This document shows positions 1 through 64,000 of a stretch of DNA of 64,000 nucleotides, one piece after another; the stretch's first letter is position 1; every line of letters starts with the position of its first letter. The position numbers and the translations under genes were made by a program. The notes below the pieces were generated by a model. That model saw only the letters and a list, made by a program, of their open reading frames with translations, did no database searches and was not told the DNA's origin. This DNA is from Carboxylicivirga sp. (GTDB taxonomy: Bacteria > Bacteroidota > Bacteroidia > Bacteroidales > Marinilabiliaceae), in NCBI GenBank assembly GCA_025210475.1, contig JAOARW010000088.1, positions 1 through 64,000 of the forward strand. Direction: 5' to 3'.

Positions 1-1
1 A

Positions 2-181
2 CTCAAACGCTTCCTTAGAAGCCTGGGAGTTTCTAATTGGCAAAGTTGGATTTTAGCTTTATCAGGTAAAGGTTGGTGGCGCAAATCAGGCTGTCCGCAA
101 GTTCACCAAGCCATGAACCTTAAATGGTTCGAAGATTTAGTTCTAAAGACATTATTCAATAAGTTTTTGATGTTTAAATAA
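2..181 (+). CDS. Group II intron-type reverse transcriptase/maturase, C-terminal fragment (partial at left edge)
   Basis: An open frame enters from the left edge and stops at a TAA at 179-181, giving 59 residues. The segment SGKGWWRKSGCPQVHQAMN followed by LKWFEDL matches the usual C-terminus of group II intron-encoded maturases (G-K-G-Y/W-W-R ... N-x-W-F/L). These proteins reverse transcribe and help splice their host intron. The catalytic YADD region must lie outside the window. In the 145 nt after the stop I do not see a convincing domain V hairpin (the 34-nt GAAA-capped element that normally follows). The element may be degenerate, or the protein may belong to an intron-less RT class. The family call is fairly safe; intactness cannot be judged. 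Confidence 0.7.
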   Translation, partial: LKRFLRSLGVSNWQSWILALSGKGWWRKSGCPQVHQAMNLKWFEDLVLKTLFNKFLMFK

Positions 182-326
182 TTCATGATTTTTTTTATAT
201 GAACCATTTCTGGTAGCATCAAGTCATTTCAACTCCATCAAATATTTTACCCGCTTCATACATAAATATTATATGTGAGTTCAGTCTTCGCCTAACTTCA
301 CGGGTTCAAATCCTAAAAGAACCATT

Positions 327-1244
327 TTGAAGCGATTAGTTGAGTCTTTTTTTATTGTCATCATATTCTTGTTAGGTATCGCAACATCCGTTTCTGCCCA
401 GGAAAAGTCCGATACTACATCCTTTTTACCACTCGTAAAGTTTCCATTGCTTTCCATGCATTACATTAATTATAGTCAGTCTGATTTTAATATCAGTACA
501 AGTGAGAAGGGAAAAGTCAACATGAGCGAGATTGACGGCACTTTTCAGTTAGCTTTTAAACTCAAAGAAAAGAAGTCCTACCTCTTAAATCGTTTTCGTT
601 TTAATAAAATGATGCACGATGTGAAAATAGATGGCATGGTACAGCCAACTGAGAGTTTCTATGCGTTTGGTTATACGATCGGTTTGATTCAGGTATTACC
701 AAAGCGTTGGCAATTGATTGCATCGATAACACCAACTTTGGCTTCTGATTTTGAGTATAAACTGAGTTCTGATGATTTGATTATGCAGACCATGGTATTG
801 CTGAATAAACGACATTCAGAATATTTGGAATATGGATTTGGAGCGGCTTTTAATACCCGTTTTGGTCGCGAGTTGTTGATGCCACTTGCGAGTATTAATT
901 ACAGGAAGAACCGTTGGGGCTTTTTTGCCTTTTTACCGGCCTATGTATCACAATACTATCATTTTAAAAACTCCCGTATTGGATTAACCATGTCGGTTTA
1001 TGGTAATGTCTACAATTTCGCCGAAGAAACCGGAAACACCAAACATGATAAAGTAGGTTATACCCGCATTAATATCGGGCCAGCTTATCGAACAAAGATA
1101 TACAAGGATTTATATTTGGGATTAAGCGCTGGTATGACTGTACGAAACCGATTGGAGTCAATCACCAATAAGGGACGAACAGGCCCTGAGTACGAAGTGG
1201 ACGAAAAGTATTTTTTTAAGCTTGAACTAAATATTTTGAAGTAA
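327..1244 (+). CDS. Outer-membrane beta-barrel-like envelope protein (DUF6268-like)
   Basis: This 305-residue protein has an N-terminal signal peptide: a basic start, then a hydrophobic core over residues 8-22 ending in SVSAQ. The rest alternates aromatic and polar residues as in beta-strands, and the last strand-like segment ends in FKLELNILK, as expected for an outer-membrane barrel. It resembles the DUF6268 group of Bacteroidota envelope proteins, but I can only judge that by overall pattern. Translation appears to begin at a TTG (327), since no in-frame ATG lies just upstream and the signal peptide begins there. No operon partner is close; the next gene starts 95 nt downstream. The substrate or role is unknown. 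Confidence 0.65.
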   Translation: MKRLVESFFIVIIFLLGIATSVSAQEKSDTTSFLPLVKFPLLSMHYINYSQSDFNISTSEKGKVNMSEIDGTFQLAFKLKEKKSYLLNRFRFNKMMHDVKIDGMVQPTESFYAFGYTIGLIQVLPKRWQLIASITPTLASDFEYKLSSDDLIMQTMVLLNKRHSEYLEYGFGAAFNTRFGRELLMPLASINYRKNRWGFFAFLPAYVSQYYHFKNSRIGLTMSVYGNVYNFAEETGNTKHDKVGYTRINIGPAYRTKIYKDLYLGLSAGMTVRNRLESITNKGRTGPEYEVDEKYFFKLELNILK

Positions 1245-1339
1245 CCTAAGGTATTAATTCATAGATGGTATTTTGCTAAACTGGTTTAAGTTGACTTCAA
1301 GGATTTGATTGCTTATTTTACAGAATCAAATCCAAACCT

Positions 1340-2416
1340 ATGAGTAAAACTGGCAGTATACTACGACGTTTATTTCTGAATATGATGGGTTTTGGCATTG
1401 CAATGGGTTTTATTTTTCCCATTTATGCCAATATTTTTGTTGAGTGGAAAGAAGGTCTTTTTCCGTATTTTCTGATTGGCTGTATTATGGCGGGCTTAAC
1501 GGTTGGAGGAGTCAGCTTCTGGTTTGTTAAAGTCATTTTAATAAAGCAGTTATTGAAAATGTCGGAAGTGGCAGCTAAAGTCTCTGATCGTGATATTTCC
1601 AATCGCTTAAATATTCAAAGTAACGATGCCCTTGGAGAAATTGCAGAGGGTTTTAATATGGCCATACAACGCTTAAATGAGTTTGTTAATGAGATTAAAG
1701 TTATATCTGGTTCGGCCAATAGTCTTAATGGAAATAACGAAAATGTAACAGGAACCATAAACAATCTGAACAGTACACTCGATCAGGTTACATCCTCAAT
1801 TTACAGTGCTAATAAACACTCCAAATCAATACAGGATAAAGTTGTAAATAGTAAATCATCTCTTAAAATTACCAGCTCACACCTTGAAGCAACTTCGGGT
1901 AGTATTACTTCTTTTGCCTCTACAGTAAACAAATTAAATAACCATGCAGAAGAGGTTAATCGAATTGTAATGTTGATTAAGGAGATTGCCGATCAAACCA
2001 ATTTATTGGCATTAAATGCCGGAATAGAGGCGGCTAAGGCTGGTGTTCATGGCCGTAGTTTTGCAGTTGTCGCCAACGAGGTACGAAAACTTTCAACAAG
2101 TATATCCTTATCTGTCGAAGAAGTAGAAAGTATATTCACAGTGATGTATGAGGAACTAAAGGAAACGGCAAAGGTTAATTCAACCATTGCATCTCAGTTT
2201 CAGGATAACCTGAATCAAAACCGCGAATTTCAGGAGGTGTTTTCTGCAATAGAATATGCTTCAAATGCAAACCTTGAAGAGGGGCATCAATTGAACAACG
2301 CCATTGCCAATTTGAATAATACGGTTGATGAGATTAATAAAACTTTTCGTGAATTTACTAGCTACATGGATGAGTTAGATGCAACCATGAAGCTTTATAA
2401 AACAAATGAGAATTAA
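1340..2416 (+). CDS. Methyl-accepting chemotaxis-like protein without a periplasmic sensor domain
   Basis: This protein has 358 residues. Two membrane segments lie at about 11-33 and 41-64, separated by only a short loop, so the periplasmic ligand-binding domain of classical receptors is missing. A HAMP domain follows (about 65-117). The cytoplasmic signalling helix carries the conserved hairpin tip [20 protein letters not shown] and [12 protein letters not shown] (about residues 210-252), which in the family contacts CheA and CheW. No che genes are nearby. It could sense membrane state or redox, or signal through a non-chemotactic partner. In gliding or non-flagellated Bacteroidota such orphan receptors have no settled role. 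The family assignment is secure and the function open. Confidence 0.85.
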
Positions 2417-2452
2417 TTTGAGAAAAAGCTTAATTGTTTACTCAACAGCTAA

Positions 2453-2460
2453 TATATTTG
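2453..2460 (+). promoter_or_regulatory. Candidate -7 promoter element for marC
   Basis: TATATTTG matches the Bacteroidota -7 consensus TAnnTTTG exactly and lies 69 nt upstream of the MarC start. No clear TTTG was found at the -33 position, so this is a pattern match only. Confidence 0.35.
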
Positions 2461-2528
2461 TTTGATTCAACCTTACATTGTAATTGATATTAATCAATAT
2501 TGGTTGAAATAATTTAAAACAAAACATT

Positions 2529-3140
2529 GTGAATGAATTATTAACTTACTCGTTAACCGTCTTCACCGGTTTCTTCGCCATTATGAATCCCATTGCTAAT
2601 ATGCCTGTCTTTCTTGGATTGGTTGAAGGCGAAGATGAACAGTCAAAGCGCCGGATTGCCAAAACATCGGTACTTACTGCTTTTATTATCGTTACTGCCT
2701 TTGTTATTCTGGGAAAGTATATTTTTGAATTATTTGGCATTACGATACCGGCCTTTAAAATTACAGGTGGTATTTTGATTTTCTATGTGGGCTTTGAAAT
2801 GCTGATGTCGCAAAAATCAAAAGTTCATAGTACGGGCAAGCAGGTGGGTGATTCCATTGCTATTTCCCCTTTGGCAATTCCAATATTAGCCGGTCCTGGT
2901 ACCATTGTAACCGCTATGAATTTTGTGACCGATGCATCTTTTCTGCACATCGGAATTGTAATTGCCATATTCGCCCTGATGATATTATTGACCTACGTGG
3001 CTTTCATTCTTAGCAATATTATCGTTAAAAAACTGGGACATAATTTAATTGCTGTAGTAGCCAAGTTAATGGGTTTGATATTAGCCATTATTGGTGCCGA
3101 TATGCTTATAGAAGGTGTTAAGTTGTCATTTAATTTATAG
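2529..3140 (+). CDS. MarC family integral membrane protein
   Basis: This 203-residue protein is almost wholly hydrophobic, with about six membrane segments. It has the MarC-family hallmarks: an early FAIMNPIANMPVFLGL segment (the Asn-Pro motif) and a repeat-like second half containing PLAIPILAGPGTIVTAM. The length is typical. The start is taken as the GTG at 2529 because it keeps the complete first helix; the next in-frame ATG (2584) would cut into it. MarC was once linked to multiple antibiotic resistance in E. coli, but that role was not upheld, so its function and substrate are unknown. The SMR gene begins 20 nt downstream, so the two are probably co-transcribed. Confidence 0.9.
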   Translation: MNELLTYSLTVFTGFFAIMNPIANMPVFLGLVEGEDEQSKRRIAKTSVLTAFIIVTAFVILGKYIFELFGITIPAFKITGGILIFYVGFEMLMSQKSKVHSTGKQVGDSIAISPLAIPILAGPGTIVTAMNFVTDASFLHIGIVIAIFALMILLTYVAFILSNIIVKKLGHNLIAVVAKLMGLILAIIGADMLIEGVKLSFNL

Positions 3141-3160
3141 ATTCGCACTATAAATTATTA

Positions 3161-3493
3161 ATGATGAATTGGATATTATTAATCGTTGCCGGCTTATTTG
3201 AAGTGGGATTTGCTACTTGTCTGGGAAAGGCAAAGGAATCGAGTGGTTTTACTGCTGCAACCTGGTATGCGGGCTTTGTAATAAGTTTATCGCTCAGCAT
3301 GTGGTTGTTAATTAAGGTAACGCGTGAGTTGCCCATCGGTACAGCCTATGCTGTATGGACGGGAATCGGAGCCGTAGGAACGGTATTGGTTGGCATCCTG
3401 GTTTTTAAAGAACCAGCTAACTTCTGGCGCTTATTTTTTATAACTACACTGATTGCCTCAATTGTTGGCTTGAAGTTCGTTACTAATGCCTGA
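3161..3493 (+). CDS. sugE: Small multidrug resistance family exporter, SugE/Gdx-like (guanidinium exporter)
   Basis: This 110-residue protein has four predicted membrane helices. Helix 1 contains the essential glutamate in AGLFEVGFA, and the segment PIGTAYAVWTGIGAVGTVLVG is the SMR signature. The match to SugE (Gdx) is closer than to EmrE, since SugE proteins share the GLxEVxWA and AVWTGIGAVG patterns. In characterised Gdx members the protein exports guanidinium in exchange for protons as an antiparallel dimer. Here the aromatic after EV is Phe rather than the usual Trp. No guanidine riboswitch was recognised upstream; the gene follows marC by 20 nt. ATG codons at 3161 and 3164 are both possible starts. 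Confidence 0.85.
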   Translation: MMNWILLIVAGLFEVGFATCLGKAKESSGFTAATWYAGFVISLSLSMWLLIKVTRELPIGTAYAVWTGIGAVGTVLVGILVFKEPANFWRLFFITTLIASIVGLKFVTNA

Positions 3494-3534
3494 TTTTAAA
3501 AATCTTAATTGTTTTTCCATAACTGACTTTTATT

Positions 3535-4122
3535 ATGAAAAAAGTACTACTGCTGTTGGCGCAAGGATTTGAAGCTTATGAGGCAAGCGTTTTTACTGAT
3601 GTGATTGGTTGGAGCAGGGAAGTGGGATTTGAACCGGTTGATATGAGAACGACTGCCTTGCGATCGGAATTAAAATGCTATTGGAATCTTATTGCCAGGC
3701 CTGAAATTACTTTTGATCAGGTTAAAGCAGACGATTTTGACGCACTGGCTATTCCCGGAGGGGCAGAAACTGCTGGTTTTCTGGAGGATGCCTACGATGA
3801 ACGATTCTTACAGTTGATTAGAGATTTTAACAGACAGGGCAAACCAATCGCTTCCATATGTGTTGGCGCATTGCCCGTGGCCAAATCAGGAGTTCTTAAA
3901 AAACGTAAGGCCACAACCTGGGATTTAAATCAAGGTCGCCGACGTGAAGAAATTGCCGGCTTTGGCGCCATTGTTCAGGATCAGCCAATAGTTATCGATA
4001 AAAATATAATAACTTCTACCGGACCGGCAACCAGCCTGGGAGTGGCTTTTCATTTACTTGAAATGCTGACGAGCACAGAAAATGTAAAACGCGTAAAATA
4101 CGATATGCGCTTTAATGATTAA
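3535..4122 (+). CDS. DJ-1/PfpI superfamily protein
   Basis: This 195-residue protein has the DJ-1 (ThiJ/PfpI) fold. The nucleophile-elbow cysteine is Cys109 in ASICVGALPVAKSG, and the glutamate that tunes it is Glu16 in QGFEAYEAS. The motif DALAIPGGAETAGFL (about 69-83) forms part of the glyoxalase/chaperone-like active-site wall. Members act as redox-sensitive deglycases, glyoxalases, chaperones or amidases; which applies cannot be read from sequence. It lies 41 nt after the SugE-like exporter on the same strand and is followed by a good terminator hairpin, so it is probably the last gene of a marC-sugE-DJ-1 unit. Confidence 0.85.
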   Translation: MKKVLLLLAQGFEAYEASVFTDVIGWSREVGFEPVDMRTTALRSELKCYWNLIARPEITFDQVKADDFDALAIPGGAETAGFLEDAYDERFLQLIRDFNRQGKPIASICVGALPVAKSGVLKKRKATTWDLNQGRRREEIAGFGAIVQDQPIVIDKNIITSTGPATSLGVAFHLLEMLTSTENVKRVKYDMRFND

Positions 4123-4134
4123 GGATAAAAAGAA

Positions 4135-4170
4135 AGACCAGTCCAAAATAATTGGAGCTGGCCTTTTTAT
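4135..4170 (+). terminator. Rho-independent terminator after the DJ-1 gene
   Basis: The arms AAAGACCAGTCC and GGAGCTGGCCTTT pair across a 9-nt loop, with one mismatch and one bulged G, and are followed by a T-run. The position is 13 nt after the DJ-1 stop codon. Confidence 0.7.
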
Positions 4171-4234
4171 GCTCTTAATCAGTAACAAATAATTTTGTTA
4201 GTCTGAAATCCGCTTTTTCGATTAATATTAATCC

Positions 4235-5056
4235 TTAAGGGAATTTAGGAAATTGCTGAAAATCAGGATCGCGTTTCTCTAAAAATGCGTTGCGACCTTC
4301 CTGTGCCTCTTCCATCAGGTAGAACATTAGGGTAGCATCACCTGCCATCTCCATAATACCTGTTTGTCCATCCAGTTCGGCATTTAGTCCGCGCTTAATC
4401 ATACGCAGTGCCATTGGACTGCGCTGAAGCATGGTTTTACACCATTCCACGGTAGTGTCTTCCAATTCGTCCAAAGAAACAACCGTATTAACCAAGCCCA
4501 TATCTTCTGCCTCTTTGGCCGAATATTGCTTGCATAGGAACCAAATTTCACGGGCTTTCTTTTGGCCAACGTGGCGTGCCAGGTACGACGAACCAAATCC
4601 ACCATCAAAGCTTCCCACTTTCGGTCCGCTCTGTCCAAAGATGGCATTATCAGATGCAATGGTAAGGTCACACACAACATGCAACACATGGCCGCCGCCA
4701 ATAGCGTATCCGTTTACCATGGCCACCACCGGCTTAGGAATGGAGCGGATGCGTTTATGCAGGTCAAGTACGTTTAGTCGGGGTACACCACCTTCATCAA
4801 TATAGCCACCATGGCCTTTGACGTTCTGGTCGCCGCCCGAACAAAATGCCTTGTCACCTTCACCGGTCAACACAATCACACCAATGTCCTGACGTTCGCG
4901 ACAAACATCAAAGGCATCTATTAACTCTTTTACTGTTTTAGGACGAAAAGCATTGTATACCCGAGGGCGGTTGATGGTAATTTTACCAATGCCTTCGAAA
5001 TATTCAAACTTAATATCTTCATATTCCTTTACTGAGGTCCAGTTACGTTGGCTCAT
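4235..5056 (-). CDS. menB: 1,4-dihydroxy-2-naphthoyl-CoA synthase (naphthoate synthase)
   Basis: This 273-residue crotonase-fold enzyme cyclises O-succinylbenzoyl-CoA to 1,4-dihydroxy-2-naphthoyl-CoA in menaquinone synthesis. Diagnostic stretches are [18 protein letters not shown] (oxyanion hole), [20 protein letters not shown] and [20 protein letters not shown], followed by [12 protein letters not shown], all near-identical in character to E. coli MenB. The Gly in FGQSGPKVG is the feature of type I, bicarbonate-using MenB enzymes. The length is typical. The ATG overlaps the menD stop by 4 nt (ATGA), indicating translational coupling in a menF-menD-menB operon. menC, menE and menA are not in this window. 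Confidence 0.97.
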
Positions 5057-6744
5057 AATTCTTCTTTTAATCGTTTAAAATAAGATTTAAGGACACCTGC
5101 ATTTTCTTTGGCAGGCGTTTTAACCTCTAATATAATTGGTCTTTCACTTTCAGAAAACAATTCTTGCAGGCAATCGTTCATCGAAACTTCATCATTTGCC
5201 GATAAATACTTAAGTCCGTACATTTCAGCCAATGGCTTCACATTTAATTGATGCGATGCCTCAAAGTAGGTTTCCAGTTCTTCGGAGTCGGATGGGCCGG
5301 GAATAAAGCGGAAAATGCCGCCACCACCATTATTAATCACCACAATGCGAAGGTTGGCTTTAAGGTAATTGTTCCAAAGGCCGTTACTGTCGTACATAAA
5401 TGATAAATCACCTACCACAAGCAGGGTTGGTTGATTAGTGATGTATGCCGCTCCAACAGCTGTACTGACACTACCGTCGATACCACTGGTGCCTCGGTTA
5501 CAGAAAGCATTCTTATTATACAGCTGTGTAAATAATTGAGCGTACCGGACAGCTGAACTGTTGCCCCACTGGACCTGCCAGTTTTCAGGCAGATGCTGAG
5601 CTATGCCGGCAAAGGCTTTTAAATCGTTCCAACCATCTTTAGCCAGGTACTCATTGTGGTGTTGTTCCGATCGTTCAGCTCTTTTCAGCCAGGTTGAGCG
5701 GTAACGACTTTTAAGGCTGGATACATTTGGCAGCAATTGCTCAAAAAACTCAACGGGCTCAGCTTCAATCGATGCTGTAAGTTGTTGGTAAGTATCTAAA
5801 TGCCGGTTGCTCGGACTTATGTGCCAATGGGCTTTAGCCTGGTAATTACGAAGGAAGGTTTTTAGCATTTTTGAAACCACCGCTCCATCAATTGTGATTA
5901 AAAGGGATGGTTTATAGAAAAATGATTCTTCTTCAACAATCGTAGATACCACTTTATCGATGCCGCAAATAATATTGTCGCTTTTTACATTGGAAATGGT
6001 TTCGGAAAGTACAACCACTTGTTCCATTTCTGATAGTGTGTCAATAACTGCCTGCAGACGCTCGTTGGGTTTGGCTTGCCCCAATACAATCAATATTTTA
6101 TCGTACTTCGACCATTCCTCACCAAGTGCTTGCATTGCCGAATTAGATATTGAGTTGCACGAGAGAATTTGTTGTATTTGTCGTTGATTCTCTTGCGGAT
6201 GAACGGTTTTGCCATATAATGGCTCAGCCAATGGCACGTTTATGTGAACCGGGCCGGCCTGTTTATGCAGGCAGTGATAAAAAGCTTCGCTCACAAGGCG
6301 ATTAACATACCAGCTACTGGCATTTTTTGAAGTTGGTAACTGACAGCTATACTTAACAATGTTATCCAATGCTCCGGCTTGTCGAATGGTTTGTCCATCG
6401 GCCTGATCAACCCACTCAATCGGTCGGTCGGCACTGATAACCACCAGGGGAATGTTCTGATAATAAGCTTCGGAAATAGCTGGTGCGTAGTTCAAAAGAG
6501 CCGATCCACTGGTACAAACCAATGCTACCGGACGTCCTGTTTGCTGTGCCATTCCGAGTGCAAAAAAGCCGGCACTTCTTTCATCCACCACACTAAAACA
6601 TTCAAAATCATCGTGAGCATTGAATGTTAGGGTTAATGGTGCATTGCGTGAGCCCGGAGAGATAACCACTTCCCGTAGCCCTTCGGCAAGGCAAATGTCA
6701 ATAAGTGACTTAACAACTTTTTTATCTGAAACTGCTTTACTCAT
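5053..6744 (-). CDS. menD: 2-succinyl-5-enolpyruvyl-6-hydroxy-3-cyclohexene-1-carboxylate synthase (SEPHCHC synthase)
   Basis: This 563-residue thiamine-diphosphate enzyme joins isochorismate and 2-oxoglutarate. The N-terminal pyrimidine-binding domain has [17 protein letters not shown] and [15 protein letters not shown], which includes the catalytic Glu that activates ThDP. The C-terminal domain has [19 protein letters not shown], then [16 protein letters not shown], the Mg-ThDP binding GDxxF...N motif. The length matches the family (about 550-580). It starts 13 nt downstream of menF and overlaps menB by 4 nt. The assignment is secure. Confidence 0.97.
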
Positions 6745-6757
6745 TTATGTGTGAAGG

Positions 6758-7837
6758 TTATATATTTTTTAGCGCCGATAATAGCGTTTGCGCCTTTAAT
6801 TCCGTTTCATTCCATTCATTCTCAACAACACTGTCTTTGGTTAGTCCGCCCCCTACGTACAAATGTGTTGTTTTGTCCGTGGCATTTAAACATCTGATAT
6901 TAACATAGAATGTGTAATCACCATTATTAACTGGCCCTAGAAAACCTGAATAGAATCGACGATCGTGCTTTTCTGTATCTTTAATCACATTGTATGACTC
7001 TTCTTTGGGCATGCCACAAACAGCAGGTGTAGGATGCAAATCATATAACAAACCAACCTGATTTCCGTTTACTTTTTCCAGTCTGAAATTGAAGCGTGTG
7101 CATAAATGCTGAACTTGTCCGGCTTTTAAAGTCTGTGCTTCGGTATATTCAATGTTGGTAGTTTGATGATGAATCAGCACATGTTCGATAAACTGAGTTA
7201 CCAAATGTTGTTCATCTATTTCTTTTTCAGACCAAGTGCTGCTTGCAGTATTGGGAATGGTACCTGCCAGTGAAACCGTCGATAATTGCTTTTGCTGATG
7301 TTTCAGTAATAGTTCAGGTCCGGCTCCAATCCATAAGCCATCTTCGGGTGTATTCAGAATATACACAAAAGCATGAGGGTATTTGTCGGTCAGGTACTCA
7401 AATAAATCAAAGACCTGTTCATTCTTGACTTCAGGTCCCTTAATAATTCTTGACAGGATGACTTTATCAATCCGGCCTTTTTTGATGGCGCCCAGCATCT
7501 GATCAAAATGAGCTTTGTACGAAGCCTCATCATCGATGAAAACATCTGGTTCTTCAGCCTTTGACTTAAAAGCAGGCAGTAATAATTCCTTGGTTTCCTT
7601 ATCGAGTTTATTAAAAGATAAAGAGTAAGATTCGTCGATGAAAATACCATGAGATACTGAGTTGTCGAAAGGTTCAAAAACAAAACCTTTACTCATCAGG
7701 TGTATTTCATTAATGCCGTTATAAATCTTTTCGCTGTTTCCGATAATCAAGTGGCTGTTATTACTGTGTGGTAGCCGGTATAATACAATTGCATCAAAGC
7801 TTGATTGACTTATAACTTTTTCTAATTCCTTTTTCAC
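6758..7837 (-). CDS. menF: Isochorismate synthase
   Basis: This 359-residue chorismate-utilising enzyme converts chorismate to isochorismate, the entry step into menaquinone (a siderophore role is possible in principle). Typical motifs are KVILSRI in the core, LAGTIPNTASSTWSEKE, the late HPTPAVCGMPKE, then RRFYSGFLGPV and the metal-binding end YVGGGLTKDSVVENEWNETE. The start is a GTG at 7837; nearby ATGs are out of frame. It is the first gene of the men operon, with a promoter-like TATCTTTG about 25 nt upstream. Fusion with menD and menB in one transcript supports MenF over EntC. Confidence 0.93.
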   Translation of the reverse strand: MKKELEKVISQSSFDAIVLYRLPHSNNSHLIIGNSEKIYNGINEIHLMSKGFVFEPFDNSVSHGIFIDESYSLSFNKLDKETKELLLPAFKSKAEEPDVFIDDEASYKAHFDQMLGAIKKGRIDKVILSRIIKGPEVKNEQVFDLFEYLTDKYPHAFVYILNTPEDGLWIGAGPELLLKHQQKQLSTVSLAGTIPNTASSTWSEKEIDEQHLVTQFIEHVLIHHQTTNIEYTEAQTLKAGQVQHLCTRFNFRLEKVNGNQVGLLYDLHPTPAVCGMPKEESYNVIKDTEKHDRRFYSGFLGPVNNGDYTFYVNIRCLNATDKTTHLYVGGGLTKDSVVENEWNETELKAQTLLSALKNI

Positions 7838-7861
7838 ATCTCATGCTTAAAATGTAGCCAC

Positions 7862-7869
7862 CAAAGATA
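7862..7869 (-). promoter_or_regulatory. Candidate -7 element of the menF-menD-menB promoter
   Basis: On the minus strand the bases read TATCTTTG, an exact TAnnTTTG match, 25 nt upstream of the menF GTG. A TTG lies about 22 nt further upstream as a possible -33 element. The rest of the 262-nt divergent region up to 8099 holds no other recognisable element. Confidence 0.45.
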
Positions 7870-8099
7870 TAATAATAGGCACAAATAACTCCAACACTGA
7901 TTGTATTTTTAAGATTACTTGGGTTGATATTGCTGGTATATATAGGTTTACACAAGTGCCTATGGAGGTACTCAACCAATGGGCCAGAAAATTGTTTTAT
8001 TATTAAAACATAGCGCTTTATTCCAATATATTGGTGATTCATACATTTAAATTGCGCGCGTGTGGTAATTAATTAGATATTTGTAGTTAAAATGGGGAG

Positions 8100-10469
8100 A
8101 TGGAAAACAAGGATTTCAAAAAGGTTAATTGCAGCATCTGCAAAATACCATTCAAAACATATTTAAGCTTTCAGGGTCTGATTAAAGACATTGAAGCAAT
8201 TGAAAAGGATGATAGCCATGCCATGCAAAGTACTGCTCAGCATGTTTTAAGCGAGGTGAAAAAAGTTCCCGAACTATTAGGCAATGATGTAAGTGAAAAA
8301 ACACTGAAACAACATGCGGAACTCGTAAAGAAGTTAATGCTTTTTACCTTTAATCCACTTTTGGATGAGATAGACCTGAGTGCTGCCTGGAAGCCTTTCG
8401 ACCGTACCACACAAATTCATGCAACATCGGCTTACCAGAAGCAATTGGGCGGGGAGCATATGGTGGTTGAAATGGCGAAGGATATTGATGTTAATTTGAT
8501 GATGGTGACCGTACTTTATCAAGCCTATTTCATCATACTTGATCGTTATTTTAACTTAGATATACCCATTGACCTGCCGTTTACTTTAAAACTCACCAAT
8601 TCCGAAAATGGTCAGGTTAAGTTTTTTAACAAGCGCTTTAACTCCAAATATATAACGATTAACACAACGGCCGATATAGCGCCATTAAGCGAAGAGCAAA
8701 TAAAACTGTTGTTTGATAATGACCACAATCTGGATTTATGGAATGAAATTATTCCTCTCGATAAATTCGAATTTAGTGGGTTTCTGCAGTTTTCCTATTA
8801 CGATGTAAGTCGTGATTATGTAATTTCAGAGATGAAATCTGACCTGATACGAAAAGAGACCATTATTTCCAGGGAAGGTTACCTGCGCATAAAGGATAAG
8901 ATTCGAACACTGATTGAAAATCCCAATGCCGAGTTTGGGATGGCGGCCAATTATGGCTTTGAAACCAATCTGAACCAGAACTTTATTTGGAATACCATTG
9001 TGCCAAAAGATGTGCTTGATTGTCATGATTACCAAGGTAGTATGTACGAAAAAGCTTTTCTGGAACAGCGCATGGTTCTAACCAATGATTTCGAAAAAGA
9101 AGAGAAGAACAATGTGGTGGAGGCTTTTCTGGCACAAGGCATCAGAAGTCATGCAGTGGTGCCATTGGTATTGGAAGGCGAGGTAATGGGAATGCTGGAG
9201 TTTGGCTGTAAAAAACCAGGCGGAATCACCATGCTTCAATTAAAGTTGCTGCACGATTTATTCCCTGTATTTGCTTTGGCAATGAAGCGTTCCAAGGAAG
9301 ATTGGGACGATTTAATCCGTTCAGTCATTCAGGAAGAATTTACAGCCATTCACCCTACTGTTGAGTGGCGGTTTAGGGAAGCGGCTTCTAAATTGATTAA
9401 CCGTGAGTTTGAGAGTTCGACCCTGGATCCTATAGTTTTTCCAGAGGTCATTCCAATTTATGGAGCTTCCGATATTCGGGGTTCTTCCGTTGAGCGGAAC
9501 CATGCCATTCGCGAGGATTTAAAAGAGCAGTTGTTAGCTGCTTCATCCATCCTGCAACGACAGGATCTTTTAGGCGATGTGCCGCTGATTAACGATTTGC
9601 GATTTGTTATCGAAACTCACCTGAAAACGGTTTCCAAGGGGCTTAAGGCCGGCGATGAAGTGGTGATTGTGGATTTTCTGAAAAAGGAAATTGATCCATT
9701 ACTGATGCTATTGAAAAGGCGCTTCCCCGAGTTGGAAAAACAGATCGATACCTATTGTGAAATGTTGGACCCTGAGCTGGGCGTCTTATATAAAAAACGG
9801 AAAGATTTTGAGGATAGTCTGACCATGATTAATGACAAGGTGAGTGAGATTATTGATGTGGAGCAGGTCAATGCCCAACGGGTTTTTCCGCATTACTTTG
9901 AGAAATACCGCACCGACGGAATAGAATACAATGCCTACATTGGTCAGTCGATGGTGAAGGATTTGGAATACAGTGATATTTACCTTAAAAACCTTCGTTT
10001 GTGGCAATTGCTGGTAATGGTTAAAGTGGCACGGACCGTTAAAAAGATACAGCCCTCGCTTAAAACCAAGCTGGATATCACCCAACTTATTTTGGTACAT
10101 TCCAATCCATTAAGCATCGCCTTCAGGCAGGATGAGAAGAAGTTTGATGTGGCTGGTGCATACAATATCCGCTATGAAATTACAAAGAAGCGTATTGATA
10201 AAGCTTTGGTGAAAGGCACCAAGGAGCGTGTGACACAGGTGGGTAAAATTGCCATTGTTTATTCCCATGCCGATGAAATTACCGAATACAAGCGTTACAT
10301 TGATTATTTGGCAGGTCAGGGAATGATCAAGCCTCAGATTGAAGATTTGGAACTTGAAGATTTAAAAGGTGCTTCAGGCCTAAAGGCAATGCGTATTGAG
10401 GTAGATTTTAATGGTACGGTTGAAAAGGAGTGGAGTGAGAATTTATATGAAGAGGTAGTTGGCAAGTAA
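8100..10469 (+). CDS. GAF-domain protein next to polyphosphate kinase
   Basis: This 789-residue soluble protein has no signal peptide or membrane segment. A GAF domain is recognisable at about 250-400: catalytic-like DLIRKETIISREG precedes it, and AFLAQGIRSHAVVPLVLEG and GEVMGMLEFGCKKPGGIT are its core strands. The remaining two-thirds are helix-rich and not assigned to a family by me. The N-terminus has a CxxC pair (NCSICKIPF) near residue 12. The gene ends 21 nt before ppk1 on the same strand, so co-transcription and a role in sensing a small molecule for polyphosphate control are reasonable inferences, not shown facts. Similar long GAF proteins are familiar in Bacteroidota. Confidence 0.8.
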   Translation: MENKDFKKVNCSICKIPFKTYLSFQGLIKDIEAIEKDDSHAMQSTAQHVLSEVKKVPELLGNDVSEKTLKQHAELVKKLMLFTFNPLLDEIDLSAAWKPFDRTTQIHATSAYQKQLGGEHMVVEMAKDIDVNLMMVTVLYQAYFIILDRYFNLDIPIDLPFTLKLTNSENGQVKFFNKRFNSKYITINTTADIAPLSEEQIKLLFDNDHNLDLWNEIIPLDKFEFSGFLQFSYYDVSRDYVISEMKSDLIRKETIISREGYLRIKDKIRTLIENPNAEFGMAANYGFETNLNQNFIWNTIVPKDVLDCHDYQGSMYEKAFLEQRMVLTNDFEKEEKNNVVEAFLAQGIRSHAVVPLVLEGEVMGMLEFGCKKPGGITMLQLKLLHDLFPVFALAMKRSKEDWDDLIRSVIQEEFTAIHPTVEWRFREAASKLINREFESSTLDPIVFPEVIPIYGASDIRGSSVERNHAIREDLKEQLLAASSILQRQDLLGDVPLINDLRFVIETHLKTVSKGLKAGDEVVIVDFLKKEIDPLLMLLKRRFPELEKQIDTYCEMLDPELGVLYKKRKDFEDSLTMINDKVSEIIDVEQVNAQRVFPHYFEKYRTDGIEYNAYIGQSMVKDLEYSDIYLKNLRLWQLLVMVKVARTVKKIQPSLKTKLDITQLILVHSNPLSIAFRQDEKKFDVAGAYNIRYEITKKRIDKALVKGTKERVTQVGKIAIVYSHADEITEYKRYIDYLAGQGMIKPQIEDLELEDLKGASGLKAMRIEVDFNGTVEKEWSENLYEEVVGK

Positions 10470-10490
10470 TCACGACATGTTTAAAAAATT

Positions 10491-12479
10491 ATGAAGTATA
10501 TTGACAGAGACCTCAGCTGGCTGGCTTTTAACGGGCGAATAATTCAAGAGGTAGCAAGCGGGAATGTGCCACTGATGGAACGACTGAAGTTTGTGGCCAT
10601 CTTTTCATCAAATCTGGAAGAGTTTTATAAGGTGCGGGTGGCCAGTCATCGCTTCGCACAAAAATATAAAGGTGATAAGCGAAATAAATATGGCTACCGG
10701 CCATCTTTTATTTTGCAACAGATCAACAATATTGTTAGTGAACAACAAGCCAAGTTGGGTCAGCTTTTTTATGATAAAATTGTAAAAGAGATGGCAGTTG
10801 AAGGCATTCACTTTTTATGTGGCGACATTGAAGGTGATGATGTGAAACTGATTGAAGGCTATTTCGATAAGCACCTTCAGGGGCACATCACATTGATGGA
10901 TATCACAGATAAGGACTCATTGGATCTGAAAAATCAAGCCATTTACCATTACATTGTTGCGTCGGATAAGCATTATTTATTGGAGCTGGACTATAAAAAA
11001 TGGGGGCGATTTATCACCTTATCCCAATCTGATGATGAAACCAGGATTATTCAGTTAGATGATATTTGCCGCAACAACATCCATAAAATTGTAGGAGAAC
11101 AGGCAGAGGTTTATGCCTTCAAGATATCGCGCGATGCGGAGTTGTACATCGATGAAGAACAGGATGAGAGCATCGTGAAGAAGATAAAAAAGAGTCTTAA
11201 GAAAAGAGATACAGGCCTGCCTTCGCGTTTGTTGTTTAATGAGAATATCCCGTTTAATTACATTAATAAACTTCGTAAGAAGCTCGATCTGGACATGACG
11301 AGTTTAATTCCGGGCGGACGCTATCATAATTATTACGATTTTTTTGCTTTCCCATCCTTTCCGGATAAGCCACATTTATACAACCAGCCGGAAGCCAGTC
11401 TTCCTTGTCCGCAATTGGACGATAGTAAGGATTGGTACCAGACGGTTAAGGCGAATAATGTGTTTTTAAGTTTCCCCTATCAGAAGTTTGATTACGTTAC
11501 CGATTTTCTGATGATGGCGGCCAACGATCCGCAGGTGGAAGAAATATATACTACACTGTACCGGGTTAGCAATACATCTGAGATAGGAGTAGCCCTTGAA
11601 AAAGCAGCATTGGCAGGTAAGAAAGTGTTTGTATTATCAGAGGTGTTAGCCCGCTTCGATGAAGAATCGAATATATACTGGGGTGAGCGGCTGGAGCAAG
11701 CCGGGGCTGAGGTGAAGTACGGCATTGACACCTATAAGGTACATGCCAAAACCTTTTTGGTTAAACGGCGCGAGGCAGATCAACTGGTTTCCTATGCCTA
11801 TCTGGGCACAGGTAATCTTAATGAAAAAACGGCTCGTATTTATGCGGATCATGGTATTTTATCGGCCGATAAGCGTTATACCGATGATTTGAATGAGGTA
11901 TTTAAATTCCTGATGGATACTAGCTATGAGCCATCGTTTAAGCATTTGTTGGTTGCCCCTTTTACACTTCGTTTGAAGGTTAATGAAGCCATCGATAATG
12001 CGGTTAAAAGGGCTAAAGCAGGGGAGAAATCAACACTGTATATCAAACTCAATAGCTTGGAGGATCCGGAGATGATCGATAAAATTCGCAAGGCGGCAGA
12101 TAAAGGTGTACAGTTTCAAATGGTGGTCAGAGGCGTGTGTTGTTTTCAGGCACAGAACCAAACACAAAAGAACAACGTCAAAATTGTTAGTGTGATTGAT
12201 AAATACCTCGAACATACCCGGATCTATTGGTTTGACGAGGAGCAGGTGTACCTGGCATCTGCCGACTGGATGACGCGTAACCTTTCCTCCAGGGTGGAAA
12301 TAGGTTTCCCGGTATGGGATGCAGCGGCCAAAGATTTGTTGTTGAAACAGATTCAATACCAGTTGAATGATGGTTTAAAAGGTCGGATTATCGATAATGA
12401 AATGAATAATCAATACGTTGAAGGAAACAATAAATTGCCTTCACAAGCGTATTTATATGAATTAGTTAGTAAATTGTAG
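10491..12479 (+). CDS. ppk1: Polyphosphate kinase 1
   Basis: This 662-residue enzyme polymerises the ATP gamma-phosphate into inorganic polyphosphate, reversibly. The N-terminal domain opens with DRDLSWLAFNGRIIQE and has MERLKFVAIFSSNLEEFYKV. The two catalytic phospholipase-D-like halves carry the phosphorylated histidine His418 in DTYKVHAKTFLV and the second histidine His575 in KYLEHTRIYWF. YLGTGNLNEKTARIYADHG and YLASADWMTRNLSSRVEIG are signature blocks. It is slightly shorter than the roughly 690-residue E. coli enzyme but complete. The neighbours are a GAF protein (21 nt upstream) and an HD-PycTM protein (124 nt downstream). Both catalytic histidines are present, so it should be active. 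Confidence 0.97.
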   Translation: MKYIDRDLSWLAFNGRIIQEVASGNVPLMERLKFVAIFSSNLEEFYKVRVASHRFAQKYKGDKRNKYGYRPSFILQQINNIVSEQQAKLGQLFYDKIVKEMAVEGIHFLCGDIEGDDVKLIEGYFDKHLQGHITLMDITDKDSLDLKNQAIYHYIVASDKHYLLELDYKKWGRFITLSQSDDETRIIQLDDICRNNIHKIVGEQAEVYAFKISRDAELYIDEEQDESIVKKIKKSLKKRDTGLPSRLLFNENIPFNYINKLRKKLDLDMTSLIPGGRYHNYYDFFAFPSFPDKPHLYNQPEASLPCPQLDDSKDWYQTVKANNVFLSFPYQKFDYVTDFLMMAANDPQVEEIYTTLYRVSNTSEIGVALEKAALAGKKVFVLSEVLARFDEESNIYWGERLEQAGAEVKYGIDTYKVHAKTFLVKRREADQLVSYAYLGTGNLNEKTARIYADHGILSADKRYTDDLNEVFKFLMDTSYEPSFKHLLVAPFTLRLKVNEAIDNAVKRAKAGEKSTLYIKLNSLEDPEMIDKIRKAADKGVQFQMVVRGVCCFQAQNQTQKNNVKIVSVIDKYLEHTRIYWFDEEQVYLASADWMTRNLSSRVEIGFPVWDAAAKDLLLKQIQYQLNDGLKGRIIDNEMNNQYVEGNNKLPSQAYLYELVSKL

Positions 12480-12603
12480 ATGTAAATAATCAACAATTGA
12501 CCGGGATTTGAATCAGGGCATTGAAAGCGGGCGAAAGGCCAATATTCTTTTAATGTTTCAGATTACAATCATCGGTATTTAATGAGCTTTATAATTAGAT
12601 AAT

Positions 12604-13815
12604 ATGGACAATGCTTCATGGACTTTATTGGTGACGGAATGTATGCCAATAGCTGAAGACAAAATAAAAAAGCACCAGGAAAGTGAGCACAGCTTTCATA
12701 ACTGGGAACATACTTTGAATGTGCTTAACTCGGTTACAGAAATTGGATCGAATACGCCTGAGATTGGTGAAAAAGAATTGGAAGGTTTGCAGTTAGCCGC
12801 TTTGTTTCATGATGCAACGGCTTGCGAAGAGATTAAAGGACATGAAGTAAAATCGGCTGCCTTTGCCCGACAGGTGTTGCAAGAAAAGAAATATGCCGAG
12901 GCTTCTATTCAGTTTGTAGAGCGATTAATATTGTGTACCAAATTAGGTGTTGTGCCGGCTGATATTTATGAACAGGCACTGAAAGATTCGGATCTTTCGC
13001 ACCTGAAAAACAATAATTACATCCGTGTTCAGTTTCTGAATCTTTACAAAGAGATTATTGCAGCCAAGGATAAAACACCTCAGCAATGGATTGAAGATTG
13101 CATCGTGTTTTTCGATCGACATGAATTCTATACAACTTATGCCAAAGAGAATTATCAGGAAGGTAAAGCCAAAAATCTTGAACGCCTGAAAGTCCTTGCT
13201 GAAAAAGAAATACTGACTTTGAGTGAATTGGAGAAGAGCACTGAAAAGAAGAAAAAGAAGAAGAAGGGTGGGGTAGAGAAACCCGATAAAGGTATCGAGA
13301 CCATGTTTCGTGTTACTTTACGTAATCACTTGAATTTAAGTCGAATTGCAGACGACAAAGCCAATACCCTGATCAGTGTAAACGGTATAATTATATCCAT
13401 TGTTTTATCAACGCTTTTTCCAAAACTGGATAACAATGCCTATCTGATGATTCCGGCCTTATCACTGGTGATTTTTAGTGTGGCCACAATTATTATCTCC
13501 ATCATCTCCACAATTCCACGTACTACTCACGGGCTGATGACACGTGAAGAAGTGAGCAATAAACGCGGTAACCTGATCTTCTTCGGAAACTTCCATAACA
13601 TGGCGCAGGGCGATTTTGAGTGGGGAGTTGAGGAACTGATGCAGGATAAAGATTACCTCTATAAAAGCCTGACAAGGGATTTATATTTTCTTGGAAAAGT
13701 GCTCAATAAAAAATACACTTATTTGCGTATGGGCTATCTCACCTTTGTGGTTGGTTTGTGTATTTCGATTATAGCGTTTGTGATTAGTATTCTACTACTT
13801 AATCACGGTGGATAG
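12604..13815 (+). CDS. HD phosphohydrolase fused to Pycsar-effector-like transmembrane domain (DUF5706-like)
   Basis: This 403-residue two-part protein has an N-terminal HD domain (about 1-200) with metal-ligand candidates His36 (HNWEHT), His69-Asp70 (ALFHDAT) and Asp130. HD domains hydrolyse phosphoesters, often of nucleotides. A lysine-rich linker (about 211-229, seven Lys in a row) leads to a membrane module with segments at about 255-272, 280-303 and 377-399. It contains RNHLNLSRIADDKANTLISV and later FFGNFHNMAQGDFEWGVEEL, which match the PycTM effector family that damages membranes when cyclic UMP/CMP binds in Pycsar phage defence. No cyclase gene lies beside it, so this may be a housekeeping relative. 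The gene starts 124 nt after ppk1. Confidence 0.8.
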   Translation: MDNASWTLLVTECMPIAEDKIKKHQESEHSFHNWEHTLNVLNSVTEIGSNTPEIGEKELEGLQLAALFHDATACEEIKGHEVKSAAFARQVLQEKKYAEASIQFVERLILCTKLGVVPADIYEQALKDSDLSHLKNNNYIRVQFLNLYKEIIAAKDKTPQQWIEDCIVFFDRHEFYTTYAKENYQEGKAKNLERLKVLAEKEILTLSELEKSTEKKKKKKKGGVEKPDKGIETMFRVTLRNHLNLSRIADDKANTLISVNGIIISIVLSTLFPKLDNNAYLMIPALSLVIFSVATIIISIISTIPRTTHGLMTREEVSNKRGNLIFFGNFHNMAQGDFEWGVEELMQDKDYLYKSLTRDLYFLGKVLNKKYTYLRMGYLTFVVGLCISIIAFVISILLLNHGG

Positions 13816-13890
13816 TATAGAAACGAGGGTAATCATACTTTAAGTTCAACCATCTTGTGTTCATTAAATACGTTAGGGGCTTTGTTATGA

Positions 13891-13973
13891 AAACCTCAAA
13901 GTGGTTTAACTTAATAACCCGAGATGAAATCTCGGGCATTCTGAAGTTATTTTATCGAATCCTGAAGGGATTC
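13891..13973. repeat. Cluster of short intergenic palindromes
   Basis: Three inverted repeats sit in 83 nt between convergent genes: AAACC/GGTTT (13891-13907), CCCGAGA-TGAAA-TCTCGGG (13918-13936) and GAATCC-TGAAG-GGATTC (13957-13973). None is followed by a convincing T-run. They may be mobile palindromic elements or RNA-processing sites; similar clusters occur at 26995, 53538 and 59405. Confidence 0.6.
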
Positions 13974-14014
13974 AACATGATTTGAGCACAGTTTTTATAA
14001 GTTCGAATTGTCGC

Positions 14015-15139
14015 TTAGCCTAATTGTTTTTGCGCAAAAGATTCGGCAACCAGCTCTAAATACTTCGGGGCATTTTCAATTGAATCATTCATGTTTAGAG
14101 CATATCGACTGGTTTCGTCCAGATAGTCAAAGGGCATTGTTTCTTGTTCCTGTGCCTTCAACTCGCTAAGACCACAAAAGACAGCCAGTTTCTGGGAGCT
14201 AAGGCTATCGATAATGCCTTTAATGACTTTGCCCGAAAAGGTTTGCTGATCGAGCTTACCTTCGCCGGTGATGACCCAATCAGCCCCTTTGATTTTGTCA
14301 TCGAAGTTAGCTGCAGCTTTTATCAGGTCGATGCCCGATTTAAGCTTAGCGCCTAAAAATGCAATGCTTCCGGCACCCAGCCCCCCGGCAGCACCACTAC
14401 CTTTTATATTCTGTAGATCAATGCCCATCTGCCTTTCAATTACCTGGTGATAATTGATCAGGCCATTATCTAGTCGTTTAACCATGTTTTTATCAGCACC
14501 TTTTTGAGGAGCATAAACAAATGCTGCCCCTTGAGGACCAAAGAGAGGATTATCCACATCGCACGCCACTTCAAAGCTCACCTGGTTTAAAAGTGGATGA
14601 ACCATGCTTGTATCGATGTGGGATAGTTTATTAAGATCGTTGCCAATACCACTTAATTCATTGTTGTTTACATCATAAAAACGATATCCCAGGGCCTTGG
14701 CCATGCCCAAACCACCATCGTTGGTAGCGCTGCCGCCAATGCCCAGCAGAATATGCTGAGCGCCTTTTTCCATGGCATCTTTTATCATTTCACCGGTTCC
14801 ATAGGTTGAAGTCAACAAGGGATTGAGCACATCTTTCTTTAGAAGTCGAATGCCTGATGCGGCCGACATTTCAATAAATGCCGTATGTCGATCAGCTGAT
14901 AGAAGGTAAGATGCCTCTATCGAACGGAAAAGCGGATCATTAAGCTTCAGTTCTACCAGTGAGCCATCCAAAAAATAGCGTAAGGCCTCAATGGTACCAT
15001 CGCCACCATCAGCCAGGGGACAACTTATAATATTAACATGGTCAACGTGTTTTCGGATGCCTCTTTCCACCACCTCACAAAACTCAATGCCGGTGAGCGA
15101 TCCTTTGAATTTATCTGGTGCAATTACTATTTTTTTCAT
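14015..15139 (-). CDS. Glycerate kinase (GlxK/GarK-type glycerate 2-kinase)
   Basis: This 374-residue type 1 glycerate kinase phosphorylates D-glycerate with ATP to feed lower glycolysis. The hallmark start KKIVIAPDKFKGSLTG is followed by CPLADGGDGTIEAL, the glycine-rich HILLGIGGSATNDGGLGMA and the late GSGAAGGLGAGSIAFLG and ADWVITGEGKLDQQTF. I chose the ATG at 15139 because homologues begin MKKIVIAPDKFKGS; an upstream TTG start (15184) would add an unlikely 15 residues. It follows the GH38 gene but is separated from it by a strong terminator. Its leader shares a 14-nt motif with the GT4 gene at 21226. Its presence is the main clue that glycerate is released by this locus. Confidence 0.93.
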   Translation of the reverse strand: MKKIVIAPDKFKGSLTGIEFCEVVERGIRKHVDHVNIISCPLADGGDGTIEALRYFLDGSLVELKLNDPLFRSIEASYLLSADRHTAFIEMSAASGIRLLKKDVLNPLLTSTYGTGEMIKDAMEKGAQHILLGIGGSATNDGGLGMAKALGYRFYDVNNNELSGIGNDLNKLSHIDTSMVHPLLNQVSFEVACDVDNPLFGPQGAAFVYAPQKGADKNMVKRLDNGLINYHQVIERQMGIDLQNIKGSGAAGGLGAGSIAFLGAKLKSGIDLIKAAANFDDKIKGADWVITGEGKLDQQTFSGKVIKGIIDSLSSQKLAVFCGLSELKAQEQETMPFDYLDETSRYALNMNDSIENAPKYLELVAESFAQKQLG

Positions 15140-15182
15140 GTGTTTATAATTTAGCAATATGCCGATAATCAGCGTAAATATC

Positions 15183-15196
15183 AATCATTCTCCTGT
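15183..15196 (-). promoter_or_regulatory. Leader motif shared with the GT4 gene (copy 1)
   Basis: On the plus strand this reads AATCATTCTCCTGT; on the sense (minus) strand ACAGGAGAATGATT, beginning 44 nt upstream of the glycerate kinase ATG. The identical 14-mer occurs at 21226-21239 upstream of the GT4 gene, and both genes also share AAACACATG at the start codon. A common regulatory or leader element is inferred. Confidence 0.45.
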
Positions 15197-15231
15197 GTAC
15201 GCAATTATTTGTTCTGGCCATGCCAGTTTCT

Positions 15232-15292
15232 AAAAAAAAACGGGACTCTTAACTCTAACCAATCACTTTCACAAAAAAATGTTAAGAGTCCC
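15232..15292 (-). terminator. Strong terminator after the GH38 gene
   Basis: A perfect 12-bp stem GGGACTCTTAAC/GTTAAGAGTCCC (15242-15253 with 15281-15292) has a 27-nt loop. On the minus strand it is followed by G and nine T. It lies 20 nt after the GH38 stop and upstream of the glycerate kinase gene, so it should end or attenuate the transcript from the upstream genes. Confidence 0.85.
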
Positions 15293-15312
15293 AATTTTAA
15301 AAAAAATATTTG

Positions 15313-18147
15313 TCAAACGTTCTTATCCGGATCTTTAAATGCTTTGATATAATCGTACACACGTCTTTGCACACGAGCTTCATTTAAACCATAGCCCAAT
15401 TTTTCAATTTCCTTTTCATTATATCGGTGTTGCGCCAATATGCTTGAAAGCTGAGCCTCTAAGGCAGAGCGACGCCACATGGGATGATCTGCTTTGGACT
15501 TAAGCTTCTCAGCACGTTGTTGTTCCTTGTTTATTTCCACTCTCGAAACATAACTGGCATAAGGAAAGCGATCAAAATTTTCTACAATTCGCTGGGTCTC
15601 ATAAATAAAATCAACAGACTCATTCATAGCATAAGCCTGACGCTTGATTTCCAGACGAAGCGTAAAAATCTTTTTGGAAGCGATCCTCATGGTCACCTCA
15701 TTATTTTTTACATCTACTTTTTCAGTTTCTTCTTCCAGAAGGTTAGTTAACACCGCCTTTTGGATTTGTAATTTTGAACTTAAGCGGCATGTGCTTTCTT
15801 TCATTCCAGCGTTATAAGCTCTAATAATAATGGCTTGCTTGTCTTCACTGCGTTTTAAGGCAGTTATTTTAACCGTGTTATTGCTGTCGGTAATTGAAAA
15901 GAAGGAATCATTAGTGCTAAGTGTACCTTTGTGGCGATCAGTAGTGCAAAGTAACAGGTCGGTGTTATAGATATTTGCAACCTGGCATACCTGACCCTGA
16001 TCGGTATTGCCCTGGTGTGGATAAACGGCATATTCGAAAGCCATCTCGCGCAGGCATTGAGCATCGGGTGTGAATATTTCAGGGCCGGCATCACCTATTC
16101 TCGAATTAATATCTTTTGCAATCCAGCCCACCGAGCGAAAGAGGGTTAAGGCAATGGTGTCCTGTTCTATGATTTGATATTCGGGCAGACCTCTGGAAAG
16201 AATTGCCAAACCGTTTTCTTCATCATTGATATCTACAAACTCACGGTTTAGAAAGATGGTATTGGGTTTTGCTTCACGGGCACCTATTATCACTTTTTTA
16301 ACATCTTCCGGAATGCTTGATTCATCATAGTCATCCAGATGTATAGGACGTTGAACGACATCAAAGGGACTGCCGGCATGCGCAACATCTGATTGAATAT
16401 CGGTTTTGAATAAAACACGCATGCGATGATCTTTTACGGTGTTGCGCAAAAGGGTTTTGCATTTGACGATATCAGAATCAGCTTCAATGGTATAGTAGGT
16501 AACAATGGGTAAATCGCGCATTGTTTCACTTCGGGTGCTGTGGTTTTGAGCATCCGACTCGGGTAAACTCATTATCAATTCTACCCTGAATGTGGCCAGT
16601 GTATCACTTTGCTCCGCCAGAGTGATGTGTGCCTGGCAATCTTTACTCGTAATAATTTGGTCAACATCAGGATAGGAATAGTTGTATTCATCACCTGTGT
16701 CGGCACCATTCTCAAAAATTCCCTGATTTTGATATGATTTGCCCGATGTGATATGCAATAAATTAAACGAACCATTAGGATTAAATTCGACTTTTATCAG
16801 GCCATTACTTACTTTCAGTCCTTCTGTAATTACCGGATGGTTAGGTTTATCAGCTTTTTCGATTACCTTGTATCCCATGGCAGGAATGGCCTTGACAAAG
16901 AAATTGCCAGACTCGAATGCCAGATTGCCTGTAAGCTCGTAAAGGGAAGTGTTAAATACAACCCTTACCTCCTTGCTTTTAGCTTTTGAAGTGTTGATGA
17001 GGCTGCAAAGCTCAGTCAGTTTTTTCTCAGTCAGTGATTGACTCAGTTGGTGTACCACGCGTGTGCGGTTTTCCATTTCAATATGCACATCATCAATGCT
17101 GACACCACATATACTGTCGTGCGGATGGTTTTTAAGCAGCGTTTTCCAGGCTTCTTGTATGAGCGTTTTTTCATACTCACCACCTAAAAGCCAATTGAGG
17201 GCAGAAAGAGGTTCCACGCGCTTTTCAAGAGCTTTTTGCTCCTGGTCGTTTTGTAGTTTCAGGTACATACGAGCCGACATAACACCCGGAAAAACAGAAA
17301 TAAACCGACCACTGTAAAGTGCTCCTTCCAGGGTTTTAAGAGTAGGATTCTCATCCATGACGGCATTGATATATTTTTCAGGATTACTCTGAATAACTTT
17401 AAAATCATCAGTATCCATTTGTCCCTTTGCCAGATGCGGTTGAATGTCGTCGGGAATCATTTCCTGGTCGTAACCATTCATTAGCAGGAGGTGGCTTGAT
17501 GTAGCAAATGGCGATAGTTTGTTTACTTCATCAAGCACCCGCTCTTTCATAATATCACTGTGTTCGGCCAGTCGCATAACATTGCGATAACTGTCGAGTA
17601 AATAGATAGATGGGATGTTGGTGCCATCGGGCGATTGCCATATAAACTCCGATTGAACATCATTGGGATTCATTTCAACACCACGCCAAACATACAGGCC
17701 CTTTAAATTAAATTGACGGTGTATCTGAGCTGTTTGTGAAATTTGCCCGAAATTATCCAGCATCCAGCCAACCTGCATGGCACCGCCTAGTTCTCTGGCG
17801 GCTGAAATACCATAAAGCAGGTTGCGAACCAACGATTCTTCGCTTAATAACTGCCAGTCGGGCTGTAAGTAATAAGGACCGATGAAAAGACGCTTCTGAT
17901 CCACATATTTGCGAATCTTGCGCTTGTAATGGTTAACATTATACTGATGCTTGTCCAGCTCTTCGAAGTAATCTTCAACCATGGCCATTTGCCCATCCAA
18001 CACAAAGATATACTCAGGTTCCTTTTCGAACATCCGAAACAGGTTATCGAAAAATGGAATTAACCATTGGTTGGTGTACTTACTGTTTAAGTACCATTCT
18101 CTGTCCCAATGTGTATGCGATATTATATGTGCCGTTTTTCGTTTCAC
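15313..18147 (-). CDS. Glycoside hydrolase family 38 alpha-mannosidase (possible mannosylglycerate/mannosylglucosylglycerate hydrolase)
   Basis: This 944-residue protein has no signal peptide, so it acts in the cytoplasm. GH38 zinc ligands are visible in SHTHWDREW (His13, Asp15), Asp131 in GWMLDNFGQ, the likely nucleophile, and a later NHPHDSICGVSIDD. The length and architecture fit bacterial GH38 enzymes such as MngB. GH38 enzymes hydrolyse alpha-mannosides with retention. It follows the GH13_18 gene by 21 nt and ends just before a strong terminator. With the phosphorylase and glycerate kinase alongside, mannose release from mannosylglucosylglycerate is a good guess; ordinary alpha-mannosides remain possible. 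The start is GTG at 18147, since the nearest ATG is out of frame. Confidence 0.9.
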   Translation of the reverse strand: MKRKTAHIISHTHWDREWYLNSKYTNQWLIPFFDNLFRMFEKEPEYIFVLDGQMAMVEDYFEELDKHQYNVNHYKRKIRKYVDQKRLFIGPYYLQPDWQLLSEESLVRNLLYGISAARELGGAMQVGWMLDNFGQISQTAQIHRQFNLKGLYVWRGVEMNPNDVQSEFIWQSPDGTNIPSIYLLDSYRNVMRLAEHSDIMKERVLDEVNKLSPFATSSHLLLMNGYDQEMIPDDIQPHLAKGQMDTDDFKVIQSNPEKYINAVMDENPTLKTLEGALYSGRFISVFPGVMSARMYLKLQNDQEQKALEKRVEPLSALNWLLGGEYEKTLIQEAWKTLLKNHPHDSICGVSIDDVHIEMENRTRVVHQLSQSLTEKKLTELCSLINTSKAKSKEVRVVFNTSLYELTGNLAFESGNFFVKAIPAMGYKVIEKADKPNHPVITEGLKVSNGLIKVEFNPNGSFNLLHITSGKSYQNQGIFENGADTGDEYNYSYPDVDQIITSKDCQAHITLAEQSDTLATFRVELIMSLPESDAQNHSTRSETMRDLPIVTYYTIEADSDIVKCKTLLRNTVKDHRMRVLFKTDIQSDVAHAGSPFDVVQRPIHLDDYDESSIPEDVKKVIIGAREAKPNTIFLNREFVDINDEENGLAILSRGLPEYQIIEQDTIALTLFRSVGWIAKDINSRIGDAGPEIFTPDAQCLREMAFEYAVYPHQGNTDQGQVCQVANIYNTDLLLCTTDRHKGTLSTNDSFFSITDSNNTVKITALKRSEDKQAIIIRAYNAGMKESTCRLSSKLQIQKAVLTNLLEEETEKVDVKNNEVTMRIASKKIFTLRLEIKRQAYAMNESVDFIYETQRIVENFDRFPYASYVSRVEINKEQQRAEKLKSKADHPMWRRSALEAQLSSILAQHRYNEKEIEKLGYGLNEARVQRRVYDYIKAFKDPDKNV

Positions 18148-18168
18148 AACATGATGTTAAAATGATTA

Positions 18169-19830
18169 TCATAGTTTTTTAATCCAGATAAAAGAGAAGG
18201 GTTTAAGTACTTCTTTTTCTGTTGCTCCGTCGTCTAATAGGATAGTTCCATGGGCATATTGGCTAAAGCTTTTTTCTTCGGAAGTGAAGTTGTGCAAACA
18301 CAAAATACTTTCATTATCACAGTTGCGCTCAATTATAAAAAGGCCATTATCATTATAGAATTTAGCTTGTCCGAACGGGTGAAAAGCGCCTTGCCCTTTT
18401 CGGATTTTAAGCATGTTCTTATAGCGTTGGTGTACTTTATAACGCAAAGATTGATTGTTGTTTAGTTCTTCACTAAGGGTTGCAAAATCAAGCTTTTCGC
18501 GGTTTATCCTGCGTTTTATGCCTGAACTTTTTGCGCCATCCACATCATTGGAAGAGCCTAGCAATGAGTGATAATAAACACCTGGAACCCCCGGCATGGT
18601 AATCATTACCGATTGGCTTAACAGAAATCGCTGTGCACGTTCTTCATGGCTTGACGAAGGATTTGTAATAAAATCCATGTAATTACAGTTGAGCTCATAA
18701 GGCGATTCTGAACCGTCTGGATTGGTTTTGTAAGAAACGAAACCACCGTGTTCTTTGGCTTTATCAGCCAGGTGATTTATTTCTTCATCTGAAATAATGC
18801 CTTGTAACGGGCGAACACCAATACCATCGTGGCTGGCTGTGAAATTGAAAAAGCAGGTTTGCTCAGATGGTAGTTGCAGTGATTGTGCCCAGTTGGTTAG
18901 TACCTCAACATTTTCGTTGTGGATGCTAAAGGCCAACAGTGGTGGTAAACTGAAATTATAAACCATGTGGGCTTCGTTGGTTCCATCTCCAAAGTACGAG
19001 ATATTCTCGTTATGAGGCACATTTGTTTCGGTAATGATCACAACCTGTGGGGCAACTAATTCGAGAATCGATCTGTAGGTTTGGATAATCATATGTGTTT
19101 CATCGAGGTGAATACACGAAGTGCCCAATTTTTTCCACATAAATGCGATGGCATCCAAACGAATCATGCGAGCACCATAGGAGATATACTCCAGTAGTAC
19201 TTCCAATACCTTGAGAAATACATCGGGATGGCCATAGTTAATATCCACCTGGTCCTCCGAAAAGGTAGTCCACACGTATACTTCCTTCTCATCTTTAATA
19301 TAGGGATGGAGTAGGGGGTGAGTACGTGGTCTTGTTACTTTTTTCAGATCTTCATTGGACGGATCTTCTTCAATAAAAAAGTTGGCAAAGTCTTCGTGCC
19401 CTTTTAAATAGTTTTTAAACCAGTCAGATGACTTTGAAATGTGGTTGATGACAGCATCGAACATTAATTTAACATCGCCACTAAGTTTTTGGATGTCTTC
19501 CCAATCGCCATATTCAGGGTTTACTATCAGGTAGTCCACCACCGAAAAACCATCGTCGGAGGTAAAGGGGTAAAACGGAAGAATATGGACATAATTCACA
19601 CATTCACTAAGCAGTTCGTTATAGGCTTTGTTAAGCGTTTTAAGAGACTTTTCTCCAGATTTCTTAAAACTGTCGGCATAGGAAATAAGCACCACATCAT
19701 TCGCCGTAAGATTAAATGCTTCCGACGTAATATTGCTTTTGTAGTGATGGATAATGGTATCCAGTTTATTCATCACTTCATTGGCATGTTGTGGATATAA
19801 GTGTTTGATATTTTGCTGAATCGTTTTCAT
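18169..19830 (-). CDS. GH13 subfamily 18 phosphorylase, probable glucosylglycerate phosphorylase
   Basis: This 553-residue cytoplasmic protein is sucrose-phosphorylase-like. The catalytic triad is Asp226 (MIRLDAIAF, nucleophile), Glu268 (IITETNVPH, acid/base) and Asp335 (TASHDGIGVRP). The family uses phosphate to split alpha-glucosides into glucose 1-phosphate. Known members act on sucrose, sucrose 6-phosphate, glucosylglycerol or glucosylglycerate. The RPLQG loop after the third aspartate differs from the DIG loop I associate with true sucrose phosphorylases. Combined with glycerate kinase and a GT4 in the same locus, glucosylglycerate (products Glc-1-P and glycerate) is my preferred substrate. 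Its ATG directly abuts the GT4 stop codon (TAA|ATG), which indicates coupled translation. Confidence 0.85.
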   Translation of the reverse strand: MKTIQQNIKHLYPQHANEVMNKLDTIIHHYKSNITSEAFNLTANDVVLISYADSFKKSGEKSLKTLNKAYNELLSECVNYVHILPFYPFTSDDGFSVVDYLIVNPEYGDWEDIQKLSGDVKLMFDAVINHISKSSDWFKNYLKGHEDFANFFIEEDPSNEDLKKVTRPRTHPLLHPYIKDEKEVYVWTTFSEDQVDINYGHPDVFLKVLEVLLEYISYGARMIRLDAIAFMWKKLGTSCIHLDETHMIIQTYRSILELVAPQVVIITETNVPHNENISYFGDGTNEAHMVYNFSLPPLLAFSIHNENVEVLTNWAQSLQLPSEQTCFFNFTASHDGIGVRPLQGIISDEEINHLADKAKEHGGFVSYKTNPDGSESPYELNCNYMDFITNPSSSHEERAQRFLLSQSVMITMPGVPGVYYHSLLGSSNDVDGAKSSGIKRRINREKLDFATLSEELNNNQSLRYKVHQRYKNMLKIRKGQGAFHPFGQAKFYNDNGLFIIERNCDNESILCLHNFTSEEKSFSQYAHGTILLDDGATEKEVLKPFSFIWIKKL

Positions 19831-21159
19831 TTAAAAAAGTTTTTTCAATAATAAACTTAAAGCTTTAACAGACAGGTGCTGATTGGCAATATTGTAGTTC
19901 TCTTGCACGCAAAGGATACGATGATCTTTATTAATGAGGAAACGAATGGTTTCTTTCACAGCCAGCAACAAAGTTTGGGGATTTATCGAGGCTAGTTTAT
20001 TAACCCGTTTATATCTGTTGCCAAGCGAAATGATATTAAAATTGTATTGGGCAATATCAGAACCATAAACCGGATATTCGTAAGTAACAACCGGTATTTT
20101 GGCAACCAGAGCCTCTATAAATTGGTTGCCCCATCCTTCCAGAATGCTCGGATACGTTACAATGTCGGCCATGGTATACGCATCCCACAATGAATATATT
20201 TTTTTACCCTCCTCTGTTCGCCTCTGGTGATCAATGCTATCTGACGCATTAATGAGTTGAACATTTTTTTCTTCAGCGTAACTCAATAGCAAATCATAAT
20301 AGGGCTCATCTTCTACCATGCCCGCCAGTACCAGGTATATCTTACTGTCGGCGGTAAACGATTGACCATTGTATAATGGCAGATCAGATGGTTGATCAGT
20401 TATTTTATTTAGTTCAGCAATAAGATCGATGGCCAGTTCAATGCCCTTACGTTCAACCACGCGGGTGGCCTGAAGAAATACCAGATCGTTGGGTTTGATG
20501 CCCAGCGATGAGCGCAGGTCCTGGTTGTAATTGTCTATTGCAATCAGGTTTTGTTCAAAGTCAAAAACATTGGGCACCACAGTGGCATCAATGTTAAAAC
20601 GTTTTTTTAGCTCGTTTTTAGCCAGGTGGTTGATGCAGACATGTTGAATGTTGTCATCAACCGGAGGAAAATACGATTGTAAAATATCACGAACGAAGTC
20701 ATAGATAGGTGAGGAGTACAAGTCTCTTTCCCAGTGAAAATCATGGTGATGGCAGATGGCTTTGACGCCACTGTTCTTTATAGCACGATAGAAAGCAATT
20801 CCTGCCGATAAGCCCCAACCAAGCGATAAAATATTGTTGGGTACAATAACATCGGGTTTATGGGTGTTAATGATCGTGAGTAACTCTTTTTCGATGGTAT
20901 CGGCCAAATCAAAAATTTGTTTCTCCAGCTCTTTCTCCAATCCGTTAACGTCGTCGCCGTAGGCTTTTTGTACGATATTTAAGTTCTCCTCATTTTTATA
21001 ATGGAGACTTTTTATGATCTCGGCCTCGCAGTTGCCTGAACTGCCGGCAATGTAAAACACCTCGTGCCCATTCTGTTCAAGTGCTTTTTTCCACTTGTCC
21101 ATTTCCAACGAAACACCATCGGTTTCTCCAACTCTAAAATGACATAAAGCAATTTTCAT
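19831..21159 (-). CDS. GT4 family glycosyltransferase, possible mannosylglucosylglycerate synthase
   Basis: This 442-residue GT-B fold enzyme has an N-terminal acceptor domain that begins MKIALCHFRVGETDGVSLEM with a glycine-containing donor loop. The C-terminal domain has EGWGNQFIEALVAK, the E-x7-E motif of retaining GT4 enzymes (about residues 340-350). The opening RVGETDGVSLEM...W is, from memory, also seen in enzymes that mannosylate glucosylglycerate (MggS-type); I cannot verify this by search. No signal peptide. It heads the GT4-GH13_18-GH38 run. Finding a synthase beside degradative enzymes is odd; it may make the same solute, or act on an unrelated acceptor. The general family is firm, the substrate is an inference. 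Confidence 0.8.
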   Translation of the reverse strand: MKIALCHFRVGETDGVSLEMDKWKKALEQNGHEVFYIAGSSGNCEAEIIKSLHYKNEENLNIVQKAYGDDVNGLEKELEKQIFDLADTIEKELLTIINTHKPDVIVPNNILSLGWGLSAGIAFYRAIKNSGVKAICHHHDFHWERDLYSSPIYDFVRDILQSYFPPVDDNIQHVCINHLAKNELKKRFNIDATVVPNVFDFEQNLIAIDNYNQDLRSSLGIKPNDLVFLQATRVVERKGIELAIDLIAELNKITDQPSDLPLYNGQSFTADSKIYLVLAGMVEDEPYYDLLLSYAEEKNVQLINASDSIDHQRRTEEGKKIYSLWDAYTMADIVTYPSILEGWGNQFIEALVAKIPVVTYEYPVYGSDIAQYNFNIISLGNRYKRVNKLASINPQTLLLAVKETIRFLINKDHRILCVQENYNIANQHLSVKALSLLLKKLF

Positions 21160-21190
21160 GTGTTTAATTTTTTTCAGTTGTCATAACTTG

Positions 21191-21205
21191 TCCCGCTTGG
21201 CGGGA
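21191..21205. repeat. Short palindrome upstream of the GT4 gene
   Basis: TCCCGC-TTG-GCGGGA lies in the 118-nt gap between the symporter stop and the GT4 start. It is a strong small hairpin without a following T-run on the minus strand. It may affect transcript stability or separate symporter from enzyme expression. Confidence 0.5.
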
Positions 21206-21225
21206 TGGAACTCTCAAAAAAATTT

Positions 21226-21239
21226 AATCATTCTCCTGT
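21226..21239 (-). promoter_or_regulatory. Leader motif shared with the glycerate kinase gene (copy 2)
   Basis: This is the second exact copy of AATCATTCTCCTGT (plus-strand reading), 67 nt upstream of the GT4 ATG. The other copy precedes the glycerate kinase gene. Two identical 14-mers in two short leaders of one locus are unlikely by chance. Confidence 0.45.
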
Positions 21240-21277
21240 CTGTAATTTTTATGATTAAAATTTTCATGTTCGTTTCA

Positions 21278-22921
21278 TCAGGCAAATATTTGAGGTATGT
21301 AATAACTAAAGATAACGATGGCGATAAAGAATGCGATTAGGATATACGACTCTTTTATAAAAATGTCTTTTAGGCGTAATTTGTAATTAATCACCATGCT
21401 TTTATTGTTTTGATCCTTAACAAGGGTGCTGACGATATAAGCGATACCCACACAAAGACCGAAACCTGTAAAGTTCAGCCAGATCCAGAAAATATCTACG
21501 CCCGGATCGAAGCCAATGATTTCCTGCATCGTTTTGGAAAATATCAGGTTAATAAGTACAGATGCGATGATACCGGCATTCATACCATATTTATTTACTT
21601 TTTTAGAAAAGATGGCCAATAGGAAGGTTGCCAATACAGGGCCGTAAAAGACCGAACCAATGGCATTGATTATTTCAATGACCGAACTTTCGCTGCCCCC
21701 CAATAGAAACGCACAGGCAATGCATACCCCACCCCAGAATACGACGGCAGCTTTTGAAACAGCCATGTATTTTTTACCTTCCAGTTTCTTTTTTCCCCGG
21801 TTAAAGAAGTCTTCAACCGACACGGCAGAAAGGGAATTAACCGTTGAGCTTAAAGATGACATGGCAGCCGATAAGATGCCCACCATTAATAATCCGATTA
21901 CGCCATGGGGTAAATATTTGGTGATAAATACAGGCACCATTAAATCGGGCTTAACACCCGAGGAAGCATACTCCTCAGGAAAATATTTTTGGGTAACAGC
22001 ACCGATATCTGTTAAAAAATCGGGTGCAACGCTTAACAAACCACCTAAAACCAGTCCCATGGTACAATAAACCAAAACAACCGGCATTCGAAGCATGCCA
22101 TTGGCCAATAGTAGAGTATGTATCGTTTTTTCATTTTTGGCCGATAACAGCCTTTGTGCCTGGGTTTGATCGCAACCGTAATACGATGCATATAAGAAAA
22201 AACCTCCAATGAGCATAGGCCATATGCCATACTCGGCGCCCTCGCCAATACCAAAGTTACTTTGTATAACCTGCAGGCGTGCCGCATCAACATTGGCTAA
22301 GGAACCACCATGGTCAATCATCAGGTTATAGCCATAAACCAAACAGATAACCAGGCCTGCAAATAGAATGATCATTTGAATGGTATCGCCCCAAACCACT
22401 GCTTTCATTCCGCCTTGCCACGAATAAATGATGGTTACCAAACAAATCATTGGGATTGTATAGATAAAATCAATATCTAATACTGCCTGAAGTATAATGG
22501 CGATGGTATAAACCATAACACCTGTTCCCAGTGCCCGGCTGATTTGAAAAACAATACTTAATATCATGCGGGTTGAAGCATCAAATCGTTTTTCAACAAA
22601 TTCGTAAATACTGACAACTCCCGATTTAAAAATGGGTGGAATCAGGATGACCATGATGAAAAACATCGCTAATGGAACGGCAAATTCAAAGCTTAACCAT
22701 TTCATACCTCCACCAGCTTTTAAGGCTACAAAAGCCGGGGCAGAAACAAAACTGATGGCCGATAGCTGGGTGGCCATTGTGGATAAACTCAAGGGGAACC
22801 AACTCAAACTTTTTCCGCCAAGAAAATAGTCGGTGGAGTCTTTATTCTCCTTAAAAAAATAGCCCATCCCCAGGAAGCTGGCAAAGTATAAAAGTATAAC
22901 GATGTAATCGAGCCAATTCAT
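21278..22921 (-). CDS. Sodium:solute symporter (SSS family)
   Basis: This 547-residue inner-membrane protein has about 13-14 helices. The start MNWLDYIVILLYFASFLGMGYFF and STDYFLGGKSLSWFPLSLS are typical of SSS proteins, where the segment ATQLSAISFVSAPAF forms part of the sodium/substrate site. It lies between the TonB receptor and the GT4 gene, all on the minus strand, so it probably carries the solute that crosses the outer membrane through the receptor. In this context the substrate could be an anionic or neutral glycoside such as glucosylglycerate; the family also moves sugars, sialic acid and amino acids. Confidence 0.9.
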   Translation of the reverse strand: MNWLDYIVILLYFASFLGMGYFFKENKDSTDYFLGGKSLSWFPLSLSTMATQLSAISFVSAPAFVALKAGGGMKWLSFEFAVPLAMFFIMVILIPPIFKSGVVSIYEFVEKRFDASTRMILSIVFQISRALGTGVMVYTIAIILQAVLDIDFIYTIPMICLVTIIYSWQGGMKAVVWGDTIQMIILFAGLVICLVYGYNLMIDHGGSLANVDAARLQVIQSNFGIGEGAEYGIWPMLIGGFFLYASYYGCDQTQAQRLLSAKNEKTIHTLLLANGMLRMPVVLVYCTMGLVLGGLLSVAPDFLTDIGAVTQKYFPEEYASSGVKPDLMVPVFITKYLPHGVIGLLMVGILSAAMSSLSSTVNSLSAVSVEDFFNRGKKKLEGKKYMAVSKAAVVFWGGVCIACAFLLGGSESSVIEIINAIGSVFYGPVLATFLLAIFSKKVNKYGMNAGIIASVLINLIFSKTMQEIIGFDPGVDIFWIWLNFTGFGLCVGIAYIVSTLVKDQNNKSMVINYKLRLKDIFIKESYILIAFFIAIVIFSYYIPQIFA

Positions 22922-23001
22922 GCTAGTTGATTTATTTAGTTCATAATCTGAGTTCTGATATTTAAGCCAAACTCAGCTTTAAAGCAATGTAACTAAAATC
23001 C

Positions 23002-23027
23002 GGAAGAGGGCACTTTTACCCTCTTCC
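23002..23027 (-). promoter_or_regulatory. Hairpin between the TonB receptor and symporter genes
   Basis: A perfect 9-bp stem GGAAGAGGG/CCCTCTTCC has an 8-nt loop, 50 nt after the receptor stop codon. On the minus strand it is followed by GGATTTTAG rather than a clean T-run, so it could be a weak terminator or an RNA-stabilising element that makes receptor mRNA more abundant than symporter mRNA. Confidence 0.55.
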
Positions 23028-23076
23028 TGGTTTAGCCCAAAATAAATTTGGATTGAAGTATATTGAAGTTCTGGTT

Positions 23077-25746
23077 TTAGAAATTAAAGGTTGCTCTAAC
23101 AAAAGTTCGACGTGGCAATATGGGGCGTCCAACAAAAAACTCACCTGTGCCCGATTGTGTTACGTCGCGTGGGTTACCTTCCGTTACTCCGTTGTCGTTA
23201 AATAGGTTAAATACTGAAATACCGAAACGTAAGGATTCACCATCTTCGCCAAGAGGCATGGTGTAGCCGGCATCCAATCGGAATATGTTGATCGCATCCA
23301 ACTCAACGGAATTGGCTATGTTGGCAAATTTCTTTCCGGTATAGTTCCACGAGAAGCCCGCATCAAACTTTTCAGTTGTGTAATCCAGGGCTGCAAATGA
23401 TAAGAAATCAGGCTGTCTTTCAAGCTTATTGCCTACATAACTGGTTTCTGATGGATCAGCTAATATATGACCATCGTATTCGTGGTTTTGGTATGTTAAG
23501 CTACCGTTAAAGTTCAGGTTCTTTGCAAAATCGTATGACCAGGTGGCTTCAACACCATATGTTTTAGTACTTAGTACAGTGGCAACTTCGATGGTTGTGC
23601 CCGGATTATTAGGATCATCGCGTAAATCAACATTTGTACGATCGTTAAGATCCACAAAGTATCCTGCAAATGTTCCTCTGAATCGGCTTGTTCCGTATTT
23701 TACACCCAGTTCGCCCTGATAAATTTGTTCAGTTTCATAAGAACCAACAGTACCGTCGCCGGCTATTTTTATTCCCCTTGGTTGAGGAAAGAAGTAACCT
23801 TTTGTAACGTTACCATATAAATTCACGGCTTCGTTTAATTCGTAGTTGGCTGCAATAACTCCGGCCCAGTCAGTATCACTTCCTTCGCCTGTAAGGTAGG
23901 CATTGTTACCCCATTTTACAGTTTGTAAATCTGATGATAAACTGCTGTCATCGCTCATGGTAAACGTGGTGTTGCCTTCGCGGGAAATAAAGGCATTAAT
24001 TTTTTCCACACGCAAGCCTACATCGATGCGCCAACGATCCATTTTCATTTCGTTAGTGAGGTATATGGCTTGTTTGTTAGCTGTTACAAAGTTGTTGGCA
24101 TAAGCTGCTCCGGGGTTGTATAAACCATTTCGGCTGAGTGTCATGTTGTTGCCTCCGCTTGTATAAGTAATGTCTAACAAGCGTGGTTTGGAAGCAAATT
24201 CCGATACATAGCGTGTTTGTACATTTTCATCCTGGGCCTCACTGCGTGATAAAAACAGGCCAAGGGTAATGTTATGTTCCAGTGAACCCGAATACAATTT
24301 TTTGGTAATATTAAATTCAGATGCCAGATCGGTCATCGGACGATTTCGATCGAGCAAGGTATTTACCAACACCATGTCGCGTGGTTGTCCTCCACTGTGA
24401 GTACCTTGTTGCATTTCACCATTTGTTCCGGTATAGATGGCTCTGATATTGGTGGCAGCAGGATCAATGTCGTGAACAAAGTCAGCCAGTCGAGCCGGGT
24501 TACCCGAACCAGTCAGGAATAGATTAAACTGATGCTGATACCTGGCGTAACGTAGTTTAGCATCCATTTTAAGCGTTTCGCTAAATCGACGTTTGTAGTT
24601 GGCCATAAAGTAACCACCTTTGGTCATTACACCATCTTTGATAGGTGTTCGGTAAATGCCATTGGGTGTTTGGTACGACAGATTTTGAGCATGAAAGGTT
24701 TGAATGGTTTTTACCTCGTTGAGGTCGTTGCCAATGGCATAGTCCCTAGAACTGCCATCCAGCGGAAGTGGTAAAAAGAATTGCACACGATCATCGATGT
24801 ATTGACCAGACATCACCAATTCACCATTGTTATCAAATTCCTGTTTGATGTTACCACGTAATTGGAAACCTTGTGATGGAAGACCTGTATCAAGAGGACC
24901 TTCGTCGTAGCGGTAAGTTCCGCTAACGGCATAGTAAGTGCGCGAATCCTCACCACCAATTTTTCCGCCTGAAAAGAAATCTGTTTTGTAACGACCACCA
25001 TCGGCATATTCAATTTGTGCAATATTTTGTGGAATGTCGGTACCGGTTTTTGAAATGTAGTTAATTACACCGGCCACCGATCCGGCACCATATAAAATAG
25101 CAGCACCACCACGCGGAAAATCCAATGATTTAATACCAAGGTCGGTTCGCATATAAACATCGTGTGCAGATGAGTTTAAACCAAAGGTGCTGATCAGGGG
25201 CATGCCATCGTATTGCAATGGATTAAACACATACTGTCCGCCAGAAGGTAGGCCGCGCACAAATACATTGGTAGCTACTTCACCACCACCACCTTCGGCT
25301 GTAATACCCGGTACCGATCTTAAAATATCGGCCTGACTGCTGGCTGATTTCTTTTGAATCTGTACATCCTTCATCGAGGTCATCGACATGGCTGATTGTT
25401 TTTGAGAACGTACCGTTCTTGTACTAGTGATCATTACTTCATCCAGGCCTACGCCTTCCGTTAGTACAATGGTCATTTTGTCGGATGATGTAAAAGTCGT
25501 TTCATTGGTTTTATAGCCTACAAAGCTGGTCATTATTGTAATGGGTAAAGCTTGTACTTCCAGTTGAAATTCACCATCCATATTGGTGATGGTACCATTG
25601 GCTGTGTTGCCTTTTTCAAAAACAGTGGCACCGGGTATGGTTGCTCCGGTGGCATCTTTTACAATACCTGAAATCATGGTTTGTGCATGACTTGCAAACG
25701 CAAAAAATGCAAATAATAATGTAAATAACAACAGTGATTTTTTCAT
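23077..25746 (-). CDS. TonB-dependent outer-membrane receptor (no SusD partner)
   Basis: This 889-residue protein has a signal peptide ending in FASHAQ, then a carboxypeptidase-regulatory-like domain (about 25-110, ISGIVKDATGATIPGATVF). The plug domain (about 120-230) has VFVRGLPSGGQYVFNPLQYDG, and a 22-strand barrel ends in RRTFVRATFNF with the terminal Phe. It is a FecA/CirA-like receptor rather than SusC, since no SusD gene accompanies it. It actively imports a ligand into the periplasm with TonB energy. It is the first gene of the minus-strand locus and is divergent from the LacI gene, with an operator-like palindrome between them. The ligand is inferred to be the compatible solute handled downstream. 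Confidence 0.92.
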   Translation of the reverse strand: MKKSLLLFTLLFAFFAFASHAQTMISGIVKDATGATIPGATVFEKGNTANGTITNMDGEFQLEVQALPITIMTSFVGYKTNETTFTSSDKMTIVLTEGVGLDEVMITSTRTVRSQKQSAMSMTSMKDVQIQKKSASSQADILRSVPGITAEGGGGEVATNVFVRGLPSGGQYVFNPLQYDGMPLISTFGLNSSAHDVYMRTDLGIKSLDFPRGGAAILYGAGSVAGVINYISKTGTDIPQNIAQIEYADGGRYKTDFFSGGKIGGEDSRTYYAVSGTYRYDEGPLDTGLPSQGFQLRGNIKQEFDNNGELVMSGQYIDDRVQFFLPLPLDGSSRDYAIGNDLNEVKTIQTFHAQNLSYQTPNGIYRTPIKDGVMTKGGYFMANYKRRFSETLKMDAKLRYARYQHQFNLFLTGSGNPARLADFVHDIDPAATNIRAIYTGTNGEMQQGTHSGGQPRDMVLVNTLLDRNRPMTDLASEFNITKKLYSGSLEHNITLGLFLSRSEAQDENVQTRYVSEFASKPRLLDITYTSGGNNMTLSRNGLYNPGAAYANNFVTANKQAIYLTNEMKMDRWRIDVGLRVEKINAFISREGNTTFTMSDDSSLSSDLQTVKWGNNAYLTGEGSDTDWAGVIAANYELNEAVNLYGNVTKGYFFPQPRGIKIAGDGTVGSYETEQIYQGELGVKYGTSRFRGTFAGYFVDLNDRTNVDLRDDPNNPGTTIEVATVLSTKTYGVEATWSYDFAKNLNFNGSLTYQNHEYDGHILADPSETSYVGNKLERQPDFLSFAALDYTTEKFDAGFSWNYTGKKFANIANSVELDAINIFRLDAGYTMPLGEDGESLRFGISVFNLFNDNGVTEGNPRDVTQSGTGEFFVGRPILPRRTFVRATFNF

Positions 25747-25775
25747 AACAAGTTGGATTTATTGATTTAACGCCA

Positions 25776-25807
25776 GCAAGTTAAATTGTGTTTTTAGTAT
25801 TGCCAAA
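25776..25807 (-). promoter_or_regulatory. Candidate promoter of the TonB receptor gene
   Basis: Read on the minus strand, TTTG (25804-25807) and TAACTTGC (25776-25783) are spaced 20 nt apart and resemble the -33 TTTG and -7 TAnnTTTG boxes of Bacteroidota. The -7 box is imperfect. The LacI-type operator lies just upstream of the -33 box. Confidence 0.4.
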
Positions 25808-25817
25808 TTTTGTAATT

Positions 25818-25837
25818 TTACGTAAACGATTACGTAA
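25818..25837. promoter_or_regulatory. LacI-type operator palindrome
   Basis: TTACGTAAACGATTACGTAA is a near-perfect palindrome with the central CG expected for LacI-family operators, placed between the divergent LacI regulator (starts 25882) and the TonB receptor (starts 25746). It probably controls both genes and binds the regulator encoded alongside. Confidence 0.7.
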
Positions 25838-25881
25838 GAAAATAATTTATAATTTATAACGAATCTAAATAAAAGTGACCA

Positions 25882-26919
25882 ATGGGACGAATAACGTTAA
25901 AGGATATTGCTAAAGAGTTAAACACAACTGTTGCTACCGTGTCGAGAGCACTCCATAATTCGCCTGAAATTGGAAATGAGATGAAAGAACGGGTTAAAGC
26001 TGCTGCCAAAAAGCACAATTACAAGCCCAATCAAACGGCACTTTCTTTAAAGTACCAGCGCTCATATACTTTCGGGGTCATTTTTGCCACATTACAGCAG
26101 GATTATATGTCAACTATTCTGCATGGTATGTTATTGGCCGCATCAAAGGCCGGATATAAATTAATTGTGGCCGAGAGTAATTATAATCCTAAAAAGGAGC
26201 TTAAGCTGATTAAAGAGTTTTATGAAATGAATGTGGATGCCATTCTGATATTGCCAAGTCGAAAACTCAATATGTATACCGAAAAGCTGGAGGCCATCTT
26301 AAGAGATGATATTCCTTTTTTGGTAATAGATAAAGTGATTGATCCAGGTAAACGCCACTTACCTTTTATTACCTCCGATGATTATGTAGGAGCCTGCGAA
26401 GGCATTAATCATTTGCTGGAACAAGGCTATCGTAACATTGCACATGTACGGGGATTAGAATCGTCGTCGGTGGCTCGCATCCGCCATAAGGCCTATCTGG
26501 ACACGCTTGAGAAACACCACGTGCCAGTGAATGACGATTTTATTATCTACTGTAATGATTTTACCCGCGAAGAGGGATTTGAATTGGCGCAACAGTTAAT
26601 GTCAGGTCAAACCAAGCCTGATGCATTCTTTTGTATTAACGATATTGTTGCCATTGGCGTGCAACAGGCTTTGATAAATATGGGATACCGTATTCCTCAA
26701 GAAATCGGGGTACTCGGTTTTAGCAACTCCGATATTTCTGAGGTTTGCACACCTCGCTTATCAACTATTCACCAGCCTGCAAAGGAAATGGGTAAAAAAA
26801 GTATTAAGCTGATTTTATCAAACATTAATAAAGGAAAGGACATTGACAACAAGCGTATTGTTATGAAAACAAGTCTGGTGATTCGCGAGTCGAGCAATCG
26901 AAAGCTAATCGGTCGGTAA
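25882..26919 (+). CDS. LacI family transcriptional regulator
   Basis: This 345-residue regulator has an N-terminal helix-turn-helix (about 4-50) with ITLKDIAKELNTTVATVSRA, the standard LacI DNA-reading helix, plus the hinge helix NYKPNQTALSLK. The periplasmic-binding-protein-like effector domain fills the rest, with QQDYMSTILHGMLLAA near its start and LSTIHQPAKEMGKKSIKLIL near the end. It is divergent from the receptor gene, with an operator-like palindrome 45 nt upstream of its start, so autoregulation and control of the 14-26 kb locus are expected. The effector is unknown; a solute or sugar from the pathway is likely. A compact regulator of this type usually represses or activates depending on ligand. 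Confidence 0.93.
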   Translation: MGRITLKDIAKELNTTVATVSRALHNSPEIGNEMKERVKAAAKKHNYKPNQTALSLKYQRSYTFGVIFATLQQDYMSTILHGMLLAASKAGYKLIVAESNYNPKKELKLIKEFYEMNVDAILILPSRKLNMYTEKLEAILRDDIPFLVIDKVIDPGKRHLPFITSDDYVGACEGINHLLEQGYRNIAHVRGLESSSVARIRHKAYLDTLEKHHVPVNDDFIIYCNDFTREEGFELAQQLMSGQTKPDAFFCINDIVAIGVQQALINMGYRIPQEIGVLGFSNSDISEVCTPRLSTIHQPAKEMGKKSIKLILSNINKGKDIDNKRIVMKTSLVIRESSNRKLIGR

Positions 26920-26994
26920 TACCTTTTTACAGTTAAGAGGAGGGAGTGTTGGGTATTGACTGGCAAATCACCATCAAAGAATCACATTTACATG

Positions 26995-27079
26995 CAACCG
27001 CTTTGCGGTTGTTGTTATGTGGTTGATCGCATACCCTGCATTTCATACAGGGTTACTCATATTGAATCCTTACAGGATT
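26995..27079. repeat. Cluster of short intergenic palindromes
   Basis: Three hairpins sit in 85 nt after the LacI gene: CAACCGC-TTT-GCGGTTG (26995-27011), ACCCTG/CAGGGT (27033-27053) and AATCCT-TAC-AGGATT (27065-27079). They resemble in design those at 13891. The first two could serve as weak terminators, but no T-run follows. Confidence 0.6.
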
Positions 27080-27182
27080 ATATATTTACAAGTGCATTGT
27101 GGTTGAATATGAATTATACCCTATGAAAACCTTTAAAGCAATTCCTGGCATTACATAATGTGGGATAAATACTTAAAATTAT

Positions 27183-27190
27183 TACATTTG
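27183..27190 (+). promoter_or_regulatory. Candidate -7 element upstream of the TPR-like gene
   Basis: TACATTTG is an exact TAnnTTTG match 38 nt before the start codon at 27228. No clear TTTG lies at the -33 position. Confidence 0.4.
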
Positions 27191-27227
27191 GATAATTTTT
27201 CTTGAAAGATCACACAAAATAATCATT

Positions 27228-28208
27228 ATGAAGAAGTTATTGTTTCTCATTGCTATTGTCCTAAATTTCGCGCAGATTAATGCGCAAAACTCCAGTGCTT
27301 TAGCGGAAGGCTATTACCTGAAAGCTAAAGCACAATATAAAGAACGTGCATACTCAAACGTTATAAGGTATGCTCATAAAGCAATGACCGAACTTGGTGG
27401 AACTAACCTGGAACTTCAGTATTTGTTGACCATGTCGTATGTAGCACAAGAAGACTGGAAAAGAGCTGAAAGAGAAGCAAAGAAATACGCCGAGGTGGAC
27501 AACTTTTCGACTGATATTACCATTAAAGATTTTGATGAAACAGTTCCCTGCATCACAAAGGAAGAAAAGCAAAAAATGGCTAAAATGATGGTGCGTATCA
27601 CGGAGGGTGCAGAAAAAATAAGGCAAAAAGAAGAGGCGGCGAGAAATTATAAATCATCACCCGAATACACCCGAGATACTCTGATAAAAAGAGTAAACAG
27701 GCTTTACGAACAATTGGTGACTTTTGATTCGAACCTGGAAAACGATAAAGTAAATCATAGTATTATTATTAAGGAACAGCCTCAGACTTTTAAATACAAT
27801 GTTACCGTTAAGTTATACAGCAATGCCAAGCGTAGCAAAGGGCATTATGTATATAATATATCATTTAACCTCTATGATCTTCAGTTGGAAAGCGGATCAC
27901 CAATTAGCGTGAATTCAAACGCTGAACAAAAGTTTATTAATATGGGGTCGGGCGGTAAAGTGGCAATTGATGAAGTATATACCGCATCGGAGTTCAATGT
28001 TGCTTTTACCTTCAGTAAAGCTTTTGAGATTAAAGAAATCTTTTACGGAAGCAAAACCGAATATCAAAAAGGTAATACCGATCAAATTGTATTGTCGGTA
28101 ACAAAGAATCTGTCGGAGGAAAAAGCAAAACAATTAGCTGAAGATTTATCTAAGAGCCTGAAAGATTTAAAGGCACACAATAAAAAGCACAATCTGAGGA
28201 TCAAATAA
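27228..28208 (+). CDS. Secreted protein with TPR-like N-terminal repeat, function unknown
   Basis: This 326-residue protein has a signal peptide (MKKLLFLIAIVLNFAQINAQ). Residues about 22-90 look like two helical repeats of the TPR kind (ALAEGYYLKAKAQYKERAY, then a second similar block). A charged helix follows, then a beta-rich stretch (about 180-290) and a C-terminal lysine-rich amphipathic helix with KQLAEDLSKSLKDLKAH. It does not match a named family that I recognise. It may be a periplasmic scaffold or lipoprotein-like adaptor. It stands alone, with a promoter-like element before and a strong terminator after. Confidence 0.7.
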   Translation: MKKLLFLIAIVLNFAQINAQNSSALAEGYYLKAKAQYKERAYSNVIRYAHKAMTELGGTNLELQYLLTMSYVAQEDWKRAEREAKKYAEVDNFSTDITIKDFDETVPCITKEEKQKMAKMMVRITEGAEKIRQKEEAARNYKSSPEYTRDTLIKRVNRLYEQLVTFDSNLENDKVNHSIIIKEQPQTFKYNVTVKLYSNAKRSKGHYVYNISFNLYDLQLESGSPISVNSNAEQKFINMGSGGKVAIDEVYTASEFNVAFTFSKAFEIKEIFYGSKTEYQKGNTDQIVLSVTKNLSEEKAKQLAEDLSKSLKDLKAHNKKHNLRIK

Positions 28209-28228
28209 TTTTTTAAGATGCACGATAT

Positions 28229-28253
28229 AAAAGCCCCGTTTGGGGCTTTTTTT
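28229..28253 (+). terminator. Rho-independent terminator
   Basis: AAAAGCCCC and GGGGCTTTT pair across a 4-nt loop (GTTT) and are followed by more T. It lies 20 nt after the TPR-like gene's stop. Confidence 0.9.
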
Positions 28254-28590
28254 ATATTGAGCTCATCCATCTTAATATAAGCTACTACTCATTACGTATT
28301 TGCCTGTAGTGCATTGAAAGTTATAGTGTTTTTAGTTTCGCGCCAAGTATGCTAAGTTTAAAAGCGCTAAATACGCAAAGGTTTCAAAAACTGAATTTTG
28401 CATCCTTGCGCAAATAACTTTGCGAGAAATTGATTAGTACAATTAACCTTGTTTTTAACACATAAGCGTACCTGAGTAATAACTAACATAAAGTGGAGAA
28501 TCATATATTTTAATTGAATTATTGTTAACTTAGAAAAATCATTACTTAAAATTAACTGAGTTACAAAAAAATAGCAGAAGAGATAATACC
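28254..28590. other. 337-nt gap with imperfect inverted repeats around CGCAAAG
   Basis: No gene seen. The middle holds GCGCCAAG (28340-28347) opposite CTTGCGC (28405-28411), and CGCAAAG (28374-28380) opposite CTTTGCG (28418-28424). Repeats built from CGCAAAG are known from intergenic regions of Bacteroidota. The rest is A+T-rich, as expected upstream of a promoter. Confidence 0.5.
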
Positions 28591-30003
28591 TTGAAAACCC
28601 TAAGTTTTAGAAACAGCCCAACTTTCTTTAAGCGATCAAGACTCGATATAGCTTTAGGGATATTTATTGGGGTTGCGTATGCCCTGGTCTTCTATTCCTT
28701 TCTCTATGTGGTGAGGGAAACGCTGCGAATTTTATCATTAACAGATCAATATGATTTATTGATTTTAAGTGATCAGGAAGTTAATTTCTATAACCTAGTT
28801 TTTGCGCTACTTGCTGTTATTTTTGGCCAGTCGGCGAGTATTAGTTTTTGGTTAGATCGGCCCAGGATGCTCTTTGCATCACAAAATTACCGAAAGATCT
28901 CTATCGTAAATGATCAAAACACCTTAAAATGGTATTTTTTGTTTTGGTTCTCGAAAATAGTAATTGTGATCTGGTCGTTTGTTTGCATGGCAGGTGAGGC
29001 TGGTTATTATGTCCTTAGTTTTTATCCGGCTTTTAACTATCTCTTTGTACTTACTGTTGTTGTACTGCTTTTGCAAACCTGGAAAACCATTCGCTTAAGC
29101 TTTAAACGAAAGAGTATAAAGTGGTTTCTGCTGACAACGATGGTATTGGCGATGGTAGCTTTGGGCTTATCGAGGATTAACCTACTTGATTATAAGGGCA
29201 TCAATCATCAACTTCTTCAAAAGAATATTCATTACACTTACGGGCTCGATTTGCCAGCAAGTAATGTTTACAATAAGCACAATAGTTACTTTGTAAAGAA
29301 CATTTACCTGGTTAAGAATAAAGAAGCAACACAAACTGATGAAGTGCTAATTGTGGCTGATCATCAGGAATTAAGCCTTGAAAAGCTGAAAATACATATT
29401 AAGAACTGGCAAGATAGCCGACCCGATTATGAGCTAAGGAAAATGGTTTATCGTTTGCACATTGATCAGTCAGTTCCGATGAAAGATGTAAATGCCTTGC
29501 AAAGAACTTTATCGCAATTGGATTGCAATAAAATTGCATATGCGGTGGTTCCTTTATATCCTGAGTATGATCTGAGGTACTACTATGATTTGTCTTTTGA
29601 TCTTAGATTACCTTACTATAACTTTATTCGGATGCATTCTGCGAAAATACTGGAAGATATAAATAAAATCCCCAATTGTGTTGAGGTTAAGATACGCAAT
29701 GGTGCATACATTGTTAATGATACCTTGTATCAAGCTGAGCAGCTAAAGCGAAAGATTAAGAGTTTAATAGTGTACAACACTGACTATATCATTCAATTGC
29801 ATGTTGATGATCAGGATTCGTTTGCTTCGTATTTCCGAATACTGACAACGACAAAAGAAGTGGTTTATGATTTACGTGATGAGTATGCCTCTAAAGAGTA
29901 TGAAAAACCATATGCAGACCTTGAACTGGAAGAAATGTCTTTAATTAGAAAGAGATATCCATACAGTATTTTTAAGCTGACTGAAGCGTTTAAGTCTGAG
30001 TAG
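28591..30003 (+). CDS. Membrane protein of unknown function with C-terminal soluble domain
   Basis: This 470-residue protein has about five membrane segments in the first 200 residues (roughly 18-45, 62-82, 112-135, 140-162 and 177-195), then a soluble domain of about 270 residues. The soluble part has a repeat-like pattern (ELSLEKLKIHIKNWQDSRPD and later a related block around AEQLKRKIKSLIVYN), but I recognise no family. The start appears to be TTG (28591) because the first helix would be damaged by the next ATG. It precedes an MFS transporter by 68 nt and may work with it, though nothing in the sequence proves it. Confidence 0.7.
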   Translation: MKTLSFRNSPTFFKRSRLDIALGIFIGVAYALVFYSFLYVVRETLRILSLTDQYDLLILSDQEVNFYNLVFALLAVIFGQSASISFWLDRPRMLFASQNYRKISIVNDQNTLKWYFLFWFSKIVIVIWSFVCMAGEAGYYVLSFYPAFNYLFVLTVVVLLLQTWKTIRLSFKRKSIKWFLLTTMVLAMVALGLSRINLLDYKGINHQLLQKNIHYTYGLDLPASNVYNKHNSYFVKNIYLVKNKEATQTDEVLIVADHQELSLEKLKIHIKNWQDSRPDYELRKMVYRLHIDQSVPMKDVNALQRTLSQLDCNKIAYAVVPLYPEYDLRYYYDLSFDLRLPYYNFIRMHSAKILEDINKIPNCVEVKIRNGAYIVNDTLYQAEQLKRKIKSLIVYNTDYIIQLHVDDQDSFASYFRILTTTKEVVYDLRDEYASKEYEKPYADLELEEMSLIRKRYPYSIFKLTEAFKSE

Positions 30004-30071
30004 AGTAAGATTTAATAAACAGAACTTAAGGATAAGATTTATTACACATATAGAACCTAATCCACATAACG

Positions 30072-31283
30072 ATGACATTAAAAAGTACCATACTCGTATT
30101 AATTGCATTTAGCACGATCCCACTTTTGCAAGGGTTTGACACCACGGCTAATCATATTTACAAATACTTGTTAACAGATAAGGTTTTTAACGAGTTATAT
30201 TTTAAGGTGTATGATTTAGCTTTTAATTTGATGTCGGCATTGGGATTGCTAATTGGTGGACTGGCAGTGGATAAGTGGAATATAAAGCGCCTGGTCACGA
30301 TAAATGTGATTGGTTTATCGCTAGTTAGTTTGGTCCTTCAATTTACCGATTCGATAGTATTGATTGCGGTTCAAAGACTCATTATGGCATTTGTTTTTGG
30401 TTCACTGATCATGAGTTTTAAAGTTTTGCTGACAGATATGTCAATGCCCGGGCATCGGGGTAAAATTCTTTTTGCGTTTCTTGGAGTAACAACGATTGGT
30501 GGATTGGTATTTTATGTAGCAAGCTTGTTGGAGCCCAATAATATTAATGTTGGCATTACCTATGCACAGTTTCAAATCGCTACTGCGTTGCTTCCTTTGC
30601 TGCTGTTATTCATTATCCGTTATATGCCAGCAAGACCTGAACGCCACAAAATTCATACATTTAAATACCTGTTTAAACCTCAGCAGCGTATAATTCTGCT
30701 GGTTATGACTGTATTTGCTTTGCTTATTTCCTTTGCGAACTCAAATCTTTTCTTTTATGTGGCATCGCATATCGCTTTCGAAGAGGAAATATATTATTCG
30801 AATATCATTCCTCAGGTTGTTGGTTTGCTGGCCTTGATATCGGGCATATTATCCATTGATCGATTTGGCCGACTAGGCCTTTTAAAGATTGGATTTATAG
30901 CATTGATAACAAGTGCAGTTGCCAACATCATTGTTTCTGTTTTTGTGGATCAGGTAATTGTTGTATACGTATTTCTTAATCTTTACCAATTCCTATATAG
31001 CTATACAGTTGCGAGTACCGTTATTATTCTTGTGTTGGAATACCTGCCAGCCCCGGTTCGGGGGCGAGGCATGGTATTGCTGGCCTTTACCTGGTGGTTA
31101 CCCGATATTCTGAATAACTATATGAATAGCACATTAATATTTCATTCAGATTACAATGTTGCAATTTCTTCTTTAATAATTATAGTCGTATTAATTAGTG
31201 TTCGGTATATGCTTCAAGGGCGATTACTTGAAACAAATGGTTTAAAGCCTGATGAAATCAAAAGCAAACTAAACATTGAATAA
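30072..31283 (+). CDS. Major facilitator superfamily transporter
   Basis: This 403-residue inner-membrane protein has about 12 helices in two halves. The loop GGLAVDKWNIKRLVTINV is the MFS motif A-like segment (G-x-x-x-D-x-x-x-x-K/R), repeated in weaker form in the second half as LSIDRFGRLGLLKIGF. The substrate is unknown. It follows an unknown membrane protein with a soluble domain and may share its promoter; the next gene starts 212 nt downstream. Confidence 0.85.
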   Translation: MTLKSTILVLIAFSTIPLLQGFDTTANHIYKYLLTDKVFNELYFKVYDLAFNLMSALGLLIGGLAVDKWNIKRLVTINVIGLSLVSLVLQFTDSIVLIAVQRLIMAFVFGSLIMSFKVLLTDMSMPGHRGKILFAFLGVTTIGGLVFYVASLLEPNNINVGITYAQFQIATALLPLLLLFIIRYMPARPERHKIHTFKYLFKPQQRIILLVMTVFALLISFANSNLFFYVASHIAFEEEIYYSNIIPQVVGLLALISGILSIDRFGRLGLLKIGFIALITSAVANIIVSVFVDQVIVVYVFLNLYQFLYSYTVASTVIILVLEYLPAPVRGRGMVLLAFTWWLPDILNNYMNSTLIFHSDYNVAISSLIIIVVLISVRYMLQGRLLETNGLKPDEIKSKLNIE

Positions 31284-31366
31284 GTAATTGTAAACTGCAC
31301 GATTTACTATTTATTGTATATTCAGAGGCGGAATTTTAAGCTGGTTTGTTCGGATGTTTAATCACT

Positions 31367-31391
31367 CTTATAGCTGTTTAGATGCTATAAG
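31367..31391. repeat. Short palindrome in the gap before the PAS kinase
   Basis: CTTATAGC-9 nt-GCTATAAG is a perfect 8-bp stem between the MFS gene and the PAS-kinase gene. No T-run follows on either strand, so it is not an obvious terminator. Nothing else recognisable lies in 31284-31495. Confidence 0.45.
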
Positions 31392-31495
31392 CAGCAGAAT
31401 CCCGGTCAAACATAGTAATGTCTATCTGTAATGTGTTAATGCCTTTTATTAAAGGACTAATTATTGTATATTAGATACGGTAATTCAATCCTGTT

Positions 31496-34400
31496 ATGGC
31501 ACACTACTTAAAAACAGAATTTTACGAGCTCATTAAAAAAGATGAGTCGCTATTCGAATTCATTCAGGAAGGGCAGGGCGATGGACTGTGGTATCGTGAC
31601 CTGGAAAAGCCGGATAATGAATGGATGAATAAGCGATTTTGGGACGTTCTGGGCTATGATGCAGATGAGATGCCACATAAAACCAGTGCCTGGCAGGCAA
31701 TTACCGACCAGCAGGATGTAGAATTAGCGGATGCGACCTTACAAAAATACCTTGATGACCCGAGTTGTGCTTATGATCTGCAGATTGGTATGCTCCATAA
31801 GGATGGGCACATGGTATACCTGAACTCCAATGCAATAGCCATTAGGGATGACAAGGGAAAGGCCATTCGATTGTTGGGCATTAATCAGCTCATTAAGTCA
31901 AGTGAATCAAGAGAAAATATAAAGGAATCACGTTATAAACATCTGGTAGAGACAGCTTCTGATGCTATATATCTTTTTGACCATAAGGGTACTGTAATTG
32001 ATGCAAACCAAACAGCGTCAATAATGATTGGTCGGTCAATAAAAGAAATCATTGGTAAATCCATACAAATAATTGATCCAAATTTTAATATTAAGCTGTT
32101 TTTGGATTTCTGGGAAAAAGTTCCTTATGACGAACAACGCATCTTTGAAACAACTCACATAACTAAGTGTGGAAATTTGATACCTATTGAGGTTAGTGCA
32201 AAAAAATTTAAAGATAAGGATAGTACATTTTATTATGGTATCGCAAGAGATATAACAAAGAGAAAGGAAGCCGAACAGGAGGTTAAGAAACAAAGGGATT
32301 TATTTGAGTTGGTGATTAATTCGGTGCCCGACCGTATTTTCTGGAAAGATCTGAATTCGGTATACCTGGGTTGTAATAAACATTTTGCAAAAGACTCCGG
32401 TTTGGATGAAATTTCAAATGTCATTGGAAAGACTGATCAGGAGATGTCCTGGACTAAGGATGCCAGGTTTTATCGTGCCGATGATAGAAAGGTAATGGAC
32501 AGTGGAGAATCCCGCTTCAGTGCTGAGGAACCTTTTTTTAATAACGATGGTGACCTGGTTATTTGGAATACCAATAAAATGCCTTTAAAGAATAATGATG
32601 GCGATATTATTGGCATGGTGGCGACCTCGGAAGATATTACTCACCGCAGGATGGCTGAACAGGCCATAAAAGAAAGCGAGGAGAAGTTTAGAAAGGTATT
32701 TGAGAATGCCAATATTGGTATTGCAATCGGCGATAAAAAAGGTAATGTAGTTGATGTAAATAAAGGTTACCTGGCCATTACCGGTTATTCCTATAAGGAG
32801 TTTGTTGGGATTAACTATTCCCATTACACGCACCCCGACGATTTGGAAAAGGAAGCAGAATTATTGCAGGATATTAGGCAAGGTAAAAGGGATAGTTATC
32901 GGCTTGAAAAACGAATCAAAAGTAAACAAGGCGATTATGTGTGGCTGGACTTATCCGTAACATCCATCCGTAATAATAAAAAACAGCTGGAATCATTTAT
33001 TGTATTGGTTATTGATGTAACAGAGCGACGAAAAGCAGCCGAGTCACTAAAGGTCTTCTTTAATCAACCAATGAATATTCATTTAATTGCAGGTGTTGAT
33101 GGTCAGATTATAAGGGTTAATTCAGGGTGGAAGACTATTTTAGGTTACAGTCGAAGCGAGATTGAAGGAACGAGTTTTCTGGATTTGGTTCATCCCGATG
33201 ATATTGAGCCTACGATTAACGAAATGAAAGCATTGGATGAGGGTAAAACCACTTTGTACTTCGAAAATCGCTACCGACATAAGGATGGCCAGTACATATG
33301 GTTAGCGTGGTCGGCTATTGCGAATACATCCAGTCATCAAATTCACGCCATAGCTAAAGATATTACCGAAGAAAAGTTGTATCACGAGGCATTGGTGAAG
33401 TCGGAAGAGAACTACAAAGCCCTCTCTGAAAATGCCAGGCATTTAATTATTACGCACCGTTTTAACGGAGAGATTAGCTATGCCAATAAATACGCTGTTG
33501 AATTTCTACAAGTACCAAAGGAAAACCTTATTGGGGCAGATATAAAACGTTTTATATCGGATGAGAATGAAACAAAGAAGATTGAATCTGAGGCAGATAA
33601 TGGAGAGAAATTGAAAGTACAGCACAGCGAGGTTGAGCTTACCCTTCCTTCGGGAGATAGAAAGGTATTGGATGTTCTTAAAAGCCCGATAAAAATACAG
33701 AGAAAGATCGATTCAATACTCATTACTGCTTATGATATCAGCGAAAGGAAAGAAGCCGAGCGGAAGATAAAAGAACAAAATGAACAGTACGAAGCGCTAA
33801 ACGAGGAGCTGAAACAGTCCAATGAAGATTTATTTAAGGCCAATCAAAAGCATGAAGAAATAAACGAACGTTTCGATCTGGCTCTGGAAGCCACGAAGGA
33901 TGGGCTATGGGATTGGAACTTATTAACCAATGATCTGTACCTGTCGCCCAATTGGAAAAAAATGATTGGTTATAGGGATGATGAATTAGCAAATGACTTG
34001 ACTGTATGGGAAAAATTAACAAAGGTTGAAGATTCAAAATATGCTTTGGATAAACTGAATCGATTGATTGAAAGGGAAATTGATAAGTTTGATGTTGAGT
34101 TTAAGATGCGACACAAGGATGGACATTGGGTAGATATACACTCGCGGGCCGATATCTTTTTTAACGAGGATGGAAAAGCTTATCGTGTTGTAGGCACGCA
34201 TTCTGATATTACAGAGAAGAAACGTGCCGAAAATAAGATTCGTGAGAGTGAAGAGATGCTCCAGCTTTCAATTGATAATTCCCCTCTGGGAATAAGCAAA
34301 ACGGATCAGAATGGAAATTTTATCTCGGTTAATAAAGCATATGAGAAGATTGTAGGTTATACGAATGAAGAGTTATGTAAGCTTTCTTTTTATGATATTA

Positions 34401-36145
34401 CCGATCCGGCTATTTTACCAGAAAATCGCCAGCTTTTTGAATCGATAATGGATAAAAGGATTCCGGATTATCACCTTGAAAAAAGATATATTCGAAAAGA
34501 TGGTACCCCTGTTGATGTGAGGGTGCATACAGGTACCATATTTGATGCGCATAACCAGCCTTTGTTTGCCATGTCGTTTATTGAAGATATTACCGAACAA
34601 AAGCATTTGGAAAGTCGTAACAGGATGCTTTTTAAAGCCATCGAATCGAGTCCGGTAAGTATTGTAATAACCAATGCAAAAGGTAATATTGAATATGTGA
34701 ATTCATTTTTCTCACAGATGACCGGTTACACAAAGATCGAGGCTGTGGGTAAAAATCCACGCATCTTAAAATCGGGTCACCATCCGAGAACCTATTACGA
34801 AGAGATGTGGGAGAAATTGTGCCACGGAGAGAGTTGGGCCGGTGAGTTTTTAAACAAAAAGAAGAATGGTGAGCTATATTGGGAGAATGCGATTATTTCG
34901 CCAATCTTAAATAAAGATGGTAAAATATCGCAGTATATCGCCATTAAGGAAGATATAACAGAGCAGAAGAAAACACTGTCGGAGTTACAGCTAGCTAAAG
35001 ATAAAGCCGAGGAGGCCAATGCTTTAAAGGTGGAGTTTCTTCATAATTTAAGTCACGAAATACGCACACCGATGAATGGAATCATCGGATTTGCAGAATT
35101 ATTGGAGGAACTGGAAGAAACAGATGATCAGCAAAAGAATTATATTTCGATCATTAAAAACAGCAGTACACAATTGTTGCGTGTGATTGATGATATATTG
35201 GAAATATCAACGCTGGAAACGAAACAGCTAACCGTTCGAAAAAGAGCGTTCGATGTTAATCATTTTATAATGGAACTGTTTGCCATATATGATCTTAAAG
35301 CCAAAGAACGAAAGCTGTCGCTCTTTATTAAAAAAGGACTTGAGAATGATAATAGTCAGATTGTTTCAGATAAGGTGAAGATTAATAAGGTTTTAAGTAA
35401 TTTGATTGATAATGCCTTTAAGTTTACGCAGGAAGGACAAATTGAATTTGGCTACACAATAGATGAATCCAATATTGTGTTTTTTGTAAAGGATACAGGA
35501 ATCGGAATTACGCCAGAAAAGCAGGCCAAGATATTTGAACGCTTTTCGCAGGAAAGCACCACCACGGCCCAGATCTATGGAGGTTTAGGGCTGGGTTTAT
35601 CCATCGCCAAAGAAAATACCGAGTTGTTAGGAGGATATTTAACGGTTGAATCTTCTAAAGGTAAAGGTGCTACTTTTTATGCGCATATTCCTTTTACGAA
35701 ACATGAAGAAGTAGATGAACAAGAGGTAAATAAAGATTTACCTATAAAAGATAAAAATGACGTGGTAAATATACTGATAGCCGAAGATGAGGAGGTTAAC
35801 TACCTGTACCTGGAAACTGTTTTAGATGCGATTGAAGAATATAAAACGAAATTTCATCATGCAAAAAATGGTAAAGAGGCCGTGAAAATTGCTTTGGAAA
35901 ATGATTCCATCAAGCTGGTATTAATGGATATTAAAATGCCAATAATGAATGGTTATACTGCGACGCAGGAAATTAAAGCGGTAAAGCCTGAATTACCCAT
36001 TATTGCCCAAACCGCCTATTCAACTAGTTTGGAAAGAGACCAGGCATTAAAGCATGGTTGCGATGACTTTATCTCCAAACCAATTAAGAAAGAGGAATTG
36101 ATTTTAAAAGTGAATAAGTTTCTTAATCAACTAAATGAAAACTAA
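31496..36145 (+). CDS. Soluble hybrid histidine kinase with nine PAS domains and C-terminal receiver
   Basis: This 1549-residue protein has no signal peptide or membrane helix, so it is probably cytosolic. Nine PAS/PAC units in tandem lie at about 16-128, 143-260, 265-385, 395-515, 519-632, 637-755, 791-915, 918-1040 and 1043-1160, most ending in the PAC motif (for example GIARDITKRKEAE). HisKA follows with His1187 (LSHEIRTPMNG), an ATPase domain about 1290-1400 (KDTGIGITPEKQAKIFERFS), then a receiver (about 1424-1545) with phospho-acceptor Asp1478. No DNA-binding output or partner gene is adjacent; phosphotransfer to another protein is likely. The number of sensor domains suggests integration of several internal signals. 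Confidence 0.95.
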   Translation: MAHYLKTEFYELIKKDESLFEFIQEGQGDGLWYRDLEKPDNEWMNKRFWDVLGYDADEMPHKTSAWQAITDQQDVELADATLQKYLDDPSCAYDLQIGMLHKDGHMVYLNSNAIAIRDDKGKAIRLLGINQLIKSSESRENIKESRYKHLVETASDAIYLFDHKGTVIDANQTASIMIGRSIKEIIGKSIQIIDPNFNIKLFLDFWEKVPYDEQRIFETTHITKCGNLIPIEVSAKKFKDKDSTFYYGIARDITKRKEAEQEVKKQRDLFELVINSVPDRIFWKDLNSVYLGCNKHFAKDSGLDEISNVIGKTDQEMSWTKDARFYRADDRKVMDSGESRFSAEEPFFNNDGDLVIWNTNKMPLKNNDGDIIGMVATSEDITHRRMAEQAIKESEEKFRKVFENANIGIAIGDKKGNVVDVNKGYLAITGYSYKEFVGINYSHYTHPDDLEKEAELLQDIRQGKRDSYRLEKRIKSKQGDYVWLDLSVTSIRNNKKQLESFIVLVIDVTERRKAAESLKVFFNQPMNIHLIAGVDGQIIRVNSGWKTILGYSRSEIEGTSFLDLVHPDDIEPTINEMKALDEGKTTLYFENRYRHKDGQYIWLAWSAIANTSSHQIHAIAKDITEEKLYHEALVKSEENYKALSENARHLIITHRFNGEISYANKYAVEFLQVPKENLIGADIKRFISDENETKKIESEADNGEKLKVQHSEVELTLPSGDRKVLDVLKSPIKIQRKIDSILITAYDISERKEAERKIKEQNEQYEALNEELKQSNEDLFKANQKHEEINERFDLALEATKDGLWDWNLLTNDLYLSPNWKKMIGYRDDELANDLTVWEKLTKVEDSKYALDKLNRLIEREIDKFDVEFKMRHKDGHWVDIHSRADIFFNEDGKAYRVVGTHSDITEKKRAENKIRESEEMLQLSIDNSPLGISKTDQNGNFISVNKAYEKIVGYTNEELCKLSFYDITDPAILPENRQLFESIMDKRIPDYHLEKRYIRKDGTPVDVRVHTGTIFDAHNQPLFAMSFIEDITEQKHLESRNRMLFKAIESSPVSIVITNAKGNIEYVNSFFSQMTGYTKIEAVGKNPRILKSGHHPRTYYEEMWEKLCHGESWAGEFLNKKKNGELYWENAIISPILNKDGKISQYIAIKEDITEQKKTLSELQLAKDKAEEANALKVEFLHNLSHEIRTPMNGIIGFAELLEELEETDDQQKNYISIIKNSSTQLLRVIDDILEISTLETKQLTVRKRAFDVNHFIMELFAIYDLKAKERKLSLFIKKGLENDNSQIVSDKVKINKVLSNLIDNAFKFTQEGQIEFGYTIDESNIVFFVKDTGIGITPEKQAKIFERFSQESTTTAQIYGGLGLGLSIAKENTELLGGYLTVESSKGKGATFYAHIPFTKHEEVDEQEVNKDLPIKDKNDVVNILIAEDEEVNYLYLETVLDAIEEYKTKFHHAKNGKEAVKIALENDSIKLVLMDIKMPIMNGYTATQEIKAVKPELPIIAQTAYSTSLERDQALKHGCDDFISKPIKKEELILKVNKFLNQLNEN

Positions 36146-36194
36146 TTGATTGCTTTAATCTAGCAGTCATTTGTATGTTATAAAATAAAGCAAT

Positions 36195-36236
36195 AAAAAA
36201 TCGGGATCGCAACCTCTTGATTGCTGATCCCGATTT
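36195..36236 (-). terminator. Terminator between convergent PAS kinase and GH2 genes
   Basis: The stem AAATCGGGATC/GATCCCGATTT (11 bp, 17-nt loop) is followed on the minus strand by a run of T. It ends the GH2 transcript and may serve the plus-strand kinase transcript as well. Confidence 0.8.
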
Positions 36237-36256
36237 GCGCTATTTACCTAATATTA

Positions 36257-39840
<3,584 letters not shown>

Positions 39841-42800
39841 ATGATATTGAGACATGCTTGTATATTTTTTGTGTTGTTAGGTTTGATTTGTAACAAATCC
39901 GTTTGTTATGCAGGCTTTCGAACTTATACTTTTAAGCATCTCACCGAAAATATTGCACTCAAGCAAAGCAATGTGAATAGCATCTATCAGGACAAGGAGG
40001 GACTGATGTATTTTGGAACCAACGAAGGCTTATTTGTTTATGACGGTTATAAGTCAGTATTGTGCTGGAATAATATTAAAGTGGGTGCTGAACTGCTGGC
40101 TAATGATATTCATTCCATTAGCGAATTGTCAGGTTCCGATCGATTAATAAGCAGTTCAGACGGGCTTTATGTATACAATATAAAGTATCGAAGTTTTCAT
40201 CCGATAGCAGTTAGTGGTCATTGGCCCGATGAAGCTAAGGTAGTTAAGGTTAAGCAACAGTTCTATTGTATTGCATCATCGGAAATAGGAGAATTAGAAA
40301 TATTTGAGCAGGATGGGAATTATCGGGCTGTTTATCATCCTCGAAATAAAGTATTAAAGAAATGGATTAAAAATGAATCCATCGACATTACCAGTCATTG
40401 CTTCTCAAAAGAAGGATCGATTCTTCTGGCTATTGAAGATGATCAGATTTTAAGCTGGAACCCCCATGATAATCAAATTGAATCTTTAGGAAAAGCTACT
40501 TTTTATCTGAATAGTTTGTTTGAAGACAAAAATGGTAAAGTGTGGGCCGGTACCAATAACAATATGTTGCTTTGGTGGAATAAAGGAACCGATCAACCTA
40601 ATACCATTGAACTTAAGATTAATGAAGAATCGTATGGTAATTTCAAATACATTACTTCGATAACAGAAGATCGGGAAGGCAACCTGCTCATTGGAACAAA
40701 CAACAATGGATTAGCCATAATACGCACCAGCGAGAAATATAAACTGCAACCTGATATCGAATATTATCCTTCAGAGCCTGAAAATAGCAACAGTATTTGC
40801 GATAATAATGTATCGTGTTTATATACAGATCAGTCCAACGCTATTTTTATAGGTACATTTGGTAATGGTGTAAGCCAGTTGTCCTTAGGGCAAAGTTGTT
40901 TTATTCAACACATTAACCATATAAATAATGACAATAGCCTGGATCATATCCGGGTTAATGGCATTCATGATGATAACAATGGGAATATCTGGTTTGGCAC
41001 TCGTATTGGGCTTAATCGATACAATCGTCAAACGCAACGCTATTATCGTTACCATGATTTATTGGCGGGAGATAGTAACAAGCGTCCTAAAGAAGTTGAT
41101 TTAATTGGTGAAACCACCTGTTTTTGCCAGGACAGTATTGGTAATTTGTGGATAGGAACCTATGGTACAGGGGTATTTATGTACTCATACATTTACGATC
41201 GCTTTTATCATTTTAAGGATAATGAAGGCCGGCTTGTTCCAACAACGCGAATAACAGATGTTAGCATTGATAACAAGGGTTTTTTATGGATTGCGACACA
41301 TGGGGCAGGTATGGCACGAGTTGACAGTGTTGATTTGCAAAATCAGCATTTATATTTAAAGCCTTATCGTTGCTCTATCGAAAATCCTCATGGCTTTGCA
41401 TCACAATCGATTGATATTATTTTCCCAGATAAGAATAATAATCTGTGGTGCTCATTTCCCGAAAAAGGTTTGTTCAGGTATAACCTGGAAACAGATAAAA
41501 TGCAGCTTTATGCCCATGCCTCAGGCGATTCAACAAGCATATCCAACAACGGAGTTATCTCTATTTGTTCAGATCGGGATGAGAACCTTTGGTTTGGCAC
41601 TGCCAGGGGGCTTAATAAGTTCGATGTAGAAAGTGAGGTTTTTACAAGTTACACCATGGAAAGAGGATTACCACACAATTCCATATGTGGTGTTTTAAGT
41701 GATGAATCAGCAAATATTTGGCTTTATACGCAAAGGGGTATTTATCGATTTAATCCATTAACAGAAACCTTTGATCGTTTTATTGAAAACAGCCGTATTG
41801 TTCATGAGGATAAGACCATTGATGCCACCTGCAAGAATGAGGATGGTAAACTTTATCTGGGAACCATCAATAATGGTTGTTTTGAATTCCATCCGGATAG
41901 CATCATTGATAATGTCTTCATTCCGAAAGTGACATTTACCAACTTTAAGGTTTCGGGCCGATCGGTTTATGAGTTGGATCAGAATGAGTTGAAATTGGAA
42001 TCAGAAATAGCTGAAAATGGCACAGTGAACTTAAATTATCAGCAAAATGATATTGCCATTGAATATTCGGCATTAGCTTATCATTCCGATCTTAATATTC
42101 AGCTAATGTACCGGATGGAGGGTGTTGATAATTCCTGGAACACGAGTGATGAAACGAAGTTGGAAGTATCCTATGCTAATCTTAATCCGGGTAAATATAC
42201 CTTTCGGGTAAAAGCCAAAAATAGCTTGATGCCCGATGCGGAAAAAGAATCAGGTATTATTATAACTATACATCCGCCTTTTTGGGCTACAAACTGGGCC
42301 TACGGCTTGTATCTTATCGTCATTTCCCTCATTGGATTTGCTCTTTATCGATACACGGTGTCGCGTCTTAGTTTAAAAAATGATCTTAAAATGGAACGCA
42401 TGAAGCTTGGCTTTTTTACCAACGTATCCCATGAGTTCAGAACACCTTTAACCTTAATTGCAGGACCTTTGAAAAAACTGATGGCAGATGACGGGTTAAA
42501 AGAGCAGGATCGACATACTTATTACAACCTGATGCACAAAAACACGGATAAACTGCTTAAGCTGGTTAATCAGATTCTTGATATTAGGAAGGTGGATAAA
42601 GGAAAAATGGCTTTGAATGCTGAAGAGTCTGATATTATTTCGCTTGCAAGAGAAGTGTTTGATAGCTTTAGTATCATTGCTCATGAGCGGGAGATAAACT
42701 ATCAATTTAAAAGTGATTCGGATCGAGTATTGCTCTGGTATGATGAAGATAAACTTGAGAAAGTCCTATTTAATTTGTTGTCAAATGCCTTTAAATATTC

Positions 42801-43974
42801 GGCCGATAAAAGCTCGATTTCATTAACTATAAATAAGGAAGCACATAAACATGAAATTAGGATTCAGGTAACAGATACTGGCAGAGGTATTCCCGAGGAT
42901 CAATTGGGGAATGTGTTTACCCGTTTTTATCGAGTTGAAGATTATTCAGACCTGGCAGCTAACGGCACCGGTTTAGGCCTGTCCATTGTAAAAACGTTTG
43001 TTGAAATGCATTCGGGCAGTGTGAAGGTGACTAATAACGAAAGCAGTGGCTGTACATTTACTGTGACATTGCCATTGGGTGATCAGCATTTGTTGGATAA
43101 TCAGAAGATAAATCAGTCGGATAAAGGGCCTGTTAAAGAATTTGTTGGCAAATCACCTTCGCAATCTCTAAAAGGAACGATTAAAGAGAATAAGAGTGAT
43201 TTGGCAGATGAACAAGCACCTTTAGTTTTAATTGTTGAAGATAATGAGGATGTAAGGCAGTTTATTAAACAAGAATTGCAAACTTCGTATCGCATAATTA
43301 CAGCAATAAACGGCAAAGAAGGATTAGACAAAGCTGTTGAAGAATATCCCGATTTGATTGTATCGGATGTGATGATGCCGGAAATGGATGGATTGGAGTT
43401 TTGCCAAAAGGTAAAAGAAGATATCCGAATTTGCCATATTCCTGTGGTCTTACTAACAGCACGATCTTCATCCGATCAGCAAATTGAAGGTATTGAAACA
43501 GGCGCCGATGCCTATATTACCAAGCCTTTTGATCCGAGTTATCTGGAGGCGAGAGTCAGGAATTTAATATCATCCCGGTTGCTGTTAAAGCAAGCTTTTT
43601 CCAAAAGCTTGACCGAACCCTCAGCAGAGCCCAAAAGAATGGCCAACTCTCTGGATGAACAATTCATTGAAAAAGCCACTCAAGTGGTAAGCGACAATCT
43701 GGAAAATCCTGAATTCTCGGTACCAGAATTTACCCAGCAGATGGGAATGAGCAATTCTGTATTTTATCGAAAAATAAAGGCTATAACTGATTTGTCGGCG
43801 GGTGAATTTATTAAACATATCAGAATGCAAAAAGCGCTTGAGCTATTGGGCGAAGAGTCTTATACAATTTCAGAAATTGCCAATAAGGTGGGGTTCAACG
43901 ATCCGAAATATTTTAGCACGGCATTTAAGAAAACATTTGGTAAATCGCCAAAACAATACTTGGGGCAGAAATAA
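39841..43974 (+). CDS. Hybrid two-component system protein (HTCS), first of two
   Basis: This protein has 1377 residues from the ATG at 39841, chosen because it gives a proper signal peptide (ILRHACIFFVLLGLICNK); an upstream in-frame ATG at 39802 is less likely. A periplasmic two-propeller sensor (repeats such as NGKVWAGTNNNMLLWW and GNLWIGTYGTGVFMY) and a Y_Y_Y domain lead to one membrane helix (about 818-842). Inside the cell lie a HisKA with His864 (VSHEFRTPLTL), ATPase, receiver with Asp1176 (VSDVMMPEMDG) and an AraC-type DNA-binding domain (ending KTFGKSPKQYLG). Such proteins sense oligosaccharides and switch on PULs. It is divergent from the GH2 gene and in tandem with another HTCS. Confidence 0.95.
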   Translation: MILRHACIFFVLLGLICNKSVCYAGFRTYTFKHLTENIALKQSNVNSIYQDKEGLMYFGTNEGLFVYDGYKSVLCWNNIKVGAELLANDIHSISELSGSDRLISSSDGLYVYNIKYRSFHPIAVSGHWPDEAKVVKVKQQFYCIASSEIGELEIFEQDGNYRAVYHPRNKVLKKWIKNESIDITSHCFSKEGSILLAIEDDQILSWNPHDNQIESLGKATFYLNSLFEDKNGKVWAGTNNNMLLWWNKGTDQPNTIELKINEESYGNFKYITSITEDREGNLLIGTNNNGLAIIRTSEKYKLQPDIEYYPSEPENSNSICDNNVSCLYTDQSNAIFIGTFGNGVSQLSLGQSCFIQHINHINNDNSLDHIRVNGIHDDNNGNIWFGTRIGLNRYNRQTQRYYRYHDLLAGDSNKRPKEVDLIGETTCFCQDSIGNLWIGTYGTGVFMYSYIYDRFYHFKDNEGRLVPTTRITDVSIDNKGFLWIATHGAGMARVDSVDLQNQHLYLKPYRCSIENPHGFASQSIDIIFPDKNNNLWCSFPEKGLFRYNLETDKMQLYAHASGDSTSISNNGVISICSDRDENLWFGTARGLNKFDVESEVFTSYTMERGLPHNSICGVLSDESANIWLYTQRGIYRFNPLTETFDRFIENSRIVHEDKTIDATCKNEDGKLYLGTINNGCFEFHPDSIIDNVFIPKVTFTNFKVSGRSVYELDQNELKLESEIAENGTVNLNYQQNDIAIEYSALAYHSDLNIQLMYRMEGVDNSWNTSDETKLEVSYANLNPGKYTFRVKAKNSLMPDAEKESGIIITIHPPFWATNWAYGLYLIVISLIGFALYRYTVSRLSLKNDLKMERMKLGFFTNVSHEFRTPLTLIAGPLKKLMADDGLKEQDRHTYYNLMHKNTDKLLKLVNQILDIRKVDKGKMALNAEESDIISLAREVFDSFSIIAHEREINYQFKSDSDRVLLWYDEDKLEKVLFNLLSNAFKYSADKSSISLTINKEAHKHEIRIQVTDTGRGIPEDQLGNVFTRFYRVEDYSDLAANGTGLGLSIVKTFVEMHSGSVKVTNNESSGCTFTVTLPLGDQHLLDNQKINQSDKGPVKEFVGKSPSQSLKGTIKENKSDLADEQAPLVLIVEDNEDVRQFIKQELQTSYRIITAINGKEGLDKAVEEYPDLIVSDVMMPEMDGLEFCQKVKEDIRICHIPVVLLTARSSSDQQIEGIETGADAYITKPFDPSYLEARVRNLISSRLLLKQAFSKSLTEPSAEPKRMANSLDEQFIEKATQVVSDNLENPEFSVPEFTQQMGMSNSVFYRKIKAITDLSAGEFIKHIRMQKALELLGEESYTISEIANKVGFNDPKYFSTAFKKTFGKSPKQYLGQK

Positions 43975-44208
43975 GAATGTTGGAACTATAATTCTATTGA
44001 TAAACTAACAGTTTTATAATTGATAAAACCTCATTGATTATTGAAATTGATTGTGTAAGGTGTTGTGAGGTAATTGGATGGGTGTTGGAAAAGTGATTTT
44101 GTATGCATTGGATGATTGGCATCATCAGATCTGTATTTTTCAAATCATAAAAACTGTGAGTATATTTGAAATTGGAAAGAAATTTATACACTGCTGTTTA
44201 TTCTGTTG

Positions 44209-44240
44209 TTTGTGTTTGAGTATGCAATAGTGTTATATTG
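44209..44240 (+). promoter_or_regulatory. Candidate promoter of the second HTCS gene
   Basis: TTTG (44209-44212) and TATATTG (44234-44240) lie 21 nt apart and 25 nt upstream of the start codon, resembling the Bacteroidota -33/-7 arrangement. The -7 box is imperfect. The rest of the 290-nt gap from 43975 shows no other element. Confidence 0.4.
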
Positions 44241-44264
44241 TGAGAACCGGTAAAAACTATACGC

Positions 44265-47200
44265 ATGAGGTGGTCTGTTTTATTGTTTGTTACTTTAGTA
44301 AGTCAAATTTCCTTTGGTCAGGGTGTTCGGTTTAATAAAGTGATAGGGCATGGCGAATTTGATAACAGTTCAATAACAGCAATTGCAGAGGATTATTTGG
44401 GAAGAATGTGGTTTGGTTCGCGTGAGGGATTACATTTGTACGATGCCACTTCAATTCGTTCTTTTCGTTCCGAAATAGGGAATGAGCAAAGTCTTACAAC
44501 CAACTGGATTCAGTGCTTGAGAGAAGATTCTTTGCAAAACCTGTGGATTGGTACCGATAATGGCTTAAACAAAATGTCAATGGCGGATTTCTCGGTACAA
44601 CGTTATAATTTGTCGGATTTTGGTAGCAGGGGTAATTCTATTTTGGATATTTATGTTGATAAAAATGGAATAGTTTGGGTTAGTTCGTTTGGTGGTTTAT
44701 ATTATTATCAAACCGATGAAAACCGCTTTAGAAAACTAAACATTGCCAGTGTCGATCAGGATTTCGTTATTAATCATATTTTTAAGAATAACGATGATGA
44801 GCTAGTGTTGGTAACCAATAACTCAGGACTCTATACCATTGATGTTGATGATTTTTCGATTGCCCCTTTATTTACTCATCAATTACAGCAATATGAAATT
44901 AGAAATGCGGTTCAGGACGACAATAATAATTATTGGTTGGCTACCAAAAGCGACGGCATGATTCTTTTTAATGGGCAAGAAGCTAAAAGGTTTAAGCCAA
45001 CTGAAGTGACTCATAATATCCTGCAGGTATTTAGTGACCAATCTGGTGTATATGCCTTAAGTGATGGTGATGGTTTGTATCATATAGATCCAAAAAAACA
45101 TACTTTGGCCAGGTACCGAATTGCTGATGAAGTTGGTATTACAAGCAACGTATTGGTATCTGTATACAAAGATAGCCGCAATACTATTTGGTTCGGTATG
45201 ATTAATTCAGGTGTATGTTATCTGGATAAGTATTCTAGTGTCTTTACCCATCATCTAAGTCAAATGGAGCATTCCTCTTTAAAAAGAAAGCTAAGTATTC
45301 TGGATGCATTAGCACTTGATCGCGATAATCTTTTGCTGGCAACAGATGGGGAGGGTCTTGTGAAAATTAATATCAACACGGGCGATACCACCAAAATAGC
45401 ATTGGGTAATATAAGGGTGGTAAAGAAATTATATAGAGACAACAATGGATTCATTTGGGGAGGTACTTATCAGGACGGGTTGATATGTTTAGATAAGAAC
45501 CTTACTTTGATAAAACATTATTCAAAAATCAGTAGTCAGAATGGAAACCTGGTTGACGATAGTGTATGGGCTTTAAAGGAAGACTATAGTGGTAATTTCT
45601 GGATTGGAACCCTGGGCAGCGGTTTATTTTTGTTCGACACAAAAGAGGAAACTTTTTACAGTTGTAAAGAAGATTTGGAAGATTTTAAACTGGATGAATC
45701 AGTCATTACAACCATTTACATCGATAACACTAATAAGTTATATGTAGGCACCAAAGAAGGTTTGATGGTCTATGATGAACAGTCAAAACGTTTTAATTCA
45801 TTTAATACGATTGCCAAGCCGCTAAGCAATAACACCATTCGGCAAGTTTACGAAGATCAGGATAAGGGCATGTGGATATGTACCGAGAATGGCCTGAATC
45901 ATTGGAAAAATGGTGAGCTTACTATATATAGCAAAGAAAATGGGCTTTCAGCCAGTCGCATTCAGGGTATTGTTGAAGATAAGAACGGACGCTTATGGGT
46001 CGCCTCAACATATGGCTTAAATCTGGGTATTGACAGTACACATTACAGAACGCTTTTAATGGAAGATGGATTATCATCTAACAATATTAATACAGAAGGC
46101 GTTATTTTATTGCCGGATAAACAGGTACTGTTACTGACTTTAAATGGTATTACCCTATTTGATCCGGATAAGATTAAAACCAACCAACAGGAACCCGAAG
46201 TTGTTTTTTCTGATTTATGGATCAACGGACAGATTCAAAATGATTTTACCGGAACGAAGACTAGAAAACATATTAGTTCGAGGGACAAAATCAAGTTCAA
46301 GTACGAAGAACGTTTCTTTAGCATTGGATTTTCGGCTTTGAATTATAACTGGCCATCAAAAAACAAGTACAGTTATCTGCTCGAAGGTTATAGTAAACAA
46401 TGGATTGAAGGAGGTAACCTGGGAAGGGCAACATTCACTAACCTTACACCTGGCGACTATGTTTTTAAAGTGAAGGCAGCTAACAACGATGGATTATGGA
46501 ATAATCAGACAAAGGAATTGGTCATTGAGGTGATGCCACCCTGGTGGGATACCTGGTGGGCCAATTTAATTTATTTCAGTGTGTTGGTTGGCATAATCTA
46601 TTTCTTCCGCGCTTATATTGTTAAGGGTGAGATTTATAAGCATACGATCAGAACCAAAGAGCTGGAAGTAAAAAGAAAAGAAGAATTGGAAAAGTTGAAG
46701 GATCAATTCTTTACTAATATTTCGCACGATATTCGTACACCATTGAGTTTAATTGTTGCCCCTATTTCGAGCCTGATTAATAGTGAAGAGAAATTGTCAC
46801 AGAATGAGCGTCACAATGTTTACCAGACCATCAAACGTAATTGCGATAGTTTATTGAGGTTAGTCAATCAACTGTTAGATTATCGTAAGCTGGAACTGGG
46901 TAAGCTTAAATTAAGAGTAAAAAAGATAAATTTAAGTGAACTGATGCATGAAATGGTTCAACGCTTTGCAACCACAACTTACAGCAATCAAAACTATACA
47001 ATTAAGGTTGAGGCGGAACAAAATGTGACTATTGCCGGCGATTACCTACTGGTCGAAAATATTTTCTACAATCTGATTTCCAATGCCATTAAACATTCCA
47101 ATAAAGCGGAGGTTGAAATTATTCTAGGCTGTAAAAAAGTTGAAGAAGAAGTCGAGTTTTGGGTTAAAGATAATGGCGAAGGTATTAGTTCATCAAATAT

Positions 47201-48236
47201 GAAACGCATATTTGATCGATTCTACCAGGGCGATCATAAAGGTTATGGAAGCGGAATAGGCTTATCTTACGTAAAAGAATTGGTTGATGTTCATAAGGGT
47301 ACAATCAGTGTCGAGAGTTCTTCTGAATGGGGTACGAAATTTATTTTAAATTGGCCGGCTGCCAGGCAGCAATTTGATGGGAAACCAATAGAGGATATTG
47401 ATGATATTGATGGGGGGCAATTAACGAGTGAAGCTTCTGAAAATGCCAACGACACTAATTTAACTGATCATTCTAAAAAGCCTAAAATCATTATCGCAGA
47501 AGATAATGATGATCTTAGGAACTATTTAAACAGCGAATTCCAGGGCACTTATAAAATCAAACTGGCAGCCAATGGGGTTGAAGCACTTAAGTTGGTCGAT
47601 ACATTTTTTCCTGATCTTATTATCTCAGATGTTATGATGCCCGAGATGGATGGAAATGAACTTTGTAAAAAGGTGAAGTCCAAATTGGCAACCAGTCATA
47701 TACCGGTACTTTTATTAACTGCCAAAACAACGGACGAGCATCAGTTGGAGGGTATTGAATCTGGGGCCGATGGTTATATTACCAAGCCATTTAACATTGA
47801 TTTGTTAAGAAAGAAGGTAGAAAAAACCATTGAAATACGAAATCAGCTACGAAAGCGTTTTAGTCAGCTTCCGGAAGTTGATCCACAGGACTTACAAATG
47901 AGCGAAGCCGATAAAAAGTTGCTGACAAAGCTAAATGCATACATCGATAAAAACATTCAGGAAACTGAACTATCAATCGAATCGGTAGCCGAAGAGTTGG
48001 GTTTAAGTCGTGGACATTTTCACAAAAAGATGAAAGCACTGACCGATGCTTCACCTTCTGAGTACATTCGAACCATTCGATTAAAGAAAGCAGCTGAATT
48101 ATTGCGCCTCAGAAAATATTCCATCGAGGAGGTTAGTTACGAAGTTGGCTTCTCCAGTCCATCTTATTTTAGCAGGTCTTTTAACAATTTTTACGGTGTT
48201 TCACCATCAAAATACATTCAAACAGATAAGGATTAA
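44265..48236 (+). CDS. Hybrid two-component system protein (HTCS), second of two
   Basis: This 1323-residue protein has a signal peptide (LLFVTLVSQISFGQ). The order of domains is as in the first HTCS: periplasmic propeller repeats (AIAEDYLGRMWFGSREGLHL, SGNFWIGTLGSGLFLF), Y_Y_Y, one membrane helix (about 768-786), HisKA with His821 (ISHDIRTPLSL), ATPase (KDNGEGISSSNMKRIFDRFY), receiver with Asp1122 (ISDVMMPEMDG) and AraC-type DNA-binding domain (LSIESVAEELGLSRGHFHKK). The close link to susC suggests it activates the SusCD operon. The first HTCS is clearly divergent in sequence, so the two are not a recent duplicate. Confidence 0.95.
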   Translation: MRWSVLLFVTLVSQISFGQGVRFNKVIGHGEFDNSSITAIAEDYLGRMWFGSREGLHLYDATSIRSFRSEIGNEQSLTTNWIQCLREDSLQNLWIGTDNGLNKMSMADFSVQRYNLSDFGSRGNSILDIYVDKNGIVWVSSFGGLYYYQTDENRFRKLNIASVDQDFVINHIFKNNDDELVLVTNNSGLYTIDVDDFSIAPLFTHQLQQYEIRNAVQDDNNNYWLATKSDGMILFNGQEAKRFKPTEVTHNILQVFSDQSGVYALSDGDGLYHIDPKKHTLARYRIADEVGITSNVLVSVYKDSRNTIWFGMINSGVCYLDKYSSVFTHHLSQMEHSSLKRKLSILDALALDRDNLLLATDGEGLVKININTGDTTKIALGNIRVVKKLYRDNNGFIWGGTYQDGLICLDKNLTLIKHYSKISSQNGNLVDDSVWALKEDYSGNFWIGTLGSGLFLFDTKEETFYSCKEDLEDFKLDESVITTIYIDNTNKLYVGTKEGLMVYDEQSKRFNSFNTIAKPLSNNTIRQVYEDQDKGMWICTENGLNHWKNGELTIYSKENGLSASRIQGIVEDKNGRLWVASTYGLNLGIDSTHYRTLLMEDGLSSNNINTEGVILLPDKQVLLLTLNGITLFDPDKIKTNQQEPEVVFSDLWINGQIQNDFTGTKTRKHISSRDKIKFKYEERFFSIGFSALNYNWPSKNKYSYLLEGYSKQWIEGGNLGRATFTNLTPGDYVFKVKAANNDGLWNNQTKELVIEVMPPWWDTWWANLIYFSVLVGIIYFFRAYIVKGEIYKHTIRTKELEVKRKEELEKLKDQFFTNISHDIRTPLSLIVAPISSLINSEEKLSQNERHNVYQTIKRNCDSLLRLVNQLLDYRKLELGKLKLRVKKINLSELMHEMVQRFATTTYSNQNYTIKVEAEQNVTIAGDYLLVENIFYNLISNAIKHSNKAEVEIILGCKKVEEEVEFWVKDNGEGISSSNMKRIFDRFYQGDHKGYGSGIGLSYVKELVDVHKGTISVESSSEWGTKFILNWPAARQQFDGKPIEDIDDIDGGQLTSEASENANDTNLTDHSKKPKIIIAEDNDDLRNYLNSEFQGTYKIKLAANGVEALKLVDTFFPDLIISDVMMPEMDGNELCKKVKSKLATSHIPVLLLTAKTTDEHQLEGIESGADGYITKPFNIDLLRKKVEKTIEIRNQLRKRFSQLPEVDPQDLQMSEADKKLLTKLNAYIDKNIQETELSIESVAEELGLSRGHFHKKMKALTDASPSEYIRTIRLKKAAELLRLRKYSIEEVSYEVGFSSPSYFSRSFNNFYGVSPSKYIQTDKD

Positions 48237-48423
48237 TTAAGTATCGTTAAGAAATTTTAGTAAATTACTAAGTGTTATATAATCAATTGGTTAGTTGTTG
48301 TTTTGATGACATGTTTTAACAAGTTGATGACGTAGTGTAAAATTTTGAACGCATGAGGTAAAGTATTTAATACCTGAATGAAAGCAGTTCGGGCGCGGTT
48401 CATTTTCCTTTGTAATAAAAAGA
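48237..48423. other. Leader region upstream of the SusC operon
   Basis: No gene seen. TGATGAC occurs twice, at 48303-48309 and 48324-48330, on the same strand with a 14-nt spacer. It could be a direct-repeat binding site for an AraC-type HTCS output domain, but no such site is defined here. Confidence 0.3.
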
Positions 48424-48534
48424 ATGAAGCGATTAACGAATTTATTCAGTCAGCTATTTACCAAAAGGGGAGTGATCGAATTCATTCTGATAATGGTAAT
48501 AGCACTGATACTGCTTTTATTAATTAAGTACTAA
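48424..48534 (+). CDS. Possible 36-residue single-helix membrane peptide upstream of susC
   Basis: A short ATG-started frame encodes a basic N-terminus (MKRLTNLFSQLFTKRG) followed by a hydrophobic stretch of about 18 residues (EFILIMVIALILLLLIKY) with a C-terminal tyrosine. It ends 10 nt before the susC start, in the susC leader. A second frame over the same bases would give a polar 49-residue product (48378 start), so coding is not proved. The compact basic-plus-hydrophobic design is typical of small membrane proteins; a leader-peptide role is also possible. Confidence 0.35.
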   Translation: MKRLTNLFSQLFTKRGVIEFILIMVIALILLLLIKY

Positions 48535-48544
48535 TTTTTATTTT

Positions 48545-51500
48545 ATGAAAAAAATCTTTTTAACAATGTGCTGCTTGTTTGTTCTCATACTGGCAAATGC
48601 ACAGAGCAAAGAGGTAAAAGGGGTCGTAACAGACTCTTCAACTGGTGAACCGATACCGGGCGTTAACGTGCTGGTCGACGGAACAACCACAGGAACCATC
48701 ACCAACATAGATGGACAATACCAATTAAATGTAGAATCAGGTATTACTCTTGTTTATTCTTTTATTGGTTACGAAACTCAAAAGGTTGCTTATAACGGGC
48801 AGGCTGTTCTAAATGTAAAACTTGAGTCCAGTACCATTGGTATGGATGAAGTGGTTGTTACTGCTTTAGGTATTAAAAGAGAGAAGAAAGCCCTGGGTTA
48901 TTCGGTAAGTGAAGTTAAAGGTGAAGAAATTGCCAACTCTGGTACTTCAAATGTGTTCAATTCACTGCAAGGTAAAGGTGCTGGTATTAATGTTGTAAAT
49001 ACTGGTGGTGGTATGACTGGTTCTTCTGAAATAGTATTAAGGGGAGCAACAACTTTGACTGGATCGAGTGGAGCTTTAATCGTAGTTGATGGTGTGCCAT
49101 TTTCTAATTCATCCATTTCTGATCCGAATGGGGGCGACGATATTGACTTTGGTAGTGGTATTGCCGATTTGAACCCTGAAGATATCGAGTCTATTTCTGT
49201 TTTGAAAGGTGCCAATGCAGCTGCCCTTTATGGTGCTCGTGCCTTAAACGGTGTGGTAATGGTTACCACTAAAAAAGGTAAAGAAGGAAAAGCAAAGGTG
49301 TCGGTTTCTTCGCAATTGCGTTTCACTGAGATTATGTATTATCCTGAACTGCAAAATGAATATGGAGCAGGTCATGGTAAGCCGAGTTTGTTCGGTAAAT
49401 TTCATTCACAAGATGAAAATGGCGTTTATCAAACGGATACACGAGAAGAGAAATCATTTGGTGCTAAGTTTGGTGAAGGTCAAATGGTTAAAAGAAGGTG
49501 GTTAAGAGATGAACCTGTTCACGAATGGAAATCATACGGTGATCAACACAAGGACTTTTTCCAGACAGCCGTAACGCATGTACATAACGTTAATGTTGCA
49601 GGTGGAACCGAAAAGGTGAATTATAGCTTATCGATGATGTATGAAGATGCTGAAGATGTTCAGCCTGAATCAGAATTGGATCGTTATAATATTTCCTTAA
49701 GGGTAAACTCTCAAATCAATGAGTTTATTGGTTTTGATGGTAAAGTGTCCTATACGCATACCGAAACTCACAATAGGCCGACTGCCAGTGGTGACAGAAG
49801 TACATACTTTTCGCTTATGAAAATGCCTCGAAGCATTTCATTGGATATGTTACGTCCACATCGTTATGGTAATTCAGGTGGTTCTTATGATGGTTATTTC
49901 GAAGATGGAGATAAAGTGTCTTGGTATAAAGGAAAAAGTAATCCATACTGGACTATATACGAAGATCAGAATGATGATGTTAAAAAAAGGACGATTGGTT
50001 ATGGTAAAGTGAATTTTAATATTCTTGATGATGCCGATGGTTTTGGAAAATTGACTGCTTTTACCCGTATTGGATGGGATAATAATGAAGTTAACTACAC
50101 CACAATAAGTGCCCGACAGGGAGGTCTTCCTAATGGCAGTATTAATATAAGGAAAAATTCATTTTTGGAAGTTAATACTGACTTTTATGTAAGCTATCAG
50201 AAAACAATCGATAAAATTGGGGTGACAGCCAATGTGGGTGGTAACCGCAGATACAACGAAAACCATTATCTTAGCACTTCTGGGACAGGTTTTCAGTCAT
50301 TTGGCAGTACGAATATGAATAATACTCAAACTAAAAATGTTTGGTCTAATACACAAAAGAATGCTTTAAATTCGCTGTATTATAGTGTTCAATTGTCGTA
50401 TGAAAACTATTTATTCTTTGATGTTACAGGTCGTAACGATTGGAGTTCAACTATGCCGACACAGAACAATAGCTTCTTTTATCCATCGTATAACTTAGGT
50501 TTCGTAGTAACTGATGCCTTTGATGGATTAAAGTCCAATATTCTGCAATATGCCAAGTTAAGAGCATCTTATGCCGAGGTGGGTAATGATATTTCTCCAT
50601 ATTTAATTAATACCTACTACGACTATGGAGCTGATGAACAAGGTCGTTTGTCTGCTAGTGTAAGAAACAAAGTAGGGAATGAAAACCTTGTACCGGAAAC
50701 AAACAAGTCCTTAGAATTTGGTGCTGATGTAAGATTATTAGAAAACCGAATCGGATTAGATTTCTCATGGTATCACTCTGCTACTGAAGATCAAATTATT
50801 CCAAATTATCCGCAAGCTGTTTCTACAGGTTATACCGAATTACTTACTAATGTTGGAGAAATTTCAAACACAGGTATCGAATTATCTTTATCTGCGAAAC
50901 CAATCAGAAAGGCTAATTTAAGCTGGGATTTGAACCTGAACTATGCAACCAATGAAATGGTTCTTGAAGAGTTAAATCTGCCGGGAGAATCTTATTTTGA
51001 AGTTCACAGAAGTAATGAAACTCATGCAAGAGCTTATGTAGGTGAAAAATATGGTGATATTTATGGTTACAGGTACCTAAGAGATCGAAATGGTATGGTT
51101 GTGGTTAACGACCAGGGATACCCGCTTATTGATAATAGAAATGGTGAAGATTCGAAGGTGAAAGTTGGAAATATCCAAGCTGACTTTATGGCCAGCATGC
51201 AGAATACCATACGTTACAAAAACCTTACTTTCTCATTCTTAATCGATGGAAGTTTCGGAGGTGATATATTTAGTAACAGTAGAAGAGACCTGAACAGAAA
51301 CGGACATTCTAAGGAGACGTTAGCAGGACGAGAAGGATGGATTTATGCTTTAGATAATGATCCTAAAGGAATACGCGAAAATTTTGGTGGTGATAAATGG
51401 GTTGGCTCATCTTATGGTGGATATGATCGATTTGTTGATAACTCGGTATTCGGAGTATTCGGTGATGACGGTCAGATTATGCTGGATGAAGATGGCTATC

Positions 51501-51889
51501 CTGTAACTTCAGGAGTGAATGGTGGTGATGACGCAATGTACATTAGCCCATATAGTTACTGGAGTGAAGCTGCAAGACAGGGAAGACCAGCATTTAGCGG
51601 AGGTAAAGATGGTGCTGCAGAAGAGTTTCTTGAAGATGCAACATATATTAAACTTAGAGAGGTTAACATCAATTACAACTTGCCTAAGCAGTGGCTAAAC
51701 GGAACAGGTTTGGAGTCTGTTACTGTAGGTGTAACGGGTAGAAACTTATTCTACTTAAATGATGTATCTGATTTCTTAGACCCTGATGCATATCGTAAGG
51801 GAACTGATATTCGTTCACTTGGACTTGAGAGAAATGGAGTTCTTCCATCAATGAGAACTTATTTGTTTAACGTAAGACTTCAATTCTAA
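48545..51889 (+). CDS. SusC/RagA family TonB-linked outer-membrane protein
   Basis: This 1114-residue protein has a signal peptide (CCLFVLILANAQ), a carboxypeptidase-regulatory-like domain (about 24-105, VKGVVTDSSTGEPIPGVNV) and a plug with the SusC signature GMDEVVVTALGIKREKKALG, then SVLKGANAAALYGARALNGVV. The long barrel ends in SMRTYLFNVRLQF with terminal Phe. SusC proteins import oligosaccharides with TonB energy and partner with SusD. The susD-type gene follows 75 nt downstream on the same strand. The upstream HTCS genes probably control it. The ligand is not readable from sequence; downstream enzymes point to a fucosylated glycan. Confidence 0.96.
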   Translation: MKKIFLTMCCLFVLILANAQSKEVKGVVTDSSTGEPIPGVNVLVDGTTTGTITNIDGQYQLNVESGITLVYSFIGYETQKVAYNGQAVLNVKLESSTIGMDEVVVTALGIKREKKALGYSVSEVKGEEIANSGTSNVFNSLQGKGAGINVVNTGGGMTGSSEIVLRGATTLTGSSGALIVVDGVPFSNSSISDPNGGDDIDFGSGIADLNPEDIESISVLKGANAAALYGARALNGVVMVTTKKGKEGKAKVSVSSQLRFTEIMYYPELQNEYGAGHGKPSLFGKFHSQDENGVYQTDTREEKSFGAKFGEGQMVKRRWLRDEPVHEWKSYGDQHKDFFQTAVTHVHNVNVAGGTEKVNYSLSMMYEDAEDVQPESELDRYNISLRVNSQINEFIGFDGKVSYTHTETHNRPTASGDRSTYFSLMKMPRSISLDMLRPHRYGNSGGSYDGYFEDGDKVSWYKGKSNPYWTIYEDQNDDVKKRTIGYGKVNFNILDDADGFGKLTAFTRIGWDNNEVNYTTISARQGGLPNGSINIRKNSFLEVNTDFYVSYQKTIDKIGVTANVGGNRRYNENHYLSTSGTGFQSFGSTNMNNTQTKNVWSNTQKNALNSLYYSVQLSYENYLFFDVTGRNDWSSTMPTQNNSFFYPSYNLGFVVTDAFDGLKSNILQYAKLRASYAEVGNDISPYLINTYYDYGADEQGRLSASVRNKVGNENLVPETNKSLEFGADVRLLENRIGLDFSWYHSATEDQIIPNYPQAVSTGYTELLTNVGEISNTGIELSLSAKPIRKANLSWDLNLNYATNEMVLEELNLPGESYFEVHRSNETHARAYVGEKYGDIYGYRYLRDRNGMVVVNDQGYPLIDNRNGEDSKVKVGNIQADFMASMQNTIRYKNLTFSFLIDGSFGGDIFSNSRRDLNRNGHSKETLAGREGWIYALDNDPKGIRENFGGDKWVGSSYGGYDRFVDNSVFGVFGDDGQIMLDEDGYPVTSGVNGGDDAMYISPYSYWSEAARQGRPAFSGGKDGAAEEFLEDATYIKLREVNINYNLPKQWLNGTGLESVTVGVTGRNLFYLNDVSDFLDPDAYRKGTDIRSLGLERNGVLPSMRTYLFNVRLQF

Positions 51890-51964
51890 TCCTAAGTGAT
51901 CTGGAAATGAATCTTAATTGTTCGGTTAGATTTTAAACCTTACAACAACAAACAATTTAATAAG

Positions 51965-53431
51965 ATGAAAAAAAATATTATATATCTATTACTAATCTCT
52001 CTGGTTGTTTTCGCATCGTGTGAAAAAAACTTTGAAGAGTACAATTTGGATGAACGCTCGCCTCAAGTGGGATCGGAAGATGTACTTCCTCGATATCAAT
52101 TAGGTGCAATTACCGAAAAACTAAAATCCAGTGGTCAGTATACTGTAGAAGTAGGTCCTGTTTATTCACAGCAGTTTTGCTTTAATACCAGTAGCTATAG
52201 GCTTTCGGAGCTATACGCTATTCAGAAGGTTAATATGTGGGATAATGTTTACAAAATTAACCCGACAATTGTGAATGTACTTGAGCAAACAGCAGAGTCT
52301 ACTGATGCTGAAGAGATTGTTGTACAGGCCATTACCAAAATTGCAAAAGTGTATCTTTTTTCTCGTTTAACAGATTTACATGGCGATATACCATATTCTG
52401 AAACAGCAGATAAGACCATTCAGTACCCTAAGTATGATACTCAGGAATATATTTACAATGATGGTTTTAAATTGTTGGATGAAGCGATTGCAAGTTTAAC
52501 ATCACAAGTTTCGGCTGGTGTTAAGTTACCTGAGGACGACCGCGTATATGGTGGTGATGCCGCTAAATGGATTCGATTTGCAAATTCGTTAAAATTAAGA
52601 TTGGCAATGCGTCTTCGTTATGTTGATGCTTCTACTTCTGCAGCGAAGGCTGGGGAAGCAATTAATCATACCGGTGGTTTAATTTCAAACGACGAGCAAT
52701 CGGCAACGCTTCCTAATTTTGAAACAGGAACGCCAAATCACTCCCTATTTTCATATAGAGAAGAGGCCGGATTGAAAATGAGTAAGTTTTTGGTTGATTA
52801 CCTTAAGAGCACGAATGATCCTCGTCTGCCAATTTGGGCAGCTCCTTCAGTTAATGGCGGAGTGTATGAAGGAGTAGAAAACTTTTTAGTTGATTTTCCT
52901 GAAAACGATGATTATAGTTCATTAAATGCCGACAATTTATTCAAACGCGATTTAGAAGATGTAATTTTAATGCATTCAGAATCGGAATTTTTGAAAGCAG
53001 AAGCCTATGTGTTTGGTACAGGTGTAACAAAAGATGCAACGGCTGCCAATACAGCTTATCGCGCAGGTATCCAGGCCTCATTAGAATATTGGGGTGTGGC
53101 TGAGGCCGATGTAACTGCTTTCCTGGCACAAGATTTTGCTACTTTAACGGGTGATGAAGAAGCCATGTTAAAACAAATTGCATACCAGAAGTGGGTATCT
53201 TTGTTCCTGGCAGGTAGTGAATTATGGACCGAAGCCAGACGCTTAAAATATCCTGAGTATCCTGATATTACTGGTAATAGTGATTATTTCCAGGGCGATA
53301 CACAAGGTAATATGCCAAGCAGATTAGAATATTCTAATAACGAAGCTGCTTATAACGCTGAAAATTATGATTTGGCTAATAAGAAGTATCCTCAAAATAT
53401 AGCTTCTAAAGTGTGGTGGGATGCTAAATAG
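51965..53431 (+). CDS. SusD/RagB-like nutrient-binding outer-membrane lipoprotein (SusD-like_2 group)
   Basis: This 488-residue protein has a lipoprotein signal with the lipidated Cys19 in VVFASCEKN. The following acidic/lysine residues (EKN) resemble the Bacteroidota surface-export tag. The body is helix-rich with TPR-like packing, including DLHGDIPYSETADKTIQYPK, a SusD-type segment also seen in the SusD-like_2 group (PF12771). It binds sugar at the cell surface and closes over SusC. It lies 75 nt after susC and is followed by a strong hairpin terminator. Confidence 0.93.
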   Translation: MKKNIIYLLLISLVVFASCEKNFEEYNLDERSPQVGSEDVLPRYQLGAITEKLKSSGQYTVEVGPVYSQQFCFNTSSYRLSELYAIQKVNMWDNVYKINPTIVNVLEQTAESTDAEEIVVQAITKIAKVYLFSRLTDLHGDIPYSETADKTIQYPKYDTQEYIYNDGFKLLDEAIASLTSQVSAGVKLPEDDRVYGGDAAKWIRFANSLKLRLAMRLRYVDASTSAAKAGEAINHTGGLISNDEQSATLPNFETGTPNHSLFSYREEAGLKMSKFLVDYLKSTNDPRLPIWAAPSVNGGVYEGVENFLVDFPENDDYSSLNADNLFKRDLEDVILMHSESEFLKAEAYVFGTGVTKDATAANTAYRAGIQASLEYWGVAEADVTAFLAQDFATLTGDEEAMLKQIAYQKWVSLFLAGSELWTEARRLKYPEYPDITGNSDYFQGDTQGNMPSRLEYSNNEAAYNAENYDLANKKYPQNIASKVWWDAK

Positions 53432-53475
53432 ATCTATCTATAATTTTTATTCGATTAGTTTTTAATTGATTTGAT

Positions 53476-53506
53476 AGTTTACCGTACTCCGGTACGGTAA
53501 ACTTTT
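53476..53506 (+). terminator. Rho-independent terminator after susD
   Basis: AGTTTACCGTAC and GTACGGTAAACT form a perfect 12-bp stem with a TCCG tetraloop, then TTT. The tetraloop with a long stem makes a strong structure. It lies 44 nt after the susD stop and suggests that the downstream glycosidase genes are expressed separately or at lower level. Confidence 0.85.
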
Positions 53507-53537
53507 AAAATTAACATCGCGCGATTTTTAATGATCC

Positions 53538-53672
53538 GTGTTTTCAAAAACACTTTAATCAATAGTTAAAGTGGCTTTAGAAATATGCTATAAAATGGTT
53601 ATAAACCATTCGTTGAAAAACAGATGATGGCTCAATAGGATGGAGAAACAGGGTGGGTTATACCCTTGAGGG
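53538..53672. repeat. Cluster of short intergenic palindromes
   Basis: Five inverted repeats sit in 135 nt: GTGTTTT-CA-AAAACAC (53538-53553), CACTTTAA/TTAAAGTG (53551-53573), AATGGTT-ATA-AACCATT (53594-53610), GGGT-TAT-ACCC (53655-53665) and CCCT-TG-AGGG (53663-53672). No gene seen. They fill most of the gap between the susD terminator and the PI-PLC gene. Confidence 0.5.
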
Positions 53673-53726
53673 TGATGAATTATGCTGTCATGCCTAATGC
53701 CTTTAAAAATAACAATCCCAGTAATT

Positions 53727-55136
53727 ATGAAATTTTCTACATTATTAATTTTAGTCCTATTATCATATGTGCCACTAAGTGCACAAACATTTCAGATAAC
53801 ACCCGAGTTAATGGATTATCCCATTAATGATATTACCTTCCCGGCTACTCATAATAGCTTTAACGCCTCCAATGATGGATACTCATTGCCTAACACACAT
53901 TGGACAATACAAGAACAATTGGAACACGGCATCCGCTGTTTCGAAATTGATGTTCATTACCAGCGCTATGGTTTCTTGTATCTTAAGAAAAGAAGAAAAA
54001 TCTTTCATTCACAATACACTAACGGTACCTTAGGTATCACAAGTTGTGACTTGCAATTCTCACGACTCCGACAATTTCTTGAAAATAACCCGAACGAAAT
54101 TATTTTTCTTAAAATAGAAAAAACAATTAGTCAGGACGATCTAATTGCTGAATTCAGTGAAAACGGATTGTTGCCCTACTTTTATCAAGGTGATGGAGTG
54201 CATGTGCCTACTGTTAGGGAACTGATTGAAAGCAATAAACGTATTTGTGCCACCAATGGAGTGGGACACGATTTAGGGTGGGGTTTTGTATATGAAGGGA
54301 CACCAACCGGCCAACAACGACCTTCACAAATTCAGACGCATGACGCCATGTACGAAGCGCCTTCGCCCAAATTATTTTGGACCTGCAACACTTATCTGGA
54401 GGACGACCTTCATGGCGCCGGCTCGGAAAATGATGCGGCGTATTGTAATAATTACGATTGGTTGCTAAATTATGTTGAAAAGTGCTGGAAGCTAAACGGT
54501 CAAAAAACCTGGCGATTAATTGTTGATTTCCCCTCTATTGGAAATATGGTTGGTGTAGCCAATACAATTAATAGTTATAAAATGATCAGAGGTACTGTTC
54601 TTAACAATGATCAAGTGATGGATCATGTTGATTGGGAATGTATTTATAGCGATGGGGATACCATAAACACCGCGACCTATGGTCGTTTTAACTTTCCGCT
54701 TAAACCGGGAGCTACTGTTAAATTAAAACCCCGGAGTGATAGTTACCAGTTTTCGCCCGCCATTATTGAACTAAGAGATAACACTTTTAATAGTGAGTCA
54801 ATTGTGATTAATGCGATTCCTGTTCCAGGTGCACAGTTGAAAAGCTTATCGCTAGAAGCACAAGATAAGGAGTTGGAAAAAGAACCAGACCAGAAAGTAA
54901 AAATATATCCGATACCTGTAACAGACGATTTAAATATTGATTTGCCAATTGGTTTGGAAGCCCCTGTGTTTATCTCTTTGGTGGACATGCAAGGAAGAAC
55001 TGTTCAGCAGTTTGGAACATTTGATATACAGCAGAGTCCCATTACTTTAAATGCTTCTGACATTAAAAGTGGGGCGTATTTATTAAAGATAGAATCTGAA
55101 GAGTTTAATCACATAAGTAAGGTGCTGATTAAATAA
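53727..55136 (+). CDS. PI-PLC-like phosphodiesterase with type IX secretion sorting domain
   Basis: This protein has 469 residues from the ATG at 53727 (the upstream ATG at 53682 would add 15 residues before the signal peptide). The signal peptide ends near LSAQTFQ. The PI-PLC X-domain pattern is seen in FPATHNSFNASNDGY (His42) and RKIFHSQYTNG (His94), the expected catalytic histidine pair, with EHGIRCFEIDVHYQ between. A C-terminal T9SS sorting domain (about 390-469, KVKIYPIPVTDDLNIDL ... SGAYLLKIESEE) marks it for secretion or surface display. The reaction would be cleavage of a phosphodiester in phosphatidylinositol-type lipids or GPI-type anchors; a different phosphodiester is possible. 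It sits between susD and the fucosidase. Confidence 0.8.
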   Translation: MKFSTLLILVLLSYVPLSAQTFQITPELMDYPINDITFPATHNSFNASNDGYSLPNTHWTIQEQLEHGIRCFEIDVHYQRYGFLYLKKRRKIFHSQYTNGTLGITSCDLQFSRLRQFLENNPNEIIFLKIEKTISQDDLIAEFSENGLLPYFYQGDGVHVPTVRELIESNKRICATNGVGHDLGWGFVYEGTPTGQQRPSQIQTHDAMYEAPSPKLFWTCNTYLEDDLHGAGSENDAAYCNNYDWLLNYVEKCWKLNGQKTWRLIVDFPSIGNMVGVANTINSYKMIRGTVLNNDQVMDHVDWECIYSDGDTINTATYGRFNFPLKPGATVKLKPRSDSYQFSPAIIELRDNTFNSESIVINAIPVPGAQLKSLSLEAQDKELEKEPDQKVKIYPIPVTDDLNIDLPIGLEAPVFISLVDMQGRTVQQFGTFDIQQSPITLNASDIKSGAYLLKIESEEFNHISKVLIK

Positions 55137-55156
55137 ACTCAGCAGATGCATCATGC

Positions 55157-55429
55157 GTGGATAGTAGTTCAATAAAAGTAAGCATCAGTAATTTTTTTTA
55201 TCGAACTACTATTAAAATTTTGACAAGTTATAACAGAGCCGTAGTTGTGAGTTTTAAAGGTATAAAAATAGAAAATATTGAGTGTGTCACCTTTGGTTGG
55301 GTCAACGGCTATTTTCAGAGCGTACTGGGCGAAGAGCTGGTTAAGGAACGCCTGAAAGAACTGTGTCGGAAAAAGTATCTATTCATAATAGTAAACGAAA
55401 GAGGAGGTAAAACTCATTTTTTACAATAA
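55157..55429 (+). CDS. Small hypothetical protein, possible STAS-like domain
   Basis: This 90-residue frame starts at GTG 55157; an ATG four bases upstream is out of frame. The central part VVVSFKGIKIENIECVTFGW has the beta-strand then acidic-turn pattern of STAS-like (DUF4325-type) modules, but this is weak. It lies between the PI-PLC-like gene (20 nt gap) and the fucosidase gene (28 nt gap), so it could be co-transcribed with them. Codon use and lack of a clear start leave its reality uncertain; the region could be non-coding. Confidence 0.35.
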   Translation: MDSSSIKVSISNFFYRTTIKILTSYNRAVVVSFKGIKIENIECVTFGWVNGYFQSVLGEELVKERLKELCRKKYLFIIVNERGGKTHFLQ

Positions 55430-55457
55430 TATAATTTAAGGGAAAGGAAAATTTACC

Positions 55458-57104
55458 ATGAATAACAAGGTATACATTGTCATGATCATCTGCCTGATGC
55501 TATTCTCACGGGAAGGAATAGCGCAGATTTCGAAAGATGCATTGGCATCGGATTACAATAAGAATAAACCGGAACTGGAAGAGTGGTTGCAAGATGCTGG
55601 ATTTGGCTTATTTCTGCATTGGAGTATGGATAGCCAGTTAGGAACAGTTATCAGCCATACAATTGTGGGAAGTTCAGAGGATTATCAGGAACGTTATTAC
55701 AACGAATTACCAAAAACATTCAATCCAAAGGATTTTGATGCTATGGAAATGGCGCGTTTGGCGAAGTTGGCCGGCGCTAAATACATGGTATTAACCACCA
55801 AGCACCATAGCGGTTTTTGTATGTGGGATACAAAAACAACCGATTTCAACATTATGAATACCCCTTACGAAAAGGATATTGTGAAAGAGTATGTAGATGC
55901 CTGTCGTGCCATGGATTTAAAGGTTGGTTTCTATTACTCGCCTGAGGATTGGTTATTTCTGCGCAATAAAGGAGCTTTAATTAAACGTCGTAACCGTGAG
56001 GAAATAGCAAAACCTTTCCGCAAAGAGTACGATGTTTTTATGCAAGACCAGCTGCGGGAACTATTAACCAATTACGGAAAAATTGACGTCATGTTCCTTG
56101 ACGGTGGTTACTGGCCACCAGCAAAAACAATCTGTTGGAAGCTACAACCAGATATCTTAATCACTCGTGGTGCTTTAAATTCACCGGAGCAAACTGTTTC
56201 TGATTTGGCACGAGACGAGGCATGGGAAGCTTGCATCACCATGAACAATCAGTGGGCTTATAAACCTACCAATAAGAAAATAAAGCACGGTACACGTCTG
56301 ATCGAAATATTAATTGAAACCCGTTGTAAAGGTGGGGCATTAGTACTAAATGTGGGGCCGAAACCTAATGGTGAACTGGATATTGTTGAAGAGGAAAATT
56401 TACGCGAGGTAGCTGCCTGGAATTTCGTTCATCAGGAAGCATTGTACAATGTGCGTCCGTGGATTGTGACCAATGAAGGTAATATTTGGATGAGTCGCTC
56501 AAAAGAGAATAAGGCAGTTTATGCCTATATCACTAAGGTTGATTGGGAACGCGGTGATCGCAAAGAGTTCACACTCAAATCGGTTAAGGCAACTAAGGAT
56601 ACTAAGATCTCCGTAATCGGCCAGAATGATTTGGTATGTGAATACCAATACATAGTGCCGGATTCGCACCTTAAGCAAACCAATGAAGGACTTGAAATAT
56701 CGGTTGTACGAGCACAGCGCATCTACAATGCCAATGATTGGGATAACCCGATTGTTGTGAAACTGGAAAATGTTGAACCGGCCATGAATCCTGTTAAGGC
56801 AATAACAATTGATCCGGTCAGAACAAGTCCAACCACCATTCAAATGACGGGTTCTATTGAAAATGTAACGGATGGTGAAGCTTTGAAAGTTGGATTCCTG
56901 TATCGTGAATATGGTGGTTTCCACGAATCAATTTATAACGATCATTGGGACATGACCTCACTTAAGAAATACAAACCAGGTCAAAAGTTCGACAGCAACC
57001 TTAAAAAATTAGATCCTAAAAAGGATTACGAAATCAGGTCGGTTGTAGAGCAGAATGGAATTTTGATTCCGGGCAACATCATTCGTTGCAAAAAATTAAA
57101 GTAA
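55458..57104 (+). CDS. GH29 alpha-L-fucosidase
   Basis: This 548-residue protein has a signal peptide (LMLFSREGIAQ). The GH29 TIM barrel shows GFGLFLHWSMDSQLG, KYMVLTTKHHSGFCMWDT and the nucleophile Asp215 in DVMFLDGGYWP, followed by the C-terminal sandwich domain with ARDEAWEACITMNNQWAY. It releases alpha-L-fucose from glycans; subfamily preference is not clear. A purine-rich AGGGAAAGG lies 8 nt before the ATG, a good ribosome site by Bacteroidota standards, and the same purine-rich run precedes the GH20 gene. The protein is probably periplasmic, acting on imported oligosaccharides. Confidence 0.95.
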   Translation: MNNKVYIVMIICLMLFSREGIAQISKDALASDYNKNKPELEEWLQDAGFGLFLHWSMDSQLGTVISHTIVGSSEDYQERYYNELPKTFNPKDFDAMEMARLAKLAGAKYMVLTTKHHSGFCMWDTKTTDFNIMNTPYEKDIVKEYVDACRAMDLKVGFYYSPEDWLFLRNKGALIKRRNREEIAKPFRKEYDVFMQDQLRELLTNYGKIDVMFLDGGYWPPAKTICWKLQPDILITRGALNSPEQTVSDLARDEAWEACITMNNQWAYKPTNKKIKHGTRLIEILIETRCKGGALVLNVGPKPNGELDIVEEENLREVAAWNFVHQEALYNVRPWIVTNEGNIWMSRSKENKAVYAYITKVDWERGDRKEFTLKSVKATKDTKISVIGQNDLVCEYQYIVPDSHLKQTNEGLEISVVRAQRIYNANDWDNPIVVKLENVEPAMNPVKAITIDPVRTSPTTIQMTGSIENVTDGEALKVGFLYREYGGFHESIYNDHWDMTSLKKYKPGQKFDSNLKKLDPKKDYEIRSVVEQNGILIPGNIIRCKKLK

Positions 57105-57126
57105 GAATAGAAGGGAAAGGGACAAT

Positions 57127-59376
57127 ATGTCAGAAATGTTGGGGAAATACAAGTATCACTTTTTAATTTTTGCATTGTTAGCGGTAATGGTAACAATTGT
57201 AGGTATTCGGGTTGGCTTTATGCCAGCTAAGGAATGTCCGATTATACCAATACCCAATTCAATTAGTGGCAATCACGAGCAGATTAGTTTCAAAGGAATT
57301 AGTAAAATTATTGCGAGTGAAGAGCTGGCCCAAGGTATAAATCAACAATGTTCTGATTTATTATCGAATTACATATCAGGTGATTCAACAGATGGTATTG
57401 ATCTGTATTTATCAAAGGACGAATCTTTTACTCACGAGCAGTATAAGCTAGACATCAACGAGAAGGGTATATTTATCACCGCGAATAAGGGTGCAGGCTA
57501 TTTTTATGCCTTACAGTCACTAAAGCAGCTTCTTAGCATTAATAAAAATTATCTTCCAAGTATAAGTGTTAAGGATAATCCTCGCTTTAAATGGCGGGGA
57601 TTACATCTGGATGTAAGTCGGCACTTTTATGGAGTTGATAAAATCAAGGAGATACTTGATTGGATGGCTTTTTATAAAATGAATCGCTTTCATTGGCACT
57701 TGGTCGATGATCAGGGATGGCGTATTGAAATAAAGAAATACCCTGAATTAACATCGATAGGCAGCGTTCGCACAGAAACGGATGGAAGCACTTACGGCCC
57801 TTTCTATTATACCCATGAGCAAATAATAGACGTGGTACAATATGCAAGCGATCGTCATATTGAAGTCATTCCCGAAATAGAATTGCCAGGACACAGTACA
57901 AGTGCTTTGGCGGCCTATCCAAAGTTAGGTTGTCAGGAGAAAAACATTGAAGTGGGCAATACCTGGGGAGTTTATGATGATGTGTTTTGCGCCGGGAAAG
58001 AGGAAACATTTAGTTTTCTTGAAGATGTGTTGACAGAAGTTATGGGCATGTTCCCCTGCCAATACATACACATTGGAGCTGATGAGTGTCCGAAAAGCAG
58101 ATGGAAAGAGTGCTCTAAATGCCAGCGCCGCATTCAGGATAATCAACTGAAAGATGAGTATGAGTTGCAGGCCTATTTTGTTGAACGCATTGCTGATTTT
58201 CTAAAAGAGCATAATAAAAAGCTGATAGGTTGGGATGAGATACTGCAAGGCTACTTGGCCAAAGATGCAGTTGTTATGTCGTGGCATGGGATAGAGTGTG
58301 GAGAAATTGCTGTTCGAGGAGGCAATCCGGCAATCATGACTCCGCGTGAAGAATTGTATTTTGATAAATACCAGGGTGATAGCGAAGCTGAGCCATTGGC
58401 CATTGGCGGTTATATTCCTTTAAAAACCGTTTATGATTGTGAACCTATGCCTGAACGATTAAGTAAAGCAGAAGAGCAGCTGGTTTTAGGTGTACAAGCC
58501 AACTTGTGGACCGAGCACATTCACACCGAAGCACATCTTGATTATATGCTAATGCCCCGCATGCAGGCCCTGGCAGAGGTAGCCTGGACGAATAGTGACA
58601 AAAAAAACTGGAAAGGTTTTCAACAACGGCTATTGCAACATTATCCGATTTTAGATAAACAAGGAGTTAATTACCACATAGCTTTACCGGAAGGGGTTTC
58701 TAATACCGAAGTGATTACATCTAATGAGAAGCTTTGTTTTAAAGTTTCAGATCCTAATGTAAATATGTACCTTAAGCAGAATGGTAAGCCGGCAGAGATT
58801 TTCAATGGAAAATACAAAGCCACCCAGTCAGAGATGATTGAGGTTTATAGCCAGTTGCCAGGAGGTAAAAAAAGCACTTCCAGAAAGATCAATATCAGAA
58901 AAATGGCACCCCTGAAAGTTGTAAATCCTGAAGGAGTTAAAGGACCTGGTTTGAGATGCCGTTGGACAAAAGCTGAAATGAAAACTGAAACGGAAGTAAT
59001 GGATTACCAGTGGCAAAACAGCATTAAGGTGAAAGATCCTTCAAAAGCCCGTGATTGTTTAAACAGCGGAGAGAAGGGGGTGATTACTTTAAGCGGCTAT
59101 TTAAAAGTGCCAAAAACAGGAGTCTACGAGTTTGAAGGACATCCGGATTGGTTAAGGATAGATCAGCAGCTTGTTATGGATAACTCACAAAACTCCAAAA
59201 GGATTATGTATAGGGGGCAAATTGCTTTACAAAAGGGCTGGCACCGTATTCAAGCTGTATATTTAATCAGGGATTTTCTGTCGATGCCGGATAGTAAAAT
59301 TAAAACGGATTTAATGTGGCGAATGAAAAGCAGAGAATGGGAAAATATTAAATCCTATTGCTATGATGCTAATTGA
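57127..59376 (+). CDS. GH20 beta-N-acetylhexosaminidase with C-terminal PA14-like domain
   Basis: This 749-residue protein has an N-terminal membrane or signal segment at about 10-30. The GH20b-like domain (about 40-150) precedes the catalytic barrel, with WRGLHLDVSRHFYGVDKIKE, MNRFHWHLVDDQGWRIEIK and the catalytic Asp319-Glu320 pair in HIGADECPKSRWKECSKCQ. The last 150 residues look like a PA14-type carbohydrate-binding module (SGYLKVPKTGVYEFEGHPDW). It removes terminal GlcNAc or GalNAc by substrate-assisted catalysis. It follows the fucosidase by 22 nt, so the two are surely co-transcribed. The N-terminal segment lacks a clear cleavage site, so it may stay membrane-anchored. Confidence 0.93.
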   Translation: MSEMLGKYKYHFLIFALLAVMVTIVGIRVGFMPAKECPIIPIPNSISGNHEQISFKGISKIIASEELAQGINQQCSDLLSNYISGDSTDGIDLYLSKDESFTHEQYKLDINEKGIFITANKGAGYFYALQSLKQLLSINKNYLPSISVKDNPRFKWRGLHLDVSRHFYGVDKIKEILDWMAFYKMNRFHWHLVDDQGWRIEIKKYPELTSIGSVRTETDGSTYGPFYYTHEQIIDVVQYASDRHIEVIPEIELPGHSTSALAAYPKLGCQEKNIEVGNTWGVYDDVFCAGKEETFSFLEDVLTEVMGMFPCQYIHIGADECPKSRWKECSKCQRRIQDNQLKDEYELQAYFVERIADFLKEHNKKLIGWDEILQGYLAKDAVVMSWHGIECGEIAVRGGNPAIMTPREELYFDKYQGDSEAEPLAIGGYIPLKTVYDCEPMPERLSKAEEQLVLGVQANLWTEHIHTEAHLDYMLMPRMQALAEVAWTNSDKKNWKGFQQRLLQHYPILDKQGVNYHIALPEGVSNTEVITSNEKLCFKVSDPNVNMYLKQNGKPAEIFNGKYKATQSEMIEVYSQLPGGKKSTSRKINIRKMAPLKVVNPEGVKGPGLRCRWTKAEMKTETEVMDYQWQNSIKVKDPSKARDCLNSGEKGVITLSGYLKVPKTGVYEFEGHPDWLRIDQQLVMDNSQNSKRIMYRGQIALQKGWHRIQAVYLIRDFLSMPDSKIKTDLMWRMKSREWENIKSYCYDAN

Positions 59377-59404
59377 TATTGGAGGAACTTTAATCAATAA
59401 ATTC

Positions 59405-59564
59405 CCGGAGGTTTGCCTCCGGTGCAATTTTTTCTCCCTGAATTTCAGGGGAGATGGCCGATTTATCGGTCAGAGGGGTTAATAAAGAAAACTGGGTTTT
59501 CTGCGATAAAAGAAATAAAGTCGCCGAAATACCCCGCAGGCTTGCCTCGGGGATAGATGACTTT
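59405..59564. repeat. Cluster of short intergenic palindromes and a nested cruciform
   Basis: CCGGAGG-TTTG-CCTCCGG (59405-59422) is followed by a T-run and may terminate the GH29-GH20 transcript. TCTCCCTG/CAGGGGAGA (59433-59454), GGCCGAT-TT-ATCGGTC (59456-59471) and CCCCG/CGGGG with inner AGGC/GCCT (59532-59552) follow, the last enclosed by AAAGTC/GACTTT (59517-59564). No gene is seen in 59377-59634. Confidence 0.6.
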
Positions 59565-59634
59565 AGGAGTTATCTTTATTTGAAGGAATAATAGAGAAGA
59601 ACAACGTAATAATAAGAATTGATAAATCAGAACT

Positions 59635-62001
59635 ATGAAATCGATTGGAGTGATTTTTTGTTTGTTGTGGCTGTCCTTAACGGGTTTTGCTCAACAACAA
59701 TTATTTATCTCAAACAATGGGAGCGATAATAATCAGGGTACCAAAGAGAGCCCGGTAGCTACTTTACAAAAAGCTGTTGAGCTTTATCGTCAGAGTGGAG
59801 AAAAAGGAAATACGGAAATAATTTTCCGAGAAGGAATTTATTATTTTAATCAGACGGTTGAATTAAAGGCGGGCGATTCAGGACTGGATAAATTACCATT
59901 AGTTATAAAAGCTTATGGTGACGAAGAAGTTGTTTTGGATGCCGGAACCAATTTAAAACTGGATTGGAAACCATACAAAAAAGGGATTTATCGGGCAAAA
60001 GTAAATCAGGATGTTTCGCGCTTTGAACAGTTTTATGTGAATGGTGAGCAAAAAGTTCTGGCTCGCTACCCCAATTACAACGCTTCCATTTCGCCTTATG
60101 GAGGTTGGGCGGCTGATGCTGTTGATGCCAAACGACTCAAAAAACTTAAAGGCCTCGAAGGTGCTTATTACCATGTAATCCATGCGGCTCGCTGGGGTGG
60201 TTTTCATTATCAGATTTCAGCCGTCGATAAAAAAGGTAATCCAACTCTGGAAGGAGGCTGGCAAAATAACCGCCCGGAGAATGGGTTGCATAAAAAATTC
60301 AGAATGATTGAAAATACTCTGGCCGAATTGGATGCACCCAACGAATGGTATTTTGATGGTGAGTACATTTATTTTTATCCGGCTGAGTCATCAGAGTTAA
60401 AAGCGAACTACGAAGCAGATGGTATTTCTGAGATCATTACAATGAAAGGTTCAGAAGCAAAACCTGTGAAAAATATCACATTAAAGAATCTGAACTTTAA
60501 ACACACTGCACGCACCTTTATGGAAAGCAAAGAGCAATTACTACGCAGTGATTGGGCGATTTACAGAGGCGGTGCGGTTTTAATGGATGGAGCTGAAAAC
60601 TGTTTGGTGACGCAATGTAATTTTTACCAACTGGGAGGTAATGCTGTATTTGTAAGCAACTATGCTCGCAACATTGAAGTCAGTTCTTGCCACATGGCTA
60701 ACATTGGTGCCAGCGGTGTTTGTTTTGTTGGTAGTGCCGATGCTGTTCGCAGTCCGAATTTTCATTACAAGGAATACACAAAGTATGAGGATTTGGATTT
60801 GGAAATTGGTCCTAAAACCAACGAATATCCGGCCAGTTGTAAGGCACATGACAACCTGATTCATGATATCGGTACCGTTGAGAAACAAACGGCAGCAGTT
60901 CAGATAGCCATGGCAATGGATATTACCGTCAGCCACAACAGTATTTATAATTGCTCCCGCGCAGGTATCAACGTTGGCGACGGAACCTGGGGTGGACACG
61001 TCATTGAGTATAACGATGTATTTAAAACTGTACAGGAAACCAGCGACCATGGTTCATTTAACTCATGGGGACGTGATCGTTTTTGGCAGCCAAATCGTAA
61101 GCAAATTGACGCCAATGTTGCCAAACATCCTGGCCTGGAGTTATTAGACGCCATTCATACCACCGTTATTCGCAATAACCGCATGCGTTGCGATCATGGT
61201 TGGGACATTGACCTGGATGATGGTTCAACAAACTATCATGTATATAATAACCTGTGTTTAAATAATGGAATTAAGTTGCGCGAAGGTTTCCACCGGGTTG
61301 TTGACAATAACATTTGTGTAAACAATTCATTGCATCCACATGTGTGGCAAAAGAACAGTGGTGATGTCGTAAGCCGCAATATTTTTGGATCATACTATTA
61401 TCCGATTGCCATGAAGGATCATTGGGGAACTTTCCTTGACTTGAACTTATTCGATATTGGAGAAAAACCAAGTAATATGAATGAATTCGATCGTGATCAG
61501 CGTTCTGTTATCGCCAATCCTTTATTTATCGATCCGGCTAATGTCGACTACCGGGTTAAAGGCAATTCGCCGGCTTTGGCTTTAGGATTTCAAAACTTTG
61601 AGATGGATAAATTTGGGGTGGTATCACCATTTTTAAAGGCCAAGGCCGAAACACCTGAATTCCCTGAATATATGGCCGGATTGCAGCCGGGAGCAAAACC
61701 ATCGCGTGATAATTCGGTGCATGAATGGCTGGGGGGTAAAGTGAAAAACCTGGTTGGTTTAGGAGAAGTTTCTGCCACTGGTATGCATGATGAAACAGGT
61801 GTATTTATTGTTGAAGTGCCTAAAGGTAGTATGCTTGAGAAATTTGGGTTTAAAGCCAATGATGTAATTCTGGATTTTTGGGGACAGGAAACGCATAATG
61901 TAGAGCGTTTAATGGATCACTATAAAAATCGTTTGAAAAACAAGAAAACACCGCTTGGTGTATGGCGCGATCAGCAAAAGACTGAAGTCTTTGTAGAGTA
62001 A
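59635..62001 (+). CDS. Secreted right-handed beta-helix protein, GH141-like, with C-terminal PDZ-like domain
   Basis: This 788-residue protein has a signal peptide (LLWLSLTGFAQQ). The start QLFISNNGSDNNQGTKESPV and the repeated short strands (ITLKNLNFKHTA, CLVTQCNFYQLGGNAV, IEVSSCHMANIGASGV) are those of right-handed parallel beta-helix enzymes. The layout, with a beta-helix, an inserted domain and a C-terminal PDZ-like end (about 690-788, EKFGFKANDVILDFWGQETH), resembles family GH141, which includes an alpha-L-fucosidase and a xylanase. Polysaccharide lyases also use this fold, so the activity is uncertain. Within a PUL containing a GH29 fucosidase, a second fucose- or uronate-related activity is plausible. 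It is followed 30 nt later by the GH2 gene. Confidence 0.7.
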   Translation: MKSIGVIFCLLWLSLTGFAQQQLFISNNGSDNNQGTKESPVATLQKAVELYRQSGEKGNTEIIFREGIYYFNQTVELKAGDSGLDKLPLVIKAYGDEEVVLDAGTNLKLDWKPYKKGIYRAKVNQDVSRFEQFYVNGEQKVLARYPNYNASISPYGGWAADAVDAKRLKKLKGLEGAYYHVIHAARWGGFHYQISAVDKKGNPTLEGGWQNNRPENGLHKKFRMIENTLAELDAPNEWYFDGEYIYFYPAESSELKANYEADGISEIITMKGSEAKPVKNITLKNLNFKHTARTFMESKEQLLRSDWAIYRGGAVLMDGAENCLVTQCNFYQLGGNAVFVSNYARNIEVSSCHMANIGASGVCFVGSADAVRSPNFHYKEYTKYEDLDLEIGPKTNEYPASCKAHDNLIHDIGTVEKQTAAVQIAMAMDITVSHNSIYNCSRAGINVGDGTWGGHVIEYNDVFKTVQETSDHGSFNSWGRDRFWQPNRKQIDANVAKHPGLELLDAIHTTVIRNNRMRCDHGWDIDLDDGSTNYHVYNNLCLNNGIKLREGFHRVVDNNICVNNSLHPHVWQKNSGDVVSRNIFGSYYYPIAMKDHWGTFLDLNLFDIGEKPSNMNEFDRDQRSVIANPLFIDPANVDYRVKGNSPALALGFQNFEMDKFGVVSPFLKAKAETPEFPEYMAGLQPGAKPSRDNSVHEWLGGKVKNLVGLGEVSATGMHDETGVFIVEVPKGSMLEKFGFKANDVILDFWGQETHNVERLMDHYKNRLKNKKTPLGVWRDQQKTEVFVE

Positions 62002-62031
62002 CTAATACATACTAAATAAAAATAGAAAAGG

Positions 62032-63852
62032 ATGAGAGTACTATTGACTGCTTTAGTTCATGTCTTTGCTTTAACAACAATTTTAGCACAAACAGATTTA
62101 AAGCAAAACACGTGGTCGAGAGAGAAGATGTCGTTAAATGGTAAGTGGAATGTAATTGTCGATCCATACGATAATGGAAGTTACAGCTACCGCCTGGACC
62201 GTTTCGACGAAATGAGTCGTTCACCGCGATCGGCTTATTACATGGATGCCAAAGTAAAGGATAAAACCGATAGATTAGAATACAATTTCGATACAGCGGA
62301 AACTTTAATGGTTCCGGGCTCGTGGAATATGCAAAACGATAAATACTACTGGTACGAAGGTTCCATGTGGTATCGTCGATTGTTTACTTACGAGAAAAAA
62401 GCTGAGAGTAATCGTGTATTTGTTCGCTTCGAAGGAGCCAATTATCACACACATGTATATCTGAATGGTAAAAAGTTAGGCCAGCATGTTGGTGGATTTA
62501 CTCCATTCGAATTTGATGTGACTGATGTATTGCGCGAAGGAGAAAACTCATTGGTTGTTGTGATTAACAACATGCGTCATCGCGATGGGGTACCAACTGT
62601 AAATACCGATTGGTTTAACTATGGCGGATTAACGCGCGATGTTTTTGTATATGAGTTACCGGAGAAACACATTGCTGATTATAAGATTCAGCTGAAAAAA
62701 GATCAACTCAAAGAAATAGGTGTTGAGATTGCCACTAAAGGCTTGAAAGCAGGGGAGATGGTTACTTTAAACATTCCTGAACTACGCATTAACAAAACAT
62801 TTGCTATTGATGCCCAGGGTAAAGTTGCTACCTCAATTAAGGTGAAGAAGGTTTCTTACTGGAGTCCCGAGAATCCAAAGCTTTACAATGTTGAGTTAAT
62901 TGCAGGTAACGATAAGATTAGTGATAAGATTGGTTTCCGTACCATTGCCGTTGAAGGATCAAAAATCTTGCTTAACGGGAAAGAAGTATTCCTAAAAGGG
63001 ATTTCTATTCACGAAGAGAATCCTGTACGTGGCGACCGCGCTTTCAGCATGGACGATGCACGTACCATGTTGGGATGGGCTAAAGAACTGGGTTGTAACT
63101 TTGTTCGTTTGGCGCACTACCCGCACAATGAAAACATGGTTCGCCTGGCCGATGAAATGGGCATGTTGGTATGGGAAGAAAACCCGGTATACTGGACCAT
63201 TGCATGGGACAATGAAGAAACGTATAAAAATGCCGAAAACCAATTGGCTGAAGTAATGACTCGCGATAAGAACCGTGCTAGTGTAATTATTTGGTCAATG
63301 GCCAATGAAACACCTCCGGGCGAAGCGCGCGACGAATTCTTAAAGCGATTGGTGTCTTTTACAAGAGCCAATGACAGTGAGCGTTTAATCAGCATGGCTA
63401 TGGAGAAACGCAAAGATAAAACGAACAAGAAAATCATGATTGTTGACGATCGCTTTGCTGAGTTTGTTGACCTATTAAGTTTCAACGAATACATTGGTTG
63501 GTACACAGGTAAGCCAGAAGATTGTGATAAAATTCAATGGAAAATTATGTACGATAAACCTGTAATTATTTCTGAATTTGGAGGTGGTGCTTTAGCCGGA
63601 TTCCACGGTGATGAGAAAACGCAGTGGACCGAAGAGTTTCAGGCAGCTATTTACCGCGAGCAGGTAAAAATGTTGTCGAAAATTCCACAATGGGCTGGTG
63701 CAACACCTTGGATATTAACTGACTTTCGCTCACCTCGCCGTCCATTGGGAGGCATCCAGGATGGTTATAATCGTAAAGGCTTAATATCTGAAACTGGAGA
63801 TAAAAAGAAAGCTTTTTATATCTTACAGAAGTTTTACGAAAGTAAAAAGTAA
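62032..63852 (+). CDS. GH2 family glycosidase, beta-glucuronidase-like
   Basis: This 606-residue protein has a signal peptide (ALTTILAQ). It has the three-domain GH2 core: sugar-binding sandwich (about 30-210), immunoglobulin-like domain and TIM barrel, without the extra C-terminal domains of LacZ. The acid/base is Glu426 (WSMANETPPGE) and the nucleophile Glu515 (IISEFGGGALAGFHG). The NxK motif of beta-glucuronidases (Asn580, Lys582 in DGYNRKGLISE) is present, which favours glucuronide over galactoside; some beta-galactosidases of this size also carry it. It lies 30 nt after the GH141-like gene and ends 148 nt before the window edge, where the next gene seems to start. Confidence 0.88.
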   Translation: MRVLLTALVHVFALTTILAQTDLKQNTWSREKMSLNGKWNVIVDPYDNGSYSYRLDRFDEMSRSPRSAYYMDAKVKDKTDRLEYNFDTAETLMVPGSWNMQNDKYYWYEGSMWYRRLFTYEKKAESNRVFVRFEGANYHTHVYLNGKKLGQHVGGFTPFEFDVTDVLREGENSLVVVINNMRHRDGVPTVNTDWFNYGGLTRDVFVYELPEKHIADYKIQLKKDQLKEIGVEIATKGLKAGEMVTLNIPELRINKTFAIDAQGKVATSIKVKKVSYWSPENPKLYNVELIAGNDKISDKIGFRTIAVEGSKILLNGKEVFLKGISIHEENPVRGDRAFSMDDARTMLGWAKELGCNFVRLAHYPHNENMVRLADEMGMLVWEENPVYWTIAWDNEETYKNAENQLAEVMTRDKNRASVIIWSMANETPPGEARDEFLKRLVSFTRANDSERLISMAMEKRKDKTNKKIMIVDDRFAEFVDLLSFNEYIGWYTGKPEDCDKIQWKIMYDKPVIISEFGGGALAGFHGDEKTQWTEEFQAAIYREQVKMLSKIPQWAGATPWILTDFRSPRRPLGGIQDGYNRKGLISETGDKKKAFYILQKFYESKK

Positions 63853-63993
63853 TACCTTCATAACAAGCGAATGATTTTGTAATCGGATTCGTTTTGTAGC
63901 AGGTTATATTATTCTGTAATTCAAATAATAAAGTTGGGGTTGATTAATAACACTATTAATCAGTCCTGACTTTTGTTAGATAAATCCACTAAG

Positions 63994-64000
63994 ATGAAAA
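63994..64000 (+). CDS. Start of a further gene (partial at right edge)
   Basis: The window ends in ATGAAAA preceded by CACTAAG, a common Bacteroidota start (Met-Lys). Only two codons are visible, so no product can be given. It probably continues the PUL. Confidence 0.4.

Follow-up and report, generated by a model that had tools for sequence, protein, structure and literature searches.

A LacI-linked locus of Carboxylicivirga probably serving uptake and utilisation of sugar-glycerate osmolytes

A seven-gene locus at positions 14015-26919 of the window, by which we mean the whole stretch of 64,000 nucleotides analysed, is probably a LacI-controlled system for the uptake and utilisation of sugar-glycerate osmolytes. 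Its pathway would centre on glucosylglycerate (GG) as intermediate, and its likeliest full substrate is mannosylglucosylglycerate (MGG). A TonB-dependent receptor (TBDR) and a Na+ symporter (SSS) would carry the intact solute into the cytoplasm, as their linkage suggests. There, a GH38 enzyme would take mannose off MGG to leave GG, and a glucosylglycerate phosphorylase (GGaP) would convert GG and phosphate to glucose 1-phosphate and D-glycerate. Glycerate kinase (GK), whose family is clear, would feed the glycerate into glycolysis. A GT4 glycosyltransferase of the MGG synthase (MggS) family may be accessory, re-mannosylating GG so that part of the imported solute is kept as MGG osmolyte and not burnt. 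The osmolytes are most likely glycerate-bearing sugars released by other microbes, to be degraded to central metabolites. Of a previous sequence-only reading, the uptake genes, GGaP, GH38, GK and the MggS-family GT4 stand, while self-contained synthesis does not. The features are as follows.

14015..15139, minus strand: glycerate kinase (TIGR00045, 421 bits, cut-off 168; PF02595, Gly_kinase, 441 bits)
15313..18147, minus strand: GH38 alpha-mannosidase (four GH38 Pfam domains)
18169..19830, minus strand: GH13_18 GGaP (TETN and loop-A Glu, PYELN, signatures; identity to YcjM)
19831..21159, minus strand: GT4 of the MggS family (NF041101, 427 bits, cut-off 640; clade II of the GT4 tree)
21278..22921, minus strand: sodium:solute symporter, putative inner-membrane importer (TIGR00813, 222 bits, cut-off 184)
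23077..25746, minus strand: TBDR (Pfam barrel 92, plug 53 and CarbopepD_reg_2 55 bits)
25818..25837, no strand: predicted LacI operator, TTACGTAA-ACGA-TTACGTAA (perfect 8-base arms)
25882..26919, plus strand: LacI-family regulator (PF00356, HTH, 52 bits; Peripla_BP_3)

All seven genes were open in the ORF check, and every one of them exceeds the curated cut-off of one or more Pfam models. The ORF list starts the GK frame at a TTG (15184); homology begins at an ATG near 15139, the likely start. The genes run in the order TBDR, SSS, GT4, GH13_18, GH38 and GK, with lacI divergent from the TBDR gene across 135 bases. The GT4 stop and the GGaP start occupy adjacent bases with no gap, and 21 bases separate GGaP from GH38. 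An identical order, including the divergent lacI, was found in genome G1209 (locus L261), and the close sister locus of G1162 (L260) shows it minus GT4. In G877, G395 and G1149 the symporter, GGaP and GK are kept and a glucosylglycerate-hydrolase-like GH63 replaces GH38; the order is TBDR-GH63-SSS-GT4-GGaP-GK in G877 and TBDR-GH63-SSS-GGaP-GK plus LacI, with no linked GT4, in G395. Because the same order is present in G1209 and symporter-bearing variants in G1162, G877, G395 and G1149, the arrangement is not due to chance, and the G1209 locus rules out a one-off assembly or artefact. In Petromonas (L248), GT4, GH38, GGaP and GK occur together with a LacI-family gene and an importer of the ABC type.

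The GH13_18 protein was assessed by two signatures taken from passages of PMC7178133, the TETN motif and a Glu in loop A. It can be seen that, first, the (T/S)ETN motif at beta-strand 5 is present as IITETNVP, and secondly, loop A holds Glu and not Gln (SPYELN), at the position where the aligned sucrose and glucosylglycerol phosphorylases have YQ. Across 65 distinct proteins from the fetched loci, TETN or SETN occurs in 63 and the loop-A Glu in 64. The window protein is 46.5% identical to E. coli YcjM over 514 aa and 58-59% identical to its L260 and L261 counterparts, and it matches Pfam Alpha-amylase over the cut-off (79 bits). With the sucrose phosphorylase model TIGR03852 it gives 226 bits, below the cut-off of 334; this score and the motifs rule out a sucrose or sucrose-6-phosphate phosphorylase. 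The proposal that this enzyme is a GGaP is thus upheld, as both signatures are present and the placement with sucrose phosphorylases, set beforehand as the contrary outcome, was not found. Phosphorolysis of GG is the activity that these residues would predict.

The receptor has a signal-peptide-like start and a CarboxypepD-like domain at its N-terminus, and is 68%, 61%, 47% and 44% identical to those of L261, L260, L234 and L250 respectively. It scores 95 bits with the SusC model (cut-off 368), and a Sus-type polysaccharide utilisation locus is ruled out because no SusD gene occurs among the locus ORFs. The symporter matches Pfam SSS over the cut-off (138 bits), with identities of 80% (L261), 74% (L260), 60% (L234), 58% (L262) and 56% (L250). 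Five further loci carry it together with GGaP and GK, four of these have the TBDR as well, and this agrees with the earlier idea that receptor-mediated uptake goes with GGaP, GH38 and GK. GK adjoins GGaP or GH38 in all five symporter-type sister loci.

For GH38, the N-terminal, middle and both C-terminal Pfam domains are over their cut-offs, and no signal peptide is visible by eye. The enzyme is predicted to be cytoplasmic and to split mannose off either MGG or mannosylglycerate; MGG is the likely substrate of the two. Identity is 70% in L260 and L261 and 55% in Petromonas L248. The substrate might instead be mannosylglycerate (the digeneaside of red algae), which GH38 would cleave to mannose and glycerate, with GGaP acting separately on GG and MGG uninvolved. 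In favour of this, the sole curated NCBIfam match of GH38 is the mannosylglycerate hydrolase MngB (NF007331), albeit at 489 bits, under the cut-off of 1138, and the GH63 proteins of sister loci match mannosylglycerate or glucosylglycerate hydrolase models. Those of G395 and G877 have NF047898 (glucosylglycerate hydrolase) as nearest model, at 317 and 276 bits (cut-off 550); that of G395 also matches PF22422 (mannosylglycerate hydrolase-like) over the cut-off, and that of G1149 is 70% identical to it. However, GH38 shows just 26% identity to E. coli MngB, and an MggS-family GT4 is found in four of the six symporter-type loci (the window, G1209, G877 and G1149), in three of them between symporter and GGaP. 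We therefore consider a pure mannosylglycerate substrate unlikely and prefer MGG, although the mannosyl part is less sure in the GH63-type loci, which have no GH38.

The GT4 protein matches NF041101, the MGG synthase model, over its full length, and Pfam Glycos_transf_1 over the cut-off (48 bits); it is 54% identical to that of L261. A search of solved structures with it gave nothing at E ≤ 0.001. A tree was built from a selection, namely the best 80 of at least 531 relatives plus 19 of 64 Thermotogota genomes having hits, after removal of one partial row (L088), one broken row (L120) and second GT4 copies that matched weakly, at under 28% identity. In this tree clade II (SH-aLRT 99, 70 rows) holds the window GT4 together with Thermotogota members over the NF041101 cut-off. 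The MggS of T. maritima uses GDP-mannose and GG in vitro. The likeliest role of the window GT4 is that of an MggS-type GDP-mannose transferase, which would mannosylate GG; profile match and tree are in line with its earlier naming as a candidate synthase.

The locus had been thought to make as well as recycle its solute. A profile search of the genome for GpgS gave 54 bits at best (cut-off 262), and no Ggs-like enzyme was hit at 1e-10, which rules out a complete biosynthetic locus. Because no GG synthase was found, GT4 gives the genome no self-sufficiency; the proposed synthesis is unsupported for this reason and because two sister loci, that of G395 and the close sister in G1162, have no GT4. 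Synthesis would be possible only with reversed GGaP or imported GG. Both enzymes were looked for in 21 genomes with a clade-II GT4: 15 had GGaP only, five a Ggs-like enzyme only, one neither and none both (5, 5, 1 and 0 for the 11 that came from the Thermotogota search). Of the clade-II GT4s, 31 have GGaP within 9 kb, eight have Ggs there and none has both. Since the two never occur together in these genomes, GGaP may stand in for a GG synthase as the supplier of GT4, or GT4 may itself be catabolic. That GT4 and GGaP form a two-enzyme module replacing dedicated GG synthesis or hydrolysis, as a synthetic trap or by double phosphorolysis, is conceivable but rather unlikely; we found no description of a double-phosphorolysis or phosphorylase-fed MGG route in the open-licence literature. 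The alternative readings overlap, and their probabilities need not sum to one.

If GGaP ran in the opposite direction to that proposed above, it would make GG from glucose 1-phosphate and D-glycerate, GT4 would pull GG to MGG, and the pair would replace GG synthase and MggS, leaving import, GH38 and GK to recycling. The exclusion of GGaP and Ggs-like enzymes speaks for this, as do the positions of the GT4 and GGaP genes, which in L250, L261 and the window touch or overlap, and the finding that no site is fixed (≥85%) for differing residues between Ggs-linked and GGaP-linked GT4s. But GK would drain the required glycerate, the context (LacI, importer) looks catabolic, and G1162 and G395 carry GGaP with no linked GT4. 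Moreover, all five Ggs-like genomes belong to one phylum, so that the exclusion may reflect few events, and the L184 protein is called Ggs from a weak GpgS match. Taken together, such synthesis seems quite improbable.

We consider it about as improbable that GT4 is catabolic, converting MGG and phosphate to mannose 1-phosphate and GG (or cleaving with GDP), so that two phosphorylases would act in series. GT4 phosphorylases exist, all those known in 2022 being trehalose phosphorylases according to a passage of PMC8950772. In 58 of the 70 clade-II rows an ABC permease is encoded within 9 kb of the GT4; 51 of these rows have no GH38 in that range, and a purely accessory GT4 role fits badly in those 51. 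By alignment of donor-site residues, only two near-fixed positions separate clade II from clade I, namely A231 and Q346, and both map to the donor-phosphate region (Q346 is in all 71 clade-II rows, the 70 plus L250). Phosphomannomutase occurs in eight of the 70 GT4 clusters, all Vibrio, and mannose-6-phosphate isomerase in two, one being Petromonas; both serve GDP-mannose synthesis too. Against catabolism stand the substrates of T. maritima MggS, the over-cut-off members of the same clade, the clustering of some clade-II GT4s with a Ggs-like synthase while sharing the conserved residues, and the redundancy of such an activity beside GH38 in the window.

The LacI-family regulator is 56-57% identical to those of L260 and L261 and 36% to that of L234. 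The exact sequence CGTAAACGNTTACG has a single match in the window, the predicted operator, and the LacI-TBDR gaps of L260 and L261 hold CGTAAACGTTTACG. An operator-like site is thus found in this gap in all three TBDR/SSS loci having GH38. No match was found in L234, L248, L250 or L262, of which L234 and L248 do carry a LacI-family gene, and this counts against uptake and utilisation under LacI control. So does the fact that window proteins fall under the cut-offs of their nearest-named models (NF041101, NF007331, TIGR03852), as do the sister GH63s.

In the E. coli ycj cluster, GGaP is accompanied by ABC transporter genes and by the LacI-type repressor YcjW. Passages of PMC7178133 describe GGaP operons of Meiothermus silvanus, Spirochaeta thermophila and E. 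coli (ycjM), which share with the window a GH13_18 enzyme having TETN and the loop-A Glu, and state that genes for glycerate kinase, GpgS or GpgP often accompany GGaP genes. Compared with these operons, the window adds TBDR and Na+ symporter uptake, GH38 and the MggS-family GT4, and its genome has no GpgS over the cut-off. Thermotogota (Petrotoga, Thermotoga) synthesise MGG with Ggs and MggS, a GT4 of the same clade as the window's, and some of their clusters (L173, L184, L185, L187) combine an ABC importer, GH38 (26-32%), a Ggs-like enzyme and GT4. In contrast, no Ggs-like enzyme was found for the window, GGaP and GK are present, and the transporters are different. The E. coli mng system has a mannosylglycerate PTS and the GH38 MngB, which acts on a mannosyl-glycerate compound following uptake; the window has no PTS and has GGaP. 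Mycobacterial glucosylglycerate hydrolase belongs to GH63. The GH63 proteins of G395 and G877 come closest to the model for this enzyme (described in PMC11009771), whereas the window has GH38 instead. Polysaccharide utilisation loci of Bacteroidota likewise combine a TonB receptor, intracellular enzymes and a regulator, but the window has no SusD among its ORFs and no exported hydrolase, and its substrate would be a small charged solute, not a polysaccharide.

In the marine cyanobacterium Prochlorococcus NATL2A, GG is one of two major compatible solutes (a passage of PMC11631117); Rhodopirellula baltica and Petrotoga build up MGG (a passage of PMC3694870). Putative GGaP occurs in plenty of organisms not thought to accumulate GG, and its in vivo purpose is called unsettled in a passage of PMC7178133; this locus offers a way to test one answer, scavenging. 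If the TBDR and Na+ symporter are dedicated to these solutes, they would explain how some heterotrophs consume GG or MGG and could provide marker genes for metagenomes. The locus also questions whether "MGG synthase" is biosynthetic in its many import clusters. We found no published description of a TonB-type glucosylglycerate locus in the open-licence literature.

Gene content points to a member of the Bacteroidota, and the GC content does not clearly mark the locus as an island. Five same-genus genomes retain the left flank (4235-13815); in the 15-20 kb stretches taken from them, none of the 14 window ORFs compared from 27228 onward has a match.

Seven genes fill the stretch from 14015 to 26919 (ORF listing): six lie on the minus strand, and the seventh, a LacI gene, is divergent. 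The products of all seven scored above the Pfam cut-offs. The genes are given below, the six in order of transcription.

Genes of the locus
23077-25746, minus strand, TonB receptor (TBDR)
21278-22921, minus strand, Na+:solute symporter (SSS)
19831-21159, minus strand, GT4 glycosyltransferase
18169-19830, minus strand, GH13_18 phosphorylase
15313-18147, minus strand, GH38
14015-15139, minus strand, glycerate kinase (GK)
within 14015-26919, divergent from the six, LacI gene

The GH13_18 gene starts at the very next base after the GT4 stop and is followed by GH38 after 21 bases. Judged by eye, the receptor begins with a signal-peptide-like stretch. Since none was seen, also by eye, in the GH38, GH13_18, GT4 or kinase proteins, breakdown of the solute should be cytoplasmic.

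Glucosylglycerate phosphorylases (GGaPs) are recognized by a (T/S)ETN motif and a Glu replacing Gln in loop A, according to an excerpt of PMC7178133; the loop A Glu is also used in an excerpt of PMC6720575. In alignment, the window protein carries both signatures (ITETN and PYELN), while two sucrose-phosphorylase-like proteins and a glucosylglycerol phosphorylase carry neither. It is 46.5% identical to E. coli YcjM, an annotated GGaP, over 514 residues. After duplicates were removed from 96 rows, the fetched loci gave 65 distinct GH13_18 sequences, YcjM and the window protein among them. TETN or SETN was present in 63 of these and the loop A Glu in 64; L063 has TQTN instead, and L210, which resembles sucrose phosphorylases, has neither signature. 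As for sucrose phosphorylase, placement with which the sequence-only reading had held up as refuting, the window protein stayed below the curated model's cut-off (226 of 334 bits).

The search for GGaP covered 395 genomes at phylum level, 395 at class level and 393 at order level, with the window genome among them. Matches were found in 36 other genomes, and the neighbourhoods were annotated in 28 (ORFs plus tblastn). Five of these include the symporter.

Symporter-type GGaP loci
G1209: LacI // TBDR-SSS-GT4-GGaP-GH38-GK, the window order, 54-80% identity
G1162: LacI // TBDR-SSS-GGaP-GH38-GK, the same order minus GT4
G877: TBDR-GH63-SSS-GT4-GGaP-GK, divergent AraC-like gene
G395: LacI // TBDR-GH63-SSS-GGaP-GK
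G1149: GT4-GH63-SSS-GGaP-GK, no TBDR within the stretch

G1162 showed no trace of GT4 in the 357 bases that separate its SSS and GGaP genes, the stretch inspected. The GH63 proteins are nearest to the glucosylglycerate hydrolase model NF047898, short of its cut-off of 550 (G395, 317 bits; G877, 276 bits), and that of G395 exceeds the cut-off of PF22422 (mannosylglycerate hydrolase-like; 303 against 27 bits). In the other 23 neighbourhoods, GpgS, a glucosylglycerate (GG) synthase, adjoins GGaP in nine and a c20-like gene in nine more; neither the window symporter nor the receptor had a match in the fetched stretches. A further GGaP cluster type was seen in genomes of the window's taxonomic order (L263-L265, L267, L268, L270-L273): a ~430-aa protein, a c20-like protein, a ~484-aa protein (weakly GT4-like in 8/9) and GGaP, with GK in 5/9. 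In a Petromonas locus (L248, Bacillota), the genes run in the order ManA, GT4, a 458-aa ORF standing where a binding protein usually would, a pair of permeases, an ATPase, a LacI-family gene (26%), GH38, GK and GGaP.

From these genes we infer a route in which the receptor and symporter would bring in the intact solute, GH38 would release mannose, and GGaP and GK would convert GG to glucose 1-phosphate and phosphoglycerate. Two loci keep this core with no GT4 linked to it, so GT4 appears to be accessory, most likely putting mannose back on GG to give stored mannosylglucosylglycerate (MGG). The genes, their signatures, the synteny and the failure to find a GG synthase are observations; the substrates, the direction in which GT4 works and the specificity of transport are inferred. 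The excerpt of PMC7178133 already describes GGaP genes linked to those for glycerate kinase and GG synthesis; searches of open-licence literature found no locus with a TonB receptor and a Na+ symporter for such solutes.

The window GT4 matched the MGG synthase model NF041101 over its full length, at 427 bits, under the cut-off of 640. A tree of 109 relatives, selected as the best 80 of at least 531 plus 19 of the 64 Thermotogota genomes with matches, gave two clades (SH-aLRT 99), clade I with 39 rows and clade II with 70. Clade II holds the window GT4 and the over-cut-off Thermotogota proteins. Here the window GT4 has 12 proteins from Vibrio as its sister group (13 rows; support 99), but it belongs to no well-supported small group in a second tree, which was built from 71 clade-II rows. 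GpgS lay within 9 kb of GT4 in 10/39 clade I rows against 0/70 in clade II. Within the same distance in clade II, window counted, GGaP was found in 30/70, GH38, GK and a Ggs-like enzyme in 8/70 each, and a LacI, ROK or RpiR regulator in 41/70, counts that short contigs lower. Since ABC permeases occur there in 58/70 rows (perhaps raised by unrelated permeases), this synthase-family GT4 mostly sits near importers; in 51/70, permeases are nearby and GH38 is absent. Just two near-fixed differences (>=90%) separate clades I and II, at positions 231 (P/A) and 346 (A/Q). Both adjoin in the alignment R233, K238 and E341-E349, which we take to be donor-phosphate residues as in GT4 generally, hinting that donor rather than acceptor handling may have changed.

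Two Vibrio loci (L055:1461-11332 and L057:211-11335) encode an MggS-family GT4 (two copies in L057), phosphomannomutase, an ABC importer, a ROK regulator and a 533-aa protein without Pfam or NCBIfam match. A Thermotogota cluster (L184:9394-17373) holds an ABC importer, GH38 (26%), a Ggs-like synthase, RpiR and a clade-II GT4, so that predicted MGG-making and MGG-breaking enzymes stand side by side. A clade-II GT4 is adjoined by a TreC-like GH13 glucosidase at L060:4764-6440 (no GGaP in the 8.7-kb contig) and by a GH4 enzyme at L078:11343-12653, where GGaP is present. Proteins of 605, 583 and 370 aa without Pfam match lie in or near GT4 import clusters (L065:8170-9987; L169:163-3023).

No GG synthase was found in the window genome: the best GpgS match (NF010496) reached 54 bits against a cut-off of 262, and the L184 Ggs-like protein, itself a weak GpgS match whose name is putative, had no match at 1e-10. 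GpgS exceeded the cut-off in 4/17 genomes tested, each of the four carrying a clade-I GT4, and the Ggs-like protein was found in 5/27 (1e-10). When 21 clade-II genomes were searched for both, GGaP (counted at >=44% identity; split over two frames in G503) was present in 15, the Ggs-like protein in five, neither in one (G511) and both in none. This exclusion is weakened because the genomes are related: all five Ggs-like genomes belong to the 11 Thermotogota genomes in this set, of which five others have GGaP.

A LacI operator, TTACGTAAACGATTACGTAA, is predicted at 25818-25837 in the LacI-TBDR gap, and the G1162 and G1209 loci carry CGTAAACGTTTACG at the same place. CGTAAACGNTTACG has one exact match in the window and three with up to 2 mismatches, a number reached by 6/100 shuffles; the operator is therefore supported by its conserved place, not by match count. 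No similar site was found in the Petromonas locus or in those of G395, G877 and G1149.

In its genus, the window genome is the only one seen to carry the locus. At E <= 1e-40, neither GT4 nor GGaP was found in 13 same-genus genomes, bar a 32% sucrose-phosphorylase-like match in G006, and GH38 was found in 0/99 relatives at E <= 1e-60. Elsewhere in the window, a gene with HD and PycTM (Pycsar effector) domains (12604-13815) adjoins polyphosphate kinase 1, a pair conserved in five same-genus genomes. A GH2 beta-galactosidase (36257-39397) followed by a hybrid two-component regulator (39802-43974) is perhaps a separate glycan locus.
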